Position numbers and translations under genes: made by a program. A stretch of 64,000 nucleotides of DNA, from NCBI GenBank assembly GCA_903882875.1, contig CAIRYQ010000072.1, positions 1-64,000 on the forward strand. The letters are read 5' to 3'. Positions within the stretch are counted from its first letter, which is position 1. Every line of letters begins with the position of its first letter. Source of the stretch: an uncultured Spartobacteria bacterium (GTDB taxonomy: Bacteria; Verrucomicrobiota; Verrucomicrobiia; Chthoniobacterales; Chthoniobacteraceae). Below are positions 1-64,000 of this stretch, in pieces. Below the pieces are notes generated by a model. That model saw nothing but the letters and a program-made list of their open reading frames with translations. It did not search any database and was not told where the DNA came from.

Positions 1-214
1 GGTTCGGGGAAGGCCCCGGCTGGTTCGGGGAAGGCCCCGGCTGGTTCGGGGAAGGCCCCGGCTGGTTCGGGGAAGGCCCCGGATGGTTCGGGGAAGGCCC
101 CGGCTGGTTCAGGGAAGGCCCCGGACGGTTCGGGGAAGGCCCCGGACGGTTCGGGGAAGGCCCCGGACGGTTCGGGGAAGGCCCCGGATGATTCAGGGAA
201 GGCCCCGGACGGTG
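1..214. repeat. Ten tandem copies of a 21-bp unit
   Basis: A GC-rich 21-bp unit is repeated ten times head to tail from the first base of the window to about 210. The copies differ only at a few sites: the last codon (GCT, GAT or GAC), one TCG/TCA change, and one GGT/GAT change in the last copy. The period is a multiple of three and most differences are silent or confined to one codon, so the repeat is best read as part of a coding sequence. Earlier copies may lie upstream of the window. Confidence 0.95.
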
Positions 215-270
215 TGGCGGTGACGCAAAATGGCCGAACCAAAACCCAACGACCAGACACAAACCCATGA
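1..270 (+). CDS. C-terminal fragment of a heptapeptide-repeat protein (partial)
   Basis: In frame 1 the sequence is open from the window edge to a TGA at 268-270. It encodes ten copies of GSGKAP(A/D) followed by a tail of about 19 residues (GVAVTQNGRTKTQ...NP). The last residue of the unit shifts from Ala in the left copies to Asp in the right ones. Changes inside the repeat are mostly synonymous or restricted to that position, which supports translation on the plus strand. The repeat would be a flexible Gly/Ser/Lys/Pro-rich tail. Nothing of the functional domain is in the window, so no role can be given. The reading ends convergently with larA, 173 bp away, and the interval 271-443 shows no gene. 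Other frames are also partly open across the repeat, so this call is tentative. Confidence 0.45.
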   Translation, partial: GSGKAPAGSGKAPAGSGKAPAGSGKAPDGSGKAPAGSGKAPDGSGKAPDGSGKAPDGSGKAPDDSGKAPDGVAVTQNGRTKTQRPDTNP

Positions 271-443
271 AAGGACAGGAGGGGAATCCCGGAAACTCGT
301 GCGACGCCTTGGAGTGCGGCGGGAAGCGACAGCGCCACGCCGCTTTGGGATGCACCGGAGGCGCGCGGCGGGTCTTTGCTGTCGCGCTGGCAGGCCCCGG
401 CCCCGTCACGGATCCCCTGTGACTTTCGGAGGAGGCGGGGCGC

Positions 444-1745
444 CTACATCTCCCGCGCCCACGACGGGCGCTGTTTGAGATGAAAGAGCATCTCGCCGGC
501 TTTCGGCACGAGCAGCACGCCTTCGTCCTCGCGGTCTGCGTAGTCCTCCTTGCGGATGCTGCGCCAGTCGCGGTAGCCGATGTTGATGGCCTTGCAGACT
601 TCCTCGGGGATGCCTGTGGCGAAGGTCACGTTCACGCGGCATTTCTCGACGCCGTTCTCCATTTTGCCGATGCCGCGGACGTGCGTGCTGTGCGAGATCA
701 CGCCGCGCGGAGTCTTCCGGTAACGATCCATCTGCTGCGTGAACCATTCGAGGCAATGGTAGCCGATCTCGTGGATGTGGTGCCCGTGCGTGACGGACAG
801 CTCGGTGATGTGCGGCGCGTAGATGATGAGTTCGCCGCCGTCCGCGAGCACGGGCTCGAGCTTGTACATGCACTTTCCGCCGACCCACATGTCGTCGTAC
901 ATCTTCGGCGCGCACGAGAGGATCGTGTGAAACGGGCGGTCCTTGTAAGTGATGTGGACGCGCCGCGAGACTTCGCTCGCGGCGTCCCACGCGCTCAGGG
1001 TGTCGCCATGCGTGAGCGCCGCGAGGCCGCCGCCGCCCTGCGCGGGGTCGCCGGGCGTGACGACCATGCAGAAGCACCGCTTTGCGACCGGCACGAGCGA
1101 CGCGACGTAGTCCACGACCTTGCGGACGGGCGTCCACTTGTTGCCGATGATCATCGGGTTCGTCACGAGCGCGCCGAGCCAGTGGAAATAGTTCAGCACC
1201 GTCGGCCCGCTCACGCCGGGGAAGAGGTATTTGTTCCCGCCGCTGAAGCCGACCACCTCATGCGGGAAGACGGGGCCGATGACGAAGAGCAGATCGTAGC
1301 CGAAGATGCGCTCATTCACCTCGACCGGCACTTCCTCGGCGAGGAGGCCGCCGGTCAGCTCGATGCTTTTCTCGACGGTGATGGTGCCGATTTTCCGCAG
1401 CGCGGTGAGGTCGTCCCACGCGTGGTTCAGGAGCTGGACGCGCGCGTATTTCGAGCGCCGCTGATCCGGCGAGATGCCGAGCCGCTCGCAGATCGCCTCC
1501 TCGCTCATGGGCTGGTGCGTGCCGAGCGCGATCATCACATCGAGAGCCGCGGTAGCGCCGGAGATCTGATCGAAGACGCCGGCGAACATCTGGTCGAGCG
1601 GGCAGGTGCGAGTGCTGTCGGGGACGATGAGCAGCACTTTCTTGCCGCGGAATTCCTCGGCAGGACACGCCTTTGCGATGAAGGCGCGGATTTGATCGGG
1701 CGTGAGGTTCGTGCCTTCGGGCGCGATGTGTGAGAGGGCGGTCAT
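444..1745 (-). CDS. larA: Nickel-dependent lactate racemase-like protein (LarA family, DUF2088)
   Basis: Predicted 433-residue cytoplasmic protein of the LarA family, whose founding member interconverts D- and L-lactate with a nickel-pincer nucleotide. The N-terminal domain has DSTRTCP (43-49) and GTHQPMSEE (75-83). The signature PHEVVGFSGGNKYLFPGVSG spans 161-180. His108, His162, Lys172 and His188 match the spacing of the LarA catalytic and Ni-binding residues (His108, His174, Lys184, His200 in the Lactobacillus enzyme). The ATG at 1745 is preferred over a TTG 39 bases further upstream because it starts at the conserved N-terminus. The gene lies 60 bp downstream of trpA on the same strand. 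The cofactor genes larB, larC and larE are not in the window. Many family members act on other 2-hydroxyacids, so the substrate is open. Confidence 0.85.
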   Translation of the reverse strand: MTALSHIAPEGTNLTPDQIRAFIAKACPAEEFRGKKVLLIVPDSTRTCPLDQMFAGVFDQISGATAALDVMIALGTHQPMSEEAICERLGISPDQRRSKYARVQLLNHAWDDLTALRKIGTITVEKSIELTGGLLAEEVPVEVNERIFGYDLLFVIGPVFPHEVVGFSGGNKYLFPGVSGPTVLNYFHWLGALVTNPMIIGNKWTPVRKVVDYVASLVPVAKRCFCMVVTPGDPAQGGGGLAALTHGDTLSAWDAASEVSRRVHITYKDRPFHTILSCAPKMYDDMWVGGKCMYKLEPVLADGGELIIYAPHITELSVTHGHHIHEIGYHCLEWFTQQMDRYRKTPRGVISHSTHVRGIGKMENGVEKCRVNVTFATGIPEEVCKAINIGYRDWRSIRKEDYADREDEGVLLVPKAGEMLFHLKQRPSWAREM

Positions 1746-1805
1746 GGTGGGTGAAATGACGAGTGACGGAGGACGAATGTCCAAGAGGAATTCTGTCCTG
1801 CGCGC

Positions 1806-2615
1806 TTACGGCTTTTCGCGCACGGCGTCGGCGAGCGGCTTCACGAAGGCGGCGACTTTCTCGACGAACTTCGGATCGCTGCCGAATTCCCCCATGCGCT
1901 TCACGATCGCGCTTCCGACCACGACCGCATCTGCGGCGCCTGCGACGGCGCGCACCTGCTCGGGCGTGCCGATTCCAAAGCCGACGGCAATCGGCAGCGG
2001 CGTCGTTTTCCGGATTGCGGCCACACTTTCCGCGAGGCCTGCCACGACATCGCTGCGCTCGCCGGTCACGCCTTCGCGCGAGACGTAGTAGATGAAGCCG
2101 CTGGCATCGCGTGTGAGCAGCGCGATGCGCTGCGGAGGAGTCGTCGGAGCGATGAGGCGGATGCGCTTCAGCGGGCCGTGCATGCGGAGTTCCGGCGAGG
2201 CTTCGTCCTCGTCCGGCGGGAGGTCGAGGAAGAGCACGCCGTCCACGCCCGCGGCCTCGGCGTCGGCGAGAAAGGCGTCGAAGCCGTGGCGGTACACGGG
2301 ATTCATGTACGTGTAGAAGACGATCGGGATCTGGCTTTCCGTGCGAATCGCGCGCACACATTCGAGCACGCCATTGAGGGTCGTGCCGCTCGCAAGCGCG
2401 CGCGAACTGGCGAGCTGGTTCACCACGCCGTCGGCGAGCGGGTCGCTGAAAGGGATGCCGATCTCGATGATGTCCACGCCCGCGCGTTCGAGTGCGGGTA
2501 CGAGCGCGCGCGTCGCTGCGAGATTCGGATCTCCCGCGCAGATGTAGGCGATGAAGGCCGCGCGCTTCTCGGAGCGCAGGCGGGCGAAGGTGGAATCAAT
2601 GCGGTTTTCGGACAT
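1806..2615 (-). CDS. trpA: Tryptophan synthase alpha subunit
   Basis: 269 residues, the usual length for TrpA, which cleaves indole-3-glycerol phosphate to indole and glyceraldehyde 3-phosphate and passes indole to TrpB. The TIM-barrel signature IIEIGIPFSDPLADG is at 49-63, with the catalytic acids at Glu51 and Asp62. The phosphate-binding end VGFGIGTPEQV is also present. The ATG at 2615 (MSENRIDSTF) is chosen because the conserved sequence starts there; the longer open frame upstream reads as non-family sequence. No other trp gene is in the window, so trpA stands apart from trpB here. It is divergent from queE, with 168 bp between the starts. Confidence 0.95.
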   Translation of the reverse strand: MSENRIDSTFARLRSEKRAAFIAYICAGDPNLAATRALVPALERAGVDIIEIGIPFSDPLADGVVNQLASSRALASGTTLNGVLECVRAIRTESQIPIVFYTYMNPVYRHGFDAFLADAEAAGVDGVLFLDLPPDEDEASPELRMHGPLKRIRLIAPTTPPQRIALLTRDASGFIYYVSREGVTGERSDVVAGLAESVAAIRKTTPLPIAVGFGIGTPEQVRAVAGAADAVVVGSAIVKRMGEFGSDPKFVEKVAAFVKPLADAVREKP

Positions 2616-2783
2616 GAAGTGGATGCGCAGAATTGGCGAGGCGCGCGGGGATTGACAGAAATTTTCGGCATGGGTTGCGCGAAGCCGCGCTTCCGGGCGG
2701 AGCACACGAGTCGCGTGCTGCATCCGCATGATTCGTGGTAGCCGAAGGCGCACTTCATCGCTTCACTCGCGGGCCTGACGAAA

Positions 2784-3440
2784 ATGCCCGCGGCACCCAC
2801 GCTGAAGATCAACGAAATTTACGAGTCCATCCAGGGCGAGAGCACCTGGGCCGGGTGGCGCTGCGTCTTCGTGCGGCTCACGGCGTGCGACCTCCGCTGC
2901 ACGTACTGCGACACGGAGTATGCGTTTTTCGAGGGGAATAAGCGTGCGCTCGATGAAGTCATCGCCGAGGTGCTCGCGTTCGAGTGTCCGCTCGTGGAGA
3001 TCACCGGTGGCGAACCGCTGCTGCAAAAAAATGTGCTCCCGCTCATGGCCTCGCTGTGCGACGCGGGAAAGACCGTGCTCATCGAGACCAGCGGCGCGCA
3101 CGACATTTCAAAAATAGACGCGCGCGTGCATCGAATCATGGATTTGAAAACACCGGGCAGCGGCGAATGCGCGCGCAACTTGTGGAGCAACATCGCACAT
3201 CTCGAAAAGCGCGATGAGGTGAAATTCGTCATCGGTTCGCGCGAGGACTACGAGTGGTCGCGTGACCGCGTGCGCGAGCACGCGCTCGCGGAACGCAGCG
3301 GGTGCGTGCTTTTTTCGCCCATCTTCGGACGCATCGAGCCGCGGCAGATTGTGGAGTGGATGGTCGCGGACAAGGTTCCCGCGCGGTTCCAGCTCCAGAT
3401 GCACAAGTTCATCTGGGATCCGAAGCTGAAGGGCGTCTGA
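2784..3440 (+). CDS. queE: 7-carboxy-7-deazaguanine synthase
   Basis: 218-residue radical SAM enzyme of queuosine/7-deazaguanine synthesis that converts 6-carboxytetrahydropterin to 7-carboxy-7-deazaguanine. The 4Fe-4S site is C35-x3-C39-x2-C42 (ACDLRCTYCDTEY). The N-terminal substrate-loop motif EIYESIQGESTWAG (11-24) and the SAM-contact motif ITGGEPLLQ are both typical of QueE. The length fits the short QueE form. queD, which makes the substrate, follows 81 bp downstream on the same strand, giving two consecutive pathway steps. Confidence 0.95.
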   Translation: MPAAPTLKINEIYESIQGESTWAGWRCVFVRLTACDLRCTYCDTEYAFFEGNKRALDEVIAEVLAFECPLVEITGGEPLLQKNVLPLMASLCDAGKTVLIETSGAHDISKIDARVHRIMDLKTPGSGECARNLWSNIAHLEKRDEVKFVIGSREDYEWSRDRVREHALAERSGCVLFSPIFGRIEPRQIVEWMVADKVPARFQLQMHKFIWDPKLKGV

Positions 3441-3462
3441 AGAATGCGGATTGCGGAGCGCG

Positions 3463-3521
3463 GAGTGCGGAATTACTCATCGTGCCCGCATTTCCAACTC
3501 CGCACTCCACATTCCGCACTC
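3463..3521. repeat. Inverted repeat between queE and queD
   Basis: Perfect 11-bp arms GAGTGCGGAAT (3463-3473) and ATTCCGCACTC (3511-3521) enclose 37 bases. A second partner arm, TCCGCACTCC (3499-3508), can pair with the same left arm, so two alternative hairpins are possible. The right arm ends at the base before the queD ATG. The element looks like a REP-type intergenic repeat, but its position could also let it shade the queD start. Confidence 0.75.
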
Positions 3522-3884
3522 ATGAAGGTCCGCCTCACGAAAGATTTCCTGTTTGAAGCCGCGCAGACGCTGCCGTGCGCGCCCGAGGGGCACAAGTGCA
3601 GGAAGATGCACGGGCACAGCTTCAAGCTGGAGATTTCCGTCGAGGGCGAGACCGATCCGAAGACCGGCTGGTTTTACGATCATGCGGACATTTCCCGCGC
3701 GATGAAGCCCCTACTCGCGGTGCTCGACCACGGCTACCTCAACGAGATCCCCGGACTCGAAAATCCCACGATCGAAAACATGTGCGCGTGGTTCTGGCAG
3801 AAGCTCTCGCCGCAGCTCCCCGGCCTCGCGGAGATCGTCGTGCATGAGACGCCGAGCGCGCGCTGCTCGTATCGCGGCGAGTGA
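3522..3884 (+). CDS. queD: 6-carboxy-5,6,7,8-tetrahydropterin synthase
   Basis: 120-residue QueD/PTPS-fold protein that makes 6-carboxytetrahydropterin from dihydroneopterin triphosphate, the step before QueE. Seen: catalytic Cys26 in GHKCRKMHGHSF (23-34) with Zn-ligand histidines 30 and 32, DHGYLNEI (69-76) with the Asp/His pair, NPTIEN (81-86) and HETPSARCSYRGE at the C-terminus with Glu109. The ATG at 3522 (MKVRLTKDFL) matches the family start; a longer frame would begin inside the repeat. Oddity: the first Zn-ligand histidine of the usual FxAAH motif is Gln15 (codon CAG, 3564-3566). The rest of the active site is intact. Confidence 0.9.
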   Translation: MKVRLTKDFLFEAAQTLPCAPEGHKCRKMHGHSFKLEISVEGETDPKTGWFYDHADISRAMKPLLAVLDHGYLNEIPGLENPTIENMCAWFWQKLSPQLPGLAEIVVHETPSARCSYRGE

Positions 3885-3928
3885 TGAAACGCTTGGCAAG
3901 CCGCGCGCGCCCGCTACTTTCTCGCCCG

Positions 3929-4120
3929 ATGAAACGCCTCGCATTTCCTGTCCTCGCCGCCGCCGCCGCATTCGGATTCGGCGCGTGCGAAAAGCATTCC
4001 TCCGCCGAACTTCCCGAGCACTACCAGCACAAGTGGGATGCGAAGCACGCGGAGACGGAACATGCGGCGCCGGCGCACGCCGAGCAGGAAAAGGCGCCTG
4101 CCGCCGATCACAAGGGCTAG
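3929..4120 (+). CDS. Small lipoprotein, unknown function
   Basis: 63 residues. A basic start (MKR) and a hydrophobic Ala-rich stretch lead to the lipobox F17-G18-A19-C20, so the product should be lipidated at Cys20 and anchored on the periplasmic side of a membrane. The mature part (about 43 residues) is rich in His, Glu, Lys and Ala (PEHYQHKWDAKHAE) and probably unstructured; the His content could bind metal, but nothing else supports that. An upstream ATG pair near 3881 would overlap queD and lose the clean signal peptide, so 3929 is preferred. No family recognised. Confidence 0.7.
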   Translation: MKRLAFPVLAAAAAFGFGACEKHSSAELPEHYQHKWDAKHAETEHAAPAHAEQEKAPAADHKG

Positions 4121-4150
4121 CGCGAGGTCCGCGCCGCTTTCCGAAATGCC

Positions 4151-4546
4151 ATGAAGCCGGAGGCGCACACAGGCTTCTGGCGCGGACGCGCAAAAAGCTT
4201 CGCCTGTGCGCTGCGTGGGATCGTCGCGCTGGTGCGCACTCAGGCGAATGCGCGCATCCACCTCCTCGCGACGGTGCTCGTGGTCGCGGCGGGATTCGTG
4301 TTTCGCATCCCGCGCGGCGAATGGGTGCCGCTCGCATTCGCGATCGGCATCGTGTGGATCGCGGAGGCATTGAACACGGCCGTCGAAGCCCTAGCGGATC
4401 GCGTCAGCCGCGAACACGACGAGTCAATCCGTCGCGCGAAGGACGTGGCTGCCGGAGCGGTGCTGTTCGCCGCGATCACCGCGGCGGTCGTTGGCCTCGT
4501 TGTGCTCGGCCCGCATGTGTGGGCGTTCATGCGCGTCAGATTTTGA
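4151..4546 (+). CDS. dgkA: Diacylglycerol kinase / undecaprenol kinase, DgkA family
   Basis: 131-residue integral membrane kinase of the prokaryotic DAGK family, phosphorylating diacylglycerol or undecaprenol at the inner membrane. The family signature EALNTAVE is at 72-79, followed by the conserved amphipathic stretch AKDVAAGAVL. ANARIHLLA (32-40) precedes the first of three hydrophobic helices (about 40-53, 59-72 and 103-122). The length is typical. The substrate cannot be told from sequence: the NARIHL form is common in bacteria where the enzyme recycles undecaprenol. It follows the lipoprotein gene by 30 bp and converges on hpf. Confidence 0.88.
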   Translation: MKPEAHTGFWRGRAKSFACALRGIVALVRTQANARIHLLATVLVVAAGFVFRIPRGEWVPLAFAIGIVWIAEALNTAVEALADRVSREHDESIRRAKDVAAGAVLFAAITAAVVGLVVLGPHVWAFMRVRF

Positions 4547-4555
4547 TCGGAATCG

Positions 4556-4583
4556 CATCCGCACGCGTTGCCGCGTACGGATG
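4556..4583. terminator. Bidirectional hairpin between dgkA and hpf
   Basis: CATCCG-C-ACGCG, loop TTGC, then CGCGT-A-CGGATG forms an 11-bp stem with one C/A mismatch between two convergent genes. No strong T-run follows on either side, so terminator function is inferred from position and stability. Confidence 0.55.
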
Positions 4584-4624
4584 TGCTCGCCGCACGCTTT
4601 TGCCCGGTAATCAGCCGCCCCGGC

Positions 4625-5209
4625 TCAGTGCGGGACGGTGACTTCGATGAGGCCGAAGCCGCCGGCCTTGCGGCGCTGGAGGATGTTCACCTTGTCGGTC
4701 TTCGCGTTCACAAAGACTACGAACAGGCGGTTTGCCGCCATCTCGAGCTGGAGGATCGCCTCGTCCACGAAAAGCGTGCGGACTTCGAGCCGTTCGGTCT
4801 CGACGTGCTTCGCCTCGGTCTCCTCGTGGAGTTCGAAATGCTCGTCAATGTGCAGCACATGCTCGTCGAACTGCCGCGTCTGGCTCTTCCGCGGGCGATG
4901 GCTGCGCAGCATCTTCGTCTTGTACTTGCGCATCTGCTGCGCGACTTTTGCGACCACGCCGTCAATCGCGGCATACATGTCGTCGCACTCGTGGTCGGCC
5001 TCGATGGTGATGTGGTTCGCGCAATGGAGGACGATTTCCGCGTTCTGGCGGTGCTTGGTCACGTCGAGGATCACGTGCGCCTCGATGATGCGCGGGTAGT
5101 CGAGGTGGATGTGTTCGAGTTTCGTCTTCGCGTATTCGCGGATCGCATCGGTGATGCTGATGTGACGGCCTGTGACTCTGATGGGGACGTTTACGTTGGC
5201 TGTTTGCAT
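4625..5209 (-). CDS. hpf: Ribosome hibernation promoting factor, long form
   Basis: 194 residues. The N-terminal S30AE/YfiA domain (about 8-105; VTGRHISITDAIREYAKTKL) binds the 30S decoding region. A charged linker follows, then the C-terminal dimerisation domain (about 140-190) ending in NAKTDKVNILQRRKAGGFGLIEV, the hallmark of long HPF that pairs 70S ribosomes into 100S dimers in stationary phase. It is the last gene of the kdsA-lptC-lptA-lptB run, 102 bp behind lptB. In proteobacteria rpoN usually sits between lptB and hpf; here there is no rpoN. Confidence 0.93.
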   Translation of the reverse strand: MQTANVNVPIRVTGRHISITDAIREYAKTKLEHIHLDYPRIIEAHVILDVTKHRQNAEIVLHCANHITIEADHECDDMYAAIDGVVAKVAQQMRKYKTKMLRSHRPRKSQTRQFDEHVLHIDEHFELHEETEAKHVETERLEVRTLFVDEAILQLEMAANRLFVVFVNAKTDKVNILQRRKAGGFGLIEVTVPH

Positions 5210-5311
5210 GGTGTTACTAGTTCGTTCTGTTTTTGTGAAAATGCCACCCGTTCCTTGGCCTGCACGCTTCGTGCCTTGCAGGCTGCGGACGGGAATTTGC
5301 GGCGGAAAAAA

Positions 5312-6085
5312 TCACATCGAGAAATTTTCGCCGAGGTAGAGGCGGCGCGCCTCGGGGTCATTGATGAGGAATTCCTTCGTGCCCTCCTTCAGCACGCGGC
5401 CCTCGAAGATGAGATACGCGCGGTCCACGATGCTCAGCGTCTCGCGGACATTGTGGTCGGTGATGAGGATGCCGAGGCCGAGATCGCGCAGGCCGACCAC
5501 GATTTTCTGCACGTCCTGCACGGCAATCGGGTCCACGCCGCTGAACGGCTCGTCGAGCATGATGAGGCTCGGCTCCGGCACGAGCGAACGCGCGATCGTG
5601 AGCCGCCGCTTTTCGCCGCCGGAAAGTGTGAGCGCCATCTGCTTGCGGACATGCGAAATGCCGAACTGCTCGAGCAATTCGTCGCAGCGCGCCTTGCGCT
5701 GCGCCTTGGTGAGATCGCGCGTCTCGAGGATCGCCATGATGTTCTGCTCGACGGTGAGCTTGCGAAAGATGCTCTCCTCCTGCGGCAGGTAGCCCATGCC
5801 CATGCGCGCGCGCTTGTGCATCGCCATGTCGGTCACGTCCGTGTCGTTGAAAAACACGGTGCCCGCGTTCGGCCTCACGAGGCCGACGATCATGTAGAAA
5901 CTCGTCGTCTTGCCCGCGCCGTTCGGGCCGAGGAGGCCGACAATTTCGCCCTTGCGGCAGTTGATATCCACGCCGTTCACGACCCGGCGGCCGTCGTAAA
6001 TTTTCACCAGCCCCTCTGTGCGGAGTACGGGCGCGGGCGCCGGATTTTGTAGCTGCGGTGCTGGTGCGGCTGTGGCGACAGGCAT
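5312..6085 (-). CDS. lptB: LPS export ABC transporter, ATPase LptB
   Basis: 257-residue cytoplasmic ATPase that powers extraction of LPS from the inner membrane with LptF/LptG. Walker A GPNGAGKTT is near residue 54, Q-loop GYLPQEESIFRKLTVEQN, ABC signature LSGGEKRRLTIARSL, Walker B LIMLDEPFSGVDP and switch ITDHNVRETL. PQEESIFRKLTVEQNI and the C-terminal RRLYLGENFSM are specific to LptB among ABC ATPases. The first 20 residues are Ala/Pro-rich and longer than in E. coli LptB. It follows lptA with a 2-bp gap, so the two are very likely cotranscribed. lptF and lptG are not in the window. Confidence 0.96.
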   Translation of the reverse strand: MPVATAAPAPQLQNPAPAPVLRTEGLVKIYDGRRVVNGVDINCRKGEIVGLLGPNGAGKTTSFYMIVGLVRPNAGTVFFNDTDVTDMAMHKRARMGMGYLPQEESIFRKLTVEQNIMAILETRDLTKAQRKARCDELLEQFGISHVRKQMALTLSGGEKRRLTIARSLVPEPSLIMLDEPFSGVDPIAVQDVQKIVVGLRDLGLGILITDHNVRETLSIVDRAYLIFEGRVLKEGTKEFLINDPEARRLYLGENFSM

Positions 6086-6087
6086 GG

Positions 6088-6801
6088 CTAGCGCGGTTTC
6101 TGGTTCAGATCGGCTGCGTCGTGCAGCGTGCTCGTGTGGTAGCCCTTCACGTCAATTTTCCCCGCCCGGTCGAGCGTGATCACGCAGCCTTCCTCGCGCG
6201 CGATGATCTGCTTGCTCAGGCCCCCGCCGATGACGCCCTGCGAAATCTGCGGCCAGCCGTAAAGTTTCAGCGTGTTCGCCTTGCTGTCGTACACCGCGCG
6301 GCTGCCCTTCCCGGTGTAGCGCTGCATGACGCCATTTCCGTCCGGCTTGTCCTGCGTGATCGTCACATGGCCCTCCGCGACCGCTTTCTCGAGCTTGTCG
6401 CTGCCTGCCTCGGGCGGGCCCTTGTGCTCGGCGTCATCGGCCTTCGGCTTCGTCGGGGGCTGCGCGGGTCCCTTCGCCAGCGAGGCATTGATCGTGAGCG
6501 TGAGCCGATCGCTCGACAGGCCGAATTCCGGGTGATGCACCACGACTTCGCCGATGAAGATCGCGATGTTCGTGCGGTTGTCGTAGGTCGCCTCCTGCGC
6601 CGTGATTTCCACGGGGCCGCTCGGCTTTTTGTCGGGCTTCGCCGGTTTTGCGACGGGGATGGCGGGGGCGGGCGCCGCACCTTCAATCCGGCTGATGTCC
6701 AGGCCGATCCGCGCGGGTTCCCCGGTGCGGTCCTGCGCGGAACCTGGTACGGCGAGCGCGAGCAGCGCGACGATGGTCGGGGGCAGAAAAGTCTTCATCA
6801 T
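6088..6801 (-). CDS. lptA: LptA-like periplasmic LPS transport protein (OstA domain)
   Basis: 237 residues with an N-terminal signal peptide (MMKTFLPPTIVALLALAVPGSAQ, cleavage predicted near residue 23). A Lys/Pro-rich linker leads into the OstA/LptA beta-jellyroll: EITAQEATYDNRTNIAIFIGEV starts the bridge repeat and GKGSRAVYDSKANTLKLYGWPQI closes it. LptA forms the periplasmic bridge carrying LPS from LptC to LptD. A Pro/Lys/Ala-rich insert of about 40 residues interrupts the domain. It overlaps the upstream lptC-like gene by 4 bp (ATGA) and lies 2 bp from lptB. Confidence 0.85.
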   Translation of the reverse strand: MMKTFLPPTIVALLALAVPGSAQDRTGEPARIGLDISRIEGAAPAPAIPVAKPAKPDKKPSGPVEITAQEATYDNRTNIAIFIGEVVVHHPEFGLSSDRLTLTINASLAKGPAQPPTKPKADDAEHKGPPEAGSDKLEKAVAEGHVTITQDKPDGNGVMQRYTGKGSRAVYDSKANTLKLYGWPQISQGVIGGGLSKQIIAREEGCVITLDRAGKIDVKGYHTSTLHDAADLNQKPR

Positions 6802-7406
6802 TTTGGTTCCTGTTTCAATGGCTTCACTTCGATGGATGGGGCGGCGCTTTTTTCAGTGCCTGGCCCGAACGCGGCGTCCGCATCATAAATGATCATCTTC
6901 ACGCCGCCGGTGAGCTTGCCGAGTTTCGTCCTCAGATTCACGATCGCGTGGTTCCCCGACAGCTCGAATTCGCGGCGCTTGATCATCACGCGCGCGTTGG
7001 AATCGAGATCCTGAGTCTTTGGATTCAGCACCGCATCGGAAAGATCGATGTCGAACTCATGCTCCCCGTCCTGTCGAAAGCTCTCGATGTGGGCCACGCT
7101 CAGCTTGACGTGTTCGTCGTCCACGACCTCGGCGACGCCGATGTTGAATTTGAACATCAGCTTCCCGTCCGGATCGAAAATCGGGAACCGGATCCCTTTT
7201 TGCGGCTGGCCCTTTGGCACCGGAATATCCAGACGCTTCGATTCCTTTTCGGTGCTTCCCGGCTTTGCGCCGGCCGCGGCGACCGTTGCAGGCTCGCCGT
7301 TCGCGGGTTCCTTCGCCTGCTCGTCGGCCCGCGCGGGGATGCACAAATCGGGAAGGCTCAGGCCTGCGACGAGCGCCACCATCGGGAGGTTACGAAACGA
7401 GGCCAT
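6798..7406 (-). CDS. lptC: LptC-like periplasmic protein
   Basis: 202 residues. A signal peptide or single N-terminal membrane segment (residues 5-25) is followed by a low-complexity linker and one LptC/OstA-like beta domain. Recognisable parts are KGIRFPIFDPDGKLMFKFNI, then VKLSVAHIESFRQDGEHEFDIDLSDAVLNPKT and a second strand set around RREFELSGNHAIVNLRTKLG. LptC anchors the LptA bridge to the LptBFG transporter. The assignment rests on the fold-like repeat pattern and on location: it overlaps kdsA by 17 bp and lptA by 4 bp, matching the kds-lptC-lptA-lptB order of Gram-negative bacteria. The symbol is used by position and homology, not by test. Confidence 0.7.
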   Translation of the reverse strand: MASFRNLPMVALVAGLSLPDLCIPARADEQAKEPANGEPATVAAAGAKPGSTEKESKRLDIPVPKGQPQKGIRFPIFDPDGKLMFKFNIGVAEVVDDEHVKLSVAHIESFRQDGEHEFDIDLSDAVLNPKTQDLDSNARVMIKRREFELSGNHAIVNLRTKLGKLTGGVKMIIYDADAAFGPGTEKSAAPSIEVKPLKQEPK

Positions 7407-8211
7407 GGATTTGGATCAGAGTTTTGAGCAGCGCGGGGATTTGCGCCAGCGGAATCTGATTCGGCCCGTCGCTCAGCGCCTTCGTCGGATCCTCGTGCGT
7501 CTCGATAAAAACGCCGTCGCAGCCCGCCGCCGCCGCCGCGCGCGCGAGCACCGGAGCGAGGATGCCGTCGCCGCCGGTCTTGTCGCCCGCGCCGCCGGGA
7601 CGCTGCACGCTGTGCGTTGCGTCGAAAATCGCGAGGCAGCCGAGTTCGCGCATCCAGTACAGCGAGCGCATGTCGGCCACGAGATTGTTGTAGCCAAAGG
7701 TCGTCCCGCGCTCGGTGAACATGAACCGTTCACAGCCGAACGCGCGCAGTTTTTCCGCGATGTTCTTCACATCCCACGGCGCGAGGAACTGGCCCTTCTT
7801 CACATTCACCGCGCGTCCGGTTTCCGCCGCGGCCTGGATGAGATCCGTCTGCCGGCAAAGGAACGCCGGGATTTGCAAAAGATCGATCCACTCCGCAGCC
7901 GCGCGCGCCTCCTCGGGCGAGTGAACGTCCGTCGTCACCGGCACGCCGAGTTCGCGGCCGATGTTTGCGAGAATCGTGCAGCCGTCCTTCAGCCCGATGC
8001 CGCGATAGCTTTTGCCGGAGGTGCGGTTCGCCTTGTCGTAGCTCGCCTTGAAAATGAACTGCGCGCCGACCTCCGTGCAGATCGTCTTCAGCGCGCGCGC
8101 CATTTTCCACACGAACTCCTCCGACTCGATCACACACGGCCCGAGCATGAACACCGGGGCGCTGCTGCCGAAGGCCACATTGCCGACGGAAAATTGCGGC
8201 CTCACGCTCAC
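7390..8211 (-). CDS. kdsA: 3-deoxy-8-phosphooctulonate (Kdo-8-P) synthase
   Basis: 273 residues. KdsA condenses phosphoenolpyruvate with arabinose 5-phosphate for the Kdo of lipid A-core. Diagnostic motifs are FKASYDKANRTSGKSYRGIG, VTTDVHSPEEA, QIPAFLCRQTDL, VKKGQFLAPWDVKN and FDATHSVQRPGG. The residue after GP in MLGPCVIES is Cys, which marks the metal-dependent class rather than the Asn-type metal-independent class. It overlaps the DUF1844 gene upstream (4 bp) and lptC downstream (17 bp). Its presence implies Kdo-containing LPS, consistent with the lpt genes beside it. Confidence 0.96.
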   Translation of the reverse strand: MSVRPQFSVGNVAFGSSAPVFMLGPCVIESEEFVWKMARALKTICTEVGAQFIFKASYDKANRTSGKSYRGIGLKDGCTILANIGRELGVPVTTDVHSPEEARAAAEWIDLLQIPAFLCRQTDLIQAAAETGRAVNVKKGQFLAPWDVKNIAEKLRAFGCERFMFTERGTTFGYNNLVADMRSLYWMRELGCLAIFDATHSVQRPGGAGDKTGGDGILAPVLARAAAAAGCDGVFIETHEDPTKALSDGPNQIPLAQIPALLKTLIQIHGLVS

Positions 8212-8498
8212 TTCTGCGCCTCCTTCGTCGCCTCGACGAACGCATTTTGCAGATGCGCGATCGCGTTGTTGATCGCGCTCTGCTCGTCCGGCGCGAGGTT
8301 GCCGTCCATCTTCGTGCGCAGCATCGAGAGGTGGTCAATGAACACCTTGCCGAGCTGGAGATTCGGCGGCGGAGCGCCCGCGGGCTTGCTCGGGTGCCTG
8401 CCCAGCGCGAGGAGCGCCTGCTGCGTATGCATCATCACAAACTGCAGGAATGTTTCCGTGAGTTCGCTGTTCTGCGTGGAGCGTTGAAATTCGGCCAT
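8208..8498 (-). CDS. DUF1844 protein
   Basis: 96 residues beginning MAEFQRSTQNS. The pattern FLQFVMMHTQQALLALGRHP, then NLQLGKVFIDHLSMLRTKMDGNL and a final short helix, is the DUF1844 family, an all-helical small protein found in many non-proteobacterial Gram-negatives with no assigned function. The ATG at 8498 is used because it begins the conserved region; an open frame upstream to 8588 has no family resemblance. Its stop overlaps the kdsA start (ATGA), so translational coupling with the Kdo/LPS operon is likely. Confidence 0.8.
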   Translation of the reverse strand: MAEFQRSTQNSELTETFLQFVMMHTQQALLALGRHPSKPAGAPPPNLQLGKVFIDHLSMLRTKMDGNLAPDEQSAINNAIAHLQNAFVEATKEAQK

Positions 8499-8675
8499 GC
8501 GCTCAGAGTACGCCGGATGATGCGCGGGCGGGAAGGAAAGAGTGTGCGTGCGGCCACTGCCCGCCGCACAGTGTTCTGCTTCCTGCATTCCGTTCTCCCC
8601 GCGGGTTCAGGTGCCGGTGTGTAATTTTGCAGAGTCCAGCGCGTCGCGTATTTCGCGGCTGATACGACCAGCGAT

Positions 8676-11600
8676 CTACCTGAAATCGCAGAGCGATTCG
8701 ACGTAAGCCGCCGAGCCGTCGCGCAGCCAGCCGTCGAGCTGCGCCTGTTCCTTGAGCTGCTGGCCGCGGAGGCGCGGGACGACGAGGAACTTGGAATTGA
8801 TTTCCGGCAGCGCGGTGAGGTCGCCCCAGAGCTTCTCGAATTGCGCGACGGGGAAGACGTCTTCCTGTCCGTGGCCCCAGCGTTTCTTCACTTCCTTGAG
8901 CGTGATGTAAGTGGGCACGCGCGCGGCGAGGGCGCGGACTGCGGCGAGCACGCGGGGCTCGTTGTCGAGGTCGGCGCGGGTGAGGCCGAAATTCGCGAGC
9001 AGCGCGTCTATGTTCACCCAAGTCGTGAGCGTGTTGTAGTAGGTGAGGTTGAACTCGAGTTCCTCGCGCGGCATCGCGAGTCCTTCGACGAGACGTACGC
9101 GGCCATCCACGCGCGCGAGTCCGCCGCCGCGATCTTCGAGGCGGCGGGTGATTACTTCGAAGGAAAGCGTCGCGCCGCTTTCGAGATGCCGGCCGAGAAC
9201 GGCGGGATCGAGATTCGCGCCGACGGTGTCAATGTTGTGCAGCATCAGCGTTTTCAACTGCGGGCGTTCGCGGAGCAGCGCGGCGAGCGTGCCGTTGCGC
9301 AGGAGGTTCGGGATTTCGTAGAAATGCCCGATGGGGTGCATGCACTGGAGCGGGAGATTGTCGCGGTAGTCGCCGGTCTCGCCCGCGCCCTCGGCCCAGC
9401 GGATGAGCGCGGTGCGCAATGACTCGCGGACTTTCTGCTGCTGCTCGTCGAGGATATGCTGCTGCATTTCCTCCCATGCGAAGCGCAGGTCGCGCGTCGC
9501 AGGGATCATGCGCAAGCCGACGCTGCGCCCGCGGCTGAGGTGCAGCGGGCCTTCGTAGCCGTAGTTGCGGCGCGCGGCGAGAATGGCGGAGATCGGTTCG
9601 TGCGTGAGGTAGCTCGTGGTGAAGACGTGTGGAACGCTGTGGTTCGCGAGCAGCGAGATGCGGCGCGATTTGGCGAGGTGCGTTTCGAGGAAAGTGCGGT
9701 GGCGTCCTGCGAGTTTGCAGAAGGGGTGGAGCGACTTCACGACGCCCGCGCCTTGCGTCCAGCGCGATGCGGCGCCGGCGGCGAGCGTGACGACGGCGGC
9801 TTCGCCTTTGCGAAGTGCGTCGAGCCCGCGGTCGTAGGGAGCGCCGTATTTTCCGCCGAGGCTCTGGCAGTCGGTGACGTCGCTGGGCGTCACGTCCTCG
9901 ATGACGGCATTTGCGGGCAGGCGATTTTGCGCGAGGCCGATGCGGCCGGCGCGGAGGTCGGCGCGGATTTGCTCGTGGGCTTCGCGGTCGAAGCCGTTTT
10001 CTTCGAGCAGTGCGTCGAGGCTCTGGCCGGTGCCGCGGTTCTCCGTTGTGCGCGGGATGAGCGAGTGGAAAAGTTCCTGCACCACGTCGCGCAGATCGGG
10101 CTGCGTGCGGCACGCAGTCGCGAAGCTGTCGAGTTCGACGCGGCATGTGTGCGAGAGTGTTTTCGGGTCCTGGCGCAGAAGCTTCGGCGCGAGGAGGAGG
10201 TAGTAGCCTTTCGGCATCAGCGGCGCGTGCGTGCCGCCGTCGAGCAGGTCGGCGAATGTGCCGTGCTCGTTGATTTTGAAATCGTACACGACCGGCTCCA
10301 TCGCGAACGGCAGCGATGCGCTGAGTTCCTTTTTTGTCGCAGACATGATGGCGGCCATGCGGCGCTGCGCCTCGGCCTTGCGGTGCGGCGCGAAGATGAA
10401 GCCCATGCCGCCGCCGCTCATTCCGCCGAGCATCCAGAAGCCCCAGAAGTCCGTGCCGAATTCCGCGCGCGCGGCTTCGATGAGCCGTTCGGTGTAGTAG
10501 GTCGAGGCCCACGGAATGATCGCCTGGATGGGGCCGAGAAAATTGCGCGTGGTGATTTCGCCGACGCGCTTGATGTCGCCTTTGCGGAGTGCATCGAGGA
10601 TCTGATCGAGAAAGCTGAGCGCCTCCTGCCGTCCGACCCACTCGGGGCCGCAGCGCAGCAGGTATTTTTCCGTCACCATTTCCAAAATCGGGCCGACGTT
10701 CTGCGCCATGCCGCCGTGGACGACGACGAGCGAATCCTGCAACGCCTGTCGCGCGGAATCGGGAATCTCGTCGCGCGTGAAGACGCGGTGCTGCGGCATG
10801 AGCCGTCCGCGCGAAATGCCGTGCTCGGGATCGGCGTTCGATGCGATGACTCCCTCGATCAATTTAATGCCCGGCCACACGCCGCCGCTGTCCTGCCAGC
10901 CGCCGCCGCTGCCGCCGATCCATTCGCCGAGCAATGCGCGCGCGAGCACGAGACGGCGTTCACTTTCGCGAAGCGGGCCGGTGAGCGATTCGGCTTGGCC
11001 GGTCGCGCGCATGAGTGCGGAGATAAGCGCGGCGAGGAGATTCGTGGACACGGCGAGGCGTGAGCCTTTCGGGATGTCGTTCACGCTGGAGACGAGTTCG
11101 AGTCCACGACCGGGGCCGAGCACCTGCGCGAGCAAATCGCTGAGCGACTGACCGCTACCCTCGATGCCGGGCGGCACGACGCCGCTGGCGATGACGGCCG
11201 CCTTGAGCAGACCGAGGTAGTCCTTTGCAAAATCAAAAACCTCACTGAGCGACGTGATGTCGGCGCTCGCGCCGAGATCCACCGAGACGAGGCGTAGCAC
11301 AGGTTCGTCAATCACGCGCAGCCACGCACTGACGGGCGGCTTCGTCTCCGTGTCGCGACCGTGCACGCCGAGGTCCACGGAGATGTTCAGCACGCGCGCG
11401 CCCTCGGGGTAGTCCATGCCAAGGAAAAAAATGTCGCTCCACGCGGAGTGCGTGAGGTCCATGCGCACGGGCGTGAGTTCGCGCAGGATCGGATGCGCGC
11501 CCGCGGCGTTTGTGCGGAGCAGTTCCGGGCGGATGCGCAGCGGCTGATCCTTCGGATGTCCCATGCGGAACATCCATTGGTTCCCGCGCACGGTGCGCAC

Positions 11601-12008
11601 GCTGCGGCGCACCTGATCGGCGAGCGTCTGAAATGCGAGCCGGTGATACGACGCCGCGAGCGCGGACGAGAGGCCGTCGGATGGCCCGCCGGATTTTTGC
11701 GCCGTTTGGAAAAACTCGATTGCATCCTCGAAGCGCCGCTCCAGCAGATGCTCGTAGCCGTGGAAGGGAATCGTGCCGCCGTGCTTCAGCTCCGTGCGCG
11801 AGGGCAGGTGGAAGCGGTGGATCGCCGAGAGAAAAAACAGCGCTCGGACGCGCTCGTAGAGATTGCGCGACTCGCGGCGGAAGGCGTCGAGTGCGTCGCA
11901 CTCGACGAGCATTTCGGCAAAGGTGAGCTTCGAGCAGACTTCGTCGAGCGAGCGGTTGCGAACTGTCGCGTCGCGCGACGTGATGAGAGCGATGAGTCCG
12001 GTGGACAT
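8676..12008 (-). CDS. Fusion: fucokinase-like GHMP kinase domain plus UDP-sugar pyrophosphorylase-type nucleotidyltransferase
   Basis: 1110 residues. 1-180: helical region of unknown type. About 180-600: GHMP-kinase fold of the fucokinase/heptose-kinase branch, with [16 protein letters not shown] (180-195), [19 protein letters not shown] (368-386) and the C-terminal [15 protein letters not shown] (528-542). About 690-1110: UDPGP-type pyrophosphorylase, with LAAGAASRW (742-750) as nucleotide loop and [12 protein letters not shown] (924-935) matching the uridine/metal site of UDP-sugar pyrophosphorylases. The order is kinase first, the reverse of plant FKGP. The kinase phosphate loop, normally GLGSS-like, reads [10 protein letters not shown] (313-322) and may be weak. 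It starts 1 bp after the galU stop, so a role in activated-sugar supply is likely; the sugar is unknown. Confidence 0.75.
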
Positions 12009-12009
12009 G

Positions 12010-12867
12010 CTATTTCCCCGGCTGCCGTGAAGTGGCGAGAAGCTCGACGATGCCGCGGAGGACTTCGTCGCGGTCGCGGCCTTCGAGCGCGAGCGCGAGC
12101 TGCGCGGTGAGCAGGCCGTATTTCAAGCCGAAGTCGTAGCGGCGCCCGGCGAGTTCGACGGCGAGGTAGCGCTCGTGTTCGGCGATTTGCGAAAGCGCGG
12201 CGCGCAGATGGACTGCCTGTTCGCGACCAGCGGAATTTTTCAACAGCTCGCCGAGGAAGCGCTGCACGGTCGGCGTGAGGACGTGCATTCCGAAAAAGCA
12301 CAGGTAGTAGCCTGCGCGCAGGCCGGGGACATTGATGAGCTGCTCGGCCTCGGTGGGAGTCGGTTTTTCGAGGACGGTGTCCACTTGGTAGAGATGCCGC
12401 GTGGCGTCCACGAGTTTGCCGCCGACTGCGCCGTAATACGGCAGCTTGCTCTCGTGCGTGCCCTGCACGGCGGACACGGCGCAATTTTCCGCGCGCGCAA
12501 TGGCGACGAGCTGTTCTGCGCAGCCCTGCCCGGTGTGCGAGAGGTAAAGGTGATCGCCGACGAGCAGCAGGAACGCATCGTCGCCCGTGAACTTTGCCGC
12601 GCTCGCGACCGCGTGCGCGTAGCCGAGCGGCTGCGCCTGCTCGATGAAAGTCAGGATTTGCGCGTGCCTTCCCGCTGCGGCACGGAAGGCGGTCTCATCG
12701 CCGGGCGAAATGACGATGGCAATCTGCTCGATGCCCGCGCGGAGCACTTCGTCGATGATGATGGTGAGCGCGCTTTTCGTGATGCCATCACGATCGACGA
12801 GTGTCTGGAGGGGCAGGCCGCGCTGGCCTTTGCCCGCGGCGGTGATGACGGCTTTTCGGAGATCCAT
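12010..12867 (-). CDS. galU: UTP-glucose-1-phosphate uridylyltransferase-like nucleotidyltransferase
   Basis: 285 residues. The N-terminal [20 protein letters not shown] is the nucleotide-binding loop of the NTP_transferase fold, although the usual TR-x-P reads RGLP. Further GalU-like parts are [41 protein letters not shown] (metal-binding Asp) and [11 protein letters not shown]. The ATG at 12867 places this loop at the very N-terminus, as in the family. UDP-glucose would feed envelope glycans and the 1110-residue fusion encoded 1 bp downstream. A related sugar-1-phosphate nucleotidyltransferase with another substrate is possible. Confidence 0.75.
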
Positions 12868-12991
12868 GTGTCCGGGGACAATGCGGGAATCCATGCGCCG
12901 GGGTCAAACGCCCTCGCGCGAAAAGCTGCGATGGCTTTTTCAGAATCAGCACTTGCAGAAATCCGCGCTTCCCCGCTAAAGACACTGAACC

Positions 12992-14434
12992 GTGTTACAG
13001 GGATATTCTTCAGGGTCACATTTCTACGATGAAATGGCGGGCGCAGACGGAAAAATCCGTCCGCATTACGCCAAGTTTGAGCGGCTTCTCCGAGAGATGC
13101 CGCGGGAGGAGTTTGAGCAAAAGCGGCACGCCGCCGACCTCTCATTCCTGCGCCAAGGCATCACGTTCAACGTGTATGGCGACTCGGCGGGGACGGAGCG
13201 CATCTTTCCGTTCGACCTCGTGCCGCGCATCATCCCGGCGAAGGAATGGGAGCGCATCGAGGCGGGGCTGGTGCAGCGCATCACGGCGCTGAATCTTTTC
13301 CTGCACGACATCTACCACGAGCAGAACATCCTGAAGGACGGGACGATTCCGCCGTTCTACGTGCTTTCGGGAAAACATTTCCGGCGCGAGTTCGTGAATT
13401 TCTCGGTGCCGAAGGACATCTACATCCACATCTGCGGCACCGACCTCATCCGCGACGCGCAGGGGAACTACCTCGTGCTCGAAGACAACGGTCGCTGCCC
13501 GAGCGGCGTGAGCTATGTGCTGGAGAATCGCGGCGCGATGAAGCGGACGTTCCCGACGATGTTCGAGGAAATCGGCGTACGCCCCGTGGAGCACTATCCG
13601 CAGGAGCTTTTGAAAATGCTGCAATACACCGCGCCGGACGGTGTCGCGGAGCCGAATGTTGTGCTGCTCACGCCGGGCTCCTACAACAGCGCCTATTTCG
13701 AGCACACGTATCTCGCCCGACAGATGGGCATCGAAATCGTGGAGGGCCGCGATCTTGTCGTGCGCGACGGGCGCGTCTTCATGCGCACGACGAAGGGGCA
13801 GAAGCAGGTCCATGTGATCTACCGTCGGCTGGACGATGACTTTCTCGACCCCACGGTCTTCCGCCGCGACAGCGCGCTCGGCGTGCCGGGGCTCATCCAT
13901 TCGTATCGTTCGGGCAACGTCTCGCTCGCGAATTCCATCGGCACCGGCATCGCTGACGACAAGGTGATGTACTACTTCGTGCCGAGGATGATTAAGTATT
14001 ACCTCGATCAGGAGCCCATCCTGCCGAATGTGCCGACGTATCTCGCGAGCGAGGAAAAGGACTTCGCCTACATCATGGAAAATCTTGACAAGCTCGTGGT
14101 GAAGTCCGCGAACGAATCCGGCGGCTACGGGATGCTCATGGGGCCGAAGTCCACGCAGGAGGAAATCGAAACCTTCCGCGAACTCATAAAGGCCGACCCG
14201 CGCAACTACATTGCGCAGCCGATGATTTCGCTGAGCACGCATCCCACGCGGCAGGACGACGGCACGTTCGAGGGGCGCCACATCGATCTGCGGCCGTTCG
14301 CGCTCTACGGCGAGAAAGTTGTCATTGTCCCCGGCGGCCTCACGCGCGTCGCCCTGCGCAAGGGTTCGCTCGTCGTGAATTCATCGCAAGGCGGCGGGAG
14401 CAAGGACACCTGGGTGCTCTACGGCGATGAGTGA
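12992..14434 (+). CDS. Circularly permuted ATP-grasp type 2 protein
   Basis: 480 residues, GTG start. The N-terminal [16 protein letters not shown] and [27 protein letters not shown] are hallmarks of the circularly permuted ATP-grasp (DUF404/DUF407) family. The central [37 protein letters not shown], the acidic [11 protein letters not shown] and the C-terminal GGSKDTWVL complete it. Members are predicted carboxylate-amine ligases making peptide or amide bonds, always near alpha-E and transglutaminase genes as here. The alpha-E gene follows 22 bp downstream. The homologous domain recurs fused to alpha-E at 19030. It is divergent from galU (124 bp between the starts). Confidence 0.92.
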
Positions 14435-14456
14435 AATCCTAAATCTTAAATCCTAA

Positions 14457-15473
14457 ATGCTCTCTCGCGTCGCACACTGCCTTTACTGGATGAGCCGCTA
14501 CATCGAGCGCGCGGACAACACCGCACGCATCGTGGACGTCAATTTGCAGCTCCTTCTCGATTTCCGAAAGCTCGATGACCAGAGCCTGGCCGAGCACTGG
14601 ATGCCGATCATCGAGAGCACCGGGGATGAGGAAAAATTCCTGAGCCGCCATCCGAAGGCCACCGGGCCGAGCGTGACGGAGTTCCTCGTATTCGATACCG
14701 AGAATCCAAACTCGATCATCAGCTCCATCAGCCAGGCGCGCGAGAATGCGCGAATGGTGCGCGATCAGATCACCGTGGAGCTTTGGGTGGAACTGAACCG
14801 CCTGTATCTGTGGATTCGTTCGACCGACGCACGGGATTTGTGGCGCAGCAGCCCGGCGGATTTTTTCGCGCAGATCCGCAACACAAGCCTGCTGCTCGTC
14901 GGCACCATCTACGCGACCGTCGTCCACAACGAAGGCTGGTACTTCATGCAGGTCGGCAAGTTTCTGGAGCGCGCGGACAAGATCACGCGCATCCTTGACG
15001 TGCGGCACACGATTTTCCCCTCGAAGGAAACGCCGCGCACCATGTCGCAGAGGGACGCATTGGAGCTCAGCTCGATGCTGCGCTCATGCAGCGCGTGGGA
15101 CGCCTACAAGGCTGCCTACGGTGCGGAAGTGCGGCCCGAGTGGGTGGCGGAGATGCTCATTTTCAGCGACGAGTTTCCGCGCAGCGTTCGTTTCTGCGTG
15201 GAGAAGCTCGATGATGCCCTGCGCCGCATCTCCGGCGTCGCGCCGCGGCGATTCAGCAACGATGCGGAGAAACTCAGCGGACGGCTCCTTGCGGAATTGG
15301 AGTACGGCTCGATCGACGAAGGCCTGGCCATCGGGCTGCACGAATACCTCGATCAGCTTCAGGTGAAGTTCAACGCGATCGGGGCCGCTCTTTTCAACGC
15401 ATACATTTCTCAGCCGTTCACGAATCTCGAAGACGAGATCATCGTGCAACAGGAGATGCAGCAGCAGCAGTAA
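14457..15473 (+). CDS. Alpha-E domain protein (DUF403)
   Basis: 338 residues, all-helical. The start MLSRVAHCLYWMSRYIERADNTARIVD is the alpha-E signature, and the core WYFMQVGKFLERADKITRILDVR repeats the ERA.K/N.ARI motif, suggesting internally duplicated helices. The family is a conserved partner of circularly permuted ATP-grasp ligases, with a proposed but unproven role in the same peptide/amide synthesis. The C-terminus ends in a Gln-rich tail (VQQEMQQQQ). It lies between the ATP-grasp gene (22 bp) and the large transglutaminase gene (45 bp) on one strand. Confidence 0.9.
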   Translation: MLSRVAHCLYWMSRYIERADNTARIVDVNLQLLLDFRKLDDQSLAEHWMPIIESTGDEEKFLSRHPKATGPSVTEFLVFDTENPNSIISSISQARENARMVRDQITVELWVELNRLYLWIRSTDARDLWRSSPADFFAQIRNTSLLLVGTIYATVVHNEGWYFMQVGKFLERADKITRILDVRHTIFPSKETPRTMSQRDALELSSMLRSCSAWDAYKAAYGAEVRPEWVAEMLIFSDEFPRSVRFCVEKLDDALRRISGVAPRRFSNDAEKLSGRLLAELEYGSIDEGLAIGLHEYLDQLQVKFNAIGAALFNAYISQPFTNLEDEIIVQQEMQQQQ

Positions 15474-15518
15474 CTCAGCAACGCCGCGCCTTGGCGGCAG
15501 GGAAATCAGGGAAACATC

Positions 15519-18500
15519 ATGGCCATTCACGTCGCACTCCATCACCGCACGCATTACACGTATGACCGCCCGGTCGCCCATGCCCCGCACGTGGTGCGGT
15601 TGCGTCCGGCGCCGCATTGCCGGACGAAAATCCTGAGCTACTCGCAGAAGATCACCGGCGGCGAGCACTTCATCAACTGGCAGCAGGATCCCTTCGCAAA
15701 CTGGAACGCGCGGCTCGTGTTCCCCGACAAGATGAAGGAGTTCTGCGTGGACGTGGAACTCGTCGCGGAGATGTCGGTGCTGAACCCATTCGACTTTTTC
15801 ATCGAGGAGGCGGCGAGCAATTTCCCGTTCGCATACGACGCGGTGACAAAAAAGGATCTCACGCCGTTCCTCGAACCGTGTCCGCTCACGCCGAAGCTGG
15901 CATCCTACTTTACCACGCTGAAGCGCGACATCCTCGGGCATCCCGAGGCGCTGACGCATGTCCCGGCGCCGACGGGCTTGCACCGCACGGATGTGCATAC
16001 GGAAGGCGGACACATCGCTGTCGAGGGGACTGCTTCGCAAACTCAGCGGACGGCGCAGAAAGTCCCGGTGAAGGAACTGCGCACCATTGATTTCATGGTC
16101 GCGATCAACCAGCGGCTCCAGCACGACATCAAGTATCTGATCCGCCTCGAACCCGGCGTGCAGACGCCGGAGACGACGCTTTCGAATCTCAGCGGTTCGT
16201 GCCGCGACACGGGCTGGCTGCTGGTGCAGTTGCTGCGGCACTTCGGTTTGGCGGCGCGATTCGTCAGCGGCTACCTCATCCAGCTCAAGCCAGATTTGAA
16301 ATCGCTCGACGGCCCGAGCGGCACCGAGGTGGATTTCACGGACCTGCACGCGTGGTGCGAAGTGTATCTGCCGGGCGCGGGCTGGATCGGATTTGATCCG
16401 ACGAGCGGACTGCTCGCGGGCGAAGGACACATCCCGCTGAGTTGCACGCCGGAACCGAGCACCGCAGCACCCGTGACCGGCGCGGTGGACGAGTGCGAGT
16501 CGAAGCTGCTGCACGAGATGAAAGTCACGCGCATCTACGAGTCACCACGCGTCACCAAGCCGTACACCGAGGAGCAGTGGGCTGAAATCGAGCGGCTCGG
16601 CCACGCGATTGATGCCGACCTCGTGAAGCACGACGTGCGTCTCACGATGGGAGGCGAGCCGACGTTCATTTCGATAGACGATCCCGACGGCCCCGAGTGG
16701 AATTTTTCCGCGACTTCGCCGAAGAAGCGCGTCCTTTCCGACACGCTGCTCAAGCGGCTGCGCAAAAAATTCGCGCCCGCGTCGCTCGTGCATTACGGCC
16801 AGGGCAAGTGGTATCCGGGCGAGTCGCTGCCGCGCTGGGCGTTCGGCTGTTACTGGCGAAAGGACGGCCTGCCGATTTGGCAGAAGGATGAACTCATCGC
16901 GCAGGAGGGTGCGAACTACAAACACACGCGCGACCACTCCGCGCAGTTCATCACTGCGCTCTCCGAGCGGATCGGCGCGGACCCGAAATGGATCCTGCCG
17001 GGATTCGAGGATCCATTTTACCATGTGTGGAAGGAGCGGAAGCTTCCGACCAATGTGGACCCGCACGCCGCCGACTTGAAAAAGGAGGAGGAGCGTGTGC
17101 GGCTCGCGAAGATATTGGAGCAGGGGCTCGACAGCGTCGTCGGCCACGTGCTGCCGATTCAGCGCGGGTGGAAAGGCCACGCGCCGGTGTGGGTGAGCGG
17201 CCCGTGGTTCCTGCGCGCCGAGCGGCTGTATCTCGCGCCCGGCGATTCGCCGATGGGCCTGCGCCTGCCGCTCGATTCGCTGCCTTGGGTGAAGGAGTCC
17301 GACTATCCCTACATCAACGAACTCGATCCGACCGCCGAGCGCCCGCCGCTGCCCTCGCCGCAGGAATTTCGTCAGCGTTATCTCCGCGCCGACACGCCCG
17401 AGCGCCGCAAGGCCGCTGCGCTGCGCCGTGGAAAACTCACGAAGGAGGAGGCGGAAAAGGAGGCGTTGCACGCAGACCCGACGCGCGTGCCGCAGCCGGG
17501 CGAATCCGCCGCGTGGATCGTCCGCACCGCGCTCTGTGTCGAGCCGCGCGAGGGGAAGCTGCACGTCTTCATGCCGCCCGTCGCGACGCTCGAGGACTAT
17601 CTCGAACTCGTCGCCGCCATCGAGGACACCGCCGCGCAGCTCAACACACCCGTCGCCATCGAGGGCTACACGCCGCCGCGCGATCCGCGGCTGAACGTGC
17701 TCAAGGTCACGCCCGATCCCGGCGTGATCGAGGTGAACCTGCACCCGAGCAAGTCGTGGGACGAACTCGTGAACCGCACGACCGTGCTTTACGAGGAGGC
17801 GCGGCAGACGCGGCTCGGCACGGAGAAATTCATGGTGGACGGACGCCACACCGGCACCGGCGGCGGCAACCACATCCTCATCGGCGCGGAGACGCCGGTG
17901 GATTCGCCCGTGCTGCGCCGGCCCGATCTGCTGCGCTCGCTCATCGCGTATTGGCAAAATCATCCGTCGCTGAGCTGGCTCTTCAGCGGACTTTTCGTCG
18001 GCCCGACTTCGCAGGCGCCGCGCGTGGATGAGGCGCGCAACGATTCGCTCTACGAACTCGAAGTCGCCTTCAGGGAACTCGATCGCCAGCTCGAAATTCA
18101 CGACGGCAAATCCGTCCCGCCGTGGCTGGCCGACCGCCTTTTCAGAAACCTGCTCATTGATTCCAGCGGCAACACGCACCGCGCGGAATTTTCCATCGAC
18201 AAGCTCTACACGCCCGAGAGCGCGAGCGGACGCCTCGGCCTCGTCGAGATGCGTGCCTTTGAAATGCCCCCGCACGCGCGCATGAGCCTCGCGCAGCATC
18301 TCCTGCTGCGCGGACTCGTGGCGAAATTCTGGCGCGAACCCTACACGAATGATCTCGTGCGCTGGGGCACGGACATCCACGACCGCTGGATGCTGCCGCA
18401 CTTCTGCGAGACGGATTTTGCGGACGTGATCCACGATCTGCGCGACGCGGGATTCCCGTTCGAGGCCGAGTGGTTCGCGCCGCACTTCGAGTTCCGCTTT

Positions 18501-19037
18501 CCGCGCATCGGTGATTTTTCGCAACGCGATGTGCACGTCGAACTGCGCACCGCGCTCGAGCCGTGGCACGTCCTCGGCGAGGAAGGCGCTGCCGGCGGCG
18601 CGGTGCGCTACGTGGACAGCTCGATCGAGCGCCTGCAGGTGAAGGCGCGCGGACTCGTCGGCGATCGGTTCGCGCTCACGGTGAATGGCAAGCGCGTGCC
18701 GCTGCATCCCACCGGCGTGAATGGCGAGGGCGTCGCGGGCGTGCGTTATCGAGCGTGGCAGCCGCCAAATTGCCTCCAGCCGACGATCGGCGTCCACGCA
18801 CCGCTCGTGTTCGATCTCTACGACTCGTGGAACAAGCGCAGCCTCGGCGGTTGCAGCTATCACGTTGCACATCCAGGCGGTCGCAGTTACGACACGTTCC
18901 CAGTGAACAGCTACGAAGCCGAGAGCCGCAGGCTCGCCCGCTTTTTTGCGCTTGGCGCGACGCAGGGCAGCTTCGTGCCGCCAAAGGCGCAGCCGTCGGG
19001 CGACTTCCCGTTCACGCTCGACCTGCGCCATGCCTGA
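15519..19037 (+). CDS. Transglutaminase-like protein with DUF2126 C-terminal region
   Basis: 1172 residues. About 1-100: bacterial transglutaminase N-terminal beta domain (HHRTHYTYDRPVAHAPHVVRLRP). About 170-300: transglutaminase core with catalytic Cys in LSGSCRDTGWLLVQLLRHFG, His in DLHAWCEVYLPG and Asp in WIGFDPTSGL. From about 370 to the end: DUF2126, with VRLTMGGEPTFISIDD, WYPGESLPRW, DGRHTGTGGGNHILIGA and SNTHRAEFSIDKLYTPES-like sequence. This long form occurs with ATP-grasp and alpha-E genes in many bacteria. The transglutaminase part probably works as a peptidase or acyltransferase on the product of the ligase. No signal peptide is visible, so it is likely cytoplasmic. The next gene starts 8 bp before this one stops. 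Confidence 0.92.
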   Translation: MAIHVALHHRTHYTYDRPVAHAPHVVRLRPAPHCRTKILSYSQKITGGEHFINWQQDPFANWNARLVFPDKMKEFCVDVELVAEMSVLNPFDFFIEEAASNFPFAYDAVTKKDLTPFLEPCPLTPKLASYFTTLKRDILGHPEALTHVPAPTGLHRTDVHTEGGHIAVEGTASQTQRTAQKVPVKELRTIDFMVAINQRLQHDIKYLIRLEPGVQTPETTLSNLSGSCRDTGWLLVQLLRHFGLAARFVSGYLIQLKPDLKSLDGPSGTEVDFTDLHAWCEVYLPGAGWIGFDPTSGLLAGEGHIPLSCTPEPSTAAPVTGAVDECESKLLHEMKVTRIYESPRVTKPYTEEQWAEIERLGHAIDADLVKHDVRLTMGGEPTFISIDDPDGPEWNFSATSPKKRVLSDTLLKRLRKKFAPASLVHYGQGKWYPGESLPRWAFGCYWRKDGLPIWQKDELIAQEGANYKHTRDHSAQFITALSERIGADPKWILPGFEDPFYHVWKERKLPTNVDPHAADLKKEEERVRLAKILEQGLDSVVGHVLPIQRGWKGHAPVWVSGPWFLRAERLYLAPGDSPMGLRLPLDSLPWVKESDYPYINELDPTAERPPLPSPQEFRQRYLRADTPERRKAAALRRGKLTKEEAEKEALHADPTRVPQPGESAAWIVRTALCVEPREGKLHVFMPPVATLEDYLELVAAIEDTAAQLNTPVAIEGYTPPRDPRLNVLKVTPDPGVIEVNLHPSKSWDELVNRTTVLYEEARQTRLGTEKFMVDGRHTGTGGGNHILIGAETPVDSPVLRRPDLLRSLIAYWQNHPSLSWLFSGLFVGPTSQAPRVDEARNDSLYELEVAFRELDRQLEIHDGKSVPPWLADRLFRNLLIDSSGNTHRAEFSIDKLYTPESASGRLGLVEMRAFEMPPHARMSLAQHLLLRGLVAKFWREPYTNDLVRWGTDIHDRWMLPHFCETDFADVIHDLRDAGFPFEAEWFAPHFEFRFPRIGDFSQRDVHVELRTALEPWHVLGEEGAAGGAVRYVDSSIERLQVKARGLVGDRFALTVNGKRVPLHPTGVNGEGVAGVRYRAWQPPNCLQPTIGVHAPLVFDLYDSWNKRSLGGCSYHVAHPGGRSYDTFPVNSYEAESRRLARFFALGATQGSFVPPKAQPSGDFPFTLDLRHA

Positions 19038-21570
19038 GAGCACGCAGTCGAAAGACCCGCGCGCGCGTGCCGCAGAGCCGCGCAAGGGCGACATGTTTGC
19101 CGGCTACTCGCACATCGCGGGCGTATTCGACGAAATGCGCGCGCCCGATGGCGAAATCCGTCCGCACTTTGAGACGCTGCTCGGCGAACTCGACGCGCTC
19201 GGCCACGAGGAAATCGCGCGGCGTCGCGATGCGTGCGAGCAGATCATCCACGAGCAGGGCATCACCTACACCGTGTATGGCGACGCGAGCGGCGCGGAGA
19301 AACCGTGGCGGCTCGATCCGATCCCGCTCGTCATCTCGCAGGAGGAATGGCGCGGCGTGGAAACCGCGCTCATCCAGCGCGCGACGCTGATCAACCGCAT
19401 CCTCGCCGACTGCTATGGCAAACAGGATCTTATCCGCACCGCATGGCTGCCGCCCGCGCTTGTCTTCGGACAGCCGGATTTTTTGCGGCCCGTCCACGGG
19501 CTCGTGCCGCCGGATGAAACGTTCCTTCATTTCTACGCCGCCGATCTCGCGCGCTCGCCGGACGGGCGGTGGTGGGTCGTGTCGGATCGCACGCAGATTC
19601 CCACGGGCGCGGGCTACGCGCTTGCGAACCGGCTCGTCTCGTCGCGCATTTTTCCCGAGGCGTTCCGGAGCTGCCGCGTGCAGCGGCTCGCGGGATTTTA
19701 CCGCGAGATGCGTGACTCGCTCGCCGCGCTCGCCACGCGGCGCACGGACAATCCGCGCGTGGTCGTGCTCACGCCGGGCGCCTACAACGAGACGTATTTC
19801 GAGCAGACCTACATTGCGCGCTATCTCGGCTACACGCTCGTCGAGGGACAGGATCTCACGGTGCGCGACGACCGCGTCTTTTTGAAAACCATCGGCGGCC
19901 TCGAGCCCGTGGACGTGATCGTGCGGCGCGTGGACGACGACTTCTGCGACCCGCTCGAACTGCGCAACGACTCGATGCTCGGCGTGCCGGGACTCATCGA
20001 GGCGATGCGCGCGGGCAATGTCGCCGTCGCAAACGCGCTCGGCAGCGGCCTCCTGCAGAGCCCCGCGTTCAAATCATTTTTGCCCGGCCTGTGCCGCCAT
20101 GTGCTCGGCGAGCCGCTGCTCATGCCGTCCGTCGCGACGTGGTGGTGCGGGCAGAAGGCGGCGGAAAATTATGTGCTCGCGCATCTCGACGAGCTGACGG
20201 TGAAGCCCGCGTTCCGCTCGCATCGGAATATCGGATCGGAAATGCTCTCCAACGACGAACTGCGCGCGCGCATCCGCTTCCAGCCGCACCTGTGGGTCGC
20301 GCAGGAGAAGGTTGAGCTTTCCACCGCGCCTTCATGGGATCGCAGCGGCCTCGTCGCGAAGCGCACGGTCGTGCGCGTGTATCTCGTCGCGACGCCGGAC
20401 GGCTACAGGGTGATGCCCGGCGGCCTCGCACGCACCGCGGGAAGCGGCGACGCGCGGCTCGTTTCCATGCAGCACGGCGGCGCGAGCAAGGACACTTGGG
20501 TGCTCAGCGACCGGCCCGTGGAGGAAGTGACGCTGCTGCAGGGCGGCGGGCGCAACGTCGAGCTGCGGCGCACGGGCAACAATCTGCCGTCGCGACTCGC
20601 GGACAATTTCTGCTGGCTCGGCCGCTACGCCGAGCGGCTCGATGCGACCGCGCGCCTACTGCGCAGCACGCTCGTGCGCTTCAATCCCGAGCGCAGCGGC
20701 GGGAGCATGCCGCATGTGATGCCGTTCCTGCAGGCGCTCGAGCGTCATGGACAGATCAAGCTGGCGCAGACGGATCACGCGCGGAACGCCGAGGCGCTGG
20801 AGGCGGAATTGCTCGCGATGATTTTCGATCCCGCGCGCGCGGAAAGCCTGCGGCAGATTTCCGAGCGCGTGCAGCGCATCGCGATGGCCGTGCGCGACCG
20901 CACATCGAATGACGTGTGGCGTGTGCTCAGCCAGTTCGAGGAATGCCTCGCGCTGCCCGGCACAGGACGACCGATGCTCGCTGCGGACGCGATCCCCGTG
21001 TTGAACAAGCTGCTGCTGCTCATCGCATCCTTCTACGGACTCGCGCGGGAAAACATGACGCGCGCGCAGGGCTGGCGGTTCATAGACATCGGCCAGCGCA
21101 TCGAGCGTTCGCTGTATCTCTGCTCGCTGCTCGACTGCGCGCTGCGCTCGCCCGAGGCGGACGATCCGAGCGTGCTCGAAGCCGTGCTCGAATACGCCGA
21201 CAGCACGCTCACCTACCGCTCGCGCTACACGCTCGTGCCAAACATCGCCGCCGTGTATGACCTCGTGCTGCTCGACGGTACGAACCCGCGTTCGCTGCTC
21301 TTTCAACTGCTCCAGCTCGAAAAGCACTTCGACCGCCTGCCGCAGGAAAGCCGCACCGCACTGCCGAGCCCCGGCCAGCGCGTGCTCATCGGTACTGTCG
21401 CACGGGTGCGCCTGCTCGATCCTCGCGAGCTTTTCGCGCGCAAGGGATCGTGGCACGAGGGCGAGACGGGCCGCGTCATTCGAGAAGTCGAGTCGAGCCT
21501 GCCGCGGCTTTCGGACGCCATCGCGGTGAATTATTTTGCGCACTCCGCCATCTCGCGTGCGGGTAACTGA
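19030..21570 (+). CDS. Fusion: circularly permuted ATP-grasp plus alpha-E domain
   Basis: 846 residues from the ATG at 19030, which overlaps the end of the upstream gene by 8 bp; a longer frame from 18946 lies inside that gene and is rejected. About 20-510: circularly permuted ATP-grasp (VFDEMRAPDGEIRPHF, HEQGITYTVYGDASGAE, VVLTPGAYNETYFEQTYIA, VRRVDDDFCDPLELRNDSML, HGGASKDTWVL). About 540-846: alpha-E (NLPSRLADNFCWLGRYAERLDATARLLRS, then WRFIDIGQRIERSLYL). It thus carries in one chain the two domains that are separate proteins at 12992-15473. The two versions are clearly diverged. It likely works with the transglutaminase encoded 8 bp downstream. Confidence 0.93.
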   Translation: MPESTQSKDPRARAAEPRKGDMFAGYSHIAGVFDEMRAPDGEIRPHFETLLGELDALGHEEIARRRDACEQIIHEQGITYTVYGDASGAEKPWRLDPIPLVISQEEWRGVETALIQRATLINRILADCYGKQDLIRTAWLPPALVFGQPDFLRPVHGLVPPDETFLHFYAADLARSPDGRWWVVSDRTQIPTGAGYALANRLVSSRIFPEAFRSCRVQRLAGFYREMRDSLAALATRRTDNPRVVVLTPGAYNETYFEQTYIARYLGYTLVEGQDLTVRDDRVFLKTIGGLEPVDVIVRRVDDDFCDPLELRNDSMLGVPGLIEAMRAGNVAVANALGSGLLQSPAFKSFLPGLCRHVLGEPLLMPSVATWWCGQKAAENYVLAHLDELTVKPAFRSHRNIGSEMLSNDELRARIRFQPHLWVAQEKVELSTAPSWDRSGLVAKRTVVRVYLVATPDGYRVMPGGLARTAGSGDARLVSMQHGGASKDTWVLSDRPVEEVTLLQGGGRNVELRRTGNNLPSRLADNFCWLGRYAERLDATARLLRSTLVRFNPERSGGSMPHVMPFLQALERHGQIKLAQTDHARNAEALEAELLAMIFDPARAESLRQISERVQRIAMAVRDRTSNDVWRVLSQFEECLALPGTGRPMLAADAIPVLNKLLLLIASFYGLARENMTRAQGWRFIDIGQRIERSLYLCSLLDCALRSPEADDPSVLEAVLEYADSTLTYRSRYTLVPNIAAVYDLVLLDGTNPRSLLFQLLQLEKHFDRLPQESRTALPSPGQRVLIGTVARVRLLDPRELFARKGSWHEGETGRVIREVESSLPRLSDAIAVNYFAHSAISRAGN

Positions 21571-21578
21571 CGACGGAC

Positions 21579-22454
21579 ATGGACTACCGCATCACGCACC
21601 GCACGATTTACGACTACAGCGAGGCCGTCACCGTCTCGCACCACGCCGCGCGGCTGCTGCCGATGACCAGCGCGACGCAGCAGGTCTCGCGGTCCTCGCT
21701 CACCGTTTCGCCGCAGCCGGCGATTCGGAAGGAGAGCCGCGACTATTTTGGAAACGCCGTGTGCTCGTTTGCGATTCAGGAAATCCACCGGCACTTCGAG
21801 GTCATCGCGCGCAGCAACGTCACGGTGAATGTCACGACGACTCCCGTGCTCACGCTCTCGCCCGAGTGGGAAAAGGTCGTCGCCAGTTTCCGCGATCCCG
21901 TGTCGCCGGCGGATGTCGCGCCGTATGAATTCTGCATGGAGTCGCCGCACGTCCGCCTGCTGCCGGAATACGCGGACTATGCGCGCAAAAGTTTTCCGGC
22001 GGGCACGCCCGTGCTCGTCGGCACGCGCGACATCATGCGCCGCATCCATGCGGACTTCCGCTACGACAGCGTCGCCACCACGGTCGCCACGCCCATCGAG
22101 GAAGTGTGGGCGCACCGCGGCGGCGTGTGCCAGGACTTCGCGCACGTCGCCATCGCGTGTCTGCGTTCGTTCGGACTGCCCGCGCGCTACGTGAGCGGCT
22201 ACCTGCGCACGCATCCCGCGCCGGGAAAGCCGCGGCTCGTCGGCGCCGACGCATCGCACGCGTGGTTCTCCGTGTATTGCCCGGTGAACGGCTGGGTGGA
22301 CTTTGATCCGACGAACGCGATCATCCCGTCCGACGAACACATCACCGTCGCCATCGGCCGCGACTTCAGCGACGTGAGCCCGCTGAGCGGAATCCTCACC
22401 GGCGGCGGCGAGCACGAGGTGCGCGTGTCCGTGGATGTCGAGCCGATCGGGTGA
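21579..22454 (+). CDS. Transglutaminase family protein, short form
   Basis: 291 residues. The N-terminal beta domain (MDYRITHRTIYDYSEAVTVS) is followed by a transglutaminase/protease core: catalytic Cys in GGVCQDFAHVAIACLRSFGLPARYVSGYL, His in ASHAWFSVY and Asp in GWVDFDPTNAIIPSDEHI. Short members of this family usually accompany ATP-grasp/alpha-E pairs and are thought to act as peptidases or amidases on the ligated product. No signal peptide. It is the last gene of the plus-strand operon, 8 bp after the fusion gene, and ends at a hairpin facing a convergent gene. Confidence 0.9.
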   Translation: MDYRITHRTIYDYSEAVTVSHHAARLLPMTSATQQVSRSSLTVSPQPAIRKESRDYFGNAVCSFAIQEIHRHFEVIARSNVTVNVTTTPVLTLSPEWEKVVASFRDPVSPADVAPYEFCMESPHVRLLPEYADYARKSFPAGTPVLVGTRDIMRRIHADFRYDSVATTVATPIEEVWAHRGGVCQDFAHVAIACLRSFGLPARYVSGYLRTHPAPGKPRLVGADASHAWFSVYCPVNGWVDFDPTNAIIPSDEHITVAIGRDFSDVSPLSGILTGGGEHEVRVSVDVEPIG

Positions 22455-22492
22455 AATGTTTTTCGTGATCCGGTTTTGTGAAACCATTTCAC
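22451..22492. terminator. Hairpin between convergent genes
   Basis: GTGAAATG (22451-22458) pairs with CATTTCAC (22485-22492). A second small stem, GGTTT/AAACC, lies inside, and T-runs are present in the loop region. It separates the transglutaminase operon from the convergent lactonase gene and could end transcripts from both sides. Confidence 0.45.
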
Positions 22493-22500
22493 GCGTTTGC

Positions 22501-23775
22501 TCACTCGGAGGGTGAATGCAAATCGAGGAAGACGATGATCGAGGGATTGCCGACCGGTGTGAAATGCCCGGTGAACGAGAGGCCGCCGGTCTTTCGATCC
22601 ACGCGGAAGGCCGCGATGGTGTCGCCGCGCTGATTGCACGAGTAGAGGAAGTTTCCGCCGGGCTCGACGTTGAAGCTGCGCGGGTAGTCGCCGCGGGTCC
22701 ATTCCTCGGTGACGAAGGTGAGCGTGCCATTTTCGCCGATGGAAAAAATCGCGATGCTGTCGTGCAGCCGGTTGCCTGCGTAGAGGAACCGGCCGTCGGC
22801 TGAGACCATGATCTCGGAGGTGAAATTGCTGCCCGCAAATCCCGGCGGCAGGCTGGAGATCGTCTGCCGTGAGGTGAGCCGGCCCTTCGCGGAGTCGTAG
22901 TCGAAGAGCGTGATGGTCGAGCCTTCCTCCTGGATCGAGTAGAACCAGCGCCCGTTCGGATGGAATGCAAAATGCCGCGGGCCGTCGCCGGGCGGCAGCA
23001 CAATCGCGGGCGGATCGTTGGGCGTGAGCACGCCCGCGCGATCGTCGAACTTCCAGATGAAAATCTGATCCAGCCCGAGGTCCGCGTGCAGCACGAAGCG
23101 GCCCGACGGATCGGCCTCGATCATGTGTGCGTGCGGCTGGTCGTGCCCGCTGAATGCGAAGCTCCCCGGAGGCGCGTTCGTCGCCTTCTTCGGGCCGATC
23201 GTTCCGGCGTCCTTCTTGATGTCGCTTGCCGCGCCGAGGCTGCCATCCGGCAGAATCGGCAGCACCGCGACGGAGCCGCCGAAATAATTTGCGACGAGCA
23301 CGAAGCGCCCAGACGGATGGATGCTCAGGTGCGCCGGCCCCGCACCGCCGGAGGCGACGGTGTTGAGCAGCTTGAGCGAGCCGTCCTTGCGATCGATTTC
23401 GAAGGCGCTCACCGAGCCGGGGTCCACCTCGCCCATGCGGTCGGTTTCATTCGCGGAATACATGCGCGTGCCGGCGGCATTCACCGCGAGGGCGCTCGGG
23501 CTCGTACCCATCTCATGCACGCCGCATGGCGTCAGCGCGCCGGTCGTGCGATCCACTTGGAACATGTGGATTCCTCGGCCATTTCCCGGCGGCAAGTCCA
23601 CCTGCGTGGGACGCACGTTTTTCAGCGGTGAAGTGTAGGTGCCGACGTATGCGATGAGCGGCGCGGCGTGCGCGGCGGCGTGCGTCTTTGAAAATGAGGC
23701 AAGCATCGTCCCGCCGCCGAGCAGTGCGGTGGAGGATTGCAGGAAGGAGCGGCGTGAGATTTTCGGAGGGATCAT
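22501..23775 (-). CDS. Lactonase family beta-propeller protein, Tat-exported
   Basis: 424 residues. A twin-arginine signal S-R-R-S-F-L (7-12) and hydrophobic stretch precede an Ala-rich cleavage region (about 35). The mature part is a seven-bladed propeller of the 6-phosphogluconolactonase (Pgl)/lactonase family, with blade motifs LIAYVGTYTS, HPSGRFVLVANYFGGSVAV, HPNGRWFYSIQEEGSTITLF and SADGRFLYAGNRLHDSIAIF. Export makes a role in the pentose phosphate pathway unlikely. A periplasmic lactonase or ligand-binding role is more plausible, but the substrate is unknown. The ATG at 23775 puts the Tat motif at the right distance from the start. Confidence 0.85.
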   Translation of the reverse strand: MIPPKISRRSFLQSSTALLGGGTMLASFSKTHAAAHAAPLIAYVGTYTSPLKNVRPTQVDLPPGNGRGIHMFQVDRTTGALTPCGVHEMGTSPSALAVNAAGTRMYSANETDRMGEVDPGSVSAFEIDRKDGSLKLLNTVASGGAGPAHLSIHPSGRFVLVANYFGGSVAVLPILPDGSLGAASDIKKDAGTIGPKKATNAPPGSFAFSGHDQPHAHMIEADPSGRFVLHADLGLDQIFIWKFDDRAGVLTPNDPPAIVLPPGDGPRHFAFHPNGRWFYSIQEEGSTITLFDYDSAKGRLTSRQTISSLPPGFAGSNFTSEIMVSADGRFLYAGNRLHDSIAIFSIGENGTLTFVTEEWTRGDYPRSFNVEPGGNFLYSCNQRGDTIAAFRVDRKTGGLSFTGHFTPVGNPSIIVFLDLHSPSE

Positions 23776-23860
23776 GATTTGGGGTGTGTTGAAATGTGGG
23801 AGCAAGGATCAGAAAAATCCGCGCTCGGCGTGAAGCAGCGCGGTCTGATTTTTCTGTCCG

Positions 23861-24988
23861 CTATTTTCCCAGTGCCTCGCGCAGCACTGGCTCGAATGCG
23901 GCGGCCTGGCGCATGAAGCCGAGGTCGTTCGGGTGCGAGCCGTCGGTCGCGCCCTCGGCGTCGTCGCCGAGCATTCCGTCGCCGGGGATGTAGTAGAGCT
24001 TGCCGATGCCGTCCTTCTTCAGCGCCTCGAAACTCTCGCGCAGCGCCGCGTGGTTGTCGGTGTGAAATTGCTGCCGTTTCGGCGTGATCCACGAGTTGGT
24101 GTTGCGCCGATCCTCGACGAGCACGATGGGCGTTTCGGGCCGCGCGGCGCGCAGCATTTTCACGAGCGGCGTGCATTTTTGCCGGACATCAGCGGGGCCC
24201 ATGTTCGGCAGGCAATCAATCACGAATGCCGCGGCATCAATCTTCGCGAGCAGTTCGCCGACTGAGGCATCCATTTTCCCATTGCCGGAAAATCCGAGAT
24301 TCACCACAGGCGTTTCAAGGTGTCGCCCGAGGATTGCGGTGTGGACCATGCCGGGTCGCGATGCGCATGCACCGTGCGTGATGGACGTGCCGTAAAAAAC
24401 GATGGGCTTTGTGCGCGGCGCGAGGTCCTCGAACTTCGCGCCCTTCGGCACGCCGATTTCGAGCGACTCGATTCCGTTGTAGAGCGGCAGGTATGCTGCG
24501 TACTCGCGGAAGCCCGGCGCGATGTCCGCCTGGATTACTGCGTTCACTTCCTTTGCGGCAGGCTTCGTCACATTCACCCATCGCCACTTGCCCTGCTCGT
24601 CGCGCGCATACAGGTCCACGCCGCTCACGCCGGTCGCGGGCATGTGCGGCATCGCGAGCCGATCGGTGCGCAGGACATAGTGCGCGGAGATCGAGGTCGC
24701 GTCGGTCTTGAAGCGCACCATCATCCCGGCGCTGTCGCGGCTGAGTCCCCACACGGGCGCGGGGACTTTGCCATCCGCAACGCTCGGGAAACGATCGAAC
24801 CACCGCTGGCGTTCCATCTCCGGCCACGCGCGGCCTTCGACGCCCCACTTCGTCACGTCGTGCCAGTCGAGCGCGGCGGGTTTTGCCGCGGGCTGCGCGG
24901 GCTTTGGTCCGGCGGGTACGTTCGTCTGTGCGGCGAGATCGCCGAATGTGAGTGTGAGTGCGAGGAGGGCAATGTGCGGGGTCTTCAT
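23861..24988 (-). CDS. SGNH/GDSL hydrolase, secreted
   Basis: 375 residues with signal peptide (about 1-20). The N-terminal jelly-roll-like part (about 40-185) carries the SGNH-hydrolase-associated domain. The catalytic part has the Ser block IVFYGTSITHGACASRPG, Gly/Asn blocks VVNLGFSGNGKMD and IDCLPNMGP, and the Asp-His block GATDGSHPNDLGF. Such two-domain proteins are carbohydrate esterases, often acetyl-xylan or acetyl-glycan esterases. The target here is not determinable. It is 85 bp upstream of the lactonase gene on the same strand, so the two exported proteins may be cotranscribed. Confidence 0.87.
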   Translation of the reverse strand: MKTPHIALLALTLTFGDLAAQTNVPAGPKPAQPAAKPAALDWHDVTKWGVEGRAWPEMERQRWFDRFPSVADGKVPAPVWGLSRDSAGMMVRFKTDATSISAHYVLRTDRLAMPHMPATGVSGVDLYARDEQGKWRWVNVTKPAAKEVNAVIQADIAPGFREYAAYLPLYNGIESLEIGVPKGAKFEDLAPRTKPIVFYGTSITHGACASRPGMVHTAILGRHLETPVVNLGFSGNGKMDASVGELLAKIDAAAFVIDCLPNMGPADVRQKCTPLVKMLRAARPETPIVLVEDRRNTNSWITPKRQQFHTDNHAALRESFEALKKDGIGKLYYIPGDGMLGDDAEGATDGSHPNDLGFMRQAAAFEPVLREALGK

Positions 24989-25177
24989 GGGGTTCGAAGG
25001 AATTTGGAGTGCCGGCTATTTCGCAGCCGGATGCAGGAATGTGTCAAACCACTGGAATGTCTCCGGCCACATAATCGGAGTGAGCAAGTGTCCAAATCCG
25101 TCTCGCCTCGGTGCAAATGCGGGATGTGGCAGTGGCTTCAATTTCAGAAAAATGCGTGGGGCCGTCATCGCGCGGCT

Positions 25178-26083
25178 TCAGTTTTCACGCTGAATCTTCG
25201 GCGCGATTTGCAGGCACTGAAGATCGCCGTCGTGGAGCCAGCCGTTGTCGTTGCGCAGGATCACGCGCAGGGTTTTCGGCGGTTTCCCGCCGGCGTAAGT
25301 TTCGGCTTTTGTAAGTGCGATCGTGAGGCTGCCGTCGTCGTGAAGCTGGATGGACTGCGGCTTGTCCGTGTCGAACCAGCCGTCCTCTGTGAAAGCGATG
25401 ATCTGATCCGCTTCACGCTGGCTTTTCGCGCTGCGGGCTTTGGCTGATGCAGGTTTGATCGTCAACGTGATGGTCCGATCCTTTTCAACGGCGGAGGCGC
25501 TCCACTCGTCGCCGGGCCGTTCTGCGCGGGCGCGTTCCCCGTCGAGCAGCTTGTGCCATTTTGGAATGAGCGCGGATTCTTCTGCCACTGGCAGCGTAAG
25601 GCTGAGTTCTTTCCACCCTGGATGGCAGGAAGTCCCGCAGCACATCCACGATGCAGTCGCCGCGAGCGTGACAGTCTCGCCGGGCTTCAATCTTGCAGGC
25701 GGCGTGATTTCGGCGCGCAGCATCACGTCACGGTCAAATCCTTGCGCCGCGATCTTGAACATGTGCGTGCGCTCGGGTGCCGGGTAAATGAGGTCGCCCG
25801 CCTTCCATGCGGGCGGCAGTTTCCACTTCAACTGTGTGGGCACGCCGACGATGCCCGGAAAACGCCAGTAGGTGTGCCAGCCGCGATCATGGACGAGCCA
25901 AAGGCCGACGGTGAAAGGCTTCCCGGGCACGATGGCCGACTGCTCGGAGACCAGTTCGATCTTCAGCCCGGACTCGGCGAATGCAGGACGCACGAGCGAG
26001 ATGCACGCGAGCAGGATTGCGAGAAGCTTGGTGGACCTGGCACGGAAGGTGGGATGCGATGCGAAGGAGACGGCGGGCATCAT
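25178..26083 (-). CDS. DsbD N-terminal-domain-like periplasmic protein
   Basis: 301 residues with a signal sequence (KLLAILLACISLVRPAFA). The mature protein resembles the periplasmic domain of thiol-disulfide interchange protein DsbD (DsbD_N / DsbC-interacting): GLWLVHDRGWHTYWRFPGIVG, WKAGDLIYPAPERTHMF and the Cys-rich segment ASWMCCGTSCHPGWKELSL, with Cys pairs in the redox position. Unlike DsbD it has no membrane-spanning or thioredoxin parts, so any electron-transfer partner is elsewhere. The double ATG at 26083/26080 is chosen as start because the signal peptide follows; the longer open frame upstream is intergenic in character. Confidence 0.75.
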   Translation of the reverse strand: MMPAVSFASHPTFRARSTKLLAILLACISLVRPAFAESGLKIELVSEQSAIVPGKPFTVGLWLVHDRGWHTYWRFPGIVGVPTQLKWKLPPAWKAGDLIYPAPERTHMFKIAAQGFDRDVMLRAEITPPARLKPGETVTLAATASWMCCGTSCHPGWKELSLTLPVAEESALIPKWHKLLDGERARAERPGDEWSASAVEKDRTITLTIKPASAKARSAKSQREADQIIAFTEDGWFDTDKPQSIQLHDDGSLTIALTKAETYAGGKPPKTLRVILRNDNGWLHDGDLQCLQIAPKIQREN

Positions 26084-26190
26084 TTGGTGGGTTTCAGCAT
26101 GTGAACACGACGCGGCGGGTTTGCTTGGATAAAAGAAAGCCCGGACTTCTCGAATCGGAAAATGATTCACCACGGAAGCTGTGGTCGAAC

Positions 26191-26265
26191 GCGTCGCTCC
26201 GCGCGCATTTCGGCGTGGACGGCAATGATTGCTTGCAGCCGAGAGGAGCGCGCACGGAGCGACGC
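26191..26265. repeat. Imperfect inverted repeat in the 291-bp gap between two minus-strand genes
   Basis: GCGTCGCTCCGCGCGC (26191-26206) and its complement with a 2-base insertion (26248-26265) form long GC-rich arms 41 bases apart. No gene is supported between 26084 and 26374. The element resembles dispersed REP-like repeats rather than a simple terminator, since no T-run follows on either strand. Confidence 0.6.
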
Positions 26266-26374
26266 GCTCCACCGTCGCTGCCACGCCTCGACTTGCGTTG
26301 TTCGTGAGCTTTCCATCCGTGCCATCCGTGGTTACTGCTCCGTGTCACGACGGAAAGTGTGGCTTTGGTCTCGT

Positions 26375-27727
26375 TCAGACTCGCAACGATTCCTCGTTCA
26401 GTACCGCGATGGGATCGAGCGTGCGGATCTTGGCCACCGCTTCATCGGTGTGCTTGCAGTTCCCGCTGGCGAGGAGCCATGCGGCGGCGACGTGTGCGCT
26501 ACGACCGAGGCCGAGCAGGCAGTGGATGAAGACCGGGCCGCGTCCGAGGTGATCACGGATGATTTCGCACGCACGCCTGCACGTCTCCGCGTCGGGTTCG
26601 GTGAGGTCGAGGATTGGGAGCGGAAAATATTGTGCCTGCTCGCGGAACGGCATGGCTTCCTTGCTCTCCGCGGTGAGATCGATCACGGCGAGATTTGGGT
26701 GCGTTGTGATAAATGTGCGCGCTTCCGAATCAGTGCATTGTCGGCCAAAGAAGACGCCGGGCGAGGCTTCGTGCCATGCGGGCTGGCGTCGCAGCCAGCG
26801 CATCTGCCACAGCCGTGCGACGAGCGTGACGGGCAGCAGGATCCACTCGGCGGCGGGCGTGGGGCTGCCGGAACATTTTTGCAACCAGCGCGGATTCGTC
26901 GTGGCGTATGCGAGCGCGGTGAGCGCGCACGCGATTGCGGGCCAGCCGAACCACAGCCATGCGCCATGAAAAAACGCGGGCAGCGCGGGCAGCGTGCAGG
27001 CGAGTGCGCCCGCGCCGTAGCGCAGCGCGATCCGTCGCGAGGACGCGCTCGTTTTTCCAACCAATCCGCGCGGGCCGGGCTGCGTGATGCGATCCGGCAG
27101 CAGCGCGACGGTGGCGTAGGCCATGAGGAAGCCGGTGACGACATCCATGAGATGATGTTGCCACACGAGCAGCGTGGATACGCCGATGGTAATGAACCAC
27201 CAGCGCATCGCAGTCCGCGCCCAGCCGCGCATGTGCCGGCCGTACGTGATCCAAAAAAGGCAGCGCAGGCCGATGTGGAGCGAGGGCGCGAGATTGTATG
27301 GGAGATCGTTCGCGTAGAGCGCGCGGAACAGCGGTGCAGTCCACCCGGTCGGCATCGGGCGCGGGAGATCGAATTTCAGCGGCCAGATCAAAAAGCACAC
27401 GCCTGTGAGTGTGATGATCGTGAACACGCGCATGCCGAGGAGACGGAGTTCGTGCCTCGTGCGCGGGAGGAAAAATGCGATGACGAAAAGCAGATCGAGC
27501 GACCAGTACGGGACGATGAGTTCCGGCACGAAGGGCACGTGCCTTTCCCATTCCCAATACCATGTGCCGACATCCGAGCGGCGTGACGTGAACCAGTTGC
27601 AAAATCCGTACGCGATGAAAAACCACGGGCCGCACAGGGAGAGCCACGCGAGCCCGCGCCAGCGCAGGCCTCGCTCTACGATTGCGGATTCACGGCCGGC
27701 GTCCGCACTTTTGTGCGGCGCGCTCAC
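26375..27727 (-). CDS. PAP2 / dual-specificity phosphatase fusion (YnbD-like)
   Basis: 450 residues. The start is a GTG at 27727 that overlaps the upstream stop as GTGA; longer frames are inside that gene. About 15-300: a multi-pass membrane PAP2/inositol-phosphorylceramide-synthase-like domain with PYNLAPSLHIGL and WQHHLMDVVTGFLMAY. From about 310: a cytoplasmic dual-specificity phosphatase with the active-site loop VFIHCLLGLGRSA (Cx5R). This architecture is that of E. coli YnbD. It closes a five-gene operon of CDP-alcohol phosphotransferase, PlsC, CdsA, hydrolase/methyltransferase and this phosphatase. The operon suggests synthesis and trimming of an unusual phospholipid, possibly with an inositol- or phosphate-bearing head group. 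Confidence 0.85.
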   Translation of the reverse strand: MSAPHKSADAGRESAIVERGLRWRGLAWLSLCGPWFFIAYGFCNWFTSRRSDVGTWYWEWERHVPFVPELIVPYWSLDLLFVIAFFLPRTRHELRLLGMRVFTIITLTGVCFLIWPLKFDLPRPMPTGWTAPLFRALYANDLPYNLAPSLHIGLRCLFWITYGRHMRGWARTAMRWWFITIGVSTLLVWQHHLMDVVTGFLMAYATVALLPDRITQPGPRGLVGKTSASSRRIALRYGAGALACTLPALPAFFHGAWLWFGWPAIACALTALAYATTNPRWLQKCSGSPTPAAEWILLPVTLVARLWQMRWLRRQPAWHEASPGVFFGRQCTDSEARTFITTHPNLAVIDLTAESKEAMPFREQAQYFPLPILDLTEPDAETCRRACEIIRDHLGRGPVFIHCLLGLGRSAHVAAAWLLASGNCKHTDEAVAKIRTLDPIAVLNEESLRV

Positions 27728-29484
27728 AGCTTCCGCGCAGCGGCGACGGTGAATATCCCGAAGTCGTCGGTCCACTGTGCGGCCTTCGTGAAGCCGGCTT
27801 CGCGCACAAGCGAATCCATCTCGCCCTGCGCGCGGCGGCGCATGATCCACGGCTGGCCGTCGCGGTTTGTCAGCACGCGCGCGATCATCTCCACCTGCGG
27901 ATGCCACGGCTGGCACGTGTAGAGCAGCCAGCCATTTGTCGGCAGCAGTGCGTGGAGCGCGCCGAGCGAACGGCGCAGCGGATCGTTAGCGGGGAAAAGT
28001 TCGTAGAGTCCCGAGACGACGGCGATGCCCGGCTGTGGAGCGATCGTTGCAATGGATGCGGGATCGAATGCGTCGCCTTTCTCGTGCTTGATGCGCATGC
28101 CGAGGCCGAGCGCGCCGGCGGATGCGCGTCCACATTCGAGCGCGGTTTCGCTGCGGTCGCGGCAGGTTGCGGAAAAGCCCGCGCCTTCGTCCGATGCGAG
28201 CAGGTCGAGCAGGTAGCGGCCTGCGCCTCCGGCGATGTCGGCGACGTGCAGCGGCAGGCCATCTTTGCGCACTGCGGATGCGGCGCGCTGGAGCGCGGCG
28301 CGCAGCAATTCGCGGCGCTGGCGGATGCCACGCCAGCCGATCGCGTTGAGGTAGCCGCGATCGATCATCTGGCCGATCACGGGGAAGCCGCGCGCTTCGT
28401 TGCGATAGACGTAGTCGAGCGATTCGCCGGAATCGAATCCTGTACGGAGACCGAGGGTGATGCCTTCGCTCAACTTCCCGAGCGTGCGCATCGAGAGGCG
28501 CTGCACGGTGAACGACATTCCTTTCAGTGAGAGCGCGGGGAGCGTTTGACGCAGCGTGTCGTATTCGTATTTCGTCGTGCCGCGTTCGTCGCCGCGTGAG
28601 GAGACGGGTGAGCCATCGGGCTGCTCCTGCACAAATCTGCGAATGATAGCACACACTTCCTCACGGCAGAGATCGTGGAAGATCGCGTGGCGCGCGAATG
28701 GCAGCGCGACGTGCTCTTTCACCGCAGCGCCGCTGCGCAGGAAGAACTGCTCGTGCGCTGTGTTCTTCACCACGCTGTCGTCACTGGCGGAGAAAAGCAG
28801 AAGTGGCTGCGTCATCACTGCGGCGTCGGCGATCACGCGTTTCGCCGTGTCGAAAAGCTCGACGAGGATGCGTGCGGAGATGTCCTTCGAGATCGTCTTG
28901 TCCGCGTCGTAGGCACGCTGCTCCGCGCCGTCGCGTGTGAGCCATGCGCCGTTCACGTAGCTCTTGATCGTGGCATCCGGCTTGAGCTTCAGCAGCATCC
29001 GCGTGCCCATGAGCGCGCCGGGGACGTAGAGCTTTACCTCAAAGGCCGGAGTTGCGAGCACGAGCGCGGCGAGCGGCGGCGCGTAGTCGTGCGCCCACGC
29101 TGCCGCCACGACCGCACCGACGCTGTGCGCGACGATGGACATCCGTTCGCGCGGCACGCCGTGCGTGGCGGTGATGTGATCAACGAATGTCTCCAAATCG
29201 CGCACGTAGGCCATGAAGCCCGGCGCATGTCCGCGGCGGCCGGGCGACTGGCCGTGACCGCGCGCTTCCCATGCGAAGATCGCCGTGTCCGGCAGCGCGA
29301 GGTGTGGCACCACGGCGTCCCAGCGGTCGGCGTGCTCGTGGCCGCGGTGAAGGAGCAGCATCGCGCGCTTGAAGCCGGCGGCGGACGCCCAGATTTTGTA
29401 TTGCAGCGTCTCGCCGTCTTCGGCGGTGAATATGGCGCGTGTGCCGGTGGCGGCGGGATTTTGCGATGGATGCTCGGAGGTCAT
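27724..29484 (-). CDS. Bifunctional alpha/beta hydrolase / class I SAM methyltransferase (YnbC-like)
   Basis: 586 residues, the length of E. coli YnbC. About 15-300: alpha/beta hydrolase with MLLLHRGHEHADRWD, the nucleophile elbow VAHSVGA (Ser121), the acid in SASDDSVVKN and His in FARHAIFHD, a monoacylglycerol-lipase-like fold. About 330-586: a methyltransferase with SAM motif VADIAGGAGRYLLDLL and GIAVVSGLYELFP. The hydrolase could remove an acyl chain and the methyltransferase could modify the head group, both on the operon's lipid product. The stop overlaps the GTG of the PAP2 gene. cdsA lies 28 bp upstream. Confidence 0.88.
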   Translation of the reverse strand: MTSEHPSQNPAATGTRAIFTAEDGETLQYKIWASAAGFKRAMLLLHRGHEHADRWDAVVPHLALPDTAIFAWEARGHGQSPGRRGHAPGFMAYVRDLETFVDHITATHGVPRERMSIVAHSVGAVVAAAWAHDYAPPLAALVLATPAFEVKLYVPGALMGTRMLLKLKPDATIKSYVNGAWLTRDGAEQRAYDADKTISKDISARILVELFDTAKRVIADAAVMTQPLLLFSASDDSVVKNTAHEQFFLRSGAAVKEHVALPFARHAIFHDLCREEVCAIIRRFVQEQPDGSPVSSRGDERGTTKYEYDTLRQTLPALSLKGMSFTVQRLSMRTLGKLSEGITLGLRTGFDSGESLDYVYRNEARGFPVIGQMIDRGYLNAIGWRGIRQRRELLRAALQRAASAVRKDGLPLHVADIAGGAGRYLLDLLASDEGAGFSATCRDRSETALECGRASAGALGLGMRIKHEKGDAFDPASIATIAPQPGIAVVSGLYELFPANDPLRRSLGALHALLPTNGWLLYTCQPWHPQVEMIARVLTNRDGQPWIMRRRAQGEMDSLVREAGFTKAAQWTDDFGIFTVAAARKL

Positions 29485-29512
29485 GGCTGCTGTTCCGTGT
29501 GAGTGGATTTTG

Positions 29513-30454
29513 TCACGTCCAGATCCACTTCACGAGATGGAAGAACACCGGCGCGGCGAAACAGAGTGAATCAATGCGATCGAGCACACCGCCGTGGCCG
29601 GGGATGATGTCGCCGTAGTCCTTCACGCCGCGGTCGCGCTTGATTGCGCTCATCACGAGTCCGCCGAAGAATCCCATGACTACGATCACCGCGGCCATTC
29701 CCGCGGCCTGCAGCGGCGTGAACGGCGTGCTCCACCACAGCGCGGCGCCGATGGCGGTCGCCGAGAGTCCTCCTCCGACGAGTCCCTCGATGGTCTTGTT
29801 CGGACTGAGCTTCGGCGCGACGGGGTGTTTGCCGCACAGTTTGCCACAGACGTATTGCAGCACGTCGGAAATCTGCGCGATGCACACGAGGAAGAAGAGC
29901 AGCCGTGCGTTGCAGTCCGGCATTCCTTTCACATCGAGGAGGAACAGCGCGGGCGCGTGGCTCACGCAATACACGGCGAGCATGAGGCCCCATTGGATCT
30001 TCGCGGTGCGCTCCATGAAGTGCTCCGTGTCGCCCGCGAGCGCGCTGCGCATCGGGATGAAGAGGAACGCATACACCGGGATGAGGACGATGTAGAAATT
30101 GTACCACGCAGTTGCGAGCGTCCAGTAGTGCAGCGGGAGGATGATGAAGAATGCCCAGAACAGCGTGCGATGATCCGCGCGGCGCGTGGGCGTGAGTGTG
30201 ATGAATTCGCGCAGCGCGAGAAAGGACATCAGCGAAAACATGATGACAAGGGCCGTGCGCCCGAGCGCGAGCGCGCCGCCGAAGACAATGCACATCACCC
30301 ACCACGCGCGGATGCGCGCGTTGAGATTGTCCACGACGCGGCGTCCGCTCTCGTCCTTCACGCGCGCCTTCAGGATCGCGCCGATGATGCTCGCCACGAT
30401 CAGCAGCGCGAGCACGCCGCCGAGGAGGATGAGGGTCTGGCGGTCGAGGTTCAT
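29513..30454 (-). CDS. cdsA: Phosphatidate cytidylyltransferase (CdsA/YnbB family)
   Basis: 313-residue integral membrane enzyme making CDP-diacylglycerol from phosphatidate and CTP. The full family signature is present near the C-terminus: SAIKRDRGVKDYGDIIPGHGG followed by VLDRIDS. About seven hydrophobic segments are visible. In this operon it corresponds to YnbB and would supply CDP-diacylglycerol to the CDP-alcohol phosphotransferase gene at 31047. It overlaps plsC (ATGA at 30451-30454). It is probably not the only cdsA in the genome, since the operon looks dedicated. Confidence 0.92.
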   Translation of the reverse strand: MNLDRQTLILLGGVLALLIVASIIGAILKARVKDESGRRVVDNLNARIRAWWVMCIVFGGALALGRTALVIMFSLMSFLALREFITLTPTRRADHRTLFWAFFIILPLHYWTLATAWYNFYIVLIPVYAFLFIPMRSALAGDTEHFMERTAKIQWGLMLAVYCVSHAPALFLLDVKGMPDCNARLLFFLVCIAQISDVLQYVCGKLCGKHPVAPKLSPNKTIEGLVGGGLSATAIGAALWWSTPFTPLQAAGMAAVIVVMGFFGGLVMSAIKRDRGVKDYGDIIPGHGGVLDRIDSLCFAAPVFFHLVKWIWT

Positions 30455-31050
30455 TTCGGGCGCAGCGCCAGCATCGCGTCGCGGGCGCGGGTGAGAAAAT
30501 CAGGTTTCAGCTCGCCCTGCGCGAGGCGGAGCGATTCGCCGAAGGTGACCGAGCAGAGCATTGGCACGGGGAGGATTTCGCCCTTCGGCAGGACGCGGTT
30601 GAGGTTTTCGATGAAGACGGGCACGAGCGCGATTTCGGGCAGCGCCTTTGCGATGTGAAAGAGGCCGGGGCGGAATTCGTTCACCTCGCCATCGGGGTTA
30701 CGCGTGCCCTCCGGAAAAATGATGAGTGACTCGCCGCCGCGGAGCGTGTCGAGCATCGGCGTCAGCGGATTGCTGTCGCGCGTGACGGCGCGGCGCTCGA
30801 TGAGGACCGCGCGGAAGACACGGCTCGCGAGCCATTCGCGCACGCCGCCTTTCCAGTAGTCGCGCGCCGCGATGGGCCGCGTCTTGCGCCGCAGGTCGTC
30901 AGGCAGCGATGCCCAAAGTAACACGAAGTCGAGGTTGCTCGTGTGGTTTGCAAAATACACGCGCTGCTCCCCGACGGGTGTGCAGCCCTGCCAGCGCGCG
31001 CGTGCGCCGGTGAGGATGCGGGCGACCCATGCGAGTAGCGATGCGGTCAT
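30451..31050 (-). CDS. plsC: 1-acyl-glycerol-3-phosphate acyltransferase (PlsC family)
   Basis: 199 residues from the ATG at 31050 that overlaps the preceding stop (ATGA). Motif I is NHTSNLD (H-x4-D), motif II lies around RAVLIERRAV, and motif III is IIFPEGTRN; these are the acceptor and glycerophosphate sites of the PlsC family. The N-terminus has one hydrophobic anchor. It would make phosphatidate, the CdsA substrate, directly before cdsA in the operon. This gene has no counterpart in the four-gene ynbABCD set of E. coli and appears to be an insertion into that arrangement. Confidence 0.88.
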   Translation of the reverse strand: MTASLLAWVARILTGARARWQGCTPVGEQRVYFANHTSNLDFVLLWASLPDDLRRKTRPIAARDYWKGGVREWLASRVFRAVLIERRAVTRDSNPLTPMLDTLRGGESLIIFPEGTRNPDGEVNEFRPGLFHIAKALPEIALVPVFIENLNRVLPKGEILPVPMLCSVTFGESLRLAQGELKPDFLTRARDAMLALRPK

Positions 31051-31697
31051 GATGAGCGGCGGTAGCAGCGGATGATGCGGCGCGCAGCGGTCGCCGCGGT
31101 GCCCGCGGCGATGAACGCGAGCGTCCATGCGAGGATGTTGTCTGTGAAATTGCAGAGCACGCCGATCGCCGCGGAGAGCAGTCCGGCGGTGAGGAAAAAC
31201 ATGCGCTGCGGTTTTGCAAGCGGGCCGCAGAAATCCTGTCCTTGGCCGAGCGATGCGCCGAATGCGCGCACGTATGCGGTGAAGACCGCGAGCACCGATG
31301 CGATCAAGCCGAGCGCGAGGTATCCGCACGCGAGGCCCGCGCCGGCGAGGAACAATGCGTCCTCGATGCGGTCGGGGATTTCGTTGAAGAGATCGCCGCC
31401 CTTCGATTTCAGGCCGCCTTCGACGGCAACGAGGCCGTCCATCATGTTGCACAAGAGGCGGCCTTGCACGCACAGGGCGGCAAGCAGCAAGCCGAGTGAG
31501 TGAGGAATCCATCCGTGCGAAGCGGCGAACAGGATCGCAAAGCTGATGGCCGCGAGCACCACGCCGAAAATCGAAATGCCGTTTGGCGTGATTTTCGCCC
31601 GCACCAACACTGCCGCGAATCGCCGCACCCACGCATACGAACGCGACTTCAGCGGACGCCGGTCTGCTGCGTCGGTGGATGGGACGGGATCAGCCAT
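31047..31697 (-). CDS. CDP-alcohol phosphatidyltransferase family protein (YnbA-like)
   Basis: 216-residue membrane protein from the ATG at 31697. The CDP-alcohol phosphotransferase core runs from residue 84 to 109: N84-x2-D87-G88-x2-A91-V92, then G101-x3-N105-x3-D109. In the canonical motif position 84 is Asp, 92 is Arg and 105 is Asp; these three are replaced, while D87, G88, A91, G101 and D109 are kept. Five or six hydrophobic helices surround it. It should join a head-group alcohol to CDP-diacylglycerol, but the altered metal-site residues leave activity or substrate uncertain. It is the first gene of the five-gene lipid operon and divergent from bioA, with 89 bp between starts. Confidence 0.8.
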   Translation of the reverse strand: MADPVPSTDAADRRPLKSRSYAWVRRFAAVLVRAKITPNGISIFGVVLAAISFAILFAASHGWIPHSLGLLLAALCVQGRLLCNMMDGLVAVEGGLKSKGGDLFNEIPDRIEDALFLAGAGLACGYLALGLIASVLAVFTAYVRAFGASLGQGQDFCGPLAKPQRMFFLTAGLLSAAIGVLCNFTDNILAWTLAFIAAGTAATAARRIIRCYRRSS

Positions 31698-31786
31698 TGT
31701 CTGCTGCGTATCGGAACTGCGCGCGCGGCACAAGCGCGCCATCCATGCGCTTGCCTCGCGTCGCAGCGCGCGTGCATCGTGCGGCG

Positions 31787-33172
31787 ATGGACTCCGCCGA
31801 ACTCGACAAGCGACATGTGTGGCATCCGTTCACGCAGATGCGCGAGTGGAATGCGGGTGAGCCGCTGGTGATCGTGGAGGCGGAGGGCGCGGTGTTGCGC
31901 GATGCGCAGGGGTTCGAGTATCTCGACGGGAATTCGTCGATCTGGACGAATCTGCACGGGCATCGGCGCGCGGAAATTGATGGTGCGATCCGCGAACAGC
32001 TCGGGCGTGTGGCGCACACGTCGTTCCTCGGGCTTACGAATGATGTGGCGCCTCAGTTTGCCTTCGAGCTTCTGCGCGCGATCACGCGGAGCGATACGCC
32101 GGAGGGCTGGCGCGTGTTTTTTTCCGACGATGGGTCCACGGCGGTGGAGGCGGGGCTGAAGATGATCCATCAGGCGCGGCAGCAGCGTGGGGAAAAGGAG
32201 CGGCGCGTGTTTGTGTCGCTCGGCGCGGGGTATCACGGCGACACGGTGGGCGCGATGAGCGTGGGGCACAGCACGGTGTTTCACAGCGCGTATCGCGGGC
32301 TGATGTTTGGAAGCCGCGAGGTGATGTCGCCGGCGTGCTACCGGTGTCCGTTCAACCGCGCCGCGCCCGAGCGAGGGATGGATGCGCGGCTTTCACGCAA
32401 GTGCGAGTGGGAATGCGTGGGCGCAGCAGCGAAGGCGCTGGATGATCTTGGCGATGCGGCGAGCGCATTTGTGATGGAGCCGCGCGTGCAGGGCGCGGCG
32501 GGCATGACGATGCACGCGCACGGCTACCTCTCGCGCATCGCCGCGCTGTGCCGCGAGCGCGGCGTGTGGCTGATGCTCGATGAGGTGATGACGGGCTTCG
32601 GCCGGACGGGCGCGATGTTTGCGTGCCAGCACGAGGGCGTGATGCCGGATGTGCTCGCGCTCGGAAAAGGAATCACCGGCGGCTACCTGCCGCTGGCTGC
32701 GACGGTCGCGAGCGCGGAGATTTTTGCGGCGTTCGATGGCGAGCATTCGGAGTGGCGCACTTTTTTCCACGGGCACAGCTACAGCGGGAACCAGCTCGGC
32801 TGTGCGGCGGCGCTTGCGAGCCTGCGGTTGCTCGGGACGGTGCATCCGATGGCGCATGTGCGCTCGCGTGGTGAATTTCTGCGCGTGCTGGCGCAGAAAT
32901 TTTGGGAGCATCCGAATGTGGGCGATGTACGGTGTGAGGGGATGATCTGCGCGATCGAGATCGTGGAGGATTTTGTGACGCGTCGGCGGTTTCCCGCGGA
33001 AAATCGCACGGGTTTCCGCGTGAGCGAGGCAGCGCGCAAGCACTGGCTGATCACGCGCTGCGTCGGCGATGTGCTGGTGCTTATGCCGCCGTATTGCGTG
33101 AGCGAGGAGCAGCTCGCGCAGGCGGTGGACGGACTGTGGCGCGCACTGTGCGGGGTGGTGCCGGCGAAGTAG
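31787..33172 (+). CDS. bioA: Adenosylmethionine-8-amino-7-oxononanoate aminotransferase
   Basis: 461 residues, PLP class III aminotransferase of biotin synthesis (KAPA to DAPA with SAM as amino donor). BioA-specific features are HVWHPFTQMREW at the N-terminus, YLDGNSSIWTNLHGH, FFSDDGSTAVEAGLKM, SLGAGYHGDTVGAMSVG, LMLDEVMTGFGRTG and the PLP-lysine region DVLALGKGITGGYLPLAAT, then HGHSYSGNQLGCAAA. The ATG at 31787 (MDSAELDKRH) gives the family N-terminus. No other biotin gene is adjacent. A weak stem (GCGGG/CCCGC, 33173-33191) followed by a T-rich run may end its transcript. Confidence 0.95.
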   Translation: MDSAELDKRHVWHPFTQMREWNAGEPLVIVEAEGAVLRDAQGFEYLDGNSSIWTNLHGHRRAEIDGAIREQLGRVAHTSFLGLTNDVAPQFAFELLRAITRSDTPEGWRVFFSDDGSTAVEAGLKMIHQARQQRGEKERRVFVSLGAGYHGDTVGAMSVGHSTVFHSAYRGLMFGSREVMSPACYRCPFNRAAPERGMDARLSRKCEWECVGAAAKALDDLGDAASAFVMEPRVQGAAGMTMHAHGYLSRIAALCRERGVWLMLDEVMTGFGRTGAMFACQHEGVMPDVLALGKGITGGYLPLAATVASAEIFAAFDGEHSEWRTFFHGHSYSGNQLGCAAALASLRLLGTVHPMAHVRSRGEFLRVLAQKFWEHPNVGDVRCEGMICAIEIVEDFVTRRRFPAENRTGFRVSEAARKHWLITRCVGDVLVLMPPYCVSEEQLAQAVDGLWRALCGVVPAK

Positions 33173-33243
33173 GCGGGGGCTTGTGTCCCGCGTTGGGTTT
33201 TCTTCTTCCGCAAACCTGATGACCCGAAATAGCAGAGGGATTT

Positions 33244-34161
33244 TCAGCCGAGCTTCAGCTTCCCGGACGCCGCCGCGAGTGCGATGACTCCGGCGACGGC
33301 GATCACGCCGCCGAGCACCGTGCGCCGCGTGGGATGATGGCCTTCGATTTTCCATGCGAGGAACTGCGTGATCACCGGCACGGTCGCGACGATGGGCATG
33401 AGGATTCCCGTGGGCGTCGTGGCCACGCCCCACTGATAGACGGCGACGCCGATGCTCGGGCCTGCGAGCGCGTTGCCGATGATCCACGGCCACGCGATCG
33501 GCCATGCGTGCGGTTCACGCTTTTCCGCGGTGCGCCGTGCGAGGAGGAAAAATGCGAGCGCGACGAGGATGCCGGGGACGATGCGTTCGTAGGCCGCGGT
33601 CGCGCCGCCGATCATGCCTTCGAGCACGCCGTGTGTGGCGGGATAGAACGCGCTCGCCTTTCTGCTGAGCACGCTGCCGAAGCCCTGGCCTGCCGCGGAG
33701 CCGAGGCCGCACAGCACGCCGATCCAGAACGCACGGTGCGGAATTTTCACGCCGCGATCCGGCGCGAGCGCGAGCGCGACGCCGCCGAGGATGACGAGCG
33801 CGCAGGTGATTTCCTGCCAGCCGAGCTTTGTGCCGAGCCAGAGCCATTCGGTGATCGCGGCGAGCGGCGCGGCGAGGCAGTGCGTGAGCAGCATCGTGAG
33901 GCGCGGGCCGATGCGGCCGATGGCGCAGAACATCGCGACGTCGCCGAGCCCGAAGCCGATGAAGCCGCTTGCGATGAACCACGGAAGCGCCGGTCCGCCG
34001 AGCAGCGGACGGCCGGCGGTGTGTGCGCAGAGCCCGAGCAGCGCCGCGCCGACGATCATGCGCGCGAGATTCGCAGGCGCGCCGCCGACGATTTTCGCGG
34101 AGCGCGCCGCGCAGATCGCGGAGCAGCTCCAGAGCAGCGTGGTGAGGATGGCGGGCAGCAT
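33244..34161 (-). CDS. DMT-superfamily (EamA) transporter
   Basis: 305 residues, ten hydrophobic helices in two EamA halves. First half: MLPAILTTLLWSCSAICAARSA, FIASGFIGFGLGDVAMFCAI, TMLLTHCLAAPLAAITEWLWLG. Second half: IIGNALAGPSIGVAVYQWGV and TVLGGVIAVAGVIALAAA. Such inner-membrane carriers export or import metabolites, amino acids or nucleotide sugars; the substrate is not recognisable. The ATG at 34161 precedes the first helix. It is convergent with bioA and stands alone on its strand. Confidence 0.82.
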   Translation of the reverse strand: MLPAILTTLLWSCSAICAARSAKIVGGAPANLARMIVGAALLGLCAHTAGRPLLGGPALPWFIASGFIGFGLGDVAMFCAIGRIGPRLTMLLTHCLAAPLAAITEWLWLGTKLGWQEITCALVILGGVALALAPDRGVKIPHRAFWIGVLCGLGSAAGQGFGSVLSRKASAFYPATHGVLEGMIGGATAAYERIVPGILVALAFFLLARRTAEKREPHAWPIAWPWIIGNALAGPSIGVAVYQWGVATTPTGILMPIVATVPVITQFLAWKIEGHHPTRRTVLGGVIAVAGVIALAAASGKLKLG

Positions 34162-34275
34162 TTTGGGGCGCGGAGTTAAACGGGTGCGTGCGGCGGGGCG
34201 CAAGGCGCAAGGGCAGGGCGTGTGGTGTGCGCTTCCCGCGTTGACCGCACGCTCCGGTGCGGCGTTAATGCGGAC

Positions 34276-34587
34276 ATGCCCGAGCCGATCGAACACGCGC
34301 CGCAGCCGGAGGCAGGAATGCCGGTGAACAACCTTGCCCGGAAAGCCGCGGAGGAAATCCGCAGGCAGCCGGTGAAGTCGCTCGTGTGGGCGTTCTTCGC
34401 CGGAATTTTCCTGACGATCTTTCCGGTCGGCAGAATCATCAGGCTCATCACGAGCATCGTGTTCGGCCTGCTACGCCCGGTGCTGCTGCTGCTCGGACTG
34501 GTGAAAGTTTCCGAGGTGCTCAACGAGAAAAGGGCGGTGTGCCGCGGTGAAAAAGCGGACGCACCCGACGGTGGGGAAGGCGAGTGA
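34276..34587 (+). CDS. Small membrane protein, unknown function
   Basis: 103 residues. An acidic/Pro-rich N-terminus is followed by an amphipathic segment (NLARKAAEEIRRQPVKS) and two hydrophobic helices (about 35-51 and 55-75), then a charged tail. The amphipathic-plus-membrane layout resembles DUF883/YqjE-type stress or ribosome-tethering proteins, but similarity is only by pattern. The stop TGA overlaps the ATG of the next small gene (TGATG), so the two are translationally coupled. The ATG at 34276 is preferred because upstream in-frame sequence is intergenic in character. Confidence 0.6.
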   Translation: MPEPIEHAPQPEAGMPVNNLARKAAEEIRRQPVKSLVWAFFAGIFLTIFPVGRIIRLITSIVFGLLRPVLLLLGLVKVSEVLNEKRAVCRGEKADAPDGGEGE

Positions 34588-34766
34588 TGGACGCGGCGGA
34601 CATCGCGAAAAGCGCGACGAAAATCGCGCGGGAAGCGCGCAGCCTCGGCAGGAGTGTGCTGGGGAATCCCGTGGCCGCGGTGCTCACGGCGCTGGCCGGG
34701 GGATTTGTCTTCGGGCTCGTGTTGCGGCTGTTCGAGCGACCGTCACGCGGGCGCGAGGAAAAGTAA
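34587..34766 (+). CDS. Small membrane protein coupled to the preceding gene
   Basis: 59 residues: MDAADIAKSATKIAREARSL forms an amphipathic helix. A single hydrophobic segment (about 27-47, NPVAAVLTALAGGFVFGLVL) and a basic tail follow. Its start shares a base with the upstream stop. The pair probably forms one small membrane complex. The general build is that of ElaB/YqjD/DUF883 inner-membrane proteins, but no diagnostic motif is seen. Confidence 0.55.
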   Translation: MDAADIAKSATKIAREARSLGRSVLGNPVAAVLTALAGGFVFGLVLRLFERPSRGREEK

Positions 34767-34781
34767 GCGCGCGCTTTTTCC

Positions 34782-35252
34782 CTACGCGCGGCGGAAGAGG
34801 GCCTGCACGTCCGCGGCATCCATGTCGCAGAGATCGAGGGCGGTCTCGCCGCGCGCGGAGGCGAACTCAAGCCGGCTGGCGAGACTTTTCACGGCGGGCG
34901 CAGCGTAGTATTTCATCGAGCCGACGGTGTGGTCGGTGCCGAAGACGAGGACGAGGATGCAGTTGTCATCAATGTTGATGATGAGCGTGCTGTACGTGTC
35001 GCCCTGCTGATACATGCTGGTGAAGTTGTGCTCGTTCACGAGCTGCGCCATGAACTGCGTGGCGTTGTAGGCGTTCGAGCCGAGGGTCGCGAGCGTCGTG
35101 GTGTCCAACGCTTCCGTGTTACCATATTGCTGGATGAGGTAGCCAGCCTTCTCGACGAGCATCGAGAGGAGCGCCTCGCTCTTTTTGACGAGGTCTCCGA
35201 GCACCTTGTCAATGTAAGCCATGTCTTCCTCGTTCAGTTGTGGAAAGGGCAT
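34782..35252 (-). CDS. Roadblock/LC7 domain protein (MglB-like)
   Basis: 156 residues. The sequence from about 15 to 135 has the alpha-beta pattern of the roadblock/LC7 fold: a long helix LVKKSEALLSMLVEKAGYLI, then ALDTTTLATLGSNAYNATQFMAQLV, YSTLIINIDDNCILVLVFG and a C-terminal helix. MglB proteins of this fold stimulate GTP hydrolysis by MglA. The MglA-like GTPase gene lies 40 bp upstream on the same strand, so this product is likely its GAP or scaffold. It ends 15 bp from the convergent small membrane-protein gene. Confidence 0.8.
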   Translation of the reverse strand: MPFPQLNEEDMAYIDKVLGDLVKKSEALLSMLVEKAGYLIQQYGNTEALDTTTLATLGSNAYNATQFMAQLVNEHNFTSMYQQGDTYSTLIINIDDNCILVLVFGTDHTVGSMKYYAAPAVKSLASRLEFASARGETALDLCDMDAADVQALFRRA

Positions 35253-35292
35253 TGTTTGCGCGGGTTCGGAAGTTTGGAGTCGGGGCGCGGAA

Positions 35293-35892
35293 CTATTTGT
35301 TGAGGTATTTGTGGATGAGCAGTTTTGTGATCATGTTCAGCGTCTCGAAGACGCCCTCACACTTGTTCGCGCTCGCCTCGAAGAACGGGACATGCACCTC
35401 GCGGTTGTTCAGCACGTATTCGAGGTACTCGACCGGGGCGGCATCGGCCATGTCGCGCTTGTTGTACTGGATGACGTAGGGGATGTCGTCGAGCGAGAGG
35501 TTCAGCGACTTCAGGTTGTCCTGCATGTGCTGGAAGGTCTCAATGTTTTCGGGCATCTTGTCGTACTGCGAGTCGGCGACGAAGACGATGCCGTCCACGC
35601 CGCGGAGCACGATCTGGCGCGTCGCATTGTAGATGACCTGGCCGGGCACGGTGAAGAGCGAGAACTTGGACTTGAAGCCCTTGATCGTCGCCGCCTCGAG
35701 CGGGAAGAAATCGAAGAAGAGCGTGCGGTCGCTGCTGGTCGCGAGCGAGGTCATCTTGCTCTTGGCTGTGTCTTCGGGGACTTGGACGTTGGCGTGGACC
35801 TGTTCGAGATTCGTGGTCTTCCCGCTTTTTGCAGGGCCGTAGTACACGATCTTGAGTTGGAGTTCCTTGGTTGCGCGGTTGATGATTGCCAT
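35293..35892 (-). CDS. mglA: MglA-family small Ras-like GTPase
   Basis: 199 residues. G1 loop YYGPAKSGKTTN (17-28) and the switch-II region TVPGQVIYNATRQIVLRGVDGIVFVADSQ, which lacks the Ras DxxG Asp as MglA proteins do, are followed by G4 QYNKRDM and G5-like EASANKCEG. MglA sets cell polarity and controls gliding or type IV pili in myxobacteria and others. Here it is flanked by an MglB-like gene (downstream) and a large roadblock-containing protein gene (12 bp upstream). A role in polarity or pilus control is inferred; a type IV pilin-like gene lies 9 kb away. Confidence 0.92.
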   Translation of the reverse strand: MAIINRATKELQLKIVYYGPAKSGKTTNLEQVHANVQVPEDTAKSKMTSLATSSDRTLFFDFFPLEAATIKGFKSKFSLFTVPGQVIYNATRQIVLRGVDGIVFVADSQYDKMPENIETFQHMQDNLKSLNLSLDDIPYVIQYNKRDMADAAPVEYLEYVLNNREVHVPFFEASANKCEGVFETLNMITKLLIHKYLNK

Positions 35893-35904
35893 GGCTTGGG
35901 GCTG

Positions 35905-37548
35905 TTAAGAATTGAGGGCTGCGAGTTGCGCGGTGAGGGTGCGGAGGCTGTCCGGGAGATTTTCGCCGGCGCGACCGAGTGTTCCGAAATAGATTTTTCC
36001 GCTGCGTGCGATGTGGCAGGGGCCGCTTGCAGTTTGGATGGTAATTTCGCTGGTGGCGCCGAGCAGCATCTCGATGGTGTATTTTTCGAGACGCGCGATG
36101 ATTTGCGGCATGAACGCGGCGAAGGCATCGGCGGAGAATCCGTCCGGCAGGCTCTGCGCGACGACGAGGCCTTCCTCGAGCGCGAGCACCGCTCCTGCGA
36201 CACCGTCGAGGGCGCAGGCACGCCTCACGAGTTCTGCGGGCGTGGAAGCCGAAGCCGCCTGTGGCGTGATCAACGGAACGACGGGAACCACGGCTGCTTC
36301 GGGCGTTGCAGATTCTACGGCCTGCACAGGTTCCACGATCGGCGCGGCAGCAAAGGAGAGAACTGCCGGAGCCGGAGCAGGCTCGGGCACTGGCAGCGTG
36401 GCTTCCGAGGGCGCTGCCTCGGCGGGTGCGGGCGGCGGCGGTTGCAATGCGGCGGACATGGCCTTTGCCATCGGCACCTCCGGCACGGGTTCCTGCACGA
36501 GCTTGAATGCCGACTGCGGCACCGCGCCGAAGAAATCCGGAATGCTGTGGTCAATTTCCGTAGCAGAGCGGCGCTTCGTTGCACCGGTCGCCGCGACAAA
36601 TGCGGGTGCGATGATTTTCAGTGGCAGGACGAGCACGAGATCATCCGCGATCGCGACGGAGCAGGGAATCGGGGGCGTCATCCACTGGCGCACCTGCGAC
36701 CAGGGGAAAACGACCTTGCCTTTCTGGAGGCCGGGGCTGACCGCCTGCTGCGGGATCACCAGCCTCGTGTCGCCGGGCACGCACGAGAGTTCGCTGCGCA
36801 CGCCTTCCGGCCATCCGGCGGCGAGTTCCACAAATGAAATGACCAGTTCACCGCCTCCGCCGACCGGCGCCGGGATCTTCAGTGTGCCGACCGGTGCGGG
36901 TGCCTTGCCGTTGCCGACGGCACCGACGGGTGCGGACGGAGCCGCGATGCCGGGCATCTTCAGCACGCTCGGACGCGCGGGCGGCTCCGGCGAAGTTTCG
37001 GCGGGCTGCGGAATCTCGGCCCGCGCCGGTGCGGGTGCGTCGGACGCGGCGCCGTTCGCCGCCTGACGACCGTTGCCGACTTTGTCGAAAAGTCCGCCGG
37101 CTTCATCCGGGACGTCGTAGCGCCGCTGGTCGCTCCGGCGGCTGAGGCGACGCGGATCGATGTTCTTGAACACCTCGGAGAGCGGAACGTCCACCATCTG
37201 CTTGCCTTCCACGTCCGACTTCCGGAACGTTCCCGCTGGTGCCTGGCGGAGCAGGCTCGCCAGCGACATCCGCACGGCTCCGGTCGGCAGTTGTTTGACG
37301 ATGGAATTCAGCGGCAGCATGATTTTCACCTCGGGCTCCGGCAGCCGCTCAATGATGGTTTTGAGATCCGCCGGCAGCTTGTCGAGAATCGCGCGGAGCG
37401 AGAGCGAGGCCACCTCGATGTCGGAGCCGAGCGGCTTGTCCTTCTCGGCCGGGCGCACACCACTCTGGATCGCAGAAGTCGCGGCCACAGGCTGCACCGC
37501 CTTGTTTTCATCTTTGCCGAAGATACGCTTTAGAAACTTGAGGATCAT
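35905..37548 (-). CDS. Multidomain protein with C-terminal roadblock/LC7 domain
   Basis: 547 residues. About 45-150: a repeat-like module (LRAILDKLPADLKTIIERLP, IMLPLNSIVKQLPTGAVRMSLASLL, MVDVPLSEVFKNIDP). About 150-225: a Pro/Ala-rich linker. About 228-320: a related module (ISFVELAAGWPEGVRSELSCVP, VIPQQAVSPGL, VVFPWSQVRQWM). A second Pro/Ala linker follows, then from about 425 a roadblock/LC7 domain (ELVRRACALDGVAGAVLALEEGLVVAQSLP, QIIARLEKYTIEMLLG, ASGPCHIARSGKIYFGTLG). The whole resembles a scaffold linking other proteins to MglA, encoded 12 bp downstream. No experimentally defined family is recognised for the N-terminal modules. Confidence 0.7.
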   Translation of the reverse strand: MILKFLKRIFGKDENKAVQPVAATSAIQSGVRPAEKDKPLGSDIEVASLSLRAILDKLPADLKTIIERLPEPEVKIMLPLNSIVKQLPTGAVRMSLASLLRQAPAGTFRKSDVEGKQMVDVPLSEVFKNIDPRRLSRRSDQRRYDVPDEAGGLFDKVGNGRQAANGAASDAPAPARAEIPQPAETSPEPPARPSVLKMPGIAAPSAPVGAVGNGKAPAPVGTLKIPAPVGGGGELVISFVELAAGWPEGVRSELSCVPGDTRLVIPQQAVSPGLQKGKVVFPWSQVRQWMTPPIPCSVAIADDLVLVLPLKIIAPAFVAATGATKRRSATEIDHSIPDFFGAVPQSAFKLVQEPVPEVPMAKAMSAALQPPPPAPAEAAPSEATLPVPEPAPAPAVLSFAAAPIVEPVQAVESATPEAAVVPVVPLITPQAASASTPAELVRRACALDGVAGAVLALEEGLVVAQSLPDGFSADAFAAFMPQIIARLEKYTIEMLLGATSEITIQTASGPCHIARSGKIYFGTLGRAGENLPDSLRTLTAQLAALNS

Positions 37549-37661
37549 GGTCGGGGTTTCCGCTGTGGGGCAAGCACAGACGATGCCAGCCGCCGCTATG
37601 ACCTCGGGAAATTTTTTTTGCCACGTCCGGCGTGCGCCTTGCTAGGCGATAATGATGACCT

Positions 37662-38765
37662 GTGAGTCGCAGCAGACAGCAGGCGCAAACCTCAGCCCAA
37701 ATCAGCCCAATGGCAGCACGCCAGAAAATCCTCATCCTCGACGACGATCAGGACCTGCTCGAGATTTATCAGGAAATCCTCGCACGGCTCCCCAGCCAGC
37801 CGGAAATCCGCACCGCAACCACCGGGCAGGACGCCATCGCGATTCTCGAAAATGAGCCATTCGTGCTCCTGCTCGTGGATCTGAACATGCCGCAGATGGA
37901 CGGCTTTCAGGTTCTCGCCGTTGTCCGCCGGCGTTTCCCGGCACTGCGCACGGTCGTGATGACCGGCGCGTCGGAGGCCGACCTTCGCGCACGCGCCTAC
38001 CGCGTCGGCGTGGATCTCTACATGGAAAAGCCGAAGACCGGCCGGGAGATCATTTTCTTTGTGGACTGCATCGAGAGCCTGCTCGAACGCGAGAGCCAGG
38101 GCGGCTTCCGCGGCGTGCAGAGCAAGACGCTGCTCGACATCATCCAGATGGAATGCCTCACGCAGAATTCCTGTGTGCTGAAAATCTCCAGCGCCGTGGG
38201 CGAGGGGCGCATCTGGATCCAGAAGGGCGAGATCATGGACGCTGCCGTCGAGGACAAGGTCGGCAAGGCCGCGATCACCGAGATGATCGGCTGGAAGGCC
38301 GGCAACTTTGAAATCCTTCCCGCGGGCCTGCCGAGGCCCCGCACCATCTTCATCGGCTACGAGAGCCTGCTCATGGAGACGGCGCAGAGCATGGACGAGG
38401 CCGACGAGGCAGACGCCGCGGAAAGGCAGACGCCGGAATCGCTCCTCAGCACATTCGCACGTTTCACGGGCGTGCAATTCGCGATGGCGGTGGATCTCGG
38501 TGAATCCAAAAAATACGAGCACTGGGGCTGCGACGATCCCGCGCCGCTCGCCGTGTGGACGCACCAGACTGCGCACGCCTTCAAGCAGCTCGGCACGCAG
38601 TTGAAAGTCGGCGAGCTGCTCGACATTGTTGCATTTGGATCGGTGCGCAACATCGCCGTCCTCTCCGCTGACGAGGAGGTGCTCGGCGTCGGCATCACCC
38701 GCGCGCTCGCCGCGCCGCAAATCCGCGAAACTCTCACCCAGATCGAATCCAAATGGGCATCCTGA
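37662..38765 (+). CDS. Response regulator with DUF4388/PATAN-like and roadblock-like C-terminal region
   Basis: 367 residues from a GTG at 37662; an ATG at 37710 (MAARQKILILDDDQDL) is equally possible and starts nearer the conserved domain. About 20-140: receiver domain with acidic cluster LDDDQD, phospho-acceptor Asp in LLLVDLNMPQMDGFQ, Thr/Ser in VVMTGAS and Lys in MEKPKT. About 145-245: DUF4388-type domain (GGFRGVQSKTLLDIIQMECLTQNSCVLKI, GRIWIQKGEIMDAAVEDKVG). The rest (about 265-367) looks like a roadblock/LC7 fold. It has no DNA-binding domain, so output is by protein contact, probably to the MglA/MglB set encoded divergently 113 bp away. The next gene overlaps it by 13 bp. Confidence 0.85.
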   Translation: MSRSRQQAQTSAQISPMAARQKILILDDDQDLLEIYQEILARLPSQPEIRTATTGQDAIAILENEPFVLLLVDLNMPQMDGFQVLAVVRRRFPALRTVVMTGASEADLRARAYRVGVDLYMEKPKTGREIIFFVDCIESLLERESQGGFRGVQSKTLLDIIQMECLTQNSCVLKISSAVGEGRIWIQKGEIMDAAVEDKVGKAAITEMIGWKAGNFEILPAGLPRPRTIFIGYESLLMETAQSMDEADEADAAERQTPESLLSTFARFTGVQFAMAVDLGESKKYEHWGCDDPAPLAVWTHQTAHAFKQLGTQLKVGELLDIVAFGSVRNIAVLSADEEVLGVGITRALAAPQIRETLTQIESKWAS

Positions 38766-39475
38766 ATCCATTCGTCCGCACCGTCATCCCCATCGAGGCG
38801 CAGCGCATTCCGTCCGGTTGCTTTGCCGTCCATCGCGACGGCGGGATCGTCTGCAGCACGCTGCCGCAGTGGTTCCCCGTGCAGAGCGCGGTGGAAATCG
38901 GGCGTGCCGTCATCGAGGCATTCCGCCTCGGCATCGAGATGAACGCCGCGATCAACGACATCTCCGTGCGCTACACCGGCATGACCATTTCCGCGCGCGA
39001 CCTCCGCGGCGGGGCGCTCATCTTTCTCATCCCGAACGAATCCCGAATTTCACGCAAGCCCGTGCCCACAAACATGAACTACAAAAACCTCGAAGACTTC
39101 ATTCTCCACCTCGAGACGCACATCGAATGCTGGAAGCAGTTCAACTCGTACGTCACCCTCGCGCGCGACAAAAAGTTCACCGCCGAGGACGACGCGCAGT
39201 TCCTCGATCTCAAGAGCCTCATCACGCAGGGCACCGAGATCATCCACGCCAGCGAGGTCAAGGGCGGCCTGCGCAAGGAGGACGTGCTCTCGCTCTTCGC
39301 CAGCGCGCCGTCGCTCCGCTACCTCGCGGAAATGAGCGACACGATCCCTGCCGTCGAGAGCCAGTGGCACCGCATCTACCTCCACCTGCAAAGCCTGCTC
39401 GGTCAGCTCAAGGTCCAGCAAAACAAGGCGGCGGAAAAACCGTCAGCAGGCTGGAGCCTCTTCGGAAAAAGGTAG
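38753..39475 (+). CDS. Conserved hypothetical protein coupled to the response regulator
   Basis: 240 residues; the start overlaps the response-regulator gene by 13 bp. Residues 1-95 (VHRDGGIVCSTLPQWFPVQSAVEIGRAVIEAFRLG, then ISVRYTGMTISARDLRGGALIFLIP) have the beta-alpha-beta spacing of a roadblock/LC7 domain. Residues 110-235 are helical (LEDFILHLETHIECWKQFNSYV, DLKSLITQGTEIIHAS), ending in a basic tail. No enzyme motif. With the response regulator it likely forms an input or adaptor arm of the MglA-type switch next door. Confidence 0.6.
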   Translation: MGILNPFVRTVIPIEAQRIPSGCFAVHRDGGIVCSTLPQWFPVQSAVEIGRAVIEAFRLGIEMNAAINDISVRYTGMTISARDLRGGALIFLIPNESRISRKPVPTNMNYKNLEDFILHLETHIECWKQFNSYVTLARDKKFTAEDDAQFLDLKSLITQGTEIIHASEVKGGLRKEDVLSLFASAPSLRYLAEMSDTIPAVESQWHRIYLHLQSLLGQLKVQQNKAAEKPSAGWSLFGKR

Positions 39476-39502
39476 CGCGCGGGAAATTTCACGCGCGGAT
39501 TT

Positions 39503-39982
39503 TCACCTCGAAAATTTCGCACGCAGCGCATCCACCACGCACGGCGGGACGAACGCCGCGACATCGCCGCCGAGCCGCGCGACCTCCTTTACCAGCCGCG
39601 AACTCACGTAGCTGTATTCCTCCTTCGGCATGAGGAAGAGCGTCTCCAGCGTGGGCTCGAGTCGGCGGTTCATCAGCGCCATCTGGAACTCGAACTCGAA
39701 GTCGCTCACCGCGCGCAGCCCGCGGATGATCGCGGTCGCCTTCTCGATGCGCGCGAACTCGACGAGCAGCCCGTTGAAATGTGTGACGCGCACATTCGGC
39801 AGCGGCGAGACGGTCTCTTTCAGCAGCGCGACGCGCTCCTCGGTGGTGAAAAGCCCCGTCTTTTCCGAGTTCACGGCAATCGCGAGCACGACCTGATCGA
39901 AGACCTTCGCCGCTCGCGTGAGCACATCAAGGTGCCCATTGGTGATCGGATCGAAGGAGCCTGCGTAGATGGCGCGTTTCAC
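39503..39982 (-). CDS. coaD: Pantetheine-phosphate adenylyltransferase
   Basis: 159 residues, GTG start at 39982, matching the normal length of about 160 for CoaD (phosphopantetheine + ATP to dephospho-CoA). The N-terminal KRAIYAGSFDPITNGHLDVL contains the T/HxGH nucleotidyltransferase motif. RGLRAVSDFEFEFQMALMNR and YSYVSSRLVKEVARLGGDV are CoaD-specific. A longer start at 40018 is possible but adds 12 non-conserved residues. It is convergent with the roadblock-type gene (27 bp apart). The 205 bp between it and the next gene hold nothing recognised. Confidence 0.95.
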   Translation of the reverse strand: MKRAIYAGSFDPITNGHLDVLTRAAKVFDQVVLAIAVNSEKTGLFTTEERVALLKETVSPLPNVRVTHFNGLLVEFARIEKATAIIRGLRAVSDFEFEFQMALMNRRLEPTLETLFLMPKEEYSYVSSRLVKEVARLGGDVAAFVPPCVVDALRAKFSR

Positions 39983-40187
39983 GGCTTGCAGAGTGCAGGG
40001 GAGGGTGGCGCGGGGCAAAAGGATTTCGCCTTCAATTCAGAAGCTCGGAATCCAGCGGAACGTAGAAACAGTGCGTTCTTCAACCCGACAGAAAGCCTGC
40101 AAGTCGCGCATCTCTGGAGCCGCACGTCATGCGCGCCGTTTATGGAAGCTGAAGGGACGGCTGCGGTTTAGCTAATACCACTCCGAT

Positions 40188-41033
40188 TTACGGGCCGCCG
40201 TTCAACACGCCTGGAGTAGTGCCACGGAAGGGTGTTGGTGCCTTTGGCGTCGTCGTCGGAGTGGTCGGTTGGGTTGGCTGGGTGGGGATCTGCAAGTTGT
40301 CGGTGCGGGGGATGTCGGAGATGAAAGAGGGCTTGCCGGTACTGGTGAATGGGATGTTGGACTGGCCGAAGAACTGCCGGATCTGGGTGAGGATTGCTGC
40401 GACGATCTGCCGCTCGTCGAGCTTGACGCCCCATTTTCCGGTGAGGAGCGGCGAGGTCCGCACGAGGAGGTTCAAGTTGATGAAAAAGGGCTGCGGAATC
40501 TCGGTGGCATCAATCGCGAGAATGACTTCCTGGCCGGCGGTCACGAGCTTCCGGCGCTTCCATTTGCCGAGCTTCGGCTTGAGGGAGCAACTGCCCTCGA
40601 TGACGATCAGCTTGATGAACTTCGGCCCGACCTCCAGAAGGATCGTGGTGCCGGTGATCGCGGCGGTTACGGCGGCGGTCTCGATTTTTGCGCCGCCGAG
40701 GCCCTTGGGAACCTGAAGCATGATGACGCCTTTCGAGAGCGTCATGTCCCGAGTGCCTTCGGTGAAGCTGAAGTTTGAATTCGCTCCGAGGCGCGTGATG
40801 GTCTGGTCGCTGAAGAGCAGCTCCGTGCGGGAATCTATCCCGGTGCCCACGGCATAGCCGGGCCGCACGGTTTCGTTCAGGGATGCCCGGTGAGGGGCCT
40901 TGCCTTCCTCGGCCGCTTTCACGTCGTTGACGATGCGCGTGATTTTCGCGTCCTTGAGCGGAGCGGCCCCGGCGGGGGCGATGGCGGCGGCAAAGAATGC
41001 CGCGAGGATGGAAGATAGGATGTGCCTTTTCAT
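40188..41033 (-). CDS. FecR domain protein, exported
   Basis: 281 residues with signal peptide (cleavage near ApaGA-A, residue 23). The FecR fold is seen in VRPGYAVGTGIDSRTELLFSDQTITRLGANSNFSF, then MTLSKGVIMLQVPKG, AAVTAAITGTTILLEV and LIVIEGSCSLKP. The C-terminal 50 residues are a Pro/Thr-rich tail (TQPTTPTTTPKAPTPF). Proteins like this do not act on TonB receptors but occur with outer-membrane barrels and CHASE2 cyclases as periplasmic sensors or organisers. The barrel gene is 6 bp upstream and the CHASE2 cyclase gene is divergent, so the three probably form one module. Confidence 0.85.
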   Translation of the reverse strand: MKRHILSSILAAFFAAAIAPAGAAPLKDAKITRIVNDVKAAEEGKAPHRASLNETVRPGYAVGTGIDSRTELLFSDQTITRLGANSNFSFTEGTRDMTLSKGVIMLQVPKGLGGAKIETAAVTAAITGTTILLEVGPKFIKLIVIEGSCSLKPKLGKWKRRKLVTAGQEVILAIDATEIPQPFFINLNLLVRTSPLLTGKWGVKLDERQIVAAILTQIRQFFGQSNIPFTSTGKPSFISDIPRTDNLQIPTQPTQPTTPTTTPKAPTPFRGTTPGVLNGGP

Positions 41034-41039
41034 GGATGA

Positions 41040-41984
41040 CTAAAACTGGTATTTGAAATTGATGCCGCCGCCGGTGGTCGCGGCGTCATAGTTGGAGGCC
41101 GAGCGGTTCGAGCGATCCAGAACATAGGTGAACGAGGCGTTCACGGAGAACTGTTTGTTAAAGTGGTAAGTAAGGGCGGCGGTGACGGTGCCGTTGAAAT
41201 CCTTGCGTCCGCCCTGCCGGTAGTCAAAGAGCGCGAACCGCGTGTAGAGATCGGCATCGAGGGCCTTCGTGAGGTGGGTCTGCGCGCCGAGGTAGAGGCT
41301 GTGCTCGTTGCGCTGCGCGGCGAACTGCTGCGCCCAGCCGAAAATGCTGGAGTAGCCGATGTAAATGAAATTCCGGCCCCGAAGCGCGAAGGTCTTCTGT
41401 GCGCCGACGGTGAGCGTGTGTGCGGTGTAAAGGTCGCGGCTGGAGCGGCTGTTGGTGTCCCACTCGAAGTTATAGCGACCGTAGAGGGTGATGTCCCACA
41501 GGTCGGTGAGATTATAAAACAGGCCGGCACCCGCATTGAGGCTGTTGAAATTCTGCGCGGTGAGACTGTCGTAGCGGAAGAATCCCTCGCGGATGACGGT
41601 CTCGAAGCTGAGGGTGTCCGAGAGCTTGGACTCGTAGCGCGCACCGACCTCGCCGAAGAAATAGCCGTCGGCCTGCTTGTTGTTGCGCGCGAGGGTCACG
41701 TTGTTCGTGTAGTATTCCTCTGCCGTCGCGAAGAGTCGCCAAGGGAGGACGGGCTCGCCGAGCGGGACGATGAATTGCGAGCCGAGATCCGAATCGCCGG
41801 GAGTCGCCGGGGCGCGGTTGCTCCGGTCGTCCGGCGGCTGGCCGAACATCTCGATATTCGTGCCGACGGAGCGGACGCGCAGCCGTGCCTGCTCCGCCTC
41901 CGAGGCGGGAGCCTGCGCCCATGCCTTGGCGCCGAGCAGCGAGCACGCGAGGAAGACGAACGTGAGGGAGTGCTTTTGATTCAC
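41040..41984 (-). CDS. Outer-membrane beta-barrel protein
   Basis: 314 residues from a GTG at 41984 that gives a clean signal peptide (KHSLTFVFLACSLLGAKAWA, cleavage before Gln24). After about 70 residues of loop the chain shows alternating amphipathic strands ending in Tyr/Phe (VGARYESKLSDTLSFETVI, LTVGAQKTFALRGRNFIYIGYSSIF, FSVNASFTYVLDRSNRS) and a terminal Phe (INFKYQF), typical of an outer-membrane barrel of about 10-12 strands. Longer starts exist upstream but would run into the cyclase promoter region. It is cotranscribed with the FecR gene 6 bp downstream. Confidence 0.78.
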   Translation of the reverse strand: MNQKHSLTFVFLACSLLGAKAWAQAPASEAEQARLRVRSVGTNIEMFGQPPDDRSNRAPATPGDSDLGSQFIVPLGEPVLPWRLFATAEEYYTNNVTLARNNKQADGYFFGEVGARYESKLSDTLSFETVIREGFFRYDSLTAQNFNSLNAGAGLFYNLTDLWDITLYGRYNFEWDTNSRSSRDLYTAHTLTVGAQKTFALRGRNFIYIGYSSIFGWAQQFAAQRNEHSLYLGAQTHLTKALDADLYTRFALFDYRQGGRKDFNGTVTAALTYHFNKQFSVNASFTYVLDRSNRSASNYDAATTGGGINFKYQF

Positions 41985-42043
41985 GGTGCGGAGAATCAAT
42001 AGATTGCGCTGGAGTCCAACACGGAACAGCATCGCGCTACGAA

Positions 42044-44173
42044 GTGCAATCCACTGTGACCCCGGCCACCAAACTCGCCAAATCCGCATTCCGCCGATAC
42101 AGCCGCAATGCGCTGATCGCGATCTGCGGTGCCTGCACGGTGGTGGTGATCGCGCTGCACGTCCTGTTTCCGCAATTCAGGAACCTCGAATTCTCTGCCG
42201 AAGACTTTCTCACACGGCTTGGCAAGCCCGCGCCTGTGAGCCCGGAACTGGTCTTCCTTGCGATCGATCAGGCGTCCACCAAGCTCGATCATATTGGGTT
42301 CGATGAGATCGAGTCAACGCCCGCGCTGAAGCTCATGGAACGCGGTTTCCCATACCCGCGCAGCGTCTATCCGCTGATCCTCGACCGGGTGTTCGGCGCG
42401 GGCGCAAAGGTGGTCGTCATTGACCTGCTGTTCACGAATGAGCGCGACGAGGATGTCGAGTTCCGCGCCGCTCTTGATAAGTATCGTGACCGCGTGGTGA
42501 TCGGGAGCAATTTCGACTCCGGCGATCGTATGAAGGGCAGCATGGATACGCACGTCCTGCCGTCGTCGTCGCTCATCACCCCGAAAAAACCGATGGATGA
42601 CCGTGTGGCCTACGTGAACTTCTGGCCGGACACGGACGGCGTCATCCGTAGATCCCATTTCCGGGTGACGGCGGCTGAGGTCTTCAATAGCAGGCCGGAG
42701 CAGGACGAGGAAGTCTTCGATTCCCTTGCGGCGAAGGTCTTGAAAAAAAGCGGCCACGCCGATCTGGTACCGCGCGGAAACGAGCCGCGGCGCATTCGTT
42801 ATCCAAACCGGGGTGCGATCTTTCTGCCAAACTCGGTCTGCAACATTTTCGAGGCAGCGCGATGGAACTCTCCTGAATATGGCAGCGGGGACTTTCTCCG
42901 CGGTAAAATCGTGATGCTCGGCCCGGAGGGGGCATTCACGCATGATGAGCATCCCACGCCGATTGGCAAAATCGCCGGCCCGCAGGTACATCTCAGCGCG
43001 ATGAACGCGGCGCTCCAACGGACCTTTCTGCACGAGACGTCCATCATCATGGTCTATGCGCTCATCGCCGTTGCAGGCGCGCTGGCGTGGGGGCTTTGTC
43101 ATTGGTTTCACGGACCGCTTGCGCGTCTCGGTTCGCTCGTTGTCGCGAATGTTGCGTGGCTCGTCGTCGCGCTCCTGCTTTACAACCACGCGAACCTCAT
43201 CATCCCGATGGTTGCGCCGCTGATGGCGCTGACATTGAGCGGCGTCGGTTGCCTCGGGTGGGATTTTTTCCTAGAGCGGCTCGAGCGCGCCCGCGTCCGC
43301 TCCGTGCTCGACAAGTATGTCTCGAAAAATGTCGCCGAACTGGTGCTGTCGGAAGGCGACGAATTCGCCGGCGCGCTAAAAGGGCAGCGCAGGATCGTGA
43401 CGGTGCTTTTTTCCGACATCCGCGGATTCACGGCGATGACGGAGGAGGCGGTGCCCGAGGAGTTCATCGCGCAGCTCAACGAGTATTTCTTCGAGATGGT
43501 CGAGGCGGTGCTCGCGGAGGGCGGCACGCTGCAAAATTTCATTGGCGACGCGGTGCTCGCCGCGTGGGGCGACACGCGCAAGCTCGACCCTGCGACGGGC
43601 GCCTACGAGGCCGTGCGGACGGCGCTGCGCATGAGCGGTGCGCTGAAAAAACTGAACGAACGATGGGCCAATCGGGAAGGGCGCCGCAAGCTGGGCATCG
43701 GCATCGGCATCAAGCAGGGCGAGGCGATTCTCGGCAGCGTGGGGCATCCGCAGCGGATGAATTTCACCGCGCTGGGCGACACCGTGAACACCGCCGCGCG
43801 GCTTGAGGGCGCGACGAAGCACCTGAAGACCGAGATTCTCGTGGAGGAGACCATTGAGGAGCTCACGCGCGATCGTTTCCATTTCCGTCGTGTGGACTCG
43901 CTGAAGCTGAAGGGAAAGTCCAAGGCCACCGCGGTCTTCACCGTGCTCGGTGAAAAGCCCGAGCCTGTGCCGCCGTGGCTCGCGGAATATCACCGCGCGG
44001 TAGAACTCTATCACGCGCGCCTCTTCCGCGAGGCCGGTGAAATTTTCCGAAAGCTCGGCGAAGAGATTGAGGACGATGCGCTCTGCGCGATGTACGCCAG
44101 GCGTTGCGAACTCTATGCCGAAACGCCGCCGTCCGCAGATTGGGACGGGTCTTTCACGATGACGGAGAAGTAG
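42044..44173 (+). CDS. CHASE2-domain adenylate/guanylate cyclase
   Basis: 709 residues, GTG start. One N-terminal membrane helix (about 25-43), a periplasmic CHASE2 domain (about 50-325; VFLAIDQASTKLDHIG, YPRSVYPLILDRVFGAGAKV, VDLLFTNERDEDVEFRAAL), three membrane helices (about 333-410), then a class III cyclase domain (about 445-640). The metal Asp residues lie in VLFSDIRGFTAMTEE and FIGDAVLAAWG, and the substrate region is GIGIKQGEAILGSVGHPQRMNFTALGDTVN. A short helical tail follows. It senses a periplasmic signal and should make cAMP or cGMP. Its start lies 59 bp from that of the divergent barrel/FecR unit, so the promoters share one region. Confidence 0.93.
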   Translation: MQSTVTPATKLAKSAFRRYSRNALIAICGACTVVVIALHVLFPQFRNLEFSAEDFLTRLGKPAPVSPELVFLAIDQASTKLDHIGFDEIESTPALKLMERGFPYPRSVYPLILDRVFGAGAKVVVIDLLFTNERDEDVEFRAALDKYRDRVVIGSNFDSGDRMKGSMDTHVLPSSSLITPKKPMDDRVAYVNFWPDTDGVIRRSHFRVTAAEVFNSRPEQDEEVFDSLAAKVLKKSGHADLVPRGNEPRRIRYPNRGAIFLPNSVCNIFEAARWNSPEYGSGDFLRGKIVMLGPEGAFTHDEHPTPIGKIAGPQVHLSAMNAALQRTFLHETSIIMVYALIAVAGALAWGLCHWFHGPLARLGSLVVANVAWLVVALLLYNHANLIIPMVAPLMALTLSGVGCLGWDFFLERLERARVRSVLDKYVSKNVAELVLSEGDEFAGALKGQRRIVTVLFSDIRGFTAMTEEAVPEEFIAQLNEYFFEMVEAVLAEGGTLQNFIGDAVLAAWGDTRKLDPATGAYEAVRTALRMSGALKKLNERWANREGRRKLGIGIGIKQGEAILGSVGHPQRMNFTALGDTVNTAARLEGATKHLKTEILVEETIEELTRDRFHFRRVDSLKLKGKSKATAVFTVLGEKPEPVPPWLAEYHRAVELYHARLFREAGEIFRKLGEEIEDDALCAMYARRCELYAETPPSADWDGSFTMTEK

Positions 44174-44331
44174 CCGCAGGACCGAAACACCAGCGCGAGT
44201 TCGGCGAGGATGGGATCTTCGGGAGTCATGGCTGGGAGCGGGCAAAAGATGGGGGAAGAAGGCCTGCTTATCCGATTGCTTGACACAATGGCGTCTTCCT
44301 CTGTAGGCATAGGTTGAACATGGTTGTTCCC

Positions 44332-44365
44332 GCGCCGTTGCTGCCGGGGCGCATGGCCTTTTTTT
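44332..44365 (+). terminator. Possible intrinsic terminator behind the cyclase gene
   Basis: GCGCC (44332-44336) pairs with GGCGC (44348-44352), followed after ATGGCC by seven T (44359-44365). The spacing between stem and T-run is longer than ideal. It may end cyclase transcripts or a small RNA started near 44280. Confidence 0.45.
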
Positions 44366-44411
44366 GTCGGTGATCCGGTGTCTTGCGCCACCGGCTTGCC
44401 TGAAAAGCAAA

Positions 44412-44441
44412 CACCCGGCCATCCTTTCGGGTGGCCGGGTG
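44412..44441 (-). terminator. Intrinsic terminator of the pilin gene
   Basis: A perfect 10-bp stem CACCCGGCCA / TGGCCGGGTG (44412-44421 with 44432-44441) with a 10-base loop lies 34 bp after the pilin stop. On the minus strand it is followed by a T-rich run (TTTGCTTTT), the form of a rho-independent terminator. Confidence 0.8.
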
Positions 44442-44475
44442 GTGAGAGATAAGAACCGCTCAGGCGGTCCGGAGG

Positions 44476-44877
44476 TTACTTATAGGGCGACCAGAAGCCG
44501 GCCGGGGCCACGTCGGACAGGGCCGCGAAGGTGGTGCCGTTGACTTTCGGAGGCGTGTCAACAGTGAACGTGCCGAAGGACGAGCCGAGGATGTCAGCGT
44601 TGCCGCTGGAGTAGAGACGGGTGCCAGTCTTGATATAGTTCTGGAGATCCGCGAAGACGGGGTTCATGCCACTGAGTTTGGCATTTTCGATGGCATACTG
44701 GTCCACCGCGGAGTCAAGGATGCGGAGATCCTCGAGGACCTGGGTAGCCTGCGAGCGTTTGCGGCTGCGCAGGAAGTTCGGGACGGCGATGGCCGCGAGC
44801 AGTGCGATGATCGCGACGACGATCATGATTTCCACGAGCGTGAAGCCCGCGTGTTTGGTGTTCAGTTTGCGAAGCAT
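44476..44877 (-). CDS. Type IV pilin-like / pseudopilin protein
   Basis: 133 residues. Short basic leader MLRKLNTKHAG followed by the prepilin cleavage site G|FTLVEIMIVVAIIALLAAIAVPNFL, with Phe+1 and Glu+5. The globular part is small (about 100 residues): QATQVLEDLRILDSAVDQYAIEN helix, then GTRLYSSGNADILGSSFG and a Trp-containing tail. This compact form is common in verrucomicrobial pseudopilins. The ATG at 44877 is fixed by the leader. No prepilin peptidase or assembly ATPase is nearby, so it is an isolated minor pilin or pseudopilin gene. Confidence 0.88.
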   Translation of the reverse strand: MLRKLNTKHAGFTLVEIMIVVAIIALLAAIAVPNFLRSRKRSQATQVLEDLRILDSAVDQYAIENAKLSGMNPVFADLQNYIKTGTRLYSSGNADILGSSFGTFTVDTPPKVNGTTFAALSDVAPAGFWSPYK

Positions 44878-45304
44878 GGTATTATGATTTCTAGTTTGTT
44901 TGTTGTTTCGTCCCCGCCGCGGATTGCGGTTAGGACGAGATGGGTTTAAGCATTCGTGATGCCCCACGAGCGTTTGCAGGCTACTATGTTGCAATCGTAA
45001 TGTGAATGATACCACGCCTCTCCTTAACAGGTTTGCGTAACTCTCCAGCCATCCGCGCCAAACCCGGAAGCCTCCGCGCACAACCTCCCATCATCGGCAC
45101 CAATGCCGGAATCTTCTACGCCTATGCGGTTTGTTGACCAAGCGCCTTTGACAATAGCCCAGCGATTCATCGCTGGGTTCGCGGAGTGATGCGGACAAAG
45201 TCCCGCGAGGGACGAAAGAACGCTCTGCCGTCCATGGCGGGGCTATGTCCGCTCCGGCATGTCGAGGCGGCAGAGTCCCAGCCTGCGGCGTTTCCGCTCG
45301 GCGC
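44878..45304. other. 427 bp without a gene: pilin upstream region and REP-like hairpin
   Basis: Contains the upstream region of the pilin gene and, at 45158-45177, an almost palindromic hairpin CCCAGCGA-TTCA-TCGCTGGG. Beyond it lie further GC-rich short repeats (around 45195-45300) of the type scattered in intergenic regions of Verrucomicrobiota and planctomycetes. Minus-strand open frames here overlap the next gene and have no signal or motif. Confidence 0.6.
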
Positions 45305-45775
45305 CTACTTTTCGCCAAAGCGGTAGGGCGCGTTGAAGACGAGCTTTCCGGCGTCCACGAGGAAGGAAAAGGTGACGGTCCCTTTGTCGCCGGAGGCGGG
45401 CACCGCCTTGGCGGTGACGGCGCGGGTTTCGCCGGTGCCGTTCGTGACGGCCTTGCCGGCGAACTCCACCGGGACGCCCTTGGCCAGCCTGGCGAGGGCG
45501 CTCTCGGAGACCGACATGGTGATCTTGCCCTTCTCGCTCTTGAAGAAAAACGGGGTGACTTCGAGTTTGTAGTCGCCGCAGCAGGCACCCGCACGGTGCG
45601 TGAGTGCGCTTATGATCAGGCTGGCTTTCCCGAGCGACAGGCAGGCGGAGCTGGGGCCGATGAAGAGCGTCTGATTCCTGGCCGCCGTGGCTTTGGCCGT
45701 GGAGGCAACCTGGGCGTCCGCCCCGGAGGTGGGCAAAAGAACGGCCAGAACAAGGACCGCAAATTTTGATTTCAT
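45305..45775 (-). CDS. Exported hypothetical protein
   Basis: 156 residues with a good signal peptide (MKSKFAVLVLAVLLPTSGADAQ, cleavage about residue 20-21). The mature part is probably beta-rich: LFIGPSSACLSLGKASLIIS, YKLEVTPFFFKSEKGKITMSVSESALARLAKG, VEFAGKAVTNG, KGTVTFSFLVDAGKLVFNAPYRF. Two adjacent Cys (ACCGDY) plus one more could form disulfides. No family recognised; likely periplasmic. The ATG at 45775 is chosen for the signal peptide. Confidence 0.6.
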   Translation of the reverse strand: MKSKFAVLVLAVLLPTSGADAQVASTAKATAARNQTLFIGPSSACLSLGKASLIISALTHRAGACCGDYKLEVTPFFFKSEKGKITMSVSESALARLAKGVPVEFAGKAVTNGTGETRAVTAKAVPASGDKGTVTFSFLVDAGKLVFNAPYRFGEK

Positions 45776-46150
45776 GATTGGCTGGATTTTTTCACTCCGC
45801 ACCAGGGCGGGAGCGGTGGTTGCCGGCCCGCAATCGGGGAAGTTTTTCCCCCGGCAGTGAGCCGCAAACTTGGGCGAAATTCTCAAACAGTCCCCGGCCC
45901 GTGTCCACCGACTTTTTGCGGAAATTCCACGGATGCGCGAAGGGCTGGCAAGATGGTGGAGGGAACTTTGCGACGCGGGTGGCGGGCTGCTTCACTCGAA
46001 GCGAATGCGCGCACTCCGCCCGCGGGCAGCGTCTGGCTCGGCCGGGGGCAGGAGGCGATTTGAAAGGCCGGGAATTTCTGCGGAGAACACGCAGAGGCCG
46101 CCGGAGCGTGATGCGCCGGCGGCCTGCGGTGAGTGCGGGGTGTGCCGGGA
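45776..46150. other. 375 bp without a supported gene
   Basis: No convincing gene on either strand; the open frames here have no signal, motif or start context. It contains the stem at 46095-46125 that follows the outer-membrane protein gene and the upstream region of the exported hypothetical gene. Confidence 0.55.
46095..46125 (-). terminator. Hairpin after the outer-membrane protein gene
   Basis: AGGCCGCCGG (46095-46104) pairs fully with CCGGCGGCCT (46116-46125), 25 bp behind the stop of the minus-strand gene. There is no T-run, so it is either a weak terminator or an RNA-stabilising stem. Confidence 0.5.
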
Positions 46151-46735
46151 CTAGAACACGAAGTTCAGGCCGAGACGCATGGAGCCGAATTGAGGGATGT
46201 TGTTGCGGCTTCCGTCCACCCATTCATAGCGTGCATCGGTGAAGATGCCGATGTTCGGCGTGAAGCGGTACTCGATGCCGCCGCCGGCGTGGCCTTCCAC
46301 GGTGGGACGGCCGGGGCCGTAGAGTCCGCCGACGCCCGCGAAGAGGTAGGGTGCCCAGCGGCTGCCCTGGTGGAGCGGCGCACGGAGGTAGAAGTTCATC
46401 GCGGAGCCGAAGAGGGAGCGCCGGGTGTCGAACCATTCGCCCTCGAGGCCGATGCCGAAGTTCCGCGTGAAGAAGTAGCGCAGTTCGGCATCCACGCCGC
46501 CGACGGCGTTGCCGGTCCATGCGGGTCCTCTTCCTAGGCCGCCGAGCGGGATGCCGCCGCCGCCCTGGCGGGCTGCGCCGAGGAAGGAGACGGATCCTTG
46601 GAATTCGCCCGCGCGATAGAAATCGGCTTCGGGTGCGACGGGTGTAACGACGGTATTGACGACGGCAGTCCCCGCGAAGGCACTGCCGGTGAATGCGGCG
46701 ATGGCCGCTAGTGTGATGTTCAGTTTTGTTTTCAT
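46151..46735 (-). CDS. Small outer-membrane beta-barrel protein (OmpA/OprF-like barrel)
   Basis: 194 residues with signal peptide (MKTKLNITLAAIAAFTGSAFA, cleavage before GTAV). Strands alternate as in eight-stranded barrels: FQGSVSFLGAARQG, GVDAELRYFFTRNFGIGLEGEWF, LFGSAMNFYLRAPL, WAPYLFAGVGGLYGPG, HAGGGIEYRFTPNIGIFTDARYEWVDG, ending in MRLGLNFVF with C-terminal Phe for BAM recognition. There is no peptidoglycan-binding domain. The ATG at 46735 is set by the signal sequence. Confidence 0.82.
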   Translation of the reverse strand: MKTKLNITLAAIAAFTGSAFAGTAVVNTVVTPVAPEADFYRAGEFQGSVSFLGAARQGGGGIPLGGLGRGPAWTGNAVGGVDAELRYFFTRNFGIGLEGEWFDTRRSLFGSAMNFYLRAPLHQGSRWAPYLFAGVGGLYGPGRPTVEGHAGGGIEYRFTPNIGIFTDARYEWVDGSRNNIPQFGSMRLGLNFVF

Positions 46736-47018
46736 GTTTTGGTTTCTTGATCCGGCTTGCCAGAGGGGATGGTTTTCCAAGAGCCCGCCAGTGATCCCGG
46801 TTGAATCGGGGTTCGCGAGGCATGTGAATGGGTCCGGGCGTGATTTTTTCGCGGAGCGGGGGAAATCGCTCGGGTAGAGTGCGCCGGGAAAGCGAACGCC
46901 CCGGACGGGTTCCAGTCAGGGGAGAGGAAGGGTGCGCTTTTCCAAATCAAATCGGGGTTATCCAGTTGACGCCAGTTTTCCCTGTAGAGTTTGCGCCACT
47001 CGTCTCTGGATTTGGCAG

Positions 47019-47426
47019 CAAGTGGATAATCACCAATCCGTTCAAATCACTTTTGCAGAGATTTCCGTCAGCATTGCCTCTTCATCTGGAGTCCCGGTGA
47101 TCCTCAATCCCTCGCCGCTGACTCCCGAGTTCACCCAAGCCCAAGTGGAAGCGGATACACTCATCCTCAATGCGCAGGAGGCAGCCACGCTCGTCATCAC
47201 CGCGAATGAAATCCTGAAGATCGCTCCGCCTCAGGTCATCCCCGTGGGCACCGTTGGTGCCGGAGACACGTTCGCTGGTGCGTTCACAGTCGCCTACGTC
47301 AGAGGGATGGCGTTGGAATGCGCCATTGGTTTTGCAAACGCCGCGGGAGCGATGGCGACGCAGGGCGTGGGAGTACAGCCTTTGATTCCGGGGCGCGCTG
47401 CGATCCTTGCGCTCATGGGGAGGTGA
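47019..47426 (+). pseudogene. Ribokinase/PfkB-family remnant
   Basis: An open frame (longest from 46932) carries two pieces of a PfkB-type sugar kinase: SSGVPVILNPSPLTPE...ADTLILNAQEAATL from the middle of the protein, joined directly to the C-terminal signature VGAGDTFAGAFTVAYVRGMALECAIGFANAAGAMATQGVGVQP. The N-terminal substrate half and roughly 80 residues before the GAGDTF motif are missing. Ribokinases are about 300 residues; only about 135 remain. It is therefore a degraded copy, though the frame is still open. It lies 312 bp before the tRNA-Ser gene. Confidence 0.75.
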
Positions 47427-47738
47427 ACTGCGGAAGCAGTGTAACGTGCGAGGATGCGGAGTGAGGCGGGAGGGATTTCCTTCCCTCCTCATCGCGCACG
47501 TCGCGGCGGCAATGTCGGCTCCATTTTCGCAATACCTCGTCGCGAGTGGCCGAATCCTCACCGCAAATAATCTTCACCAGCGGACCAAGTTCCTAAGAAT
47601 CATTAGTGTGAGGACACATCGACCGCGGGAAAGCCGGGCGCAAAAGACATTAGCGAACGTCAGGGGACACGGGTGAACTTGTTATGACCAAGATTATGAC
47701 TTCGCCACGCTTTGTGCGTAACTCCTTCATGCAGAAGG
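47427..47738. other. 312 bp without a gene upstream of the tRNA-Ser locus
   Basis: No coding sequence is supported. Short motifs such as GTCAGGGGACACGGG (near 47660) look like the end of a degraded insertion element, but no partner end is visible. Confidence 0.5.
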
Positions 47739-47828
47739 TGGCGGAAGGGGTGGGATTCGAACCCACGGTGCCTTTTACAGCACGCTCGATTTCGAGTCGA
47801 GTGCCTTTAACCACTCAGCCACCCTTCC
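47739..47828 (-). tRNA. tRNA-Ser (anticodon CGA)
   Basis: Read on the minus strand, 90 bases including an encoded CCA. Acceptor stem GGAAGGG pairs with CCCTTCC. The anticodon stem CTCGA/TCGAG holds the loop CTCGAAA with anticodon CGA. A long class II variable arm (GTGC/GCAC stem) and the T-arm GTGGG-TTCGAAT-CCCAC follow. The gene is intact. A decayed integrase lies about 60 bp beyond its 5' end. Confidence 0.97.
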
Positions 47829-47888
47829 AGTTACTTTCGTTCAACGACTTACAGAGTTTTCGGGAAATGCGAGTTGTTTTTTTTGCGG

Positions 47889-48283
47889 TCTGTTTATTTG
47901 GTCTTCGTGCAAGCACTGCAAAACGCAATGCAAACGAAGTCCGCAGAAGGCGAGACAGTTTTGAGTCCCGCGCAAGTTCAATTTCTCTGCAGGCATAAAA
48001 ACGGGCGCTACTATGTCCGCATGTATGCCGGAGGCAAGGGAAATTGGTCCAGCCTCAAACAAAATTTCTCTCCGTCGCCAAGAACCGGATGTAGGAGCAC
48101 GTCGAAGCCGTCGAGCGTCGCCGCACCACCGGCAATTCCGTCGAGGCTGTCGGCAAGTTCACCTTCGGTGAGCCCATCCACTCCTATCGGGAGCAGTTCG
48201 CCGCATCCGACATTCGCCCGAACGCGTAGGCGTATCGCGAATGCACGTGACGCGGTACGCCGGAAACTCGCGCAGGAATGAGT
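47889..48283 (+). pseudogene. Degraded tyrosine recombinase (integrase) N-terminal part
   Basis: Starts in one frame (QALQNAMQTKSAEGETVL, then HKNGRYYVRMYAGGKGNWSSLK), shifts frame near 48057 and continues as KFLSVAKNRM-stop-EHVEAVERRRTTGNSVEAVGKF, TFGEPIHSYREQFAASDIRPNA-stop, AYRECT-stop. The order of an arm-binding domain (K.GRYYVR.YAGGK..W.SLK) followed by a SAM-like core-binding region matches phage-type integrases. At least one frameshift and three in-frame stops are present, and the catalytic domain is absent. The remnant sits next to a tRNA gene, the usual neighbourhood of integrases. Confidence 0.75.
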
Positions 48284-48501
48284 GAGATTTTGCATGGTTG
48301 CATTTTCTTTTCTTTTGAGTTCAGGACCATCGCATCAATAATGACCGCGGTGCCTGATGCGCCGCGCATGTTGCAAAACTGCGCGACGTTTCGCTGTGCC
48401 GCTCCCGCCTTGCTGTGTCATGCAACCGGACAGGCATGGAAAATGCGATTGAGGTTCTTCGCCACCGGCATTCAGTCACCACAAAACCTCACATCACACC
48501 C

Positions 48502-48903
48502 ATGCTGCACCCCATTAAAACCGCACTCACACTTCTCGTCGGACTCACATTCATCGGAAGCGCCCTTGCCGGTGAAGACGGACGCATCAGCGACGGCACA
48601 CCCAGCAGGAAGAACCGAAGCGCCGGACCCGCAGGGGCCTGGTATCGTTCCAATCGCGCCCGAAACGAAGTCATCGTCAAAAATAACACATCCGACTACA
48701 TGACGTTCTTCGTCTATTCTGGCCACCAGCGTGGAACGGTGGATGTTCGCCAGATGATTCGCATCGGTGCCCCGGTCTATACCGTCATCGTTGCACCCCA
48801 TCAGCAGAGCTACCTCGATCAGCGGGACAGATACTACTGGGTTTACGCAAAGCCCGGCCACTGCGGCATTGACCTCCAGAGGAACCGGATATCAGGGTCA
48901 TAG
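48502..48903 (+). CDS. Exported hypothetical protein
   Basis: 133 residues. Signal peptide MLHPIKTALTLLVGLTFIGSALA, cleaved before GEDG. The mature chain is basic and Tyr/Arg-rich: NRARNEVIVKNNTSDYMTFFVYSGHQRG, VYTVIVAPHQQSYLDQRDRYYWVYAKPG. No catalytic motif or family is recognised. A longer frame from 48415 would place the signal peptide internally, so 48502 is preferred. It lies in a loosely packed stretch between a decayed integrase and the defence island. Confidence 0.55.
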   Translation: MLHPIKTALTLLVGLTFIGSALAGEDGRISDGTPSRKNRSAGPAGAWYRSNRARNEVIVKNNTSDYMTFFVYSGHQRGTVDVRQMIRIGAPVYTVIVAPHQQSYLDQRDRYYWVYAKPGHCGIDLQRNRISGS

Positions 48904-49255
48904 TCCGGACGGCGAATCTGAGATAGCGTCCGTCCTCCAACACCGAGGATGCACGCTGCACGCCGTGACAACGGCATACTGCCTGTAGGGCAAGCTGACT
49001 CCACGAAAACTGTATTTCTTGTCTGGGGAGCGTCAGGAACTCATTCCGGCGACTCATCGCCACCTTGATTGAATGCACCTCGCGGAAAGTGAATGTGCAA
49101 AACTGTAGTCTGCCATTGGCCAGGAGCATCTTTCGGGCAGTGAACTCGAATGAAGGGCGGCGTTTCAGCGCGTCTGAATTGTTCTTTAGGTATTCGCTAT
49201 CTTCCTCTGCATTCTTTCTTCTCCAACGAAATCAACTTCATCACCTTTTACCGAG
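48904..49255. other. 352 bp without a supported gene
   Basis: Open frames on both strands are short and lack signals or motifs. No stable stem with a T-run was found. Confidence 0.5.
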
Positions 49256-49645
49256 TTGATTGCCCGCTCCGTAGGATCCAGATGCCATCGTGTATGGAGA
49301 ATCCACGGCTTGAGCCGTTCATCACTCAACTTCGGAGTCAAAACGCTCGGCGTCGTTGTCGTGGGTGCTGTGTTGATGCTTCCGTTCATTTTTCTGCGCG
49401 TGCGGTTTGAAGCATGGATTGAGTACAAGATTCGTGAGTTAATAAGTGCGCGTCACGCCAAGCGATACGAGGGCATGAGCGGTGAACAGGCTGTGGATGT
49501 GCCGCATTGCCCGAATTGCAACCATTCAATGATTCTGCGAACGGCGCGAAGGGGCGTGAACGCAGGCGCAAAATTCTGGGGGTGCAACTCTGGGGGCAAC
49601 TCGTTTCCGAAATGCAAAGGCACGCGACAGTTGGCGCGGCAGTAG
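49256..49645 (+). CDS. Membrane-anchored topoisomerase-type zinc-ribbon protein
   Basis: Up to 129 residues. One hydrophobic helix (VVVVGAVLMLPFIFL, about 33-47) is followed by a basic helix and a C-terminal C4 zinc ribbon, CPNCNHSMILRTARRG, then FWGCNS...FPKCKGTR. This is the zf-C4_Topoisom type found in the tail of topoisomerase I and in small nuclease or regulatory proteins. The true start is uncertain: the ATG at 49256 gives 32 residues before the helix, and no clear ribosome-binding site decides. The zinc ribbon may bind nucleic acid at the membrane. It is the last gene left of the island boundary. Confidence 0.6.
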   Translation: MIARSVGSRCHRVWRIHGLSRSSLNFGVKTLGVVVVGAVLMLPFIFLRVRFEAWIEYKIRELISARHAKRYEGMSGEQAVDVPHCPNCNHSMILRTARRGVNAGAKFWGCNSGGNSFPKCKGTRQLARQ

Positions 49646-49751
49646 TGCTTCCCTTGCCTCGCTCACTCGTGCCTCTGCAGAGAGCAGGTTACATTTTGAG
49701 CTGCAATGTTTGTCTGCCTCATAAATCCCTCTATATTAGTGTTTAGAGAGG

Positions 49752-49780
49752 GGAGCGGGTGAAGGGAATCGAACCCTCGT
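49752..49780 (-). other. Attachment site: 3' end of a tRNA-Gly gene (island left boundary)
   Basis: On the minus strand the sequence reads as the 3' end of tRNA-Gly: T-arm GAGGG-TTCGATT-CCCTT (49778-49762), acceptor strand CACCCGC (49761-49755), discriminator T and CC, with the final A of CCA changed. The D-arm and anticodon arm are absent. A tyrosine integrase gene begins 98 bp to the right. This is the usual structure of an att site left by integration into a tRNA 3' end; by orientation the intact tRNA-Gly should lie at the far right end of the element, beyond the window. Confidence 0.75.
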
Positions 49781-49878
49781 TTCGGGTATAGTGGTTTTGA
49801 GTGGTAGTAAGTGGTTGATTTTACTCTGTTGCGTGCGAAGCTGGTGCAGTAACTTACTGCACTAACTGCACTCGAATT

Positions 49879-50913
49879 ATGGCATCCATCTACCGCAAAG
49901 ACAAATCCCCTTTCTGGTTCATTCAGTTCATCGACGTGGACGGAAAACGGCGCAACAAATCGACCGGCCTGCGGGCGGACAATCCCGGCGAAACCGTCAA
50001 GGCGCGGACGCTGCGCGCACAAATGGAAGCCAAGGAACTGAACCGCACTGCCGGTGAAGTGAGCGGCGGCGGCTGGGAAAGCTGGGTGCCGCAATACCTG
50101 CAACGGCACTGCGAGAGTCCGCGCACCTTGGAACGCTACAGCACCAACTGGACGTGGATTGCGTTCTGGCTGCAAGAAAAGCACTACCATTCGCCACGGG
50201 CCATCACCTACCGCAATGCGCTCGAATACATCGACTGGCGCACGAACTACAAAAAAAAGACCGGCAAGACGGTCGGGCGCAACACTGCCATCATGGAATT
50301 GAAGCTCCTCGCCATGATTATGGGGGAAGCGGTGCGGCTCGGCCATGCCGACGCCAATCCGCTGGTGAGCCTCAAGCTGCGCCGCGACAAGTCCGCGAAA
50401 AAGCCGGAACTGACGGATGCGGAAATCAGTGAAATCCGCGAGGCGCTGAAAAGCGAGCCGGAATGGATGCAGGTTGCTTTCGATATTGCGCTGCATACGG
50501 GCTGCCGCCTGCGCGAGACGCGTCTTCCGCTGAACTGCATCGATTTTGCGGAAAACAAAATCACGTTTCCCTCGCCGAAAGGCGGCGAGGATCGGGCGTT
50601 CTCCGTTCCGATGCCGACGGCACTGCGGCCGCTTTTTGAAAGCGTCCGCAAGTCGAAGAAAAAATTTACGGTGGAATTTCCGTTTCAACCGTCGCGCCGC
50701 TGGCAGCAATTCTTCATCAAAATGAAAAAGCCGCATCTGTGCTTTCACTGCCTGCGCGTCACCTACGTCAACCGGCTGCGCCGCGCCGGGGTTCCCCGCG
50801 AAGCGGCCATGCGGCTCGTCAATCATTCCTCGGATTTGATTCATCAAATCTACCAGCGGGAAAAAGTCGAAGACGTGGCGCAATGGCGCGACGCGGTGCA
50901 GTTCGTCGCGTAA
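49879..50913 (+). CDS. int: Tyrosine recombinase / integrase
   Basis: 344 residues. N-terminal arm-type region (MASIYRKDKSPFWFIQFID, DGKRRNKSTGLRAD), SAM-like core-binding domain (about 65-165), and catalytic domain with Arg210 (HTGCRLRET), His290-x2-Arg293 (FHCLRVTYV), His316 (NHSS) and the nucleophile Tyr325 (HQIYQR). All catalytic residues are present, so the enzyme should be active. It lies beside the tRNA-Gly att site and is presumably the recombinase that moved the island filling the rest of the window. Confidence 0.95.
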   Translation: MASIYRKDKSPFWFIQFIDVDGKRRNKSTGLRADNPGETVKARTLRAQMEAKELNRTAGEVSGGGWESWVPQYLQRHCESPRTLERYSTNWTWIAFWLQEKHYHSPRAITYRNALEYIDWRTNYKKKTGKTVGRNTAIMELKLLAMIMGEAVRLGHADANPLVSLKLRRDKSAKKPELTDAEISEIREALKSEPEWMQVAFDIALHTGCRLRETRLPLNCIDFAENKITFPSPKGGEDRAFSVPMPTALRPLFESVRKSKKKFTVEFPFQPSRRWQQFFIKMKKPHLCFHCLRVTYVNRLRRAGVPREAAMRLVNHSSDLIHQIYQREKVEDVAQWRDAVQFVA

Positions 50914-50917
50914 AATT

Positions 50918-51409
50918 TCAGCGTCCAGCTTTTTTGGCTGCCGCCTCGATCCATGCACCCATGTTGGCGTAACCGTTGTCGTTCACCCAATCATAGCAGG
51001 TATAGCTGTTGCTGAAATAAACGTCTTTGCCGTTGGCATCTTTTCCGATTACGCCGAACGAATTAGAACCTTTGGCGCTCGTGTTTCCGTCTTTGTCCTT
51101 ACAATTGTGAATATAGATGCCCAGCATTCCGTTCCCTTTTGCATAACTCTTTTGCAATTCGTATTTTACATAATCACGCTCACTTGTTTGCGAACCGATC
51201 AGCACAACCGTGACTGAGGTTCCTGAAAGTTGCGCGTCTATCCATTTTTTAATCGCGGCTTCACCCTCTTTTTCGACCTTTTCAAAGTCTGCCGCGTCAA
51301 CGAAACCAGCAGCTTCATGATCGTCCTTTGTGACCCAACTGTTTCTTACCTGATTCGCTCTCCAAACATCATTTTTGTAGTGAAAACTAAAGAATGCTTT
51401 GCGTGCCAT
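50918..51409 (-). CDS. ThsB-like TIR-domain protein (DUF1863)
   Basis: 163 residues. MARKAFFSFHYKNDVWRANQVRNSWVTKDD is the hallmark start of the ThsB/DUF1863 family. VTVVLIGSQTSERDYVKYELQKSYAKGN carries the predicted catalytic Glu84, and GIYIHNCKDKDGNTSAKGSNSF follows. In Thoeris systems ThsB senses phage and converts NAD+ into a signal that activates ThsA. No ThsA gene is adjacent. The gene is convergent with the integrase (4 bp between stops) and is followed upstream by ardC on the same strand after 471 bp. It is probably part of the island's TIR set or an orphan sensor. Confidence 0.88.
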   Translation of the reverse strand: MARKAFFSFHYKNDVWRANQVRNSWVTKDDHEAAGFVDAADFEKVEKEGEAAIKKWIDAQLSGTSVTVVLIGSQTSERDYVKYELQKSYAKGNGMLGIYIHNCKDKDGNTSAKGSNSFGVIGKDANGKDVYFSNSYTCYDWVNDNGYANMGAWIEAAAKKAGR

Positions 51410-51640
51410 ATAATTTCTCCGGATTTTTTTGTTAGGGGTTTTATGTTAGTATGAACGGAGAGGAAGTGAAACGATAAAAGCGCGAGGATGCAACTCAAAA
51501 AGGGAGTCCATGAGGGCTTTGCCCTCTGGCGCGGGTCTGGGCTGGCGTGAAGCCCAGAATGGTGCCGGGGTTTGGGGACGGCACGAGTCCCCAATGACGC
51601 AAAAGCGGCTGCCCCGGAATGGGCAGCCGCTGCATTGTCG
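51410..51640. other. 231-bp region with a row of four hairpins
   Basis: No gene is supported. Four stems follow one another: GAGGGC-TTT-GCCCTC (51512-51526), CTGGGCT-GGCGTGA-AGCCCAG (51537-51557), TGGGGAC-GGCACGA-GTCCCCA (51573-51593) and an 11-bp stem at 51605-51632. The two middle stems differ in sequence but keep length and share the loop GGCRYGA. Confidence 0.7.
51605..51632 (-). terminator. Strong hairpin behind the ardC operon
   Basis: AGCGGCTGCCC pairs perfectly with GGGCAGCCGCT around the six-base loop CGGAAT (plus-strand reading), directly behind the stop of the small minus-strand ORF. On the minus strand it is followed by a short T-run (TTTTG). Probable transcript end. Confidence 0.65.
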
Positions 51641-51877
51641 TCAACGTGGCAGCGCTTCCATGTGAAGAAAAAGCCGCCGGTCTCGCGCCATGTTGCACGA
51701 AAGGGAAACGGCACGGCGGTAGCTCAAGCATCGGTAAACCGTGCTCGTGGCCTTTTGCTCGGTCGTCACGATAACGGCAACATTCCAGACGGGATGCGCC
51801 TTCCCCCTGCGCCGTGTGCGCGAGGGGTGCGGACCGGTCATGTGAACGATTGCGGGCGGTAGCGGGTTCGCGTTCAT
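51641..51877 (-). CDS. Small protein downstream of ardC
   Basis: 78 residues, starting 3 bp after the ardC stop with a good ribosome-binding site (GGAGG eight bases before ATG, overlapping the end of ardC) and ending just before a strong hairpin. The sequence (GPHPSRTRRRGKAHPVWNVAVIVTTEQKATS, then YRCLSYRRAVSLSCNMARDRRLFLHMEALPR) is basic, with two Cys and no known motif. Position and ribosome-binding site argue for a real gene cotranscribed with ardC, possibly an accessory antirestriction or plasmid-type protein. Confidence 0.5.
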   Translation of the reverse strand: MNANPLPPAIVHMTGPHPSRTRRRGKAHPVWNVAVIVTTEQKATSTVYRCLSYRRAVSLSCNMARDRRLFLHMEALPR

Positions 51878-51880
51878 CGG

Positions 51881-52768
51881 TTACGCCTCCGGCTGAATGT
51901 TCAGGATGTAGTCTGCGGCCTTCTGCGCCTGTGAAGCGGCGCGGATGATCCAGCCCTTGGCATCCTTGGATTTCAGGGCATCAATCCAGCCCTGCAAATA
52001 CGCGGCGGAGTTTCCAAGTTCGGCCTCGATAATTCCGGCATGAGCGCAAAGAAACGATGCGCCCATTTCTGCAACAAGCTCCTCCTCGGCGTAGGTCTTC
52101 CGTCCCTCGCCTGCTGCATCAATGCCCTTGTTTTCGAGAAGTGATTTGCGGGCAAGGCGTGAGCCGTGGCCGGTGCTGTGGCAACATTCATGGAAAAGTG
52201 TTGAGAAAAAAGCTTCCTCACTGGTGAAGAAACGTCGCTCCGGCATGTGAACGCTGTCAGTGCTTGGGCGGTAGCATGGCACTGCGCTACCCTCGTGCAT
52301 CGCTGGTGCTTTGGGCATCCCTGCCACTATCTCGCGAGCGTGGTCACACGCTGCGGTTGCTGGTAGCTCTGGCACGTTCTCCGGTTCGGGGAATACTACT
52401 CCTTCAATCTGTGAAGCATGAAACACGGTGTAGCCTCTCAGATACTTCCGCTGTTCCTCTGTGGCATCGCCAGTGCTCGCGCCTTCGGTCTCCTTGGTAT
52501 AGGTGCCGTATTTGATGACGAGGGAACCTTTCTCACCTTTCCTGACGTGTCCGCCTAGCTCCTTAGCCTGTAAGAAGGTGAGGAAAAAAGGTGAAGTATA
52601 GCGAAGACTTCCAAGAAGGAAGACGTTGATTCCGTGGTATGGCTTGCCACTGGAAAAGTTACGGGGAAAGCCCACTTTGGAAAAGTAGGGCGATTGCCAA
52701 GGGATAACTCCCTGTTCTAGCTGATGGATGATGCGGTTAGTTACTTCGGTGTAGATGTCGTGTGTCAT
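51881..52768 (-). CDS. ardC: ArdC-like antirestriction protein
   Basis: 295 residues from an ATG with ribosome-binding site CAGGAAA. N-terminal ssDNA-binding domain (DUF1738; IYTEVTNRIIHQLEQGVIPWQSPY, NFSSGKPYHGINVFLLGSL, ELGGHVRKGEKGSLVIKYG). C-terminal zincin-like metallopeptidase with H193-E-C-C-H197 and a downstream Glu in EEELVAEMGASFLC. ArdC proteins protect incoming mobile DNA from restriction. The two residues inside HExxH are both Cys, which is unusual. Its presence near an integrase marks the element as mobile, and it may shield the island on entry into a new host. Confidence 0.88.
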   Translation of the reverse strand: MTHDIYTEVTNRIIHQLEQGVIPWQSPYFSKVGFPRNFSSGKPYHGINVFLLGSLRYTSPFFLTFLQAKELGGHVRKGEKGSLVIKYGTYTKETEGASTGDATEEQRKYLRGYTVFHASQIEGVVFPEPENVPELPATAACDHAREIVAGMPKAPAMHEGSAVPCYRPSTDSVHMPERRFFTSEEAFFSTLFHECCHSTGHGSRLARKSLLENKGIDAAGEGRKTYAEEELVAEMGASFLCAHAGIIEAELGNSAAYLQGWIDALKSKDAKGWIIRAASQAQKAADYILNIQPEA

Positions 52769-53050
52769 AAGTGTTTCCTGTGTTGATGTTTGCGTTTTTG
52801 CGAAAGCTCTGGGCTTTCTAAAAAACATGGTGACAAAAAGCCGAAGGGTATGAGGCGGATAGTCAAGGGAGGCTCCGACGGAGGGTTCCCAAAAGTCCCG
52901 CAATGGACGCTGCGAAGACGCGCCATGAGGACAATTTTGGGATACCGTTGGATGCCCTTTACGAGACGCCGCCCGTAGGCATCTCGGAGCCGCGAAAGCG
53001 AGGAACGAGCGAAAGCAGCGGAGTATTCCGCGTCAGCGGGTAATCTTTCT

Positions 53051-53291
53051 AAAAGCGACGGTCGGAACTGCCCGGAGCGAATCCGGGCGGAAGCAAGGGA
53101 GCACGGATCGCGAGGACAGGGCCGACGGTCGCAAGCTCCGCGCACGAAAAGCGAGTCTGCCGCTTTGGGCAGTCTCGCGGTGCGCCACATTGCTCACGGC
53201 GAAAGCCGTCATGGGGGCGTTGCGGGGAACTCCCCGCTAGAATGGGGAGCGGGAGACGTTGCGGCTCCCGCGTGGGGAAAGTCCTTTCCCC
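53051..53291. repeat. Long direct repeat, copy 1 (structured, about 241 bp)
   Basis: Nearly the same sequence as 54069-54310; the last 170 bases differ at only a few positions. It contains several perfect stems: CTGCC/GGCAG, GCGGGGA-AC-TCCCCGC and GGGGAAAG-TC-CTTTCCCC. Where the copies differ most (around 53080-53110) both still fold into the same stem, so structure rather than sequence seems to be kept. A weaker match extends about 33 bases further upstream. It flanks the toxin-antitoxin cassette. Confidence 0.9.
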
Positions 53292-53306
53292 AGCCTCAAG
53301 AAGCTC

Positions 53307-53335
53307 TTGACGATGTGTCAAGTATAGCTTACACT
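53307..53335 (+). promoter_or_regulatory. Promoter and likely operator of the toxin-antitoxin operon
   Basis: TTGACG (53307-53312), a 17-base spacer and TACACT (53330-53335) form a sigma-70-type promoter 28 bp before the toxin start. The -10 region lies in an imperfect palindrome AAGTATAGCTTACACTT (53320-53336), the sort of site bound by an XRE-type antitoxin for autoregulation. Confidence 0.65.
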
Positions 53336-53362
53336 TCAAATCAAAGCCTACGGAAAAACATT

Positions 53363-53698
53363 TTGCTCAAGCCTAAAAAATATGAAGTCCTCGTTTTCCA
53401 CGACCGTTCGGGGAAAAGCCCGTATTTGGAGTGGCTGGAGACACTGGACTGGAAAACTCAGGAACGCATCCTCAACCGAGTGGCGCGAACGAAGCACGGT
53501 CAGTTCGGAGACTTCAAGGCACTGGACGCCGGACTTTACGAGATGAGATTATTCTTCGGCCCCGGCTACCGCGTCTATTTCGGGGAACACCAAGGCAAGG
53601 TGATTTTGCTTCTCACCGGAGGGGACAAATCCACGCAACGCAAGGACATCGCAAAAGCGAAAGACTACTGGAACATTTATTCGGAGGACCACGCATGA
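53363..53698 (+). CDS. RelE/HigB-type toxin (phage Gp49-like)
   Basis: 111 residues from a TTG at 53363, chosen because the family sequence (KYEVLVFHDRSGKSPYLEWLETL) begins just after it and the promoter lies upstream; no in-frame ATG is suitable. KTQERILNRVARTKHGQFGDFKALDAGLYEMRLFFGPGYRVYF and VILLLTGGDKSTQRKDIAKAKDYW are the conserved core of the addiction-module killer family, related to RelE mRNA interferases. Basic residues and the C-terminal helix are intact. The antitoxin gene overlaps it by 4 bp (ATGA). Part of the island. Confidence 0.9.
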   Translation: MLKPKKYEVLVFHDRSGKSPYLEWLETLDWKTQERILNRVARTKHGQFGDFKALDAGLYEMRLFFGPGYRVYFGEHQGKVILLLTGGDKSTQRKDIAKAKDYWNIYSEDHA

Positions 53699-54033
53699 AA
53701 AAGAACATCAAAAGCACCGGCATTCCGCTCGACCAAATTCGTTTGGAGCGCCTGAAAGATCCCAAACGCGCCGAATTCGCAACGAAACTGGCCTTGCGGG
53801 AATTTGAGAAAGACAACGATGTGGCTGCCTTGCTCGACACGCTCAGGCTGGTCGCCCAGGCGCAGGGCGGTCTTGCGGGATTGGCGCGAAAAACAGCGGT
53901 CAGCCGTCAAGCACTGCACGAGGCGCTTTCACCGGATGGCAACCCTCGACTCCGCACTTTTCAAAGTGTGCTCGACGGCCTCGGCATCCGCATGAGTTTC
54001 AAGCCGGTGCCTCATCACACGTCGGCATCCTAA
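53695..54033 (+). CDS. XRE-family antitoxin (HigA-like)
   Basis: 112 residues; ATG at 53695 overlaps the toxin stop and is preceded by GGAGG seven bases upstream. The N-terminal linker (KDPKRAEFATKLALREFEKDNDVAALLDTLRLVAQAQGG) leads to a helix-turn-helix (LAGLARKTAVSRQALHEALSPDGNPRLRTFQSVLDGLGIRMSF). This is the addiction-module antidote family that pairs with Gp49-like toxins. It neutralises the toxin and probably represses the promoter at 53307. The second repeat copy begins directly after its stop. Confidence 0.92.
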   Translation: MKKNIKSTGIPLDQIRLERLKDPKRAEFATKLALREFEKDNDVAALLDTLRLVAQAQGGLAGLARKTAVSRQALHEALSPDGNPRLRTFQSVLDGLGIRMSFKPVPHHTSAS

Positions 54034-54364
54034 ACGGAGTGCTGCCGCGCCAGCGGCACGCATTTTCCAAAAGCGACGGTCGGAACTGCCCGGAGCGAAT
54101 CCGGGTGGGAGGAATGGAAACCCGGTTCGCGGGGACAGGGCCGACGGTCGCAAGGTCCGCGCACGAAAAGCGAGTCTGCCGCTTTGGGCAGTCTCGCGGT
54201 GCGCCACATTGCTCACGGCGAAAGCCGTCATGGGGGCGTTGCGGGGAACTCCCCGCTAGAATGGGGAGCGGGAGACGCTGCGGCTCCCGTGCGGGGAAAG
54301 TCCTTTCCCCGTGAAAAAAATGCTGTTACCTTTCGCGCTCAAGCATCAAACAAAGAGAAAATCT
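54034..54364. other. 331 bp without a gene, almost filled by repeat copy 2
   Basis: Weak similarity to the sequence before copy 1 starts at 54034, then repeat copy 2 (54069-54310). The remaining 54 bases form the leader of the TIR-like gene (purine-rich AAAGAGAAA before its ATG). No clear promoter is seen. Confidence 0.6.
54069..54310. repeat. Long direct repeat, copy 2
   Basis: Second copy of the repeat at 53051-53291. It keeps the stems and replaces part of the first one by GCGAATCCGGGT / ACCCGGTTCGC, a compensated version of the pairing in copy 1. It ends in the near-palindrome GGGGAAAG-TC-CTTTCCCC, 54 bp before the first TIR-like gene. Confidence 0.9.
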
Positions 54365-54742
54365 ATGGCCAAAAAGCGAGTATTCGTCAGTTTCGATTTC
54401 GACAACGATCGCACCCTGAAGGAATTTATTATTGGTCAAGCAAACCTCACGGATTCGCCGTTTGAAGTGGTCGATCTCTCCCTGAAAGAGGCAGCGCCAG
54501 AAAAAGACTGGCTCGACAAGGCGCGCGTGGCAATCTCGCGTGCGGAGGTATTCATGATTATGCTGGGTCCGAAAACTCAAAATGCACCCGGCGTTCTCAA
54601 AGAACTTAAGATTGCGAACGAGCTTAAGAAGACAAAGTTTCAAATCATCGGATACAAAGATGGCTCGGCGACATGGGCAGTTCCCGACGGCGGGCGCACA
54701 TACAGTTGGAATTGGGACAATTTGAAAATGTTGCTGAAATAG
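54365..54742 (+). CDS. TIR-like protein (ThsB/MTH538-type)
   Basis: 125 residues. MAKKRVFVSFDFDNDRTLKEFIIGQA starts a TIR-like flavodoxin fold. WLDKARVAISRAEVFMIMLGPKTQNAPGVLKELKIANELKK carries the usual strand and helix, with Glu80 at the position of the TIR catalytic Glu. KFQIIGYKDGSATW follows. It resembles the short TIR-like proteins grouped with ThsB. A longer start at 54311 is possible but would lie against the repeat. It is the first of three plus-strand genes (TIR-like, TIR, SLOG), with 84 bp to the next. The base composition is noticeably more AT-rich than in the chromosome to the left. Confidence 0.8.
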   Translation: MAKKRVFVSFDFDNDRTLKEFIIGQANLTDSPFEVVDLSLKEAAPEKDWLDKARVAISRAEVFMIMLGPKTQNAPGVLKELKIANELKKTKFQIIGYKDGSATWAVPDGGRTYSWNWDNLKMLLK

Positions 54743-54826
54743 ACTCTCCGTAAGAATCTCGCCACCGCGCAATCCTTAAGCTACGAACCGGAGACCATAA
54801 GAGGCAAAAAAGAACGTATCGCGAAC

Positions 54827-56056
54827 ATGATAGTTATTTTACATGGTAAGGCTAACGAGAAAGACGGCGAGCGGATCGCGAAGACTCTCGACGAAGCATT
54901 CAAAGGGCGTGTCGCAATTAGTCTGAACGATGCCTCTGCTCCAGTGCCGTGGCCGTTGGATGTCAATTGGGATGATTTGCTCATTGTTGCGTATGACGCA
55001 ACGAGCTTTCCTGACGCGGGAAACGATTTCATTGCTGAGTATTTAGGAAAGCGCAAAGAAAAAGGTTTGCTTCTGCCGGTGGCTCTTGATCCCGCGCACA
55101 GAAGCCCGCCGAAAGCAGCAGGGGCCATCAAGGCATTTGAGTTCGATGCAGCGGCGACAGGTCTCAATGGTCGGTTGGTGCGAAGAGTGGGTGCAATGTT
55201 GGGTCTGCGCGTCCAACAGCGCGACAACACGATTTTTATTTCTTACAGGGCATCTGATGGGATGGCAATAGCTCGACAACTTGAGGAGCGCTTGGTTAGT
55301 CTTGGGTATCCGGTCTGGCGGGATGAGGCGCGTGAAATTGATGGTGAGACGAAGATTCTACCGGGAAGTGCGGTTCAAAAACAGATTGATGAAGGGTTGG
55401 AAAAGGCAAGCATAGTCTTATTGCTCGATACTCCGAACGCTCCAGATTCAATTTGGATAAAACACGAAGTGGATACGGCTAACGGTCAATTGCTGCCAAT
55501 TTTACCACTGGTCTTCCGAACGGAAAGCGATCGTAAAATGGGACCGAGATTCCGTTCGCTTTTCGACCTTCAAAGGTGGGTTCCTGTGTTACTTCAAGAG
55601 CCGCTGCCGACTCCACCATTAACGGAGGATGATCTGTTGCGCATTGTTGCTGAAATGGAGCAGTATCTATGCGAGATTTTCCAGCGCAAGTGTCGCGTGC
55701 CTTTCATCGTAGAAAAAGAATTCGTTTCGCGTGATTATAGTTGGCAAATGTTGGATAAGCGGCTGCTTATGTGCGAATCAATTAAGAAGCACTCGGTGCG
55801 ACTTTTGACGAAAGTGTTGAGTCATTGTTCTATATTCGACCAGGTGCATGGGCCAGCGATGGACGCATTTTCCGCCTATTTGAAAAAAACCGGGCGGCCA
55901 AACCATGCACTTTACATTTATGATGGTGAGCTAATCCCGGAGCCCCAACTCAAGGAAATTATCGAGTCCACTCCACCGGATGATGGGGTTGTGATCCTGC
56001 ATCACCAAGAGCTTGCAGCGCTTATAGATTCAAACTTCAGCACCTTTACGCCATGA
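54827..56056 (+). CDS. TIR-domain protein with N- and C-terminal extensions
   Basis: 409 residues. 1-125: a TIR-like alpha/beta segment (MIVILHGKANEKDGERIAKTL, DDLLIVAYDATSFPDAGNDFIAEYLGKRKEKGLLLPVALD) without an obvious catalytic Glu. 134-285: a full TIR domain, with NTIFISYRASDGMAIARQLEERL, GYPVWRDE, LEKASIVLLL and Glu214 in SIWIKHEVDTANG as predicted NAD-hydrolysing residue. 286-409: an unassigned helical/alpha-beta domain (KEFVSRDYSWQMLDKRLL, NHALYIYDGELIP, GVVILHHQELAALI). No transmembrane helix. The stop overlaps the start of the SLOG gene (ATGA), so both proteins are made together. Probably an NAD-cleaving sensor or signal synthase in phage defence. Confidence 0.85.
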   Translation: MIVILHGKANEKDGERIAKTLDEAFKGRVAISLNDASAPVPWPLDVNWDDLLIVAYDATSFPDAGNDFIAEYLGKRKEKGLLLPVALDPAHRSPPKAAGAIKAFEFDAAATGLNGRLVRRVGAMLGLRVQQRDNTIFISYRASDGMAIARQLEERLVSLGYPVWRDEAREIDGETKILPGSAVQKQIDEGLEKASIVLLLDTPNAPDSIWIKHEVDTANGQLLPILPLVFRTESDRKMGPRFRSLFDLQRWVPVLLQEPLPTPPLTEDDLLRIVAEMEQYLCEIFQRKCRVPFIVEKEFVSRDYSWQMLDKRLLMCESIKKHSVRLLTKVLSHCSIFDQVHGPAMDAFSAYLKKTGRPNHALYIYDGELIPEPQLKEIIESTPPDDGVVILHHQELAALIDSNFSTFTP

Positions 56057-56739
56057 GTGGGACAAGAATAAACGTTTCGTTGAGTCAATATGCAATCGGC
56101 ATTTCTGGAGCCGTTCCAGGACGTGAGAGCTGGTCGGAACCGGCAATGGACCGTGGCATTCTGGAGTTCGTTGCACTGTTTAGCGGTATTGTATTTAAGT
56201 ATGGGGGGAGAATTGTGCATGGCTCTCATCCAACATTCACGCCCATCATTCTTCGTCAAGCCCGGCTACATGCAGGAGAGAGGACGCAGAAGCCTGTTAC
56301 GTTGATTATGTCAGAATTGTGGGCTAAGCATTTGCCACCTGACTACAGAGAAGGAGTCGCGGACGTGGCGGATTTTATCGTTACGAGGCAGGTCGGAGAT
56401 GGTGGACCGGATAATGTGGAGACTTGGAACCGTAGTCTTACAGAAATGCGTCATTTGTTGATTGAATCGCAAAATGTAATGGTTGCGGTGGGTGGAAAGC
56501 TGCACGATAGAGACGGGAGAAATCCGGGAGTCGGCGAAGAAATGGATTTGGCGGCGCAAAAGGGAATACCGCGATTTTTGATTGCAGGCATGGGTGGATT
56601 CGCAGCGGAATACGCAAGCGAGTTAACACCGTCATCCCTTAATAATGGCCTATCGGACGCAGATAATGCGCTTCTGTTTAGCACGACCGACGTTTCCGCT
56701 TGCGTCAATGTGCTTTTTGAAAAGCTCTGCCGTTTGTGA
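56053..56739 (+). CDS. SLOG-domain protein, stand-alone
   Basis: 228 residues. Rossmann-type SLOG motifs in order: IGISGAVPGRE (15-25), KYGGRIVHGSHPTFTPIIL (49-67), then ESQNVMVAVGGKLHDRDGRNPGVGEEMDLA (138-167) with the PGxGE-type loop, and PRFLIAGMGGFAAEY (173-187). SLOG domains bind NAD- or ADP-ribose-derived ligands; in ThsA the SLOG domain binds the product of the TIR protein. Here it is not fused to Sir2 or any other effector and overlaps the TIR gene by 4 bp. It may be the receptor of the TIR signal, or a LOG-like nucleotide hydrolase acting as effector itself. Confidence 0.82.
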   Translation: MSGTRINVSLSQYAIGISGAVPGRESWSEPAMDRGILEFVALFSGIVFKYGGRIVHGSHPTFTPIILRQARLHAGERTQKPVTLIMSELWAKHLPPDYREGVADVADFIVTRQVGDGGPDNVETWNRSLTEMRHLLIESQNVMVAVGGKLHDRDGRNPGVGEEMDLAAQKGIPRFLIAGMGGFAAEYASELTPSSLNNGLSDADNALLFSTTDVSACVNVLFEKLCRL

Positions 56740-56768
56740 GTTCATAGCTTGCCTTTTAGTGAGTGCGG

Positions 56769-57347
56769 CTAAGGGTTGGCACCAGCAAGCCATTCCTTAA
56801 AGCGGACATAGTTTCTGGACGATGCATGAATCCAGAATGAATCGCCAGTTTTGTCGAAGTAGGGATAAAGCCCGAGATACTCTTGTCCTCTAAACTCGGT
56901 ATCTGCTTGATTGTCGTCAACGATTGGGACGATGGCAATTCTCGCATCCGTCTTGGAGTCCATGAAACCAAGTTCCCAAGGCATCCAAACGGATTTTTTG
57001 GCAGCTTGGGAAGTCGCATAAAGAAGGCTTTGGCAAGAGTTCATGCGCGTGCGAAGGACCGCAGCGGTGTGTTTAGTAACATTGGAACGGTCTAATTGCG
57101 GATCATCAATCCAGTCCACATAGACCGTGAATCCAACTTCGACCAATTGGTCGCGGAGCGCTTTTATGTAAATGGCGTCTTCCGATGAGTGAGACAAAAA
57201 AATATCATATGTAGCGGCACTTCGGTCTGCTGCTAATTTCGCGGTGCGAAGTTCGCTTTCTGCAAAATTGCGGATACTCGATTCGGCGAGGAAGCCGGAG
57301 CTTTTTCGCAGTTTTTCTTGGAGGTCAGATTTCTTTAGAAGGGCCAT
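56769..57347 (-). CDS. TIR-domain protein behind hsdR
   Basis: 192 residues. A helical N-terminus (1-46) is followed by a compact TIR domain: YDIFLSHSSEDAIYIKALRDQL (47-68), GFTVYVDWIDDPQLDRSNV, SCQSLLYATSQAAKKSVWMPWELGFMD (104-130) with catalytic Glu125 in the W-x-x-W-E-L-G form, and IAIVPIVDD. The whole fold ends near 190 with an aromatic-rich tail. It lies 43 bp behind hsdR on the same strand and likely shares its transcript, while being convergent with the SLOG gene (29 bp between stops). It could serve either the TIR/SLOG set or back up the restriction system. Confidence 0.87.
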   Translation of the reverse strand: MALLKKSDLQEKLRKSSGFLAESSIRNFAESELRTAKLAADRSAATYDIFLSHSSEDAIYIKALRDQLVEVGFTVYVDWIDDPQLDRSNVTKHTAAVLRTRMNSCQSLLYATSQAAKKSVWMPWELGFMDSKTDARIAIVPIVDDNQADTEFRGQEYLGLYPYFDKTGDSFWIHASSRNYVRFKEWLAGANP

Positions 57348-57390
57348 TTTGGAGTCAACTTACGATGAGAGGCTTGAGCATCGCGGCGAA

Positions 57391-60300
57391 TCATTTGGAT
57401 GCGTTGGCACGTAGCGTTTCATAAAGCCCCGCTTGATTCAAGAGCACGTCTTTCAAACCAGCGCGCACTGTTTCCGAGTCTAGGGCTTGGGTGCTCATGG
57501 CGGTGTGGGCTTCTAATGCGCCGATGATTGCATTCATGAGTTCGGTTTTCAGGTCGGGGGAGTTGGCGAACTGCTCTTTGGTGTTGTTCGTGGCTTGCTG
57601 TCGCAGTGTTTCGGATTCCAGCAATTTGCCCTTAATCACGTTGTTCACGTAAACCAGCTTGTCTTGGTCGGTCAGCTCACCCTCGAAAAGGTCGTTCACC
57701 TTTTCGATGATTTCGGCGAGCAACGCCTTTTCTTTTTCCTGAACGCTGCCACTGCCAGCTTCGGTCAGCGGGTCGAGCTTGGTCTTTTCACCTTCGCTGA
57801 GCGGCATCGCCCGCTTGCCGAGGTTTTTCAAATTGTGGTGCGTCAGCGTGACTTTCGAGAGGTCAATCCCTTCACGCTCGCGCCCGAATTCCAAAAGCGG
57901 AAGGAGGCGTTTGTAGAAGATGGAGCGTTTTTCAATCGCGGTGTTTCCGTAGTCAAAAATCTGAGAAAGGAACGTGTAAAGACGGATGAACGCGCCCATG
58001 TCGGTTTTGAAAAGTATCAAGGCGTTCAGTTCGCTCTGTGCGGCTTCGGTTGCGGCTTTGTCGTTCTTGTCCTTTGCGACTTTCAAAGCCTCTTGCGCGG
58101 CCTTGTAGCGCTTCATCAAACGGTCTTCCACCGGAGCAATCGCCGCCACCAACTCGCTCTGTTTGGCGTTTGGTTTCAATTCTGCCTCCACGACTCGATC
58201 CACCTCGAAGTCATCGTAGTGGCCGGCGGCGTCGAGCTTGGCGCGCAGGTTGAAAACGAGGTTCGGGTCCGTCGTGGCCGAAAGCTCGGCGGTCGTGTGA
58301 TACATCTTGAACGCGGCGAGGATGTCCGCCGTGTCGTTCACAAAATCGAGGACGTAGGTCGTGTCTTTGCCTGGATGGGCGCGGTTGAGACGCGAGAGAG
58401 TCTGCACGGCCTGAATGCCGTCCAGTCGTTTGTCCACATACATCCCACACAGCAACGGCTGGTCGAAGCCGGTCTGAAATTTGTTCGCGACGAGGAGGAT
58501 TTGATACTCGTCGCCTTTGAAGGCTTCGCGTATGTCGCGGCCTTTGAGATTGGGGTTCAGCGACGAACTATTTTCCGTGAATCCATCGGGGCCGGATTCC
58601 TTGTCATTCACCTCACCGGAGAAGGCGACGACCGTCCCGATTTTGTAGCCACGGTCTTTGATATACTTGTTGATTGCCAGTTGCCAGCGCACTGCTTCCA
58701 AACGACTCGAAACGACGACCATTGCTTTGCCTTTGCCGTCGAGCAGTGGCGCAACGTATTGGCGGAAGTGCTCCACGACGACCTGCACCTTCTGGGAGAT
58801 GTTGTAGGGGTGAAGCCGGACCCAGCCCATGATTCCCTTCATGGCCGCACTGCGCTCGACCATCTTTTCGTCGTATTCCTTACCCTGATTCGCCAGTTTG
58901 AACGCCAGTTTGTAAGGCGTGTAGTTTTGCAGCACGTCGAGGATGAACTTTTCTTCGATGGCCTGCTGCATCGAATAGACGTGGAACGGATGCGGCACGT
59001 TGTCTTTAGCGGGCTTGCGCGTCGGGTCGGGACGCGTGCCGAAAATCTCCATCGTCTTCGTCTTCGGCGTTGCGGTGAAGGCAACGTAGGTGATGCCGCC
59101 GTCGTCAGCTCGCGTTGCCATTTGTGCGGCAAGAATATCCTCGGTGCTCACTTCGCCGCCGTCGTTCAATTCGGCGATTTCTTCGGCGGACAGCACTGCT
59201 TTTAGTTTTGCGGCCGCTTCGCCTGTTTGTGAACTGTGTGCTTCGTCCGCGATCACAGCGAAGCGTTTGCCTTGCGCTGCTGCCAGCTTGCGCACGGCTT
59301 CCAATGCGAAGGGGAAAGTTTGGATGGTGCAAACGACGATCTTCTTGTCGCCGGAGAGTGCCGCTGCGAGCGCGGCACTCTTGCTGCCTTCGTTGCCTTT
59401 GATGGTCGCCACGACGCCGCTCTGTCTCTCGAAGTCGAACAGTGCTTCCGAAAGCTGAGAGTCGATCACCGTGCGGTCGGAGACGACGAGCACGCTGTCG
59501 AAAATCTTTTTGTCCTTCGCGTCGTGCAGGTCCGCGAGAAAGTGGGCCGTCCACGCGATGGAATTTGTCTTGCCGGAGCCGGCTGAGTGTTGGACGAGAT
59601 ACTTGCTGCCTGCTCCCTCTGCGAGCACTGCGGCTTGGAGCTTGCGCGTCACGTCGAGCTGATGAAAGCGCGGGAAGATGATGCGCTCGATGTTCTTTTT
59701 CTTGTCGCGCTGCGAGATGAGGTAGCGGCCAAGAATTTCTAGCCAGCTTTCGCGCGCCCATACCTTTTCCCAAAGGTATGCGGTGCGGTGTCCGCCGCTT
59801 GGGTTCACTGGATTGCCTGCCGCGCCGTTGTCGCCCTGATTGAAGGGCAGGAATCGTGTGGCCGGTCCGTCCAGCTTCGTGACCATTGCGACTTCGCTAT
59901 TGCTCACCGCGAAATGCACGAGCGCACCGTTTGGAAATGATAGGAGCGGCTCGGGTGCCTGACCTTTGGGGCGCGGCAGGCGGTCAAAGCGATACTGGTC
60001 AATCGCGTCGCCGATGCTTTGCGTGAAGTCGGTTTTCAGCTCTACGGTCGCCACGGGCACGCCATTTAGGAAAAGGACAAGATCAATGCTGTTCTCGTTG
60101 TGGAGAGAATAGCGCACCTGCCGCACGACGCGAAGCCGGTTGGCTGCGTAGCGGGCAAGTATGTCCGCATTGATGGCGAGTGCCGGTTTGAATTCTGCGA
60201 TTTTCAACGGCGTTCGCAGGCCAAGCATTTCGATGCCGTGGCGAAGCACGTCGAGTGTGCCGCGCTGGTCAAGTTGGTCGCGCAGACGTGCGATCAAAGT

Positions 60301-60504
60301 ATCTCCGGCCTGTGCGCCGTGATTCTTGGTGAGTGTTTCCCATGCTTTCGACTGGGTGGCTTGCACCCATGCCAGCACGTCCGCAGGAAAAAGGGCGCGC
60401 GTGCGGTCGTAGCCCGCTGCGTCGCCGTCGGCATAAAGCCAGCCGTGTGCGGCGAGATGCTGGCAGATTTCGGTCTCGAAACTGATTTCTTTGTGCAGGC
60501 TCAT
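57391..60504 (-). CDS. hsdR: Type I restriction enzyme, R subunit
   Basis: 1037 residues. N-terminal nuclease domain with D141...E155-x-K157 ([22 protein letters not shown]). SF2 translocase with Walker A SAGSGKTN (307-314), DEAH box [10 protein letters not shown], motif III [11 protein letters not shown] and motif VI [24 protein letters not shown]. A C-terminal helical region for complex assembly follows. With HsdM and HsdS it cuts unmodified DNA after translocation. The start overlaps the hsdS stop (ATGA). All motor and nuclease residues are present, so the enzyme should be functional. Confidence 0.96.
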   Translation of the reverse strand: [1037 protein letters not shown]

Positions 60505-61748
60505 GCAGCTTCCTTTTTCAGTAGTGGGCGAACGTCAATTTGGCCGGTAACGGCGGCGGAGATGAGTGCGGTTCGGCGTTCTTGCAACAGGTCAATGGCC
60601 TTCGTGATTTCTTTGAACAGGACTTTGCGAGCATGGACAGCCCGCGCGACCGCCTCTTGAACCGCCATCTTGGGCACTGGGATTTTTTCCTTCATCAAAG
60701 ACGAAATATTGAGGGGACGATTTCTACCAGCGGCACCGCGTGAGTTTTCATTTAACAGAAAGTCACCATGTTTGGTACAAAACAGTCCGAGTAAATATTC
60801 TGTGAGAGCGACGCCAGCTTTTCCGCGAATTACCGGATACCTATGTGATACAACGCAACCCGTGTCTTCTTCATCGGCCAAGGCTACTGCGCCTTCCCAC
60901 GCAAACTGTCCGCTGATGATGAGGTCTCCCTCTTCAACCCAAAAGAAATCGGATTCGCCCATGTCATCCATTTCACTCTCGTCTTTGTGAAACAGGCCTC
61001 GGCCTCGATTGAATAATCCGATTCGAGTGTATGATTCATCGGCCTTTTGGGTAACTGGGCGCGAAATTATCGTCGAAGCCTCGCTCAGTCGTAGCTCATA
61101 GGTTTCCGGCGCATTAAATGAAGAGAGAACAAGAGATACAATCTCTTCATTCAGCAGCTCCATTAGCCGCCGCTGCTCCGCCACCAGCCCATCAATTTTC
61201 CCCGTCTCCCGGTCCAGAAACGTGAGAAGGTCTTTCAACTCGTCAGGCGGTGGCAGCGCAACACGGATCGAGCCGATAGTGTCGGTATTTAGATTGAGTT
61301 GAGTTCCCCACTTGCCGAGCCCACCGTAGCAAGCGCCGCCTTCAAAGATCCGATAGAGAAACAGAGGATTTATCTTCAATGTTGGGAAGTAAACAAAACC
61401 GTCGTGGATACATGCGTTGATTGCCGAAATACACGGTTTGCCGACCGTCCCAGCAATGCTGACGAACAATTCTCCGGGTGCAATTTTGACGCTGAGCGAA
61501 CTGCCGAGTTCCGAGAGCCGCTGGGTTGTTTCATTCAGCACGCCATCGCACGCAGAGACATCGGCAATACGCACCCAAGAGAACTCGCCTTCGTCATCGA
61601 AATACTTTGGGTCGTCAATTGGACGTGGCGATGCGCCACGCTTCACCGGCGACAACCATTTGATCGAAATCACTTCCCATTGCTCCGGCACCTCGCCGAG
61701 CCACTCGACGCCGCTAGCCTTGTATTTCTGGTAGCGCGGGACGCTCAT
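60501..61748 (-). CDS. hsdS: Type I restriction-modification specificity subunit
   Basis: 415 residues. Two target-recognition domains (about 17-160 starting [21 protein letters not shown], and 215-370 starting [20 protein letters not shown]) are each followed by a conserved helix: [39 protein letters not shown] and [19 protein letters not shown] with [27 protein letters not shown]. The recognition site cannot be read from sequence. It overlaps hsdM and hsdR by 4 bp each, so the three are translated as one unit. No inverted-repeat partner hsdS fragment is seen, so phase switching by inversion is unlikely here. Confidence 0.94.
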
Positions 61749-63487
61749 GCGGTCAGCTTTCCAATCATTGTCAAGATGCGGTCGGTGACGCCTTTCAACT
61801 CCGCGTCAATTTCGGCCAGCGGGCGCGGTGGCTTGAAGACATAGAAGTGGCGATTGAAGGGAATTTCGTAGCCGACTTTTGTCTTCTCATGGTCAATCCA
61901 CGCGTCGGGCGCATGGGGCAACACTTCGCGTTTGAAGTAGGTTTCCACGTCCTCGCTGAGCGGGACGTTTTCGGTGTCGCGCAGCGAAGCATCGGGTGCG
62001 GGCTGGCCTTTGCCTTTGCCCTTAATGCCCAGCACGACTTTACCTTTCGCGTCGCGCTCGGGACGCTCGACGGTGATGGTGCGATAGCCGAAATCCTCAT
62101 TCTTGAAGATGCGGCTGATCGGCACGCCGTCGCGCGTGGATTCCGCGAAGCGGCCAAACAGGCGGGTGATTTCCTCAATGTGCTCGGGGCTGAGTTCCTT
62201 GCGCTTGCTGCCGAGGCTTTTCCTCATTTTTTGCCAAAAGCTACTGGCGTCGATGAGCTGCACCTTGCCTTTGCGGGCGGCGGGCTTGCGGTTGCTGACA
62301 ATCCAAACGTAGGTGCTGATGCCGGTGTTGTAGAACATGTCGGTCGGCAGGCCGATGATGGCCTCGACAAGATCATTCTCCAGCATGTAGCAGCGGATCT
62401 CGCTCTCGCCACTGCCTGCGCCACCGGTGAAGAGAGGCGAGCCGTTCAGCACGATGCCGAAGCGGCTGCCGCCGTCCACGGCGGGCCGCATTTTGGAAAC
62501 GAGATGCAGGAGGAAGAGCAACGAGCCGTCGCTGACGCGGGGCAAGCCTGGGCCGAAGCGTCCATTGAAACCCTGTTCTGCGGCTTCTTTGCGGATTTCC
62601 TTTTCGATCTTTTTCCACTCCACGCCGAAAGGCGGGTTGGAGAGGGAATAGTCGAAATGTTTTCCGTGGAGTCCGTCGGCGGAAAGCGTGTTGCCGAAGA
62701 TGATGTTGGCGATGTCCTGCCCTTTGATGAGCATGTCGGCCTTGCAGATGGCGTAGGACTCGGGGTTCAGCTCCTGCCCATACATGACGAGCCGTGCGTC
62801 GGGGTTCAGGCTGGCGAGATGTTCGCCTGCCACGCTCAACATGCCGCCGGTGCCAGCGGTGGGATCGTAGAGCGAACGCACGACGCCTGGCTTTGACAGG
62901 GCATCATCGTCCTCGATGAAGAGGAGATTGACCATGAGCCGGATCACTTCACGCGGCGTGAAGTGCTCTCCGGCTGTCTCATTGGAAAGCTCTGCGAATT
63001 TGCGGATGAGTTCCTCGAACACTGCGCCCATTTGCGCATTGCTGACAGCGTCGGGGTGGAGGTCGATGTTGGCGAATTTCTCCGTGACGAGATAGAGCAG
63101 GCCGGACTTCGCGAGTTTGTCGATCTGCGTGTGAAACTCGAAGCTCTCGAAAATGTCGCGCACGGCGGGCGAGAATGCCTGCATATAGGCGCGCAGATTT
63201 TCGGCGATGTGATCCTGATCGCCCATGAGCTTTTTCAGGTCGAGCGGCGACGTGTTGTAAAAAAGCTGGCCGGACTTGCGCAGAAGAAACGGCTCGGGGT
63301 TTAGGCCCGACTTGGTGCGCGTGGCGAGTTCGGCGAGCACTGCGGGCTTGGTGGATTCGAGAACGCAGTCGAGACGGCGAAGGACGGTGAACGGCAGGAT
63401 GACCTTGCCGTATTCCGATTGCTTGTAGTCTCCCCGCAGGAGATCGGCAACGGACCAGATGAAAGAGGAAAGATTGGGATCGCTCAT
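61745..63487 (-). CDS. hsdM: Type I restriction-modification DNA methyltransferase subunit
   Basis: 580 residues. N-terminal helical domain ([35 protein letters not shown]), then an N6-adenine methyltransferase with SAM motif [10 protein letters not shown] (208-217), [11 protein letters not shown] and catalytic NPPFG (284-288). The C-terminal part ([44 protein letters not shown]) is typical of this HsdM branch. First gene of the hsdM-hsdS-hsdR-TIR unit. The 180 bp upstream hold its promoter region, where no clear -35/-10 pair is seen. Confidence 0.96.
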
Positions 63488-63667
63488 GGGGTGCTCAAAT
63501 ACCTGAAAAAAACGCTAAAAAACCGGGAGGCCATTTTCGACCTTGTTCTGGAATTTCTAACGGTTTTCAGTCTGCAATGCACCAAATAAATGATTCCGAC
63601 TGCTTTCGGACGGGGAACTGAGAAAGCTCCAAACTTTTGGCGCGTTTTTTAGGCGGGAAACGTTGAT

Positions 63668-64000
63668 TCAGTTGGCGCTTAACTTGAACATGCGGATGAT
63701 GTCGCGGTTCAGGCGATCCTCTGTAAGGCCAAGACGGGTCAAGTCGCTACTGGTTTCGGATGCGTGCGCCCGGACTTCGGGGGCGTCAATGGCTTCGGGG
63801 CTGATTTGGTCTGACGCCAATTTTGCGGCGAGCGTCGTCATTTCGGAATGTGCCGCCTGGAGTGCTACCGTTCGTTTGGAAAGGTCCGTTTCAACGGCCA
63901 AAACTCGAAGGTATTGATCCACACTTCCAAGGCGGATGATTAGCTCTCGTTTGGATTGGGCCGCTTTTGAAAGGGCGTCCTGCTTTTCATTGTGGCGGTC
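63668..64000 (-). CDS. C-terminal part of an unknown helical protein (partial at window end)
   Basis: The minus-strand frame is open from the window edge to the stop at 63668-63670 (110 codons in the window). It is mostly helical and charged (KQDALSKAAQSKRELIIRL, LSKRTVALQAAHSEMTTLAAKLASD, DLTRLGLTEDRLNRDIIRMFKLSAN), consistent with a coiled-coil tail. A GTG at 63922 could be an internal start, but the frame continues upstream without a stop. It lies 180 bp upstream of hsdM on the same strand, so it may be another island gene. No family recognised. Confidence 0.55.
   Translation of the reverse strand, partial: DRHNEKQDALSKAAQSKRELIIRLGSVDQYLRVLAVETDLSKRTVALQAAHSEMTTLAAKLASDQISPEAIDAPEVRAHASETSSDLTRLGLTEDRLNRDIIRMFKLSAN

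Follow-up and report, generated by a model that had tools for sequence, protein, structure and literature searches.

What role does an MglA-type GTPase play when its gene is clustered not only with that of an MglB-like partner but also with genes for three further proteins that seem to carry roadblock domains, one of them a response regulator? The question is raised by a locus in a 64,000 nucleotide stretch of DNA from an uncultured Spartobacteria bacterium (GCA_903882875.1, contig CAIRYQ010000072.1, positions 1 to 64,000, forward strand), to which we refer as the window. The original prediction had seen here a two-component input into a polarity GTPase with several possible GAPs or adaptors. 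Our own reading, which we put at a probability of roughly 0.6, is that the block is a conserved module for polarity and pilus control, built on a Group-1 MglA switch, addressed by a phospho-signal and acting on the motors of type IV pili (T4P).

The cluster and its MglA-MglB pair

The five open reading frames of the cluster were confirmed at window positions 34782-39475 (Table 1). Three are transcribed from the minus strand in the order C, mglA, mglB, with short gaps between them, while D and E run divergently on the plus strand and overlap by 13 nt. The start of D is most likely the ATG at 37710 rather than an upstream GTG, since the full-length orthologs begin there. The gap between C and D is probably a control region common to both genes; no promoter match, repeat or inverted repeat was found within it. 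A chance origin of the five-gene set is ruled out by its conservation across many genomes.

Table 1. Positions of the genes and gene parts of the cluster in the window
Feature	Position	Strand	Basis
mglB-like, 156 aa roadblock protein	34782..35252	-	Robl_LC7, Myxococcus MglB and family profile matches
mglA, 199 aa, Group-1-type small GTPase by motif	35293..35892	-	Matches to solved MglAs; motifs
Protein C, 547 aa, C-terminal roadblock	35905..37548	-	Pfam; ortholog alignment
Divergent intergenic region C/D	37549..37709	.	Gene orientation; sequence read
Protein D, 351 aa, receiver-PATAN(DUF4388)-putative roadblock-type	37710..38765	+	Domain matches, model, ortholog starts
Protein E, 240 aa, E1-E2 fusion	38753..39475	+	ORF, model, separate genes in relatives
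E1 part, aa 1-107, predicted roadblock without helix 1	38753..39073	+	AlphaFold model, Foldseek and VIA, profile match
E2 part, aa 108-240, all-helical	39074..39475	+	Model, separate-gene comparison, alignment

Downstream of E, in window 39503-45081, translations read by eye show a CoaD-like gene first, followed by genes for FecR-like, outer-membrane-like, CHASE2-adenylate cyclase-like and pseudopilin-like proteins, none of which is kept beside the cluster in the relatives compared. Directly past a tRNA-Ser(CGA) gene, the GC content drops from about 0.60-0.65 to 0.50-0.58, and this low-GC part (window 47739-64000) could be an integrated element or genomic island.

The GTPase matches solved MglAs over its whole length, its best solved relatives being those of Thermus (7.7e-60) and Myxococcus (5e-56). 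The P-loop, R56, TVPGQ and NKxD are kept in all 19 aligned MglA sequences, R56-T57 and T81-V-P-G-Q85 being invariant, and R56, next to the G2 threonine T57, is the intrinsic arginine finger. By published criteria, Group 1 MglAs have an arginine beside the G2 threonine together with TVPGQ in G3, and Groups 2-5 have threonine and GTPGQ (PMC4316618). With R56-T57 and TVPGQ, the window's MglA is thus classified, on its motifs, as Group 1 type. The window's genus also has a second, divergent MglA paralog (L164-L166 and L169; G000 C27, G001 C189, G007 C54 and G008 C21), which adjoins PilB-like and TPR-MshEN genes in G001, G007 and G008, and whose three inspected sequences have neither the G2 arginine nor the catalytic glutamine; possibly it is a degenerate GTPase.

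Its companion has the two marks of an MglB, a roadblock/LC7 domain (Robl_LC7, 5.8e-6) and a gene adjacent to mglA. It matches Myxococcus MglB at 7.5e-11, or at 9e-25 with the family profile, which aligns through the C-terminal helix. The acidic/LF motif of that helix, the GEF-active region of Myxococcus MglB (PMC11016934), is kept. Asn37 and Arg98, GAP residues in Myxococcus, are replaced by Ala and Asn in the alignment; their contribution to GAP activity is just partial, and not every MglB is defined by them (PMC11016934). An MglA and an MglB-like protein, as first proposed, are therefore both present.

Roadblock domains outside MglB

Protein C was predicted to end in a roadblock, and it does: Robl_LC7 matches its C-terminus (about aa 440-520) in 16/16 orthologs (E up to 0.1, best 4.1e-7), the window's copy scoring slightly below the Pfam cut-off (8.1e-5; 22.7 bits vs 23), and the region matches a solved archaeal roadblock at 2.5e-6. 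Ahead of the domain are Pro/Ala-rich linkers (38-43% Pro+Ala vs 27% overall) and copies of a VPLxxI-like motif, and the protein begins with a short, basic/hydrophobic, MLKFLKKLF-like stretch. The VPLxxI-like repeats lie at window 37130-37420 and 36570-36850, about aa 45-140 and 235-325; the first of these regions also matches other proteins in relatives without MglA, one of them a 2494-aa open frame (G016).

Protein D, described beforehand as a receiver-DUF4388-roadblock-like protein, has a receiver at aa 7-114 (1.1e-20), a PATAN/DUF4388 domain at 140-231 (1.3e-14) and a putative roadblock-type C-terminus at 245-350. Residues D11, D12, D57, T85 and K107, invariant in 17/17 D orthologs, provide the acidic pair, phospho-acceptor Asp, Thr/Ser and Lys of a response regulator, making the proposed two-component input likely. 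In the model, the C-terminus follows the roadblock order of helix, two strands, helix, three strands, helix, with pLDDT mostly 60-85. Robl_LC7 matches there weakly, in 3 of 17 members (best 0.0037) and in 4 of 30 (best 0.011), and the best solved match, again weak (0.0013), is an archaeal roadblock; Foldseek and VIA returned receivers only, their lists being filled by the receiver domain. A model of moderate confidence and matches of about 1e-3 thus hint at a roadblock-type domain in this position. The D gene of G005 (L119 3924-5000) is broken by an in-frame TAG, which could be an assembly error or mark a broken gene.

In the AlphaFold model of protein E, the N-terminal part, E1, is a roadblock without helix 1, preceded by a conserved MGxLxxF N-terminus. 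Nearly all top Foldseek matches of this part are roadblock proteins, VIA superimposes it on Myxococcus MglB with Z 10.6 and an rmsd of 2.1 over 76 residues, and its sequence profile matches roadblock at 2.1e-4. The roadblock-like N-terminus that had been proposed for the 240-residue protein is, on these fold and profile matches, a predicted roadblock fold. To judge from their sequence, the short N-termini of C and E1 look suited to membrane contact. No match came from hhalign when the roadblock regions were aligned against one another and against MglB; because it also missed C against MglB, where Pfam does find the domain, we regard this comparison as uninformative and do not count it against the assignments.

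The remainder of E, E2, is all-helical, with the motifs ECWKQFN and GQLKV. Its matches are weak and helical (AAR2 at 0.0016; four-helix bundles with Z up to 12.5), and we do not take them as kinship, the helical arrangement being a common one. In the 61 loci outside the window's family that have both parts, separate genes without exception encode E1 (mostly about 100 aa) and E2 (about 130 aa), often with an overlap of a few bases; fused, the two occur in Chthoniobacteraceae only. The start codon of E2 maps exactly to Met108 of fused E, a residue invariant in 18/18 family members. From this separation and this coincidence of start and Met108, we conclude that the 240-aa E arose, specifically in this lineage, when a roadblock protein that elsewhere stands alone was fused with a helical partner. 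We reject a sequencing or frame error, given the separate genes in all 61 loci and the single open frame in the window's family. The fusion suggests that E1 and E2 are in physical contact, and predicts a partnership of this kind.

The cluster therefore has three roadblock domains and a putative fourth, those of MglB and C recognised by sequence, that of the E N-terminus by predicted fold and sequence, and the putative one of the D C-terminus by predicted topology and weak sequence matches. LC7 similarity of the extra proteins had been set beforehand as the point on which the original prediction was to stand or fall, and roadblock-type domains were found in C and E and, with less certainty, in D. 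Since MglB and these proteins share a fold class, it might be supposed that the latter are additional GAPs for MglA. We regard this as very improbable: E1 is without helix 1 of the fold, the domain sits at the C-terminal end of larger proteins in C and D, a GAP residue was identified in none of the extra roadblock proteins, and the best studied extra roadblock, MglC, is an adaptor that leaves MglB GAP activity unaltered (PMC10329633). Of the 'several possible GAPs or adaptors', the GAPs are thus not supported, and a role as adaptor or scaffold suits the extra proteins better.

Conservation of the set and its pilus neighbours

In a scan of genome contigs, the closest relatives came from records titled Chthoniobacteraceae, Spartobacteria and Verrucomicrobiota, including Chthoniobacter flavus Ellin428, a cultured carrier of the module. 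Among the 40 genomes sampled within the window's family, the full five-gene set was found in 18, with the genes of some spread over more than one contig; the other 22 are without MglB, D, E and any close MglA. A scan with E added 63 loci from outside the family, with Limisphaerales, Pedosphaera or subdivision 3 in the titles of many of them; there, E is present as two genes, one for the stand-alone roadblock and one for the helical protein. Counting as usable those loci with about 4.9 kb or more ahead of D, or with the whole set visible, the rest ending at contig ends, we see the full arrangement, mglB-mglA-C on one strand and D-E diverging from it on the other, in 43 of 47. Co-occurrence in other Verrucomicrobiota had been named as a check of the original prediction, and the set is indeed present there and held together.

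In a class-wide sample of 384 genomes, 66 have E2, 97 have MglA (cut-off E 1e-30) and 54 have the two together. The Fisher p of 2e-27 makes this association look stronger than it is, since genomes that share ancestry are no independent samples, and more weight falls on the gene order. Where E2 and MglA lie on the same contig, 30 of 32 pairs are no more than 6 kb apart.

There is another possible explanation of this arrangement, namely that D, E1 and E2 form a separate PATAN signalling unit, which has come to lie divergent from mglB-mglA-C by happenstance and makes no direct contact with the GTPase. In keeping with this, D-E lies away from mglA in four of the 47 usable loci (L194, L197, L215 and L221), a D'-E2' pair is apart from mglA in the genomes examined of the sister family f8, and seven f89 genomes (G455, G458, G463, G468, G473, G478 and G482) have a distant E2 relative and no MglA match at 1e-30. 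Nevertheless we think it quite unlikely, given the very strong co-occurrence and tight linkage of E2 and MglA, the joint presence or absence of the genes in the window's family, and the roadblock-type domains of E1 and, putatively, of D. Roadblock is the usual partner fold of MglA-type GTPases. Going by the f89 genomes, E2 may still have a role apart from MglA, and the 12 of the 66 genomes with E2 that have no close MglA match, with the loci in which D-E is away from mglA, indicate that D-E may act alone too.

The connection of the module with pili comes from its neighbours in relatives. A PilB-like ATPase gene lies directly before C-mglA-mglB in 9/9 loci with enough DNA from sister families within the taxonomic order, preceded by a detected TPR-MshEN gene in eight of them; the PilB-like proteins score slightly below the curated cut-offs of both PilB and GspE. 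At seven loci outside the window's family, the gene that comes after mglB, in the same orientation, codes for an ATPase of the PilT family, except that at one of them, L248, no mglB was detected between pilT and mglA. All four of these seven PilT genes that were tested exceed the curated PilT cut-off. In the window, neither pilB nor pilT adjoins the cluster.

PilT-family genes are found in nearly all relatives, with or without MglA. We therefore reject the pilus genes as a strict partner of MglA, and pili do not need the MglA module. A second MglA in family f5 is flanked by a PATAN-FGE protein, in which PATAN is fused to an FGE-sulfatase-type domain, and by a pilin-like N_methyl gene, which is followed by a PilT-like ATPase (L172 in G052, L173 in G059 and L174 in G067).

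It may be asked whether the MglA/MglB/C switch is real and its output some other polar machine, for envelope growth, secretion or adhesion, the pilB and pilT neighbours reflecting an old gene order. The window, with no pilus motor gene beside its cluster, would agree with this, as would the occurrence of PilT-family genes in relatives without MglA, and the PilB-like scores below both cut-offs make secretion possible. Yet motors of two kinds, one PilB-like and the other PilT, are found next to C-mglA-mglB or mglB in distinct lineages, the further mglA paralog of f5 sits with a pilin-like gene and a PilT-like ATPase, and PATAN regulators are tied to pili in cyanobacteria (PMC7690835). We consider such an output unlikely.

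Proposed function and comparison with known systems

The most likely role of the cluster, argued from analogy with RomR/MglC/MglB of Myxococcus and the PATAN regulators of cyanobacteria, would be phospho-signalled control of type IV pilus motors, rather than the supply of additional GAPs. Among the partners of MglA are effectors that recruit PilB (PMC11580455), and the cyanobacterial PATAN regulator PixE has been proposed to bind PilB1 (PMC7690835). In the scheme that we propose, MglA would cycle between GTP and GDP under MglB, while a histidine kinase encoded away from the cluster would phosphorylate the receiver of D. With its PATAN domain and its putative roadblock, D might then alter pairing among the roadblock proteins MglB, C and E1, and the changed pairing would move or free MglB and so determine where or when MglA is in its GTP form. 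In that form, and probably scaffolded by C, MglA would act on PilB and PilT. The phosphorylation of D, the hetero-assembly of roadblocks, the direction of control and the pilus output are all parts that we infer. A partner kinase was sought beside E, where the 1733-aa neighbour in G007 matches mainly HEAT-like alphaRep chains and no kinase.

A more elaborate form of this scheme, which we put forward tentatively and would not expect to hold in full, is a layered assembly of four roadblocks (MglB, C, D and E1), gated by receiver phosphorylation, that steers the Group-1 MglA between the motors of T4P extension and retraction. If true, Verrucomicrobiota would share a conserved assembly that parallels, in bacteria, the Ragulator layout. 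Ragulator/Rag likewise stacks several roadblock proteins around Ras-like GTPases and offers a model of hetero-pairing, but it is eukaryotic and lysosomal and has no phospho-receiver, so the likeness is an analogy only.

One close parallel is RomR/RomX-MglC-MglB-MglA of Myxococcus xanthus, which also has a Group-1 MglA with MglB, input from a receiver protein, at least one extra roadblock and T4P among its outputs. There, MglC, a second and stand-alone roadblock protein, connects the response regulator RomR with MglB (PMC10329633). RomR ends in a helical MglC-binding region, whereas D has PATAN and putative roadblock-type domains in that place; lacking the C-terminal helix that binds a separate MglC, D resembles RomR in functional logic only. 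To our knowledge, Myxococcus has no counterparts of C, E2 or the fused E1-E2. Furthermore, Myxococcus mglA is not near its partner genes (PMC4316618), while that of the window is clustered. Hence the statement that the arrangement is not standard in myxobacteria is correct for the gene cluster and not for its logic, given RomR-MglC-MglB (PMC10329633) and PATAN near mglA/mglB (PMC4316618). The fusion in E, the neighbouring pilB and pilT genes of relatives and the wide distribution of the block are findings that the original prediction did not contain.

The cyanobacterial regulators PixE, PixG and LsiR share with D a receiver, a PATAN domain and a proposed tie to T4P motors (PixE with PilB1); D differs in that its receiver is in first position, its C-terminus has an additional, candidate roadblock-type domain, and its gene is clustered with mglA. 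The actinobacterial conservon (CvnABCD) similarly combines a kinase-linked MglA-type GTPase with a roadblock protein in a conserved locus, but its GTPase is of Group 2, a membrane kinase is encoded in the locus, and there is no response regulator.

Occasional PATAN genes near mglA/mglB, in Groups 1 and 5, have been reported before (PMC4316618; Makarova 2006, Wuichet and Sogaard-Andersen 2014), and the survey in PMC4316618 placed Verrucomicrobia in Group 5 only, in contrast to the Group-1-type MglA found here in a fixed five- or six-gene set conserved across Verrucomicrobiota. Both the PATAN-mglA/mglB linkage (PMC4316618) and, in Myxococcus, the input to MglA from a receiver with an extra roadblock are thus already known. 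As far as the searched literature shows, the new elements are the fixed five/six-gene Verrucomicrobiota module, the receiver-PATAN-roadblock architecture predicted for D, the E1-E2 fusion and the recurrent association with genes of two pilus motors. With this module, the range of the best studied polarity GTPase of bacteria would come to include, in the form of a fixed set of genes, an abundant and little-studied phylum of soil and freshwater.
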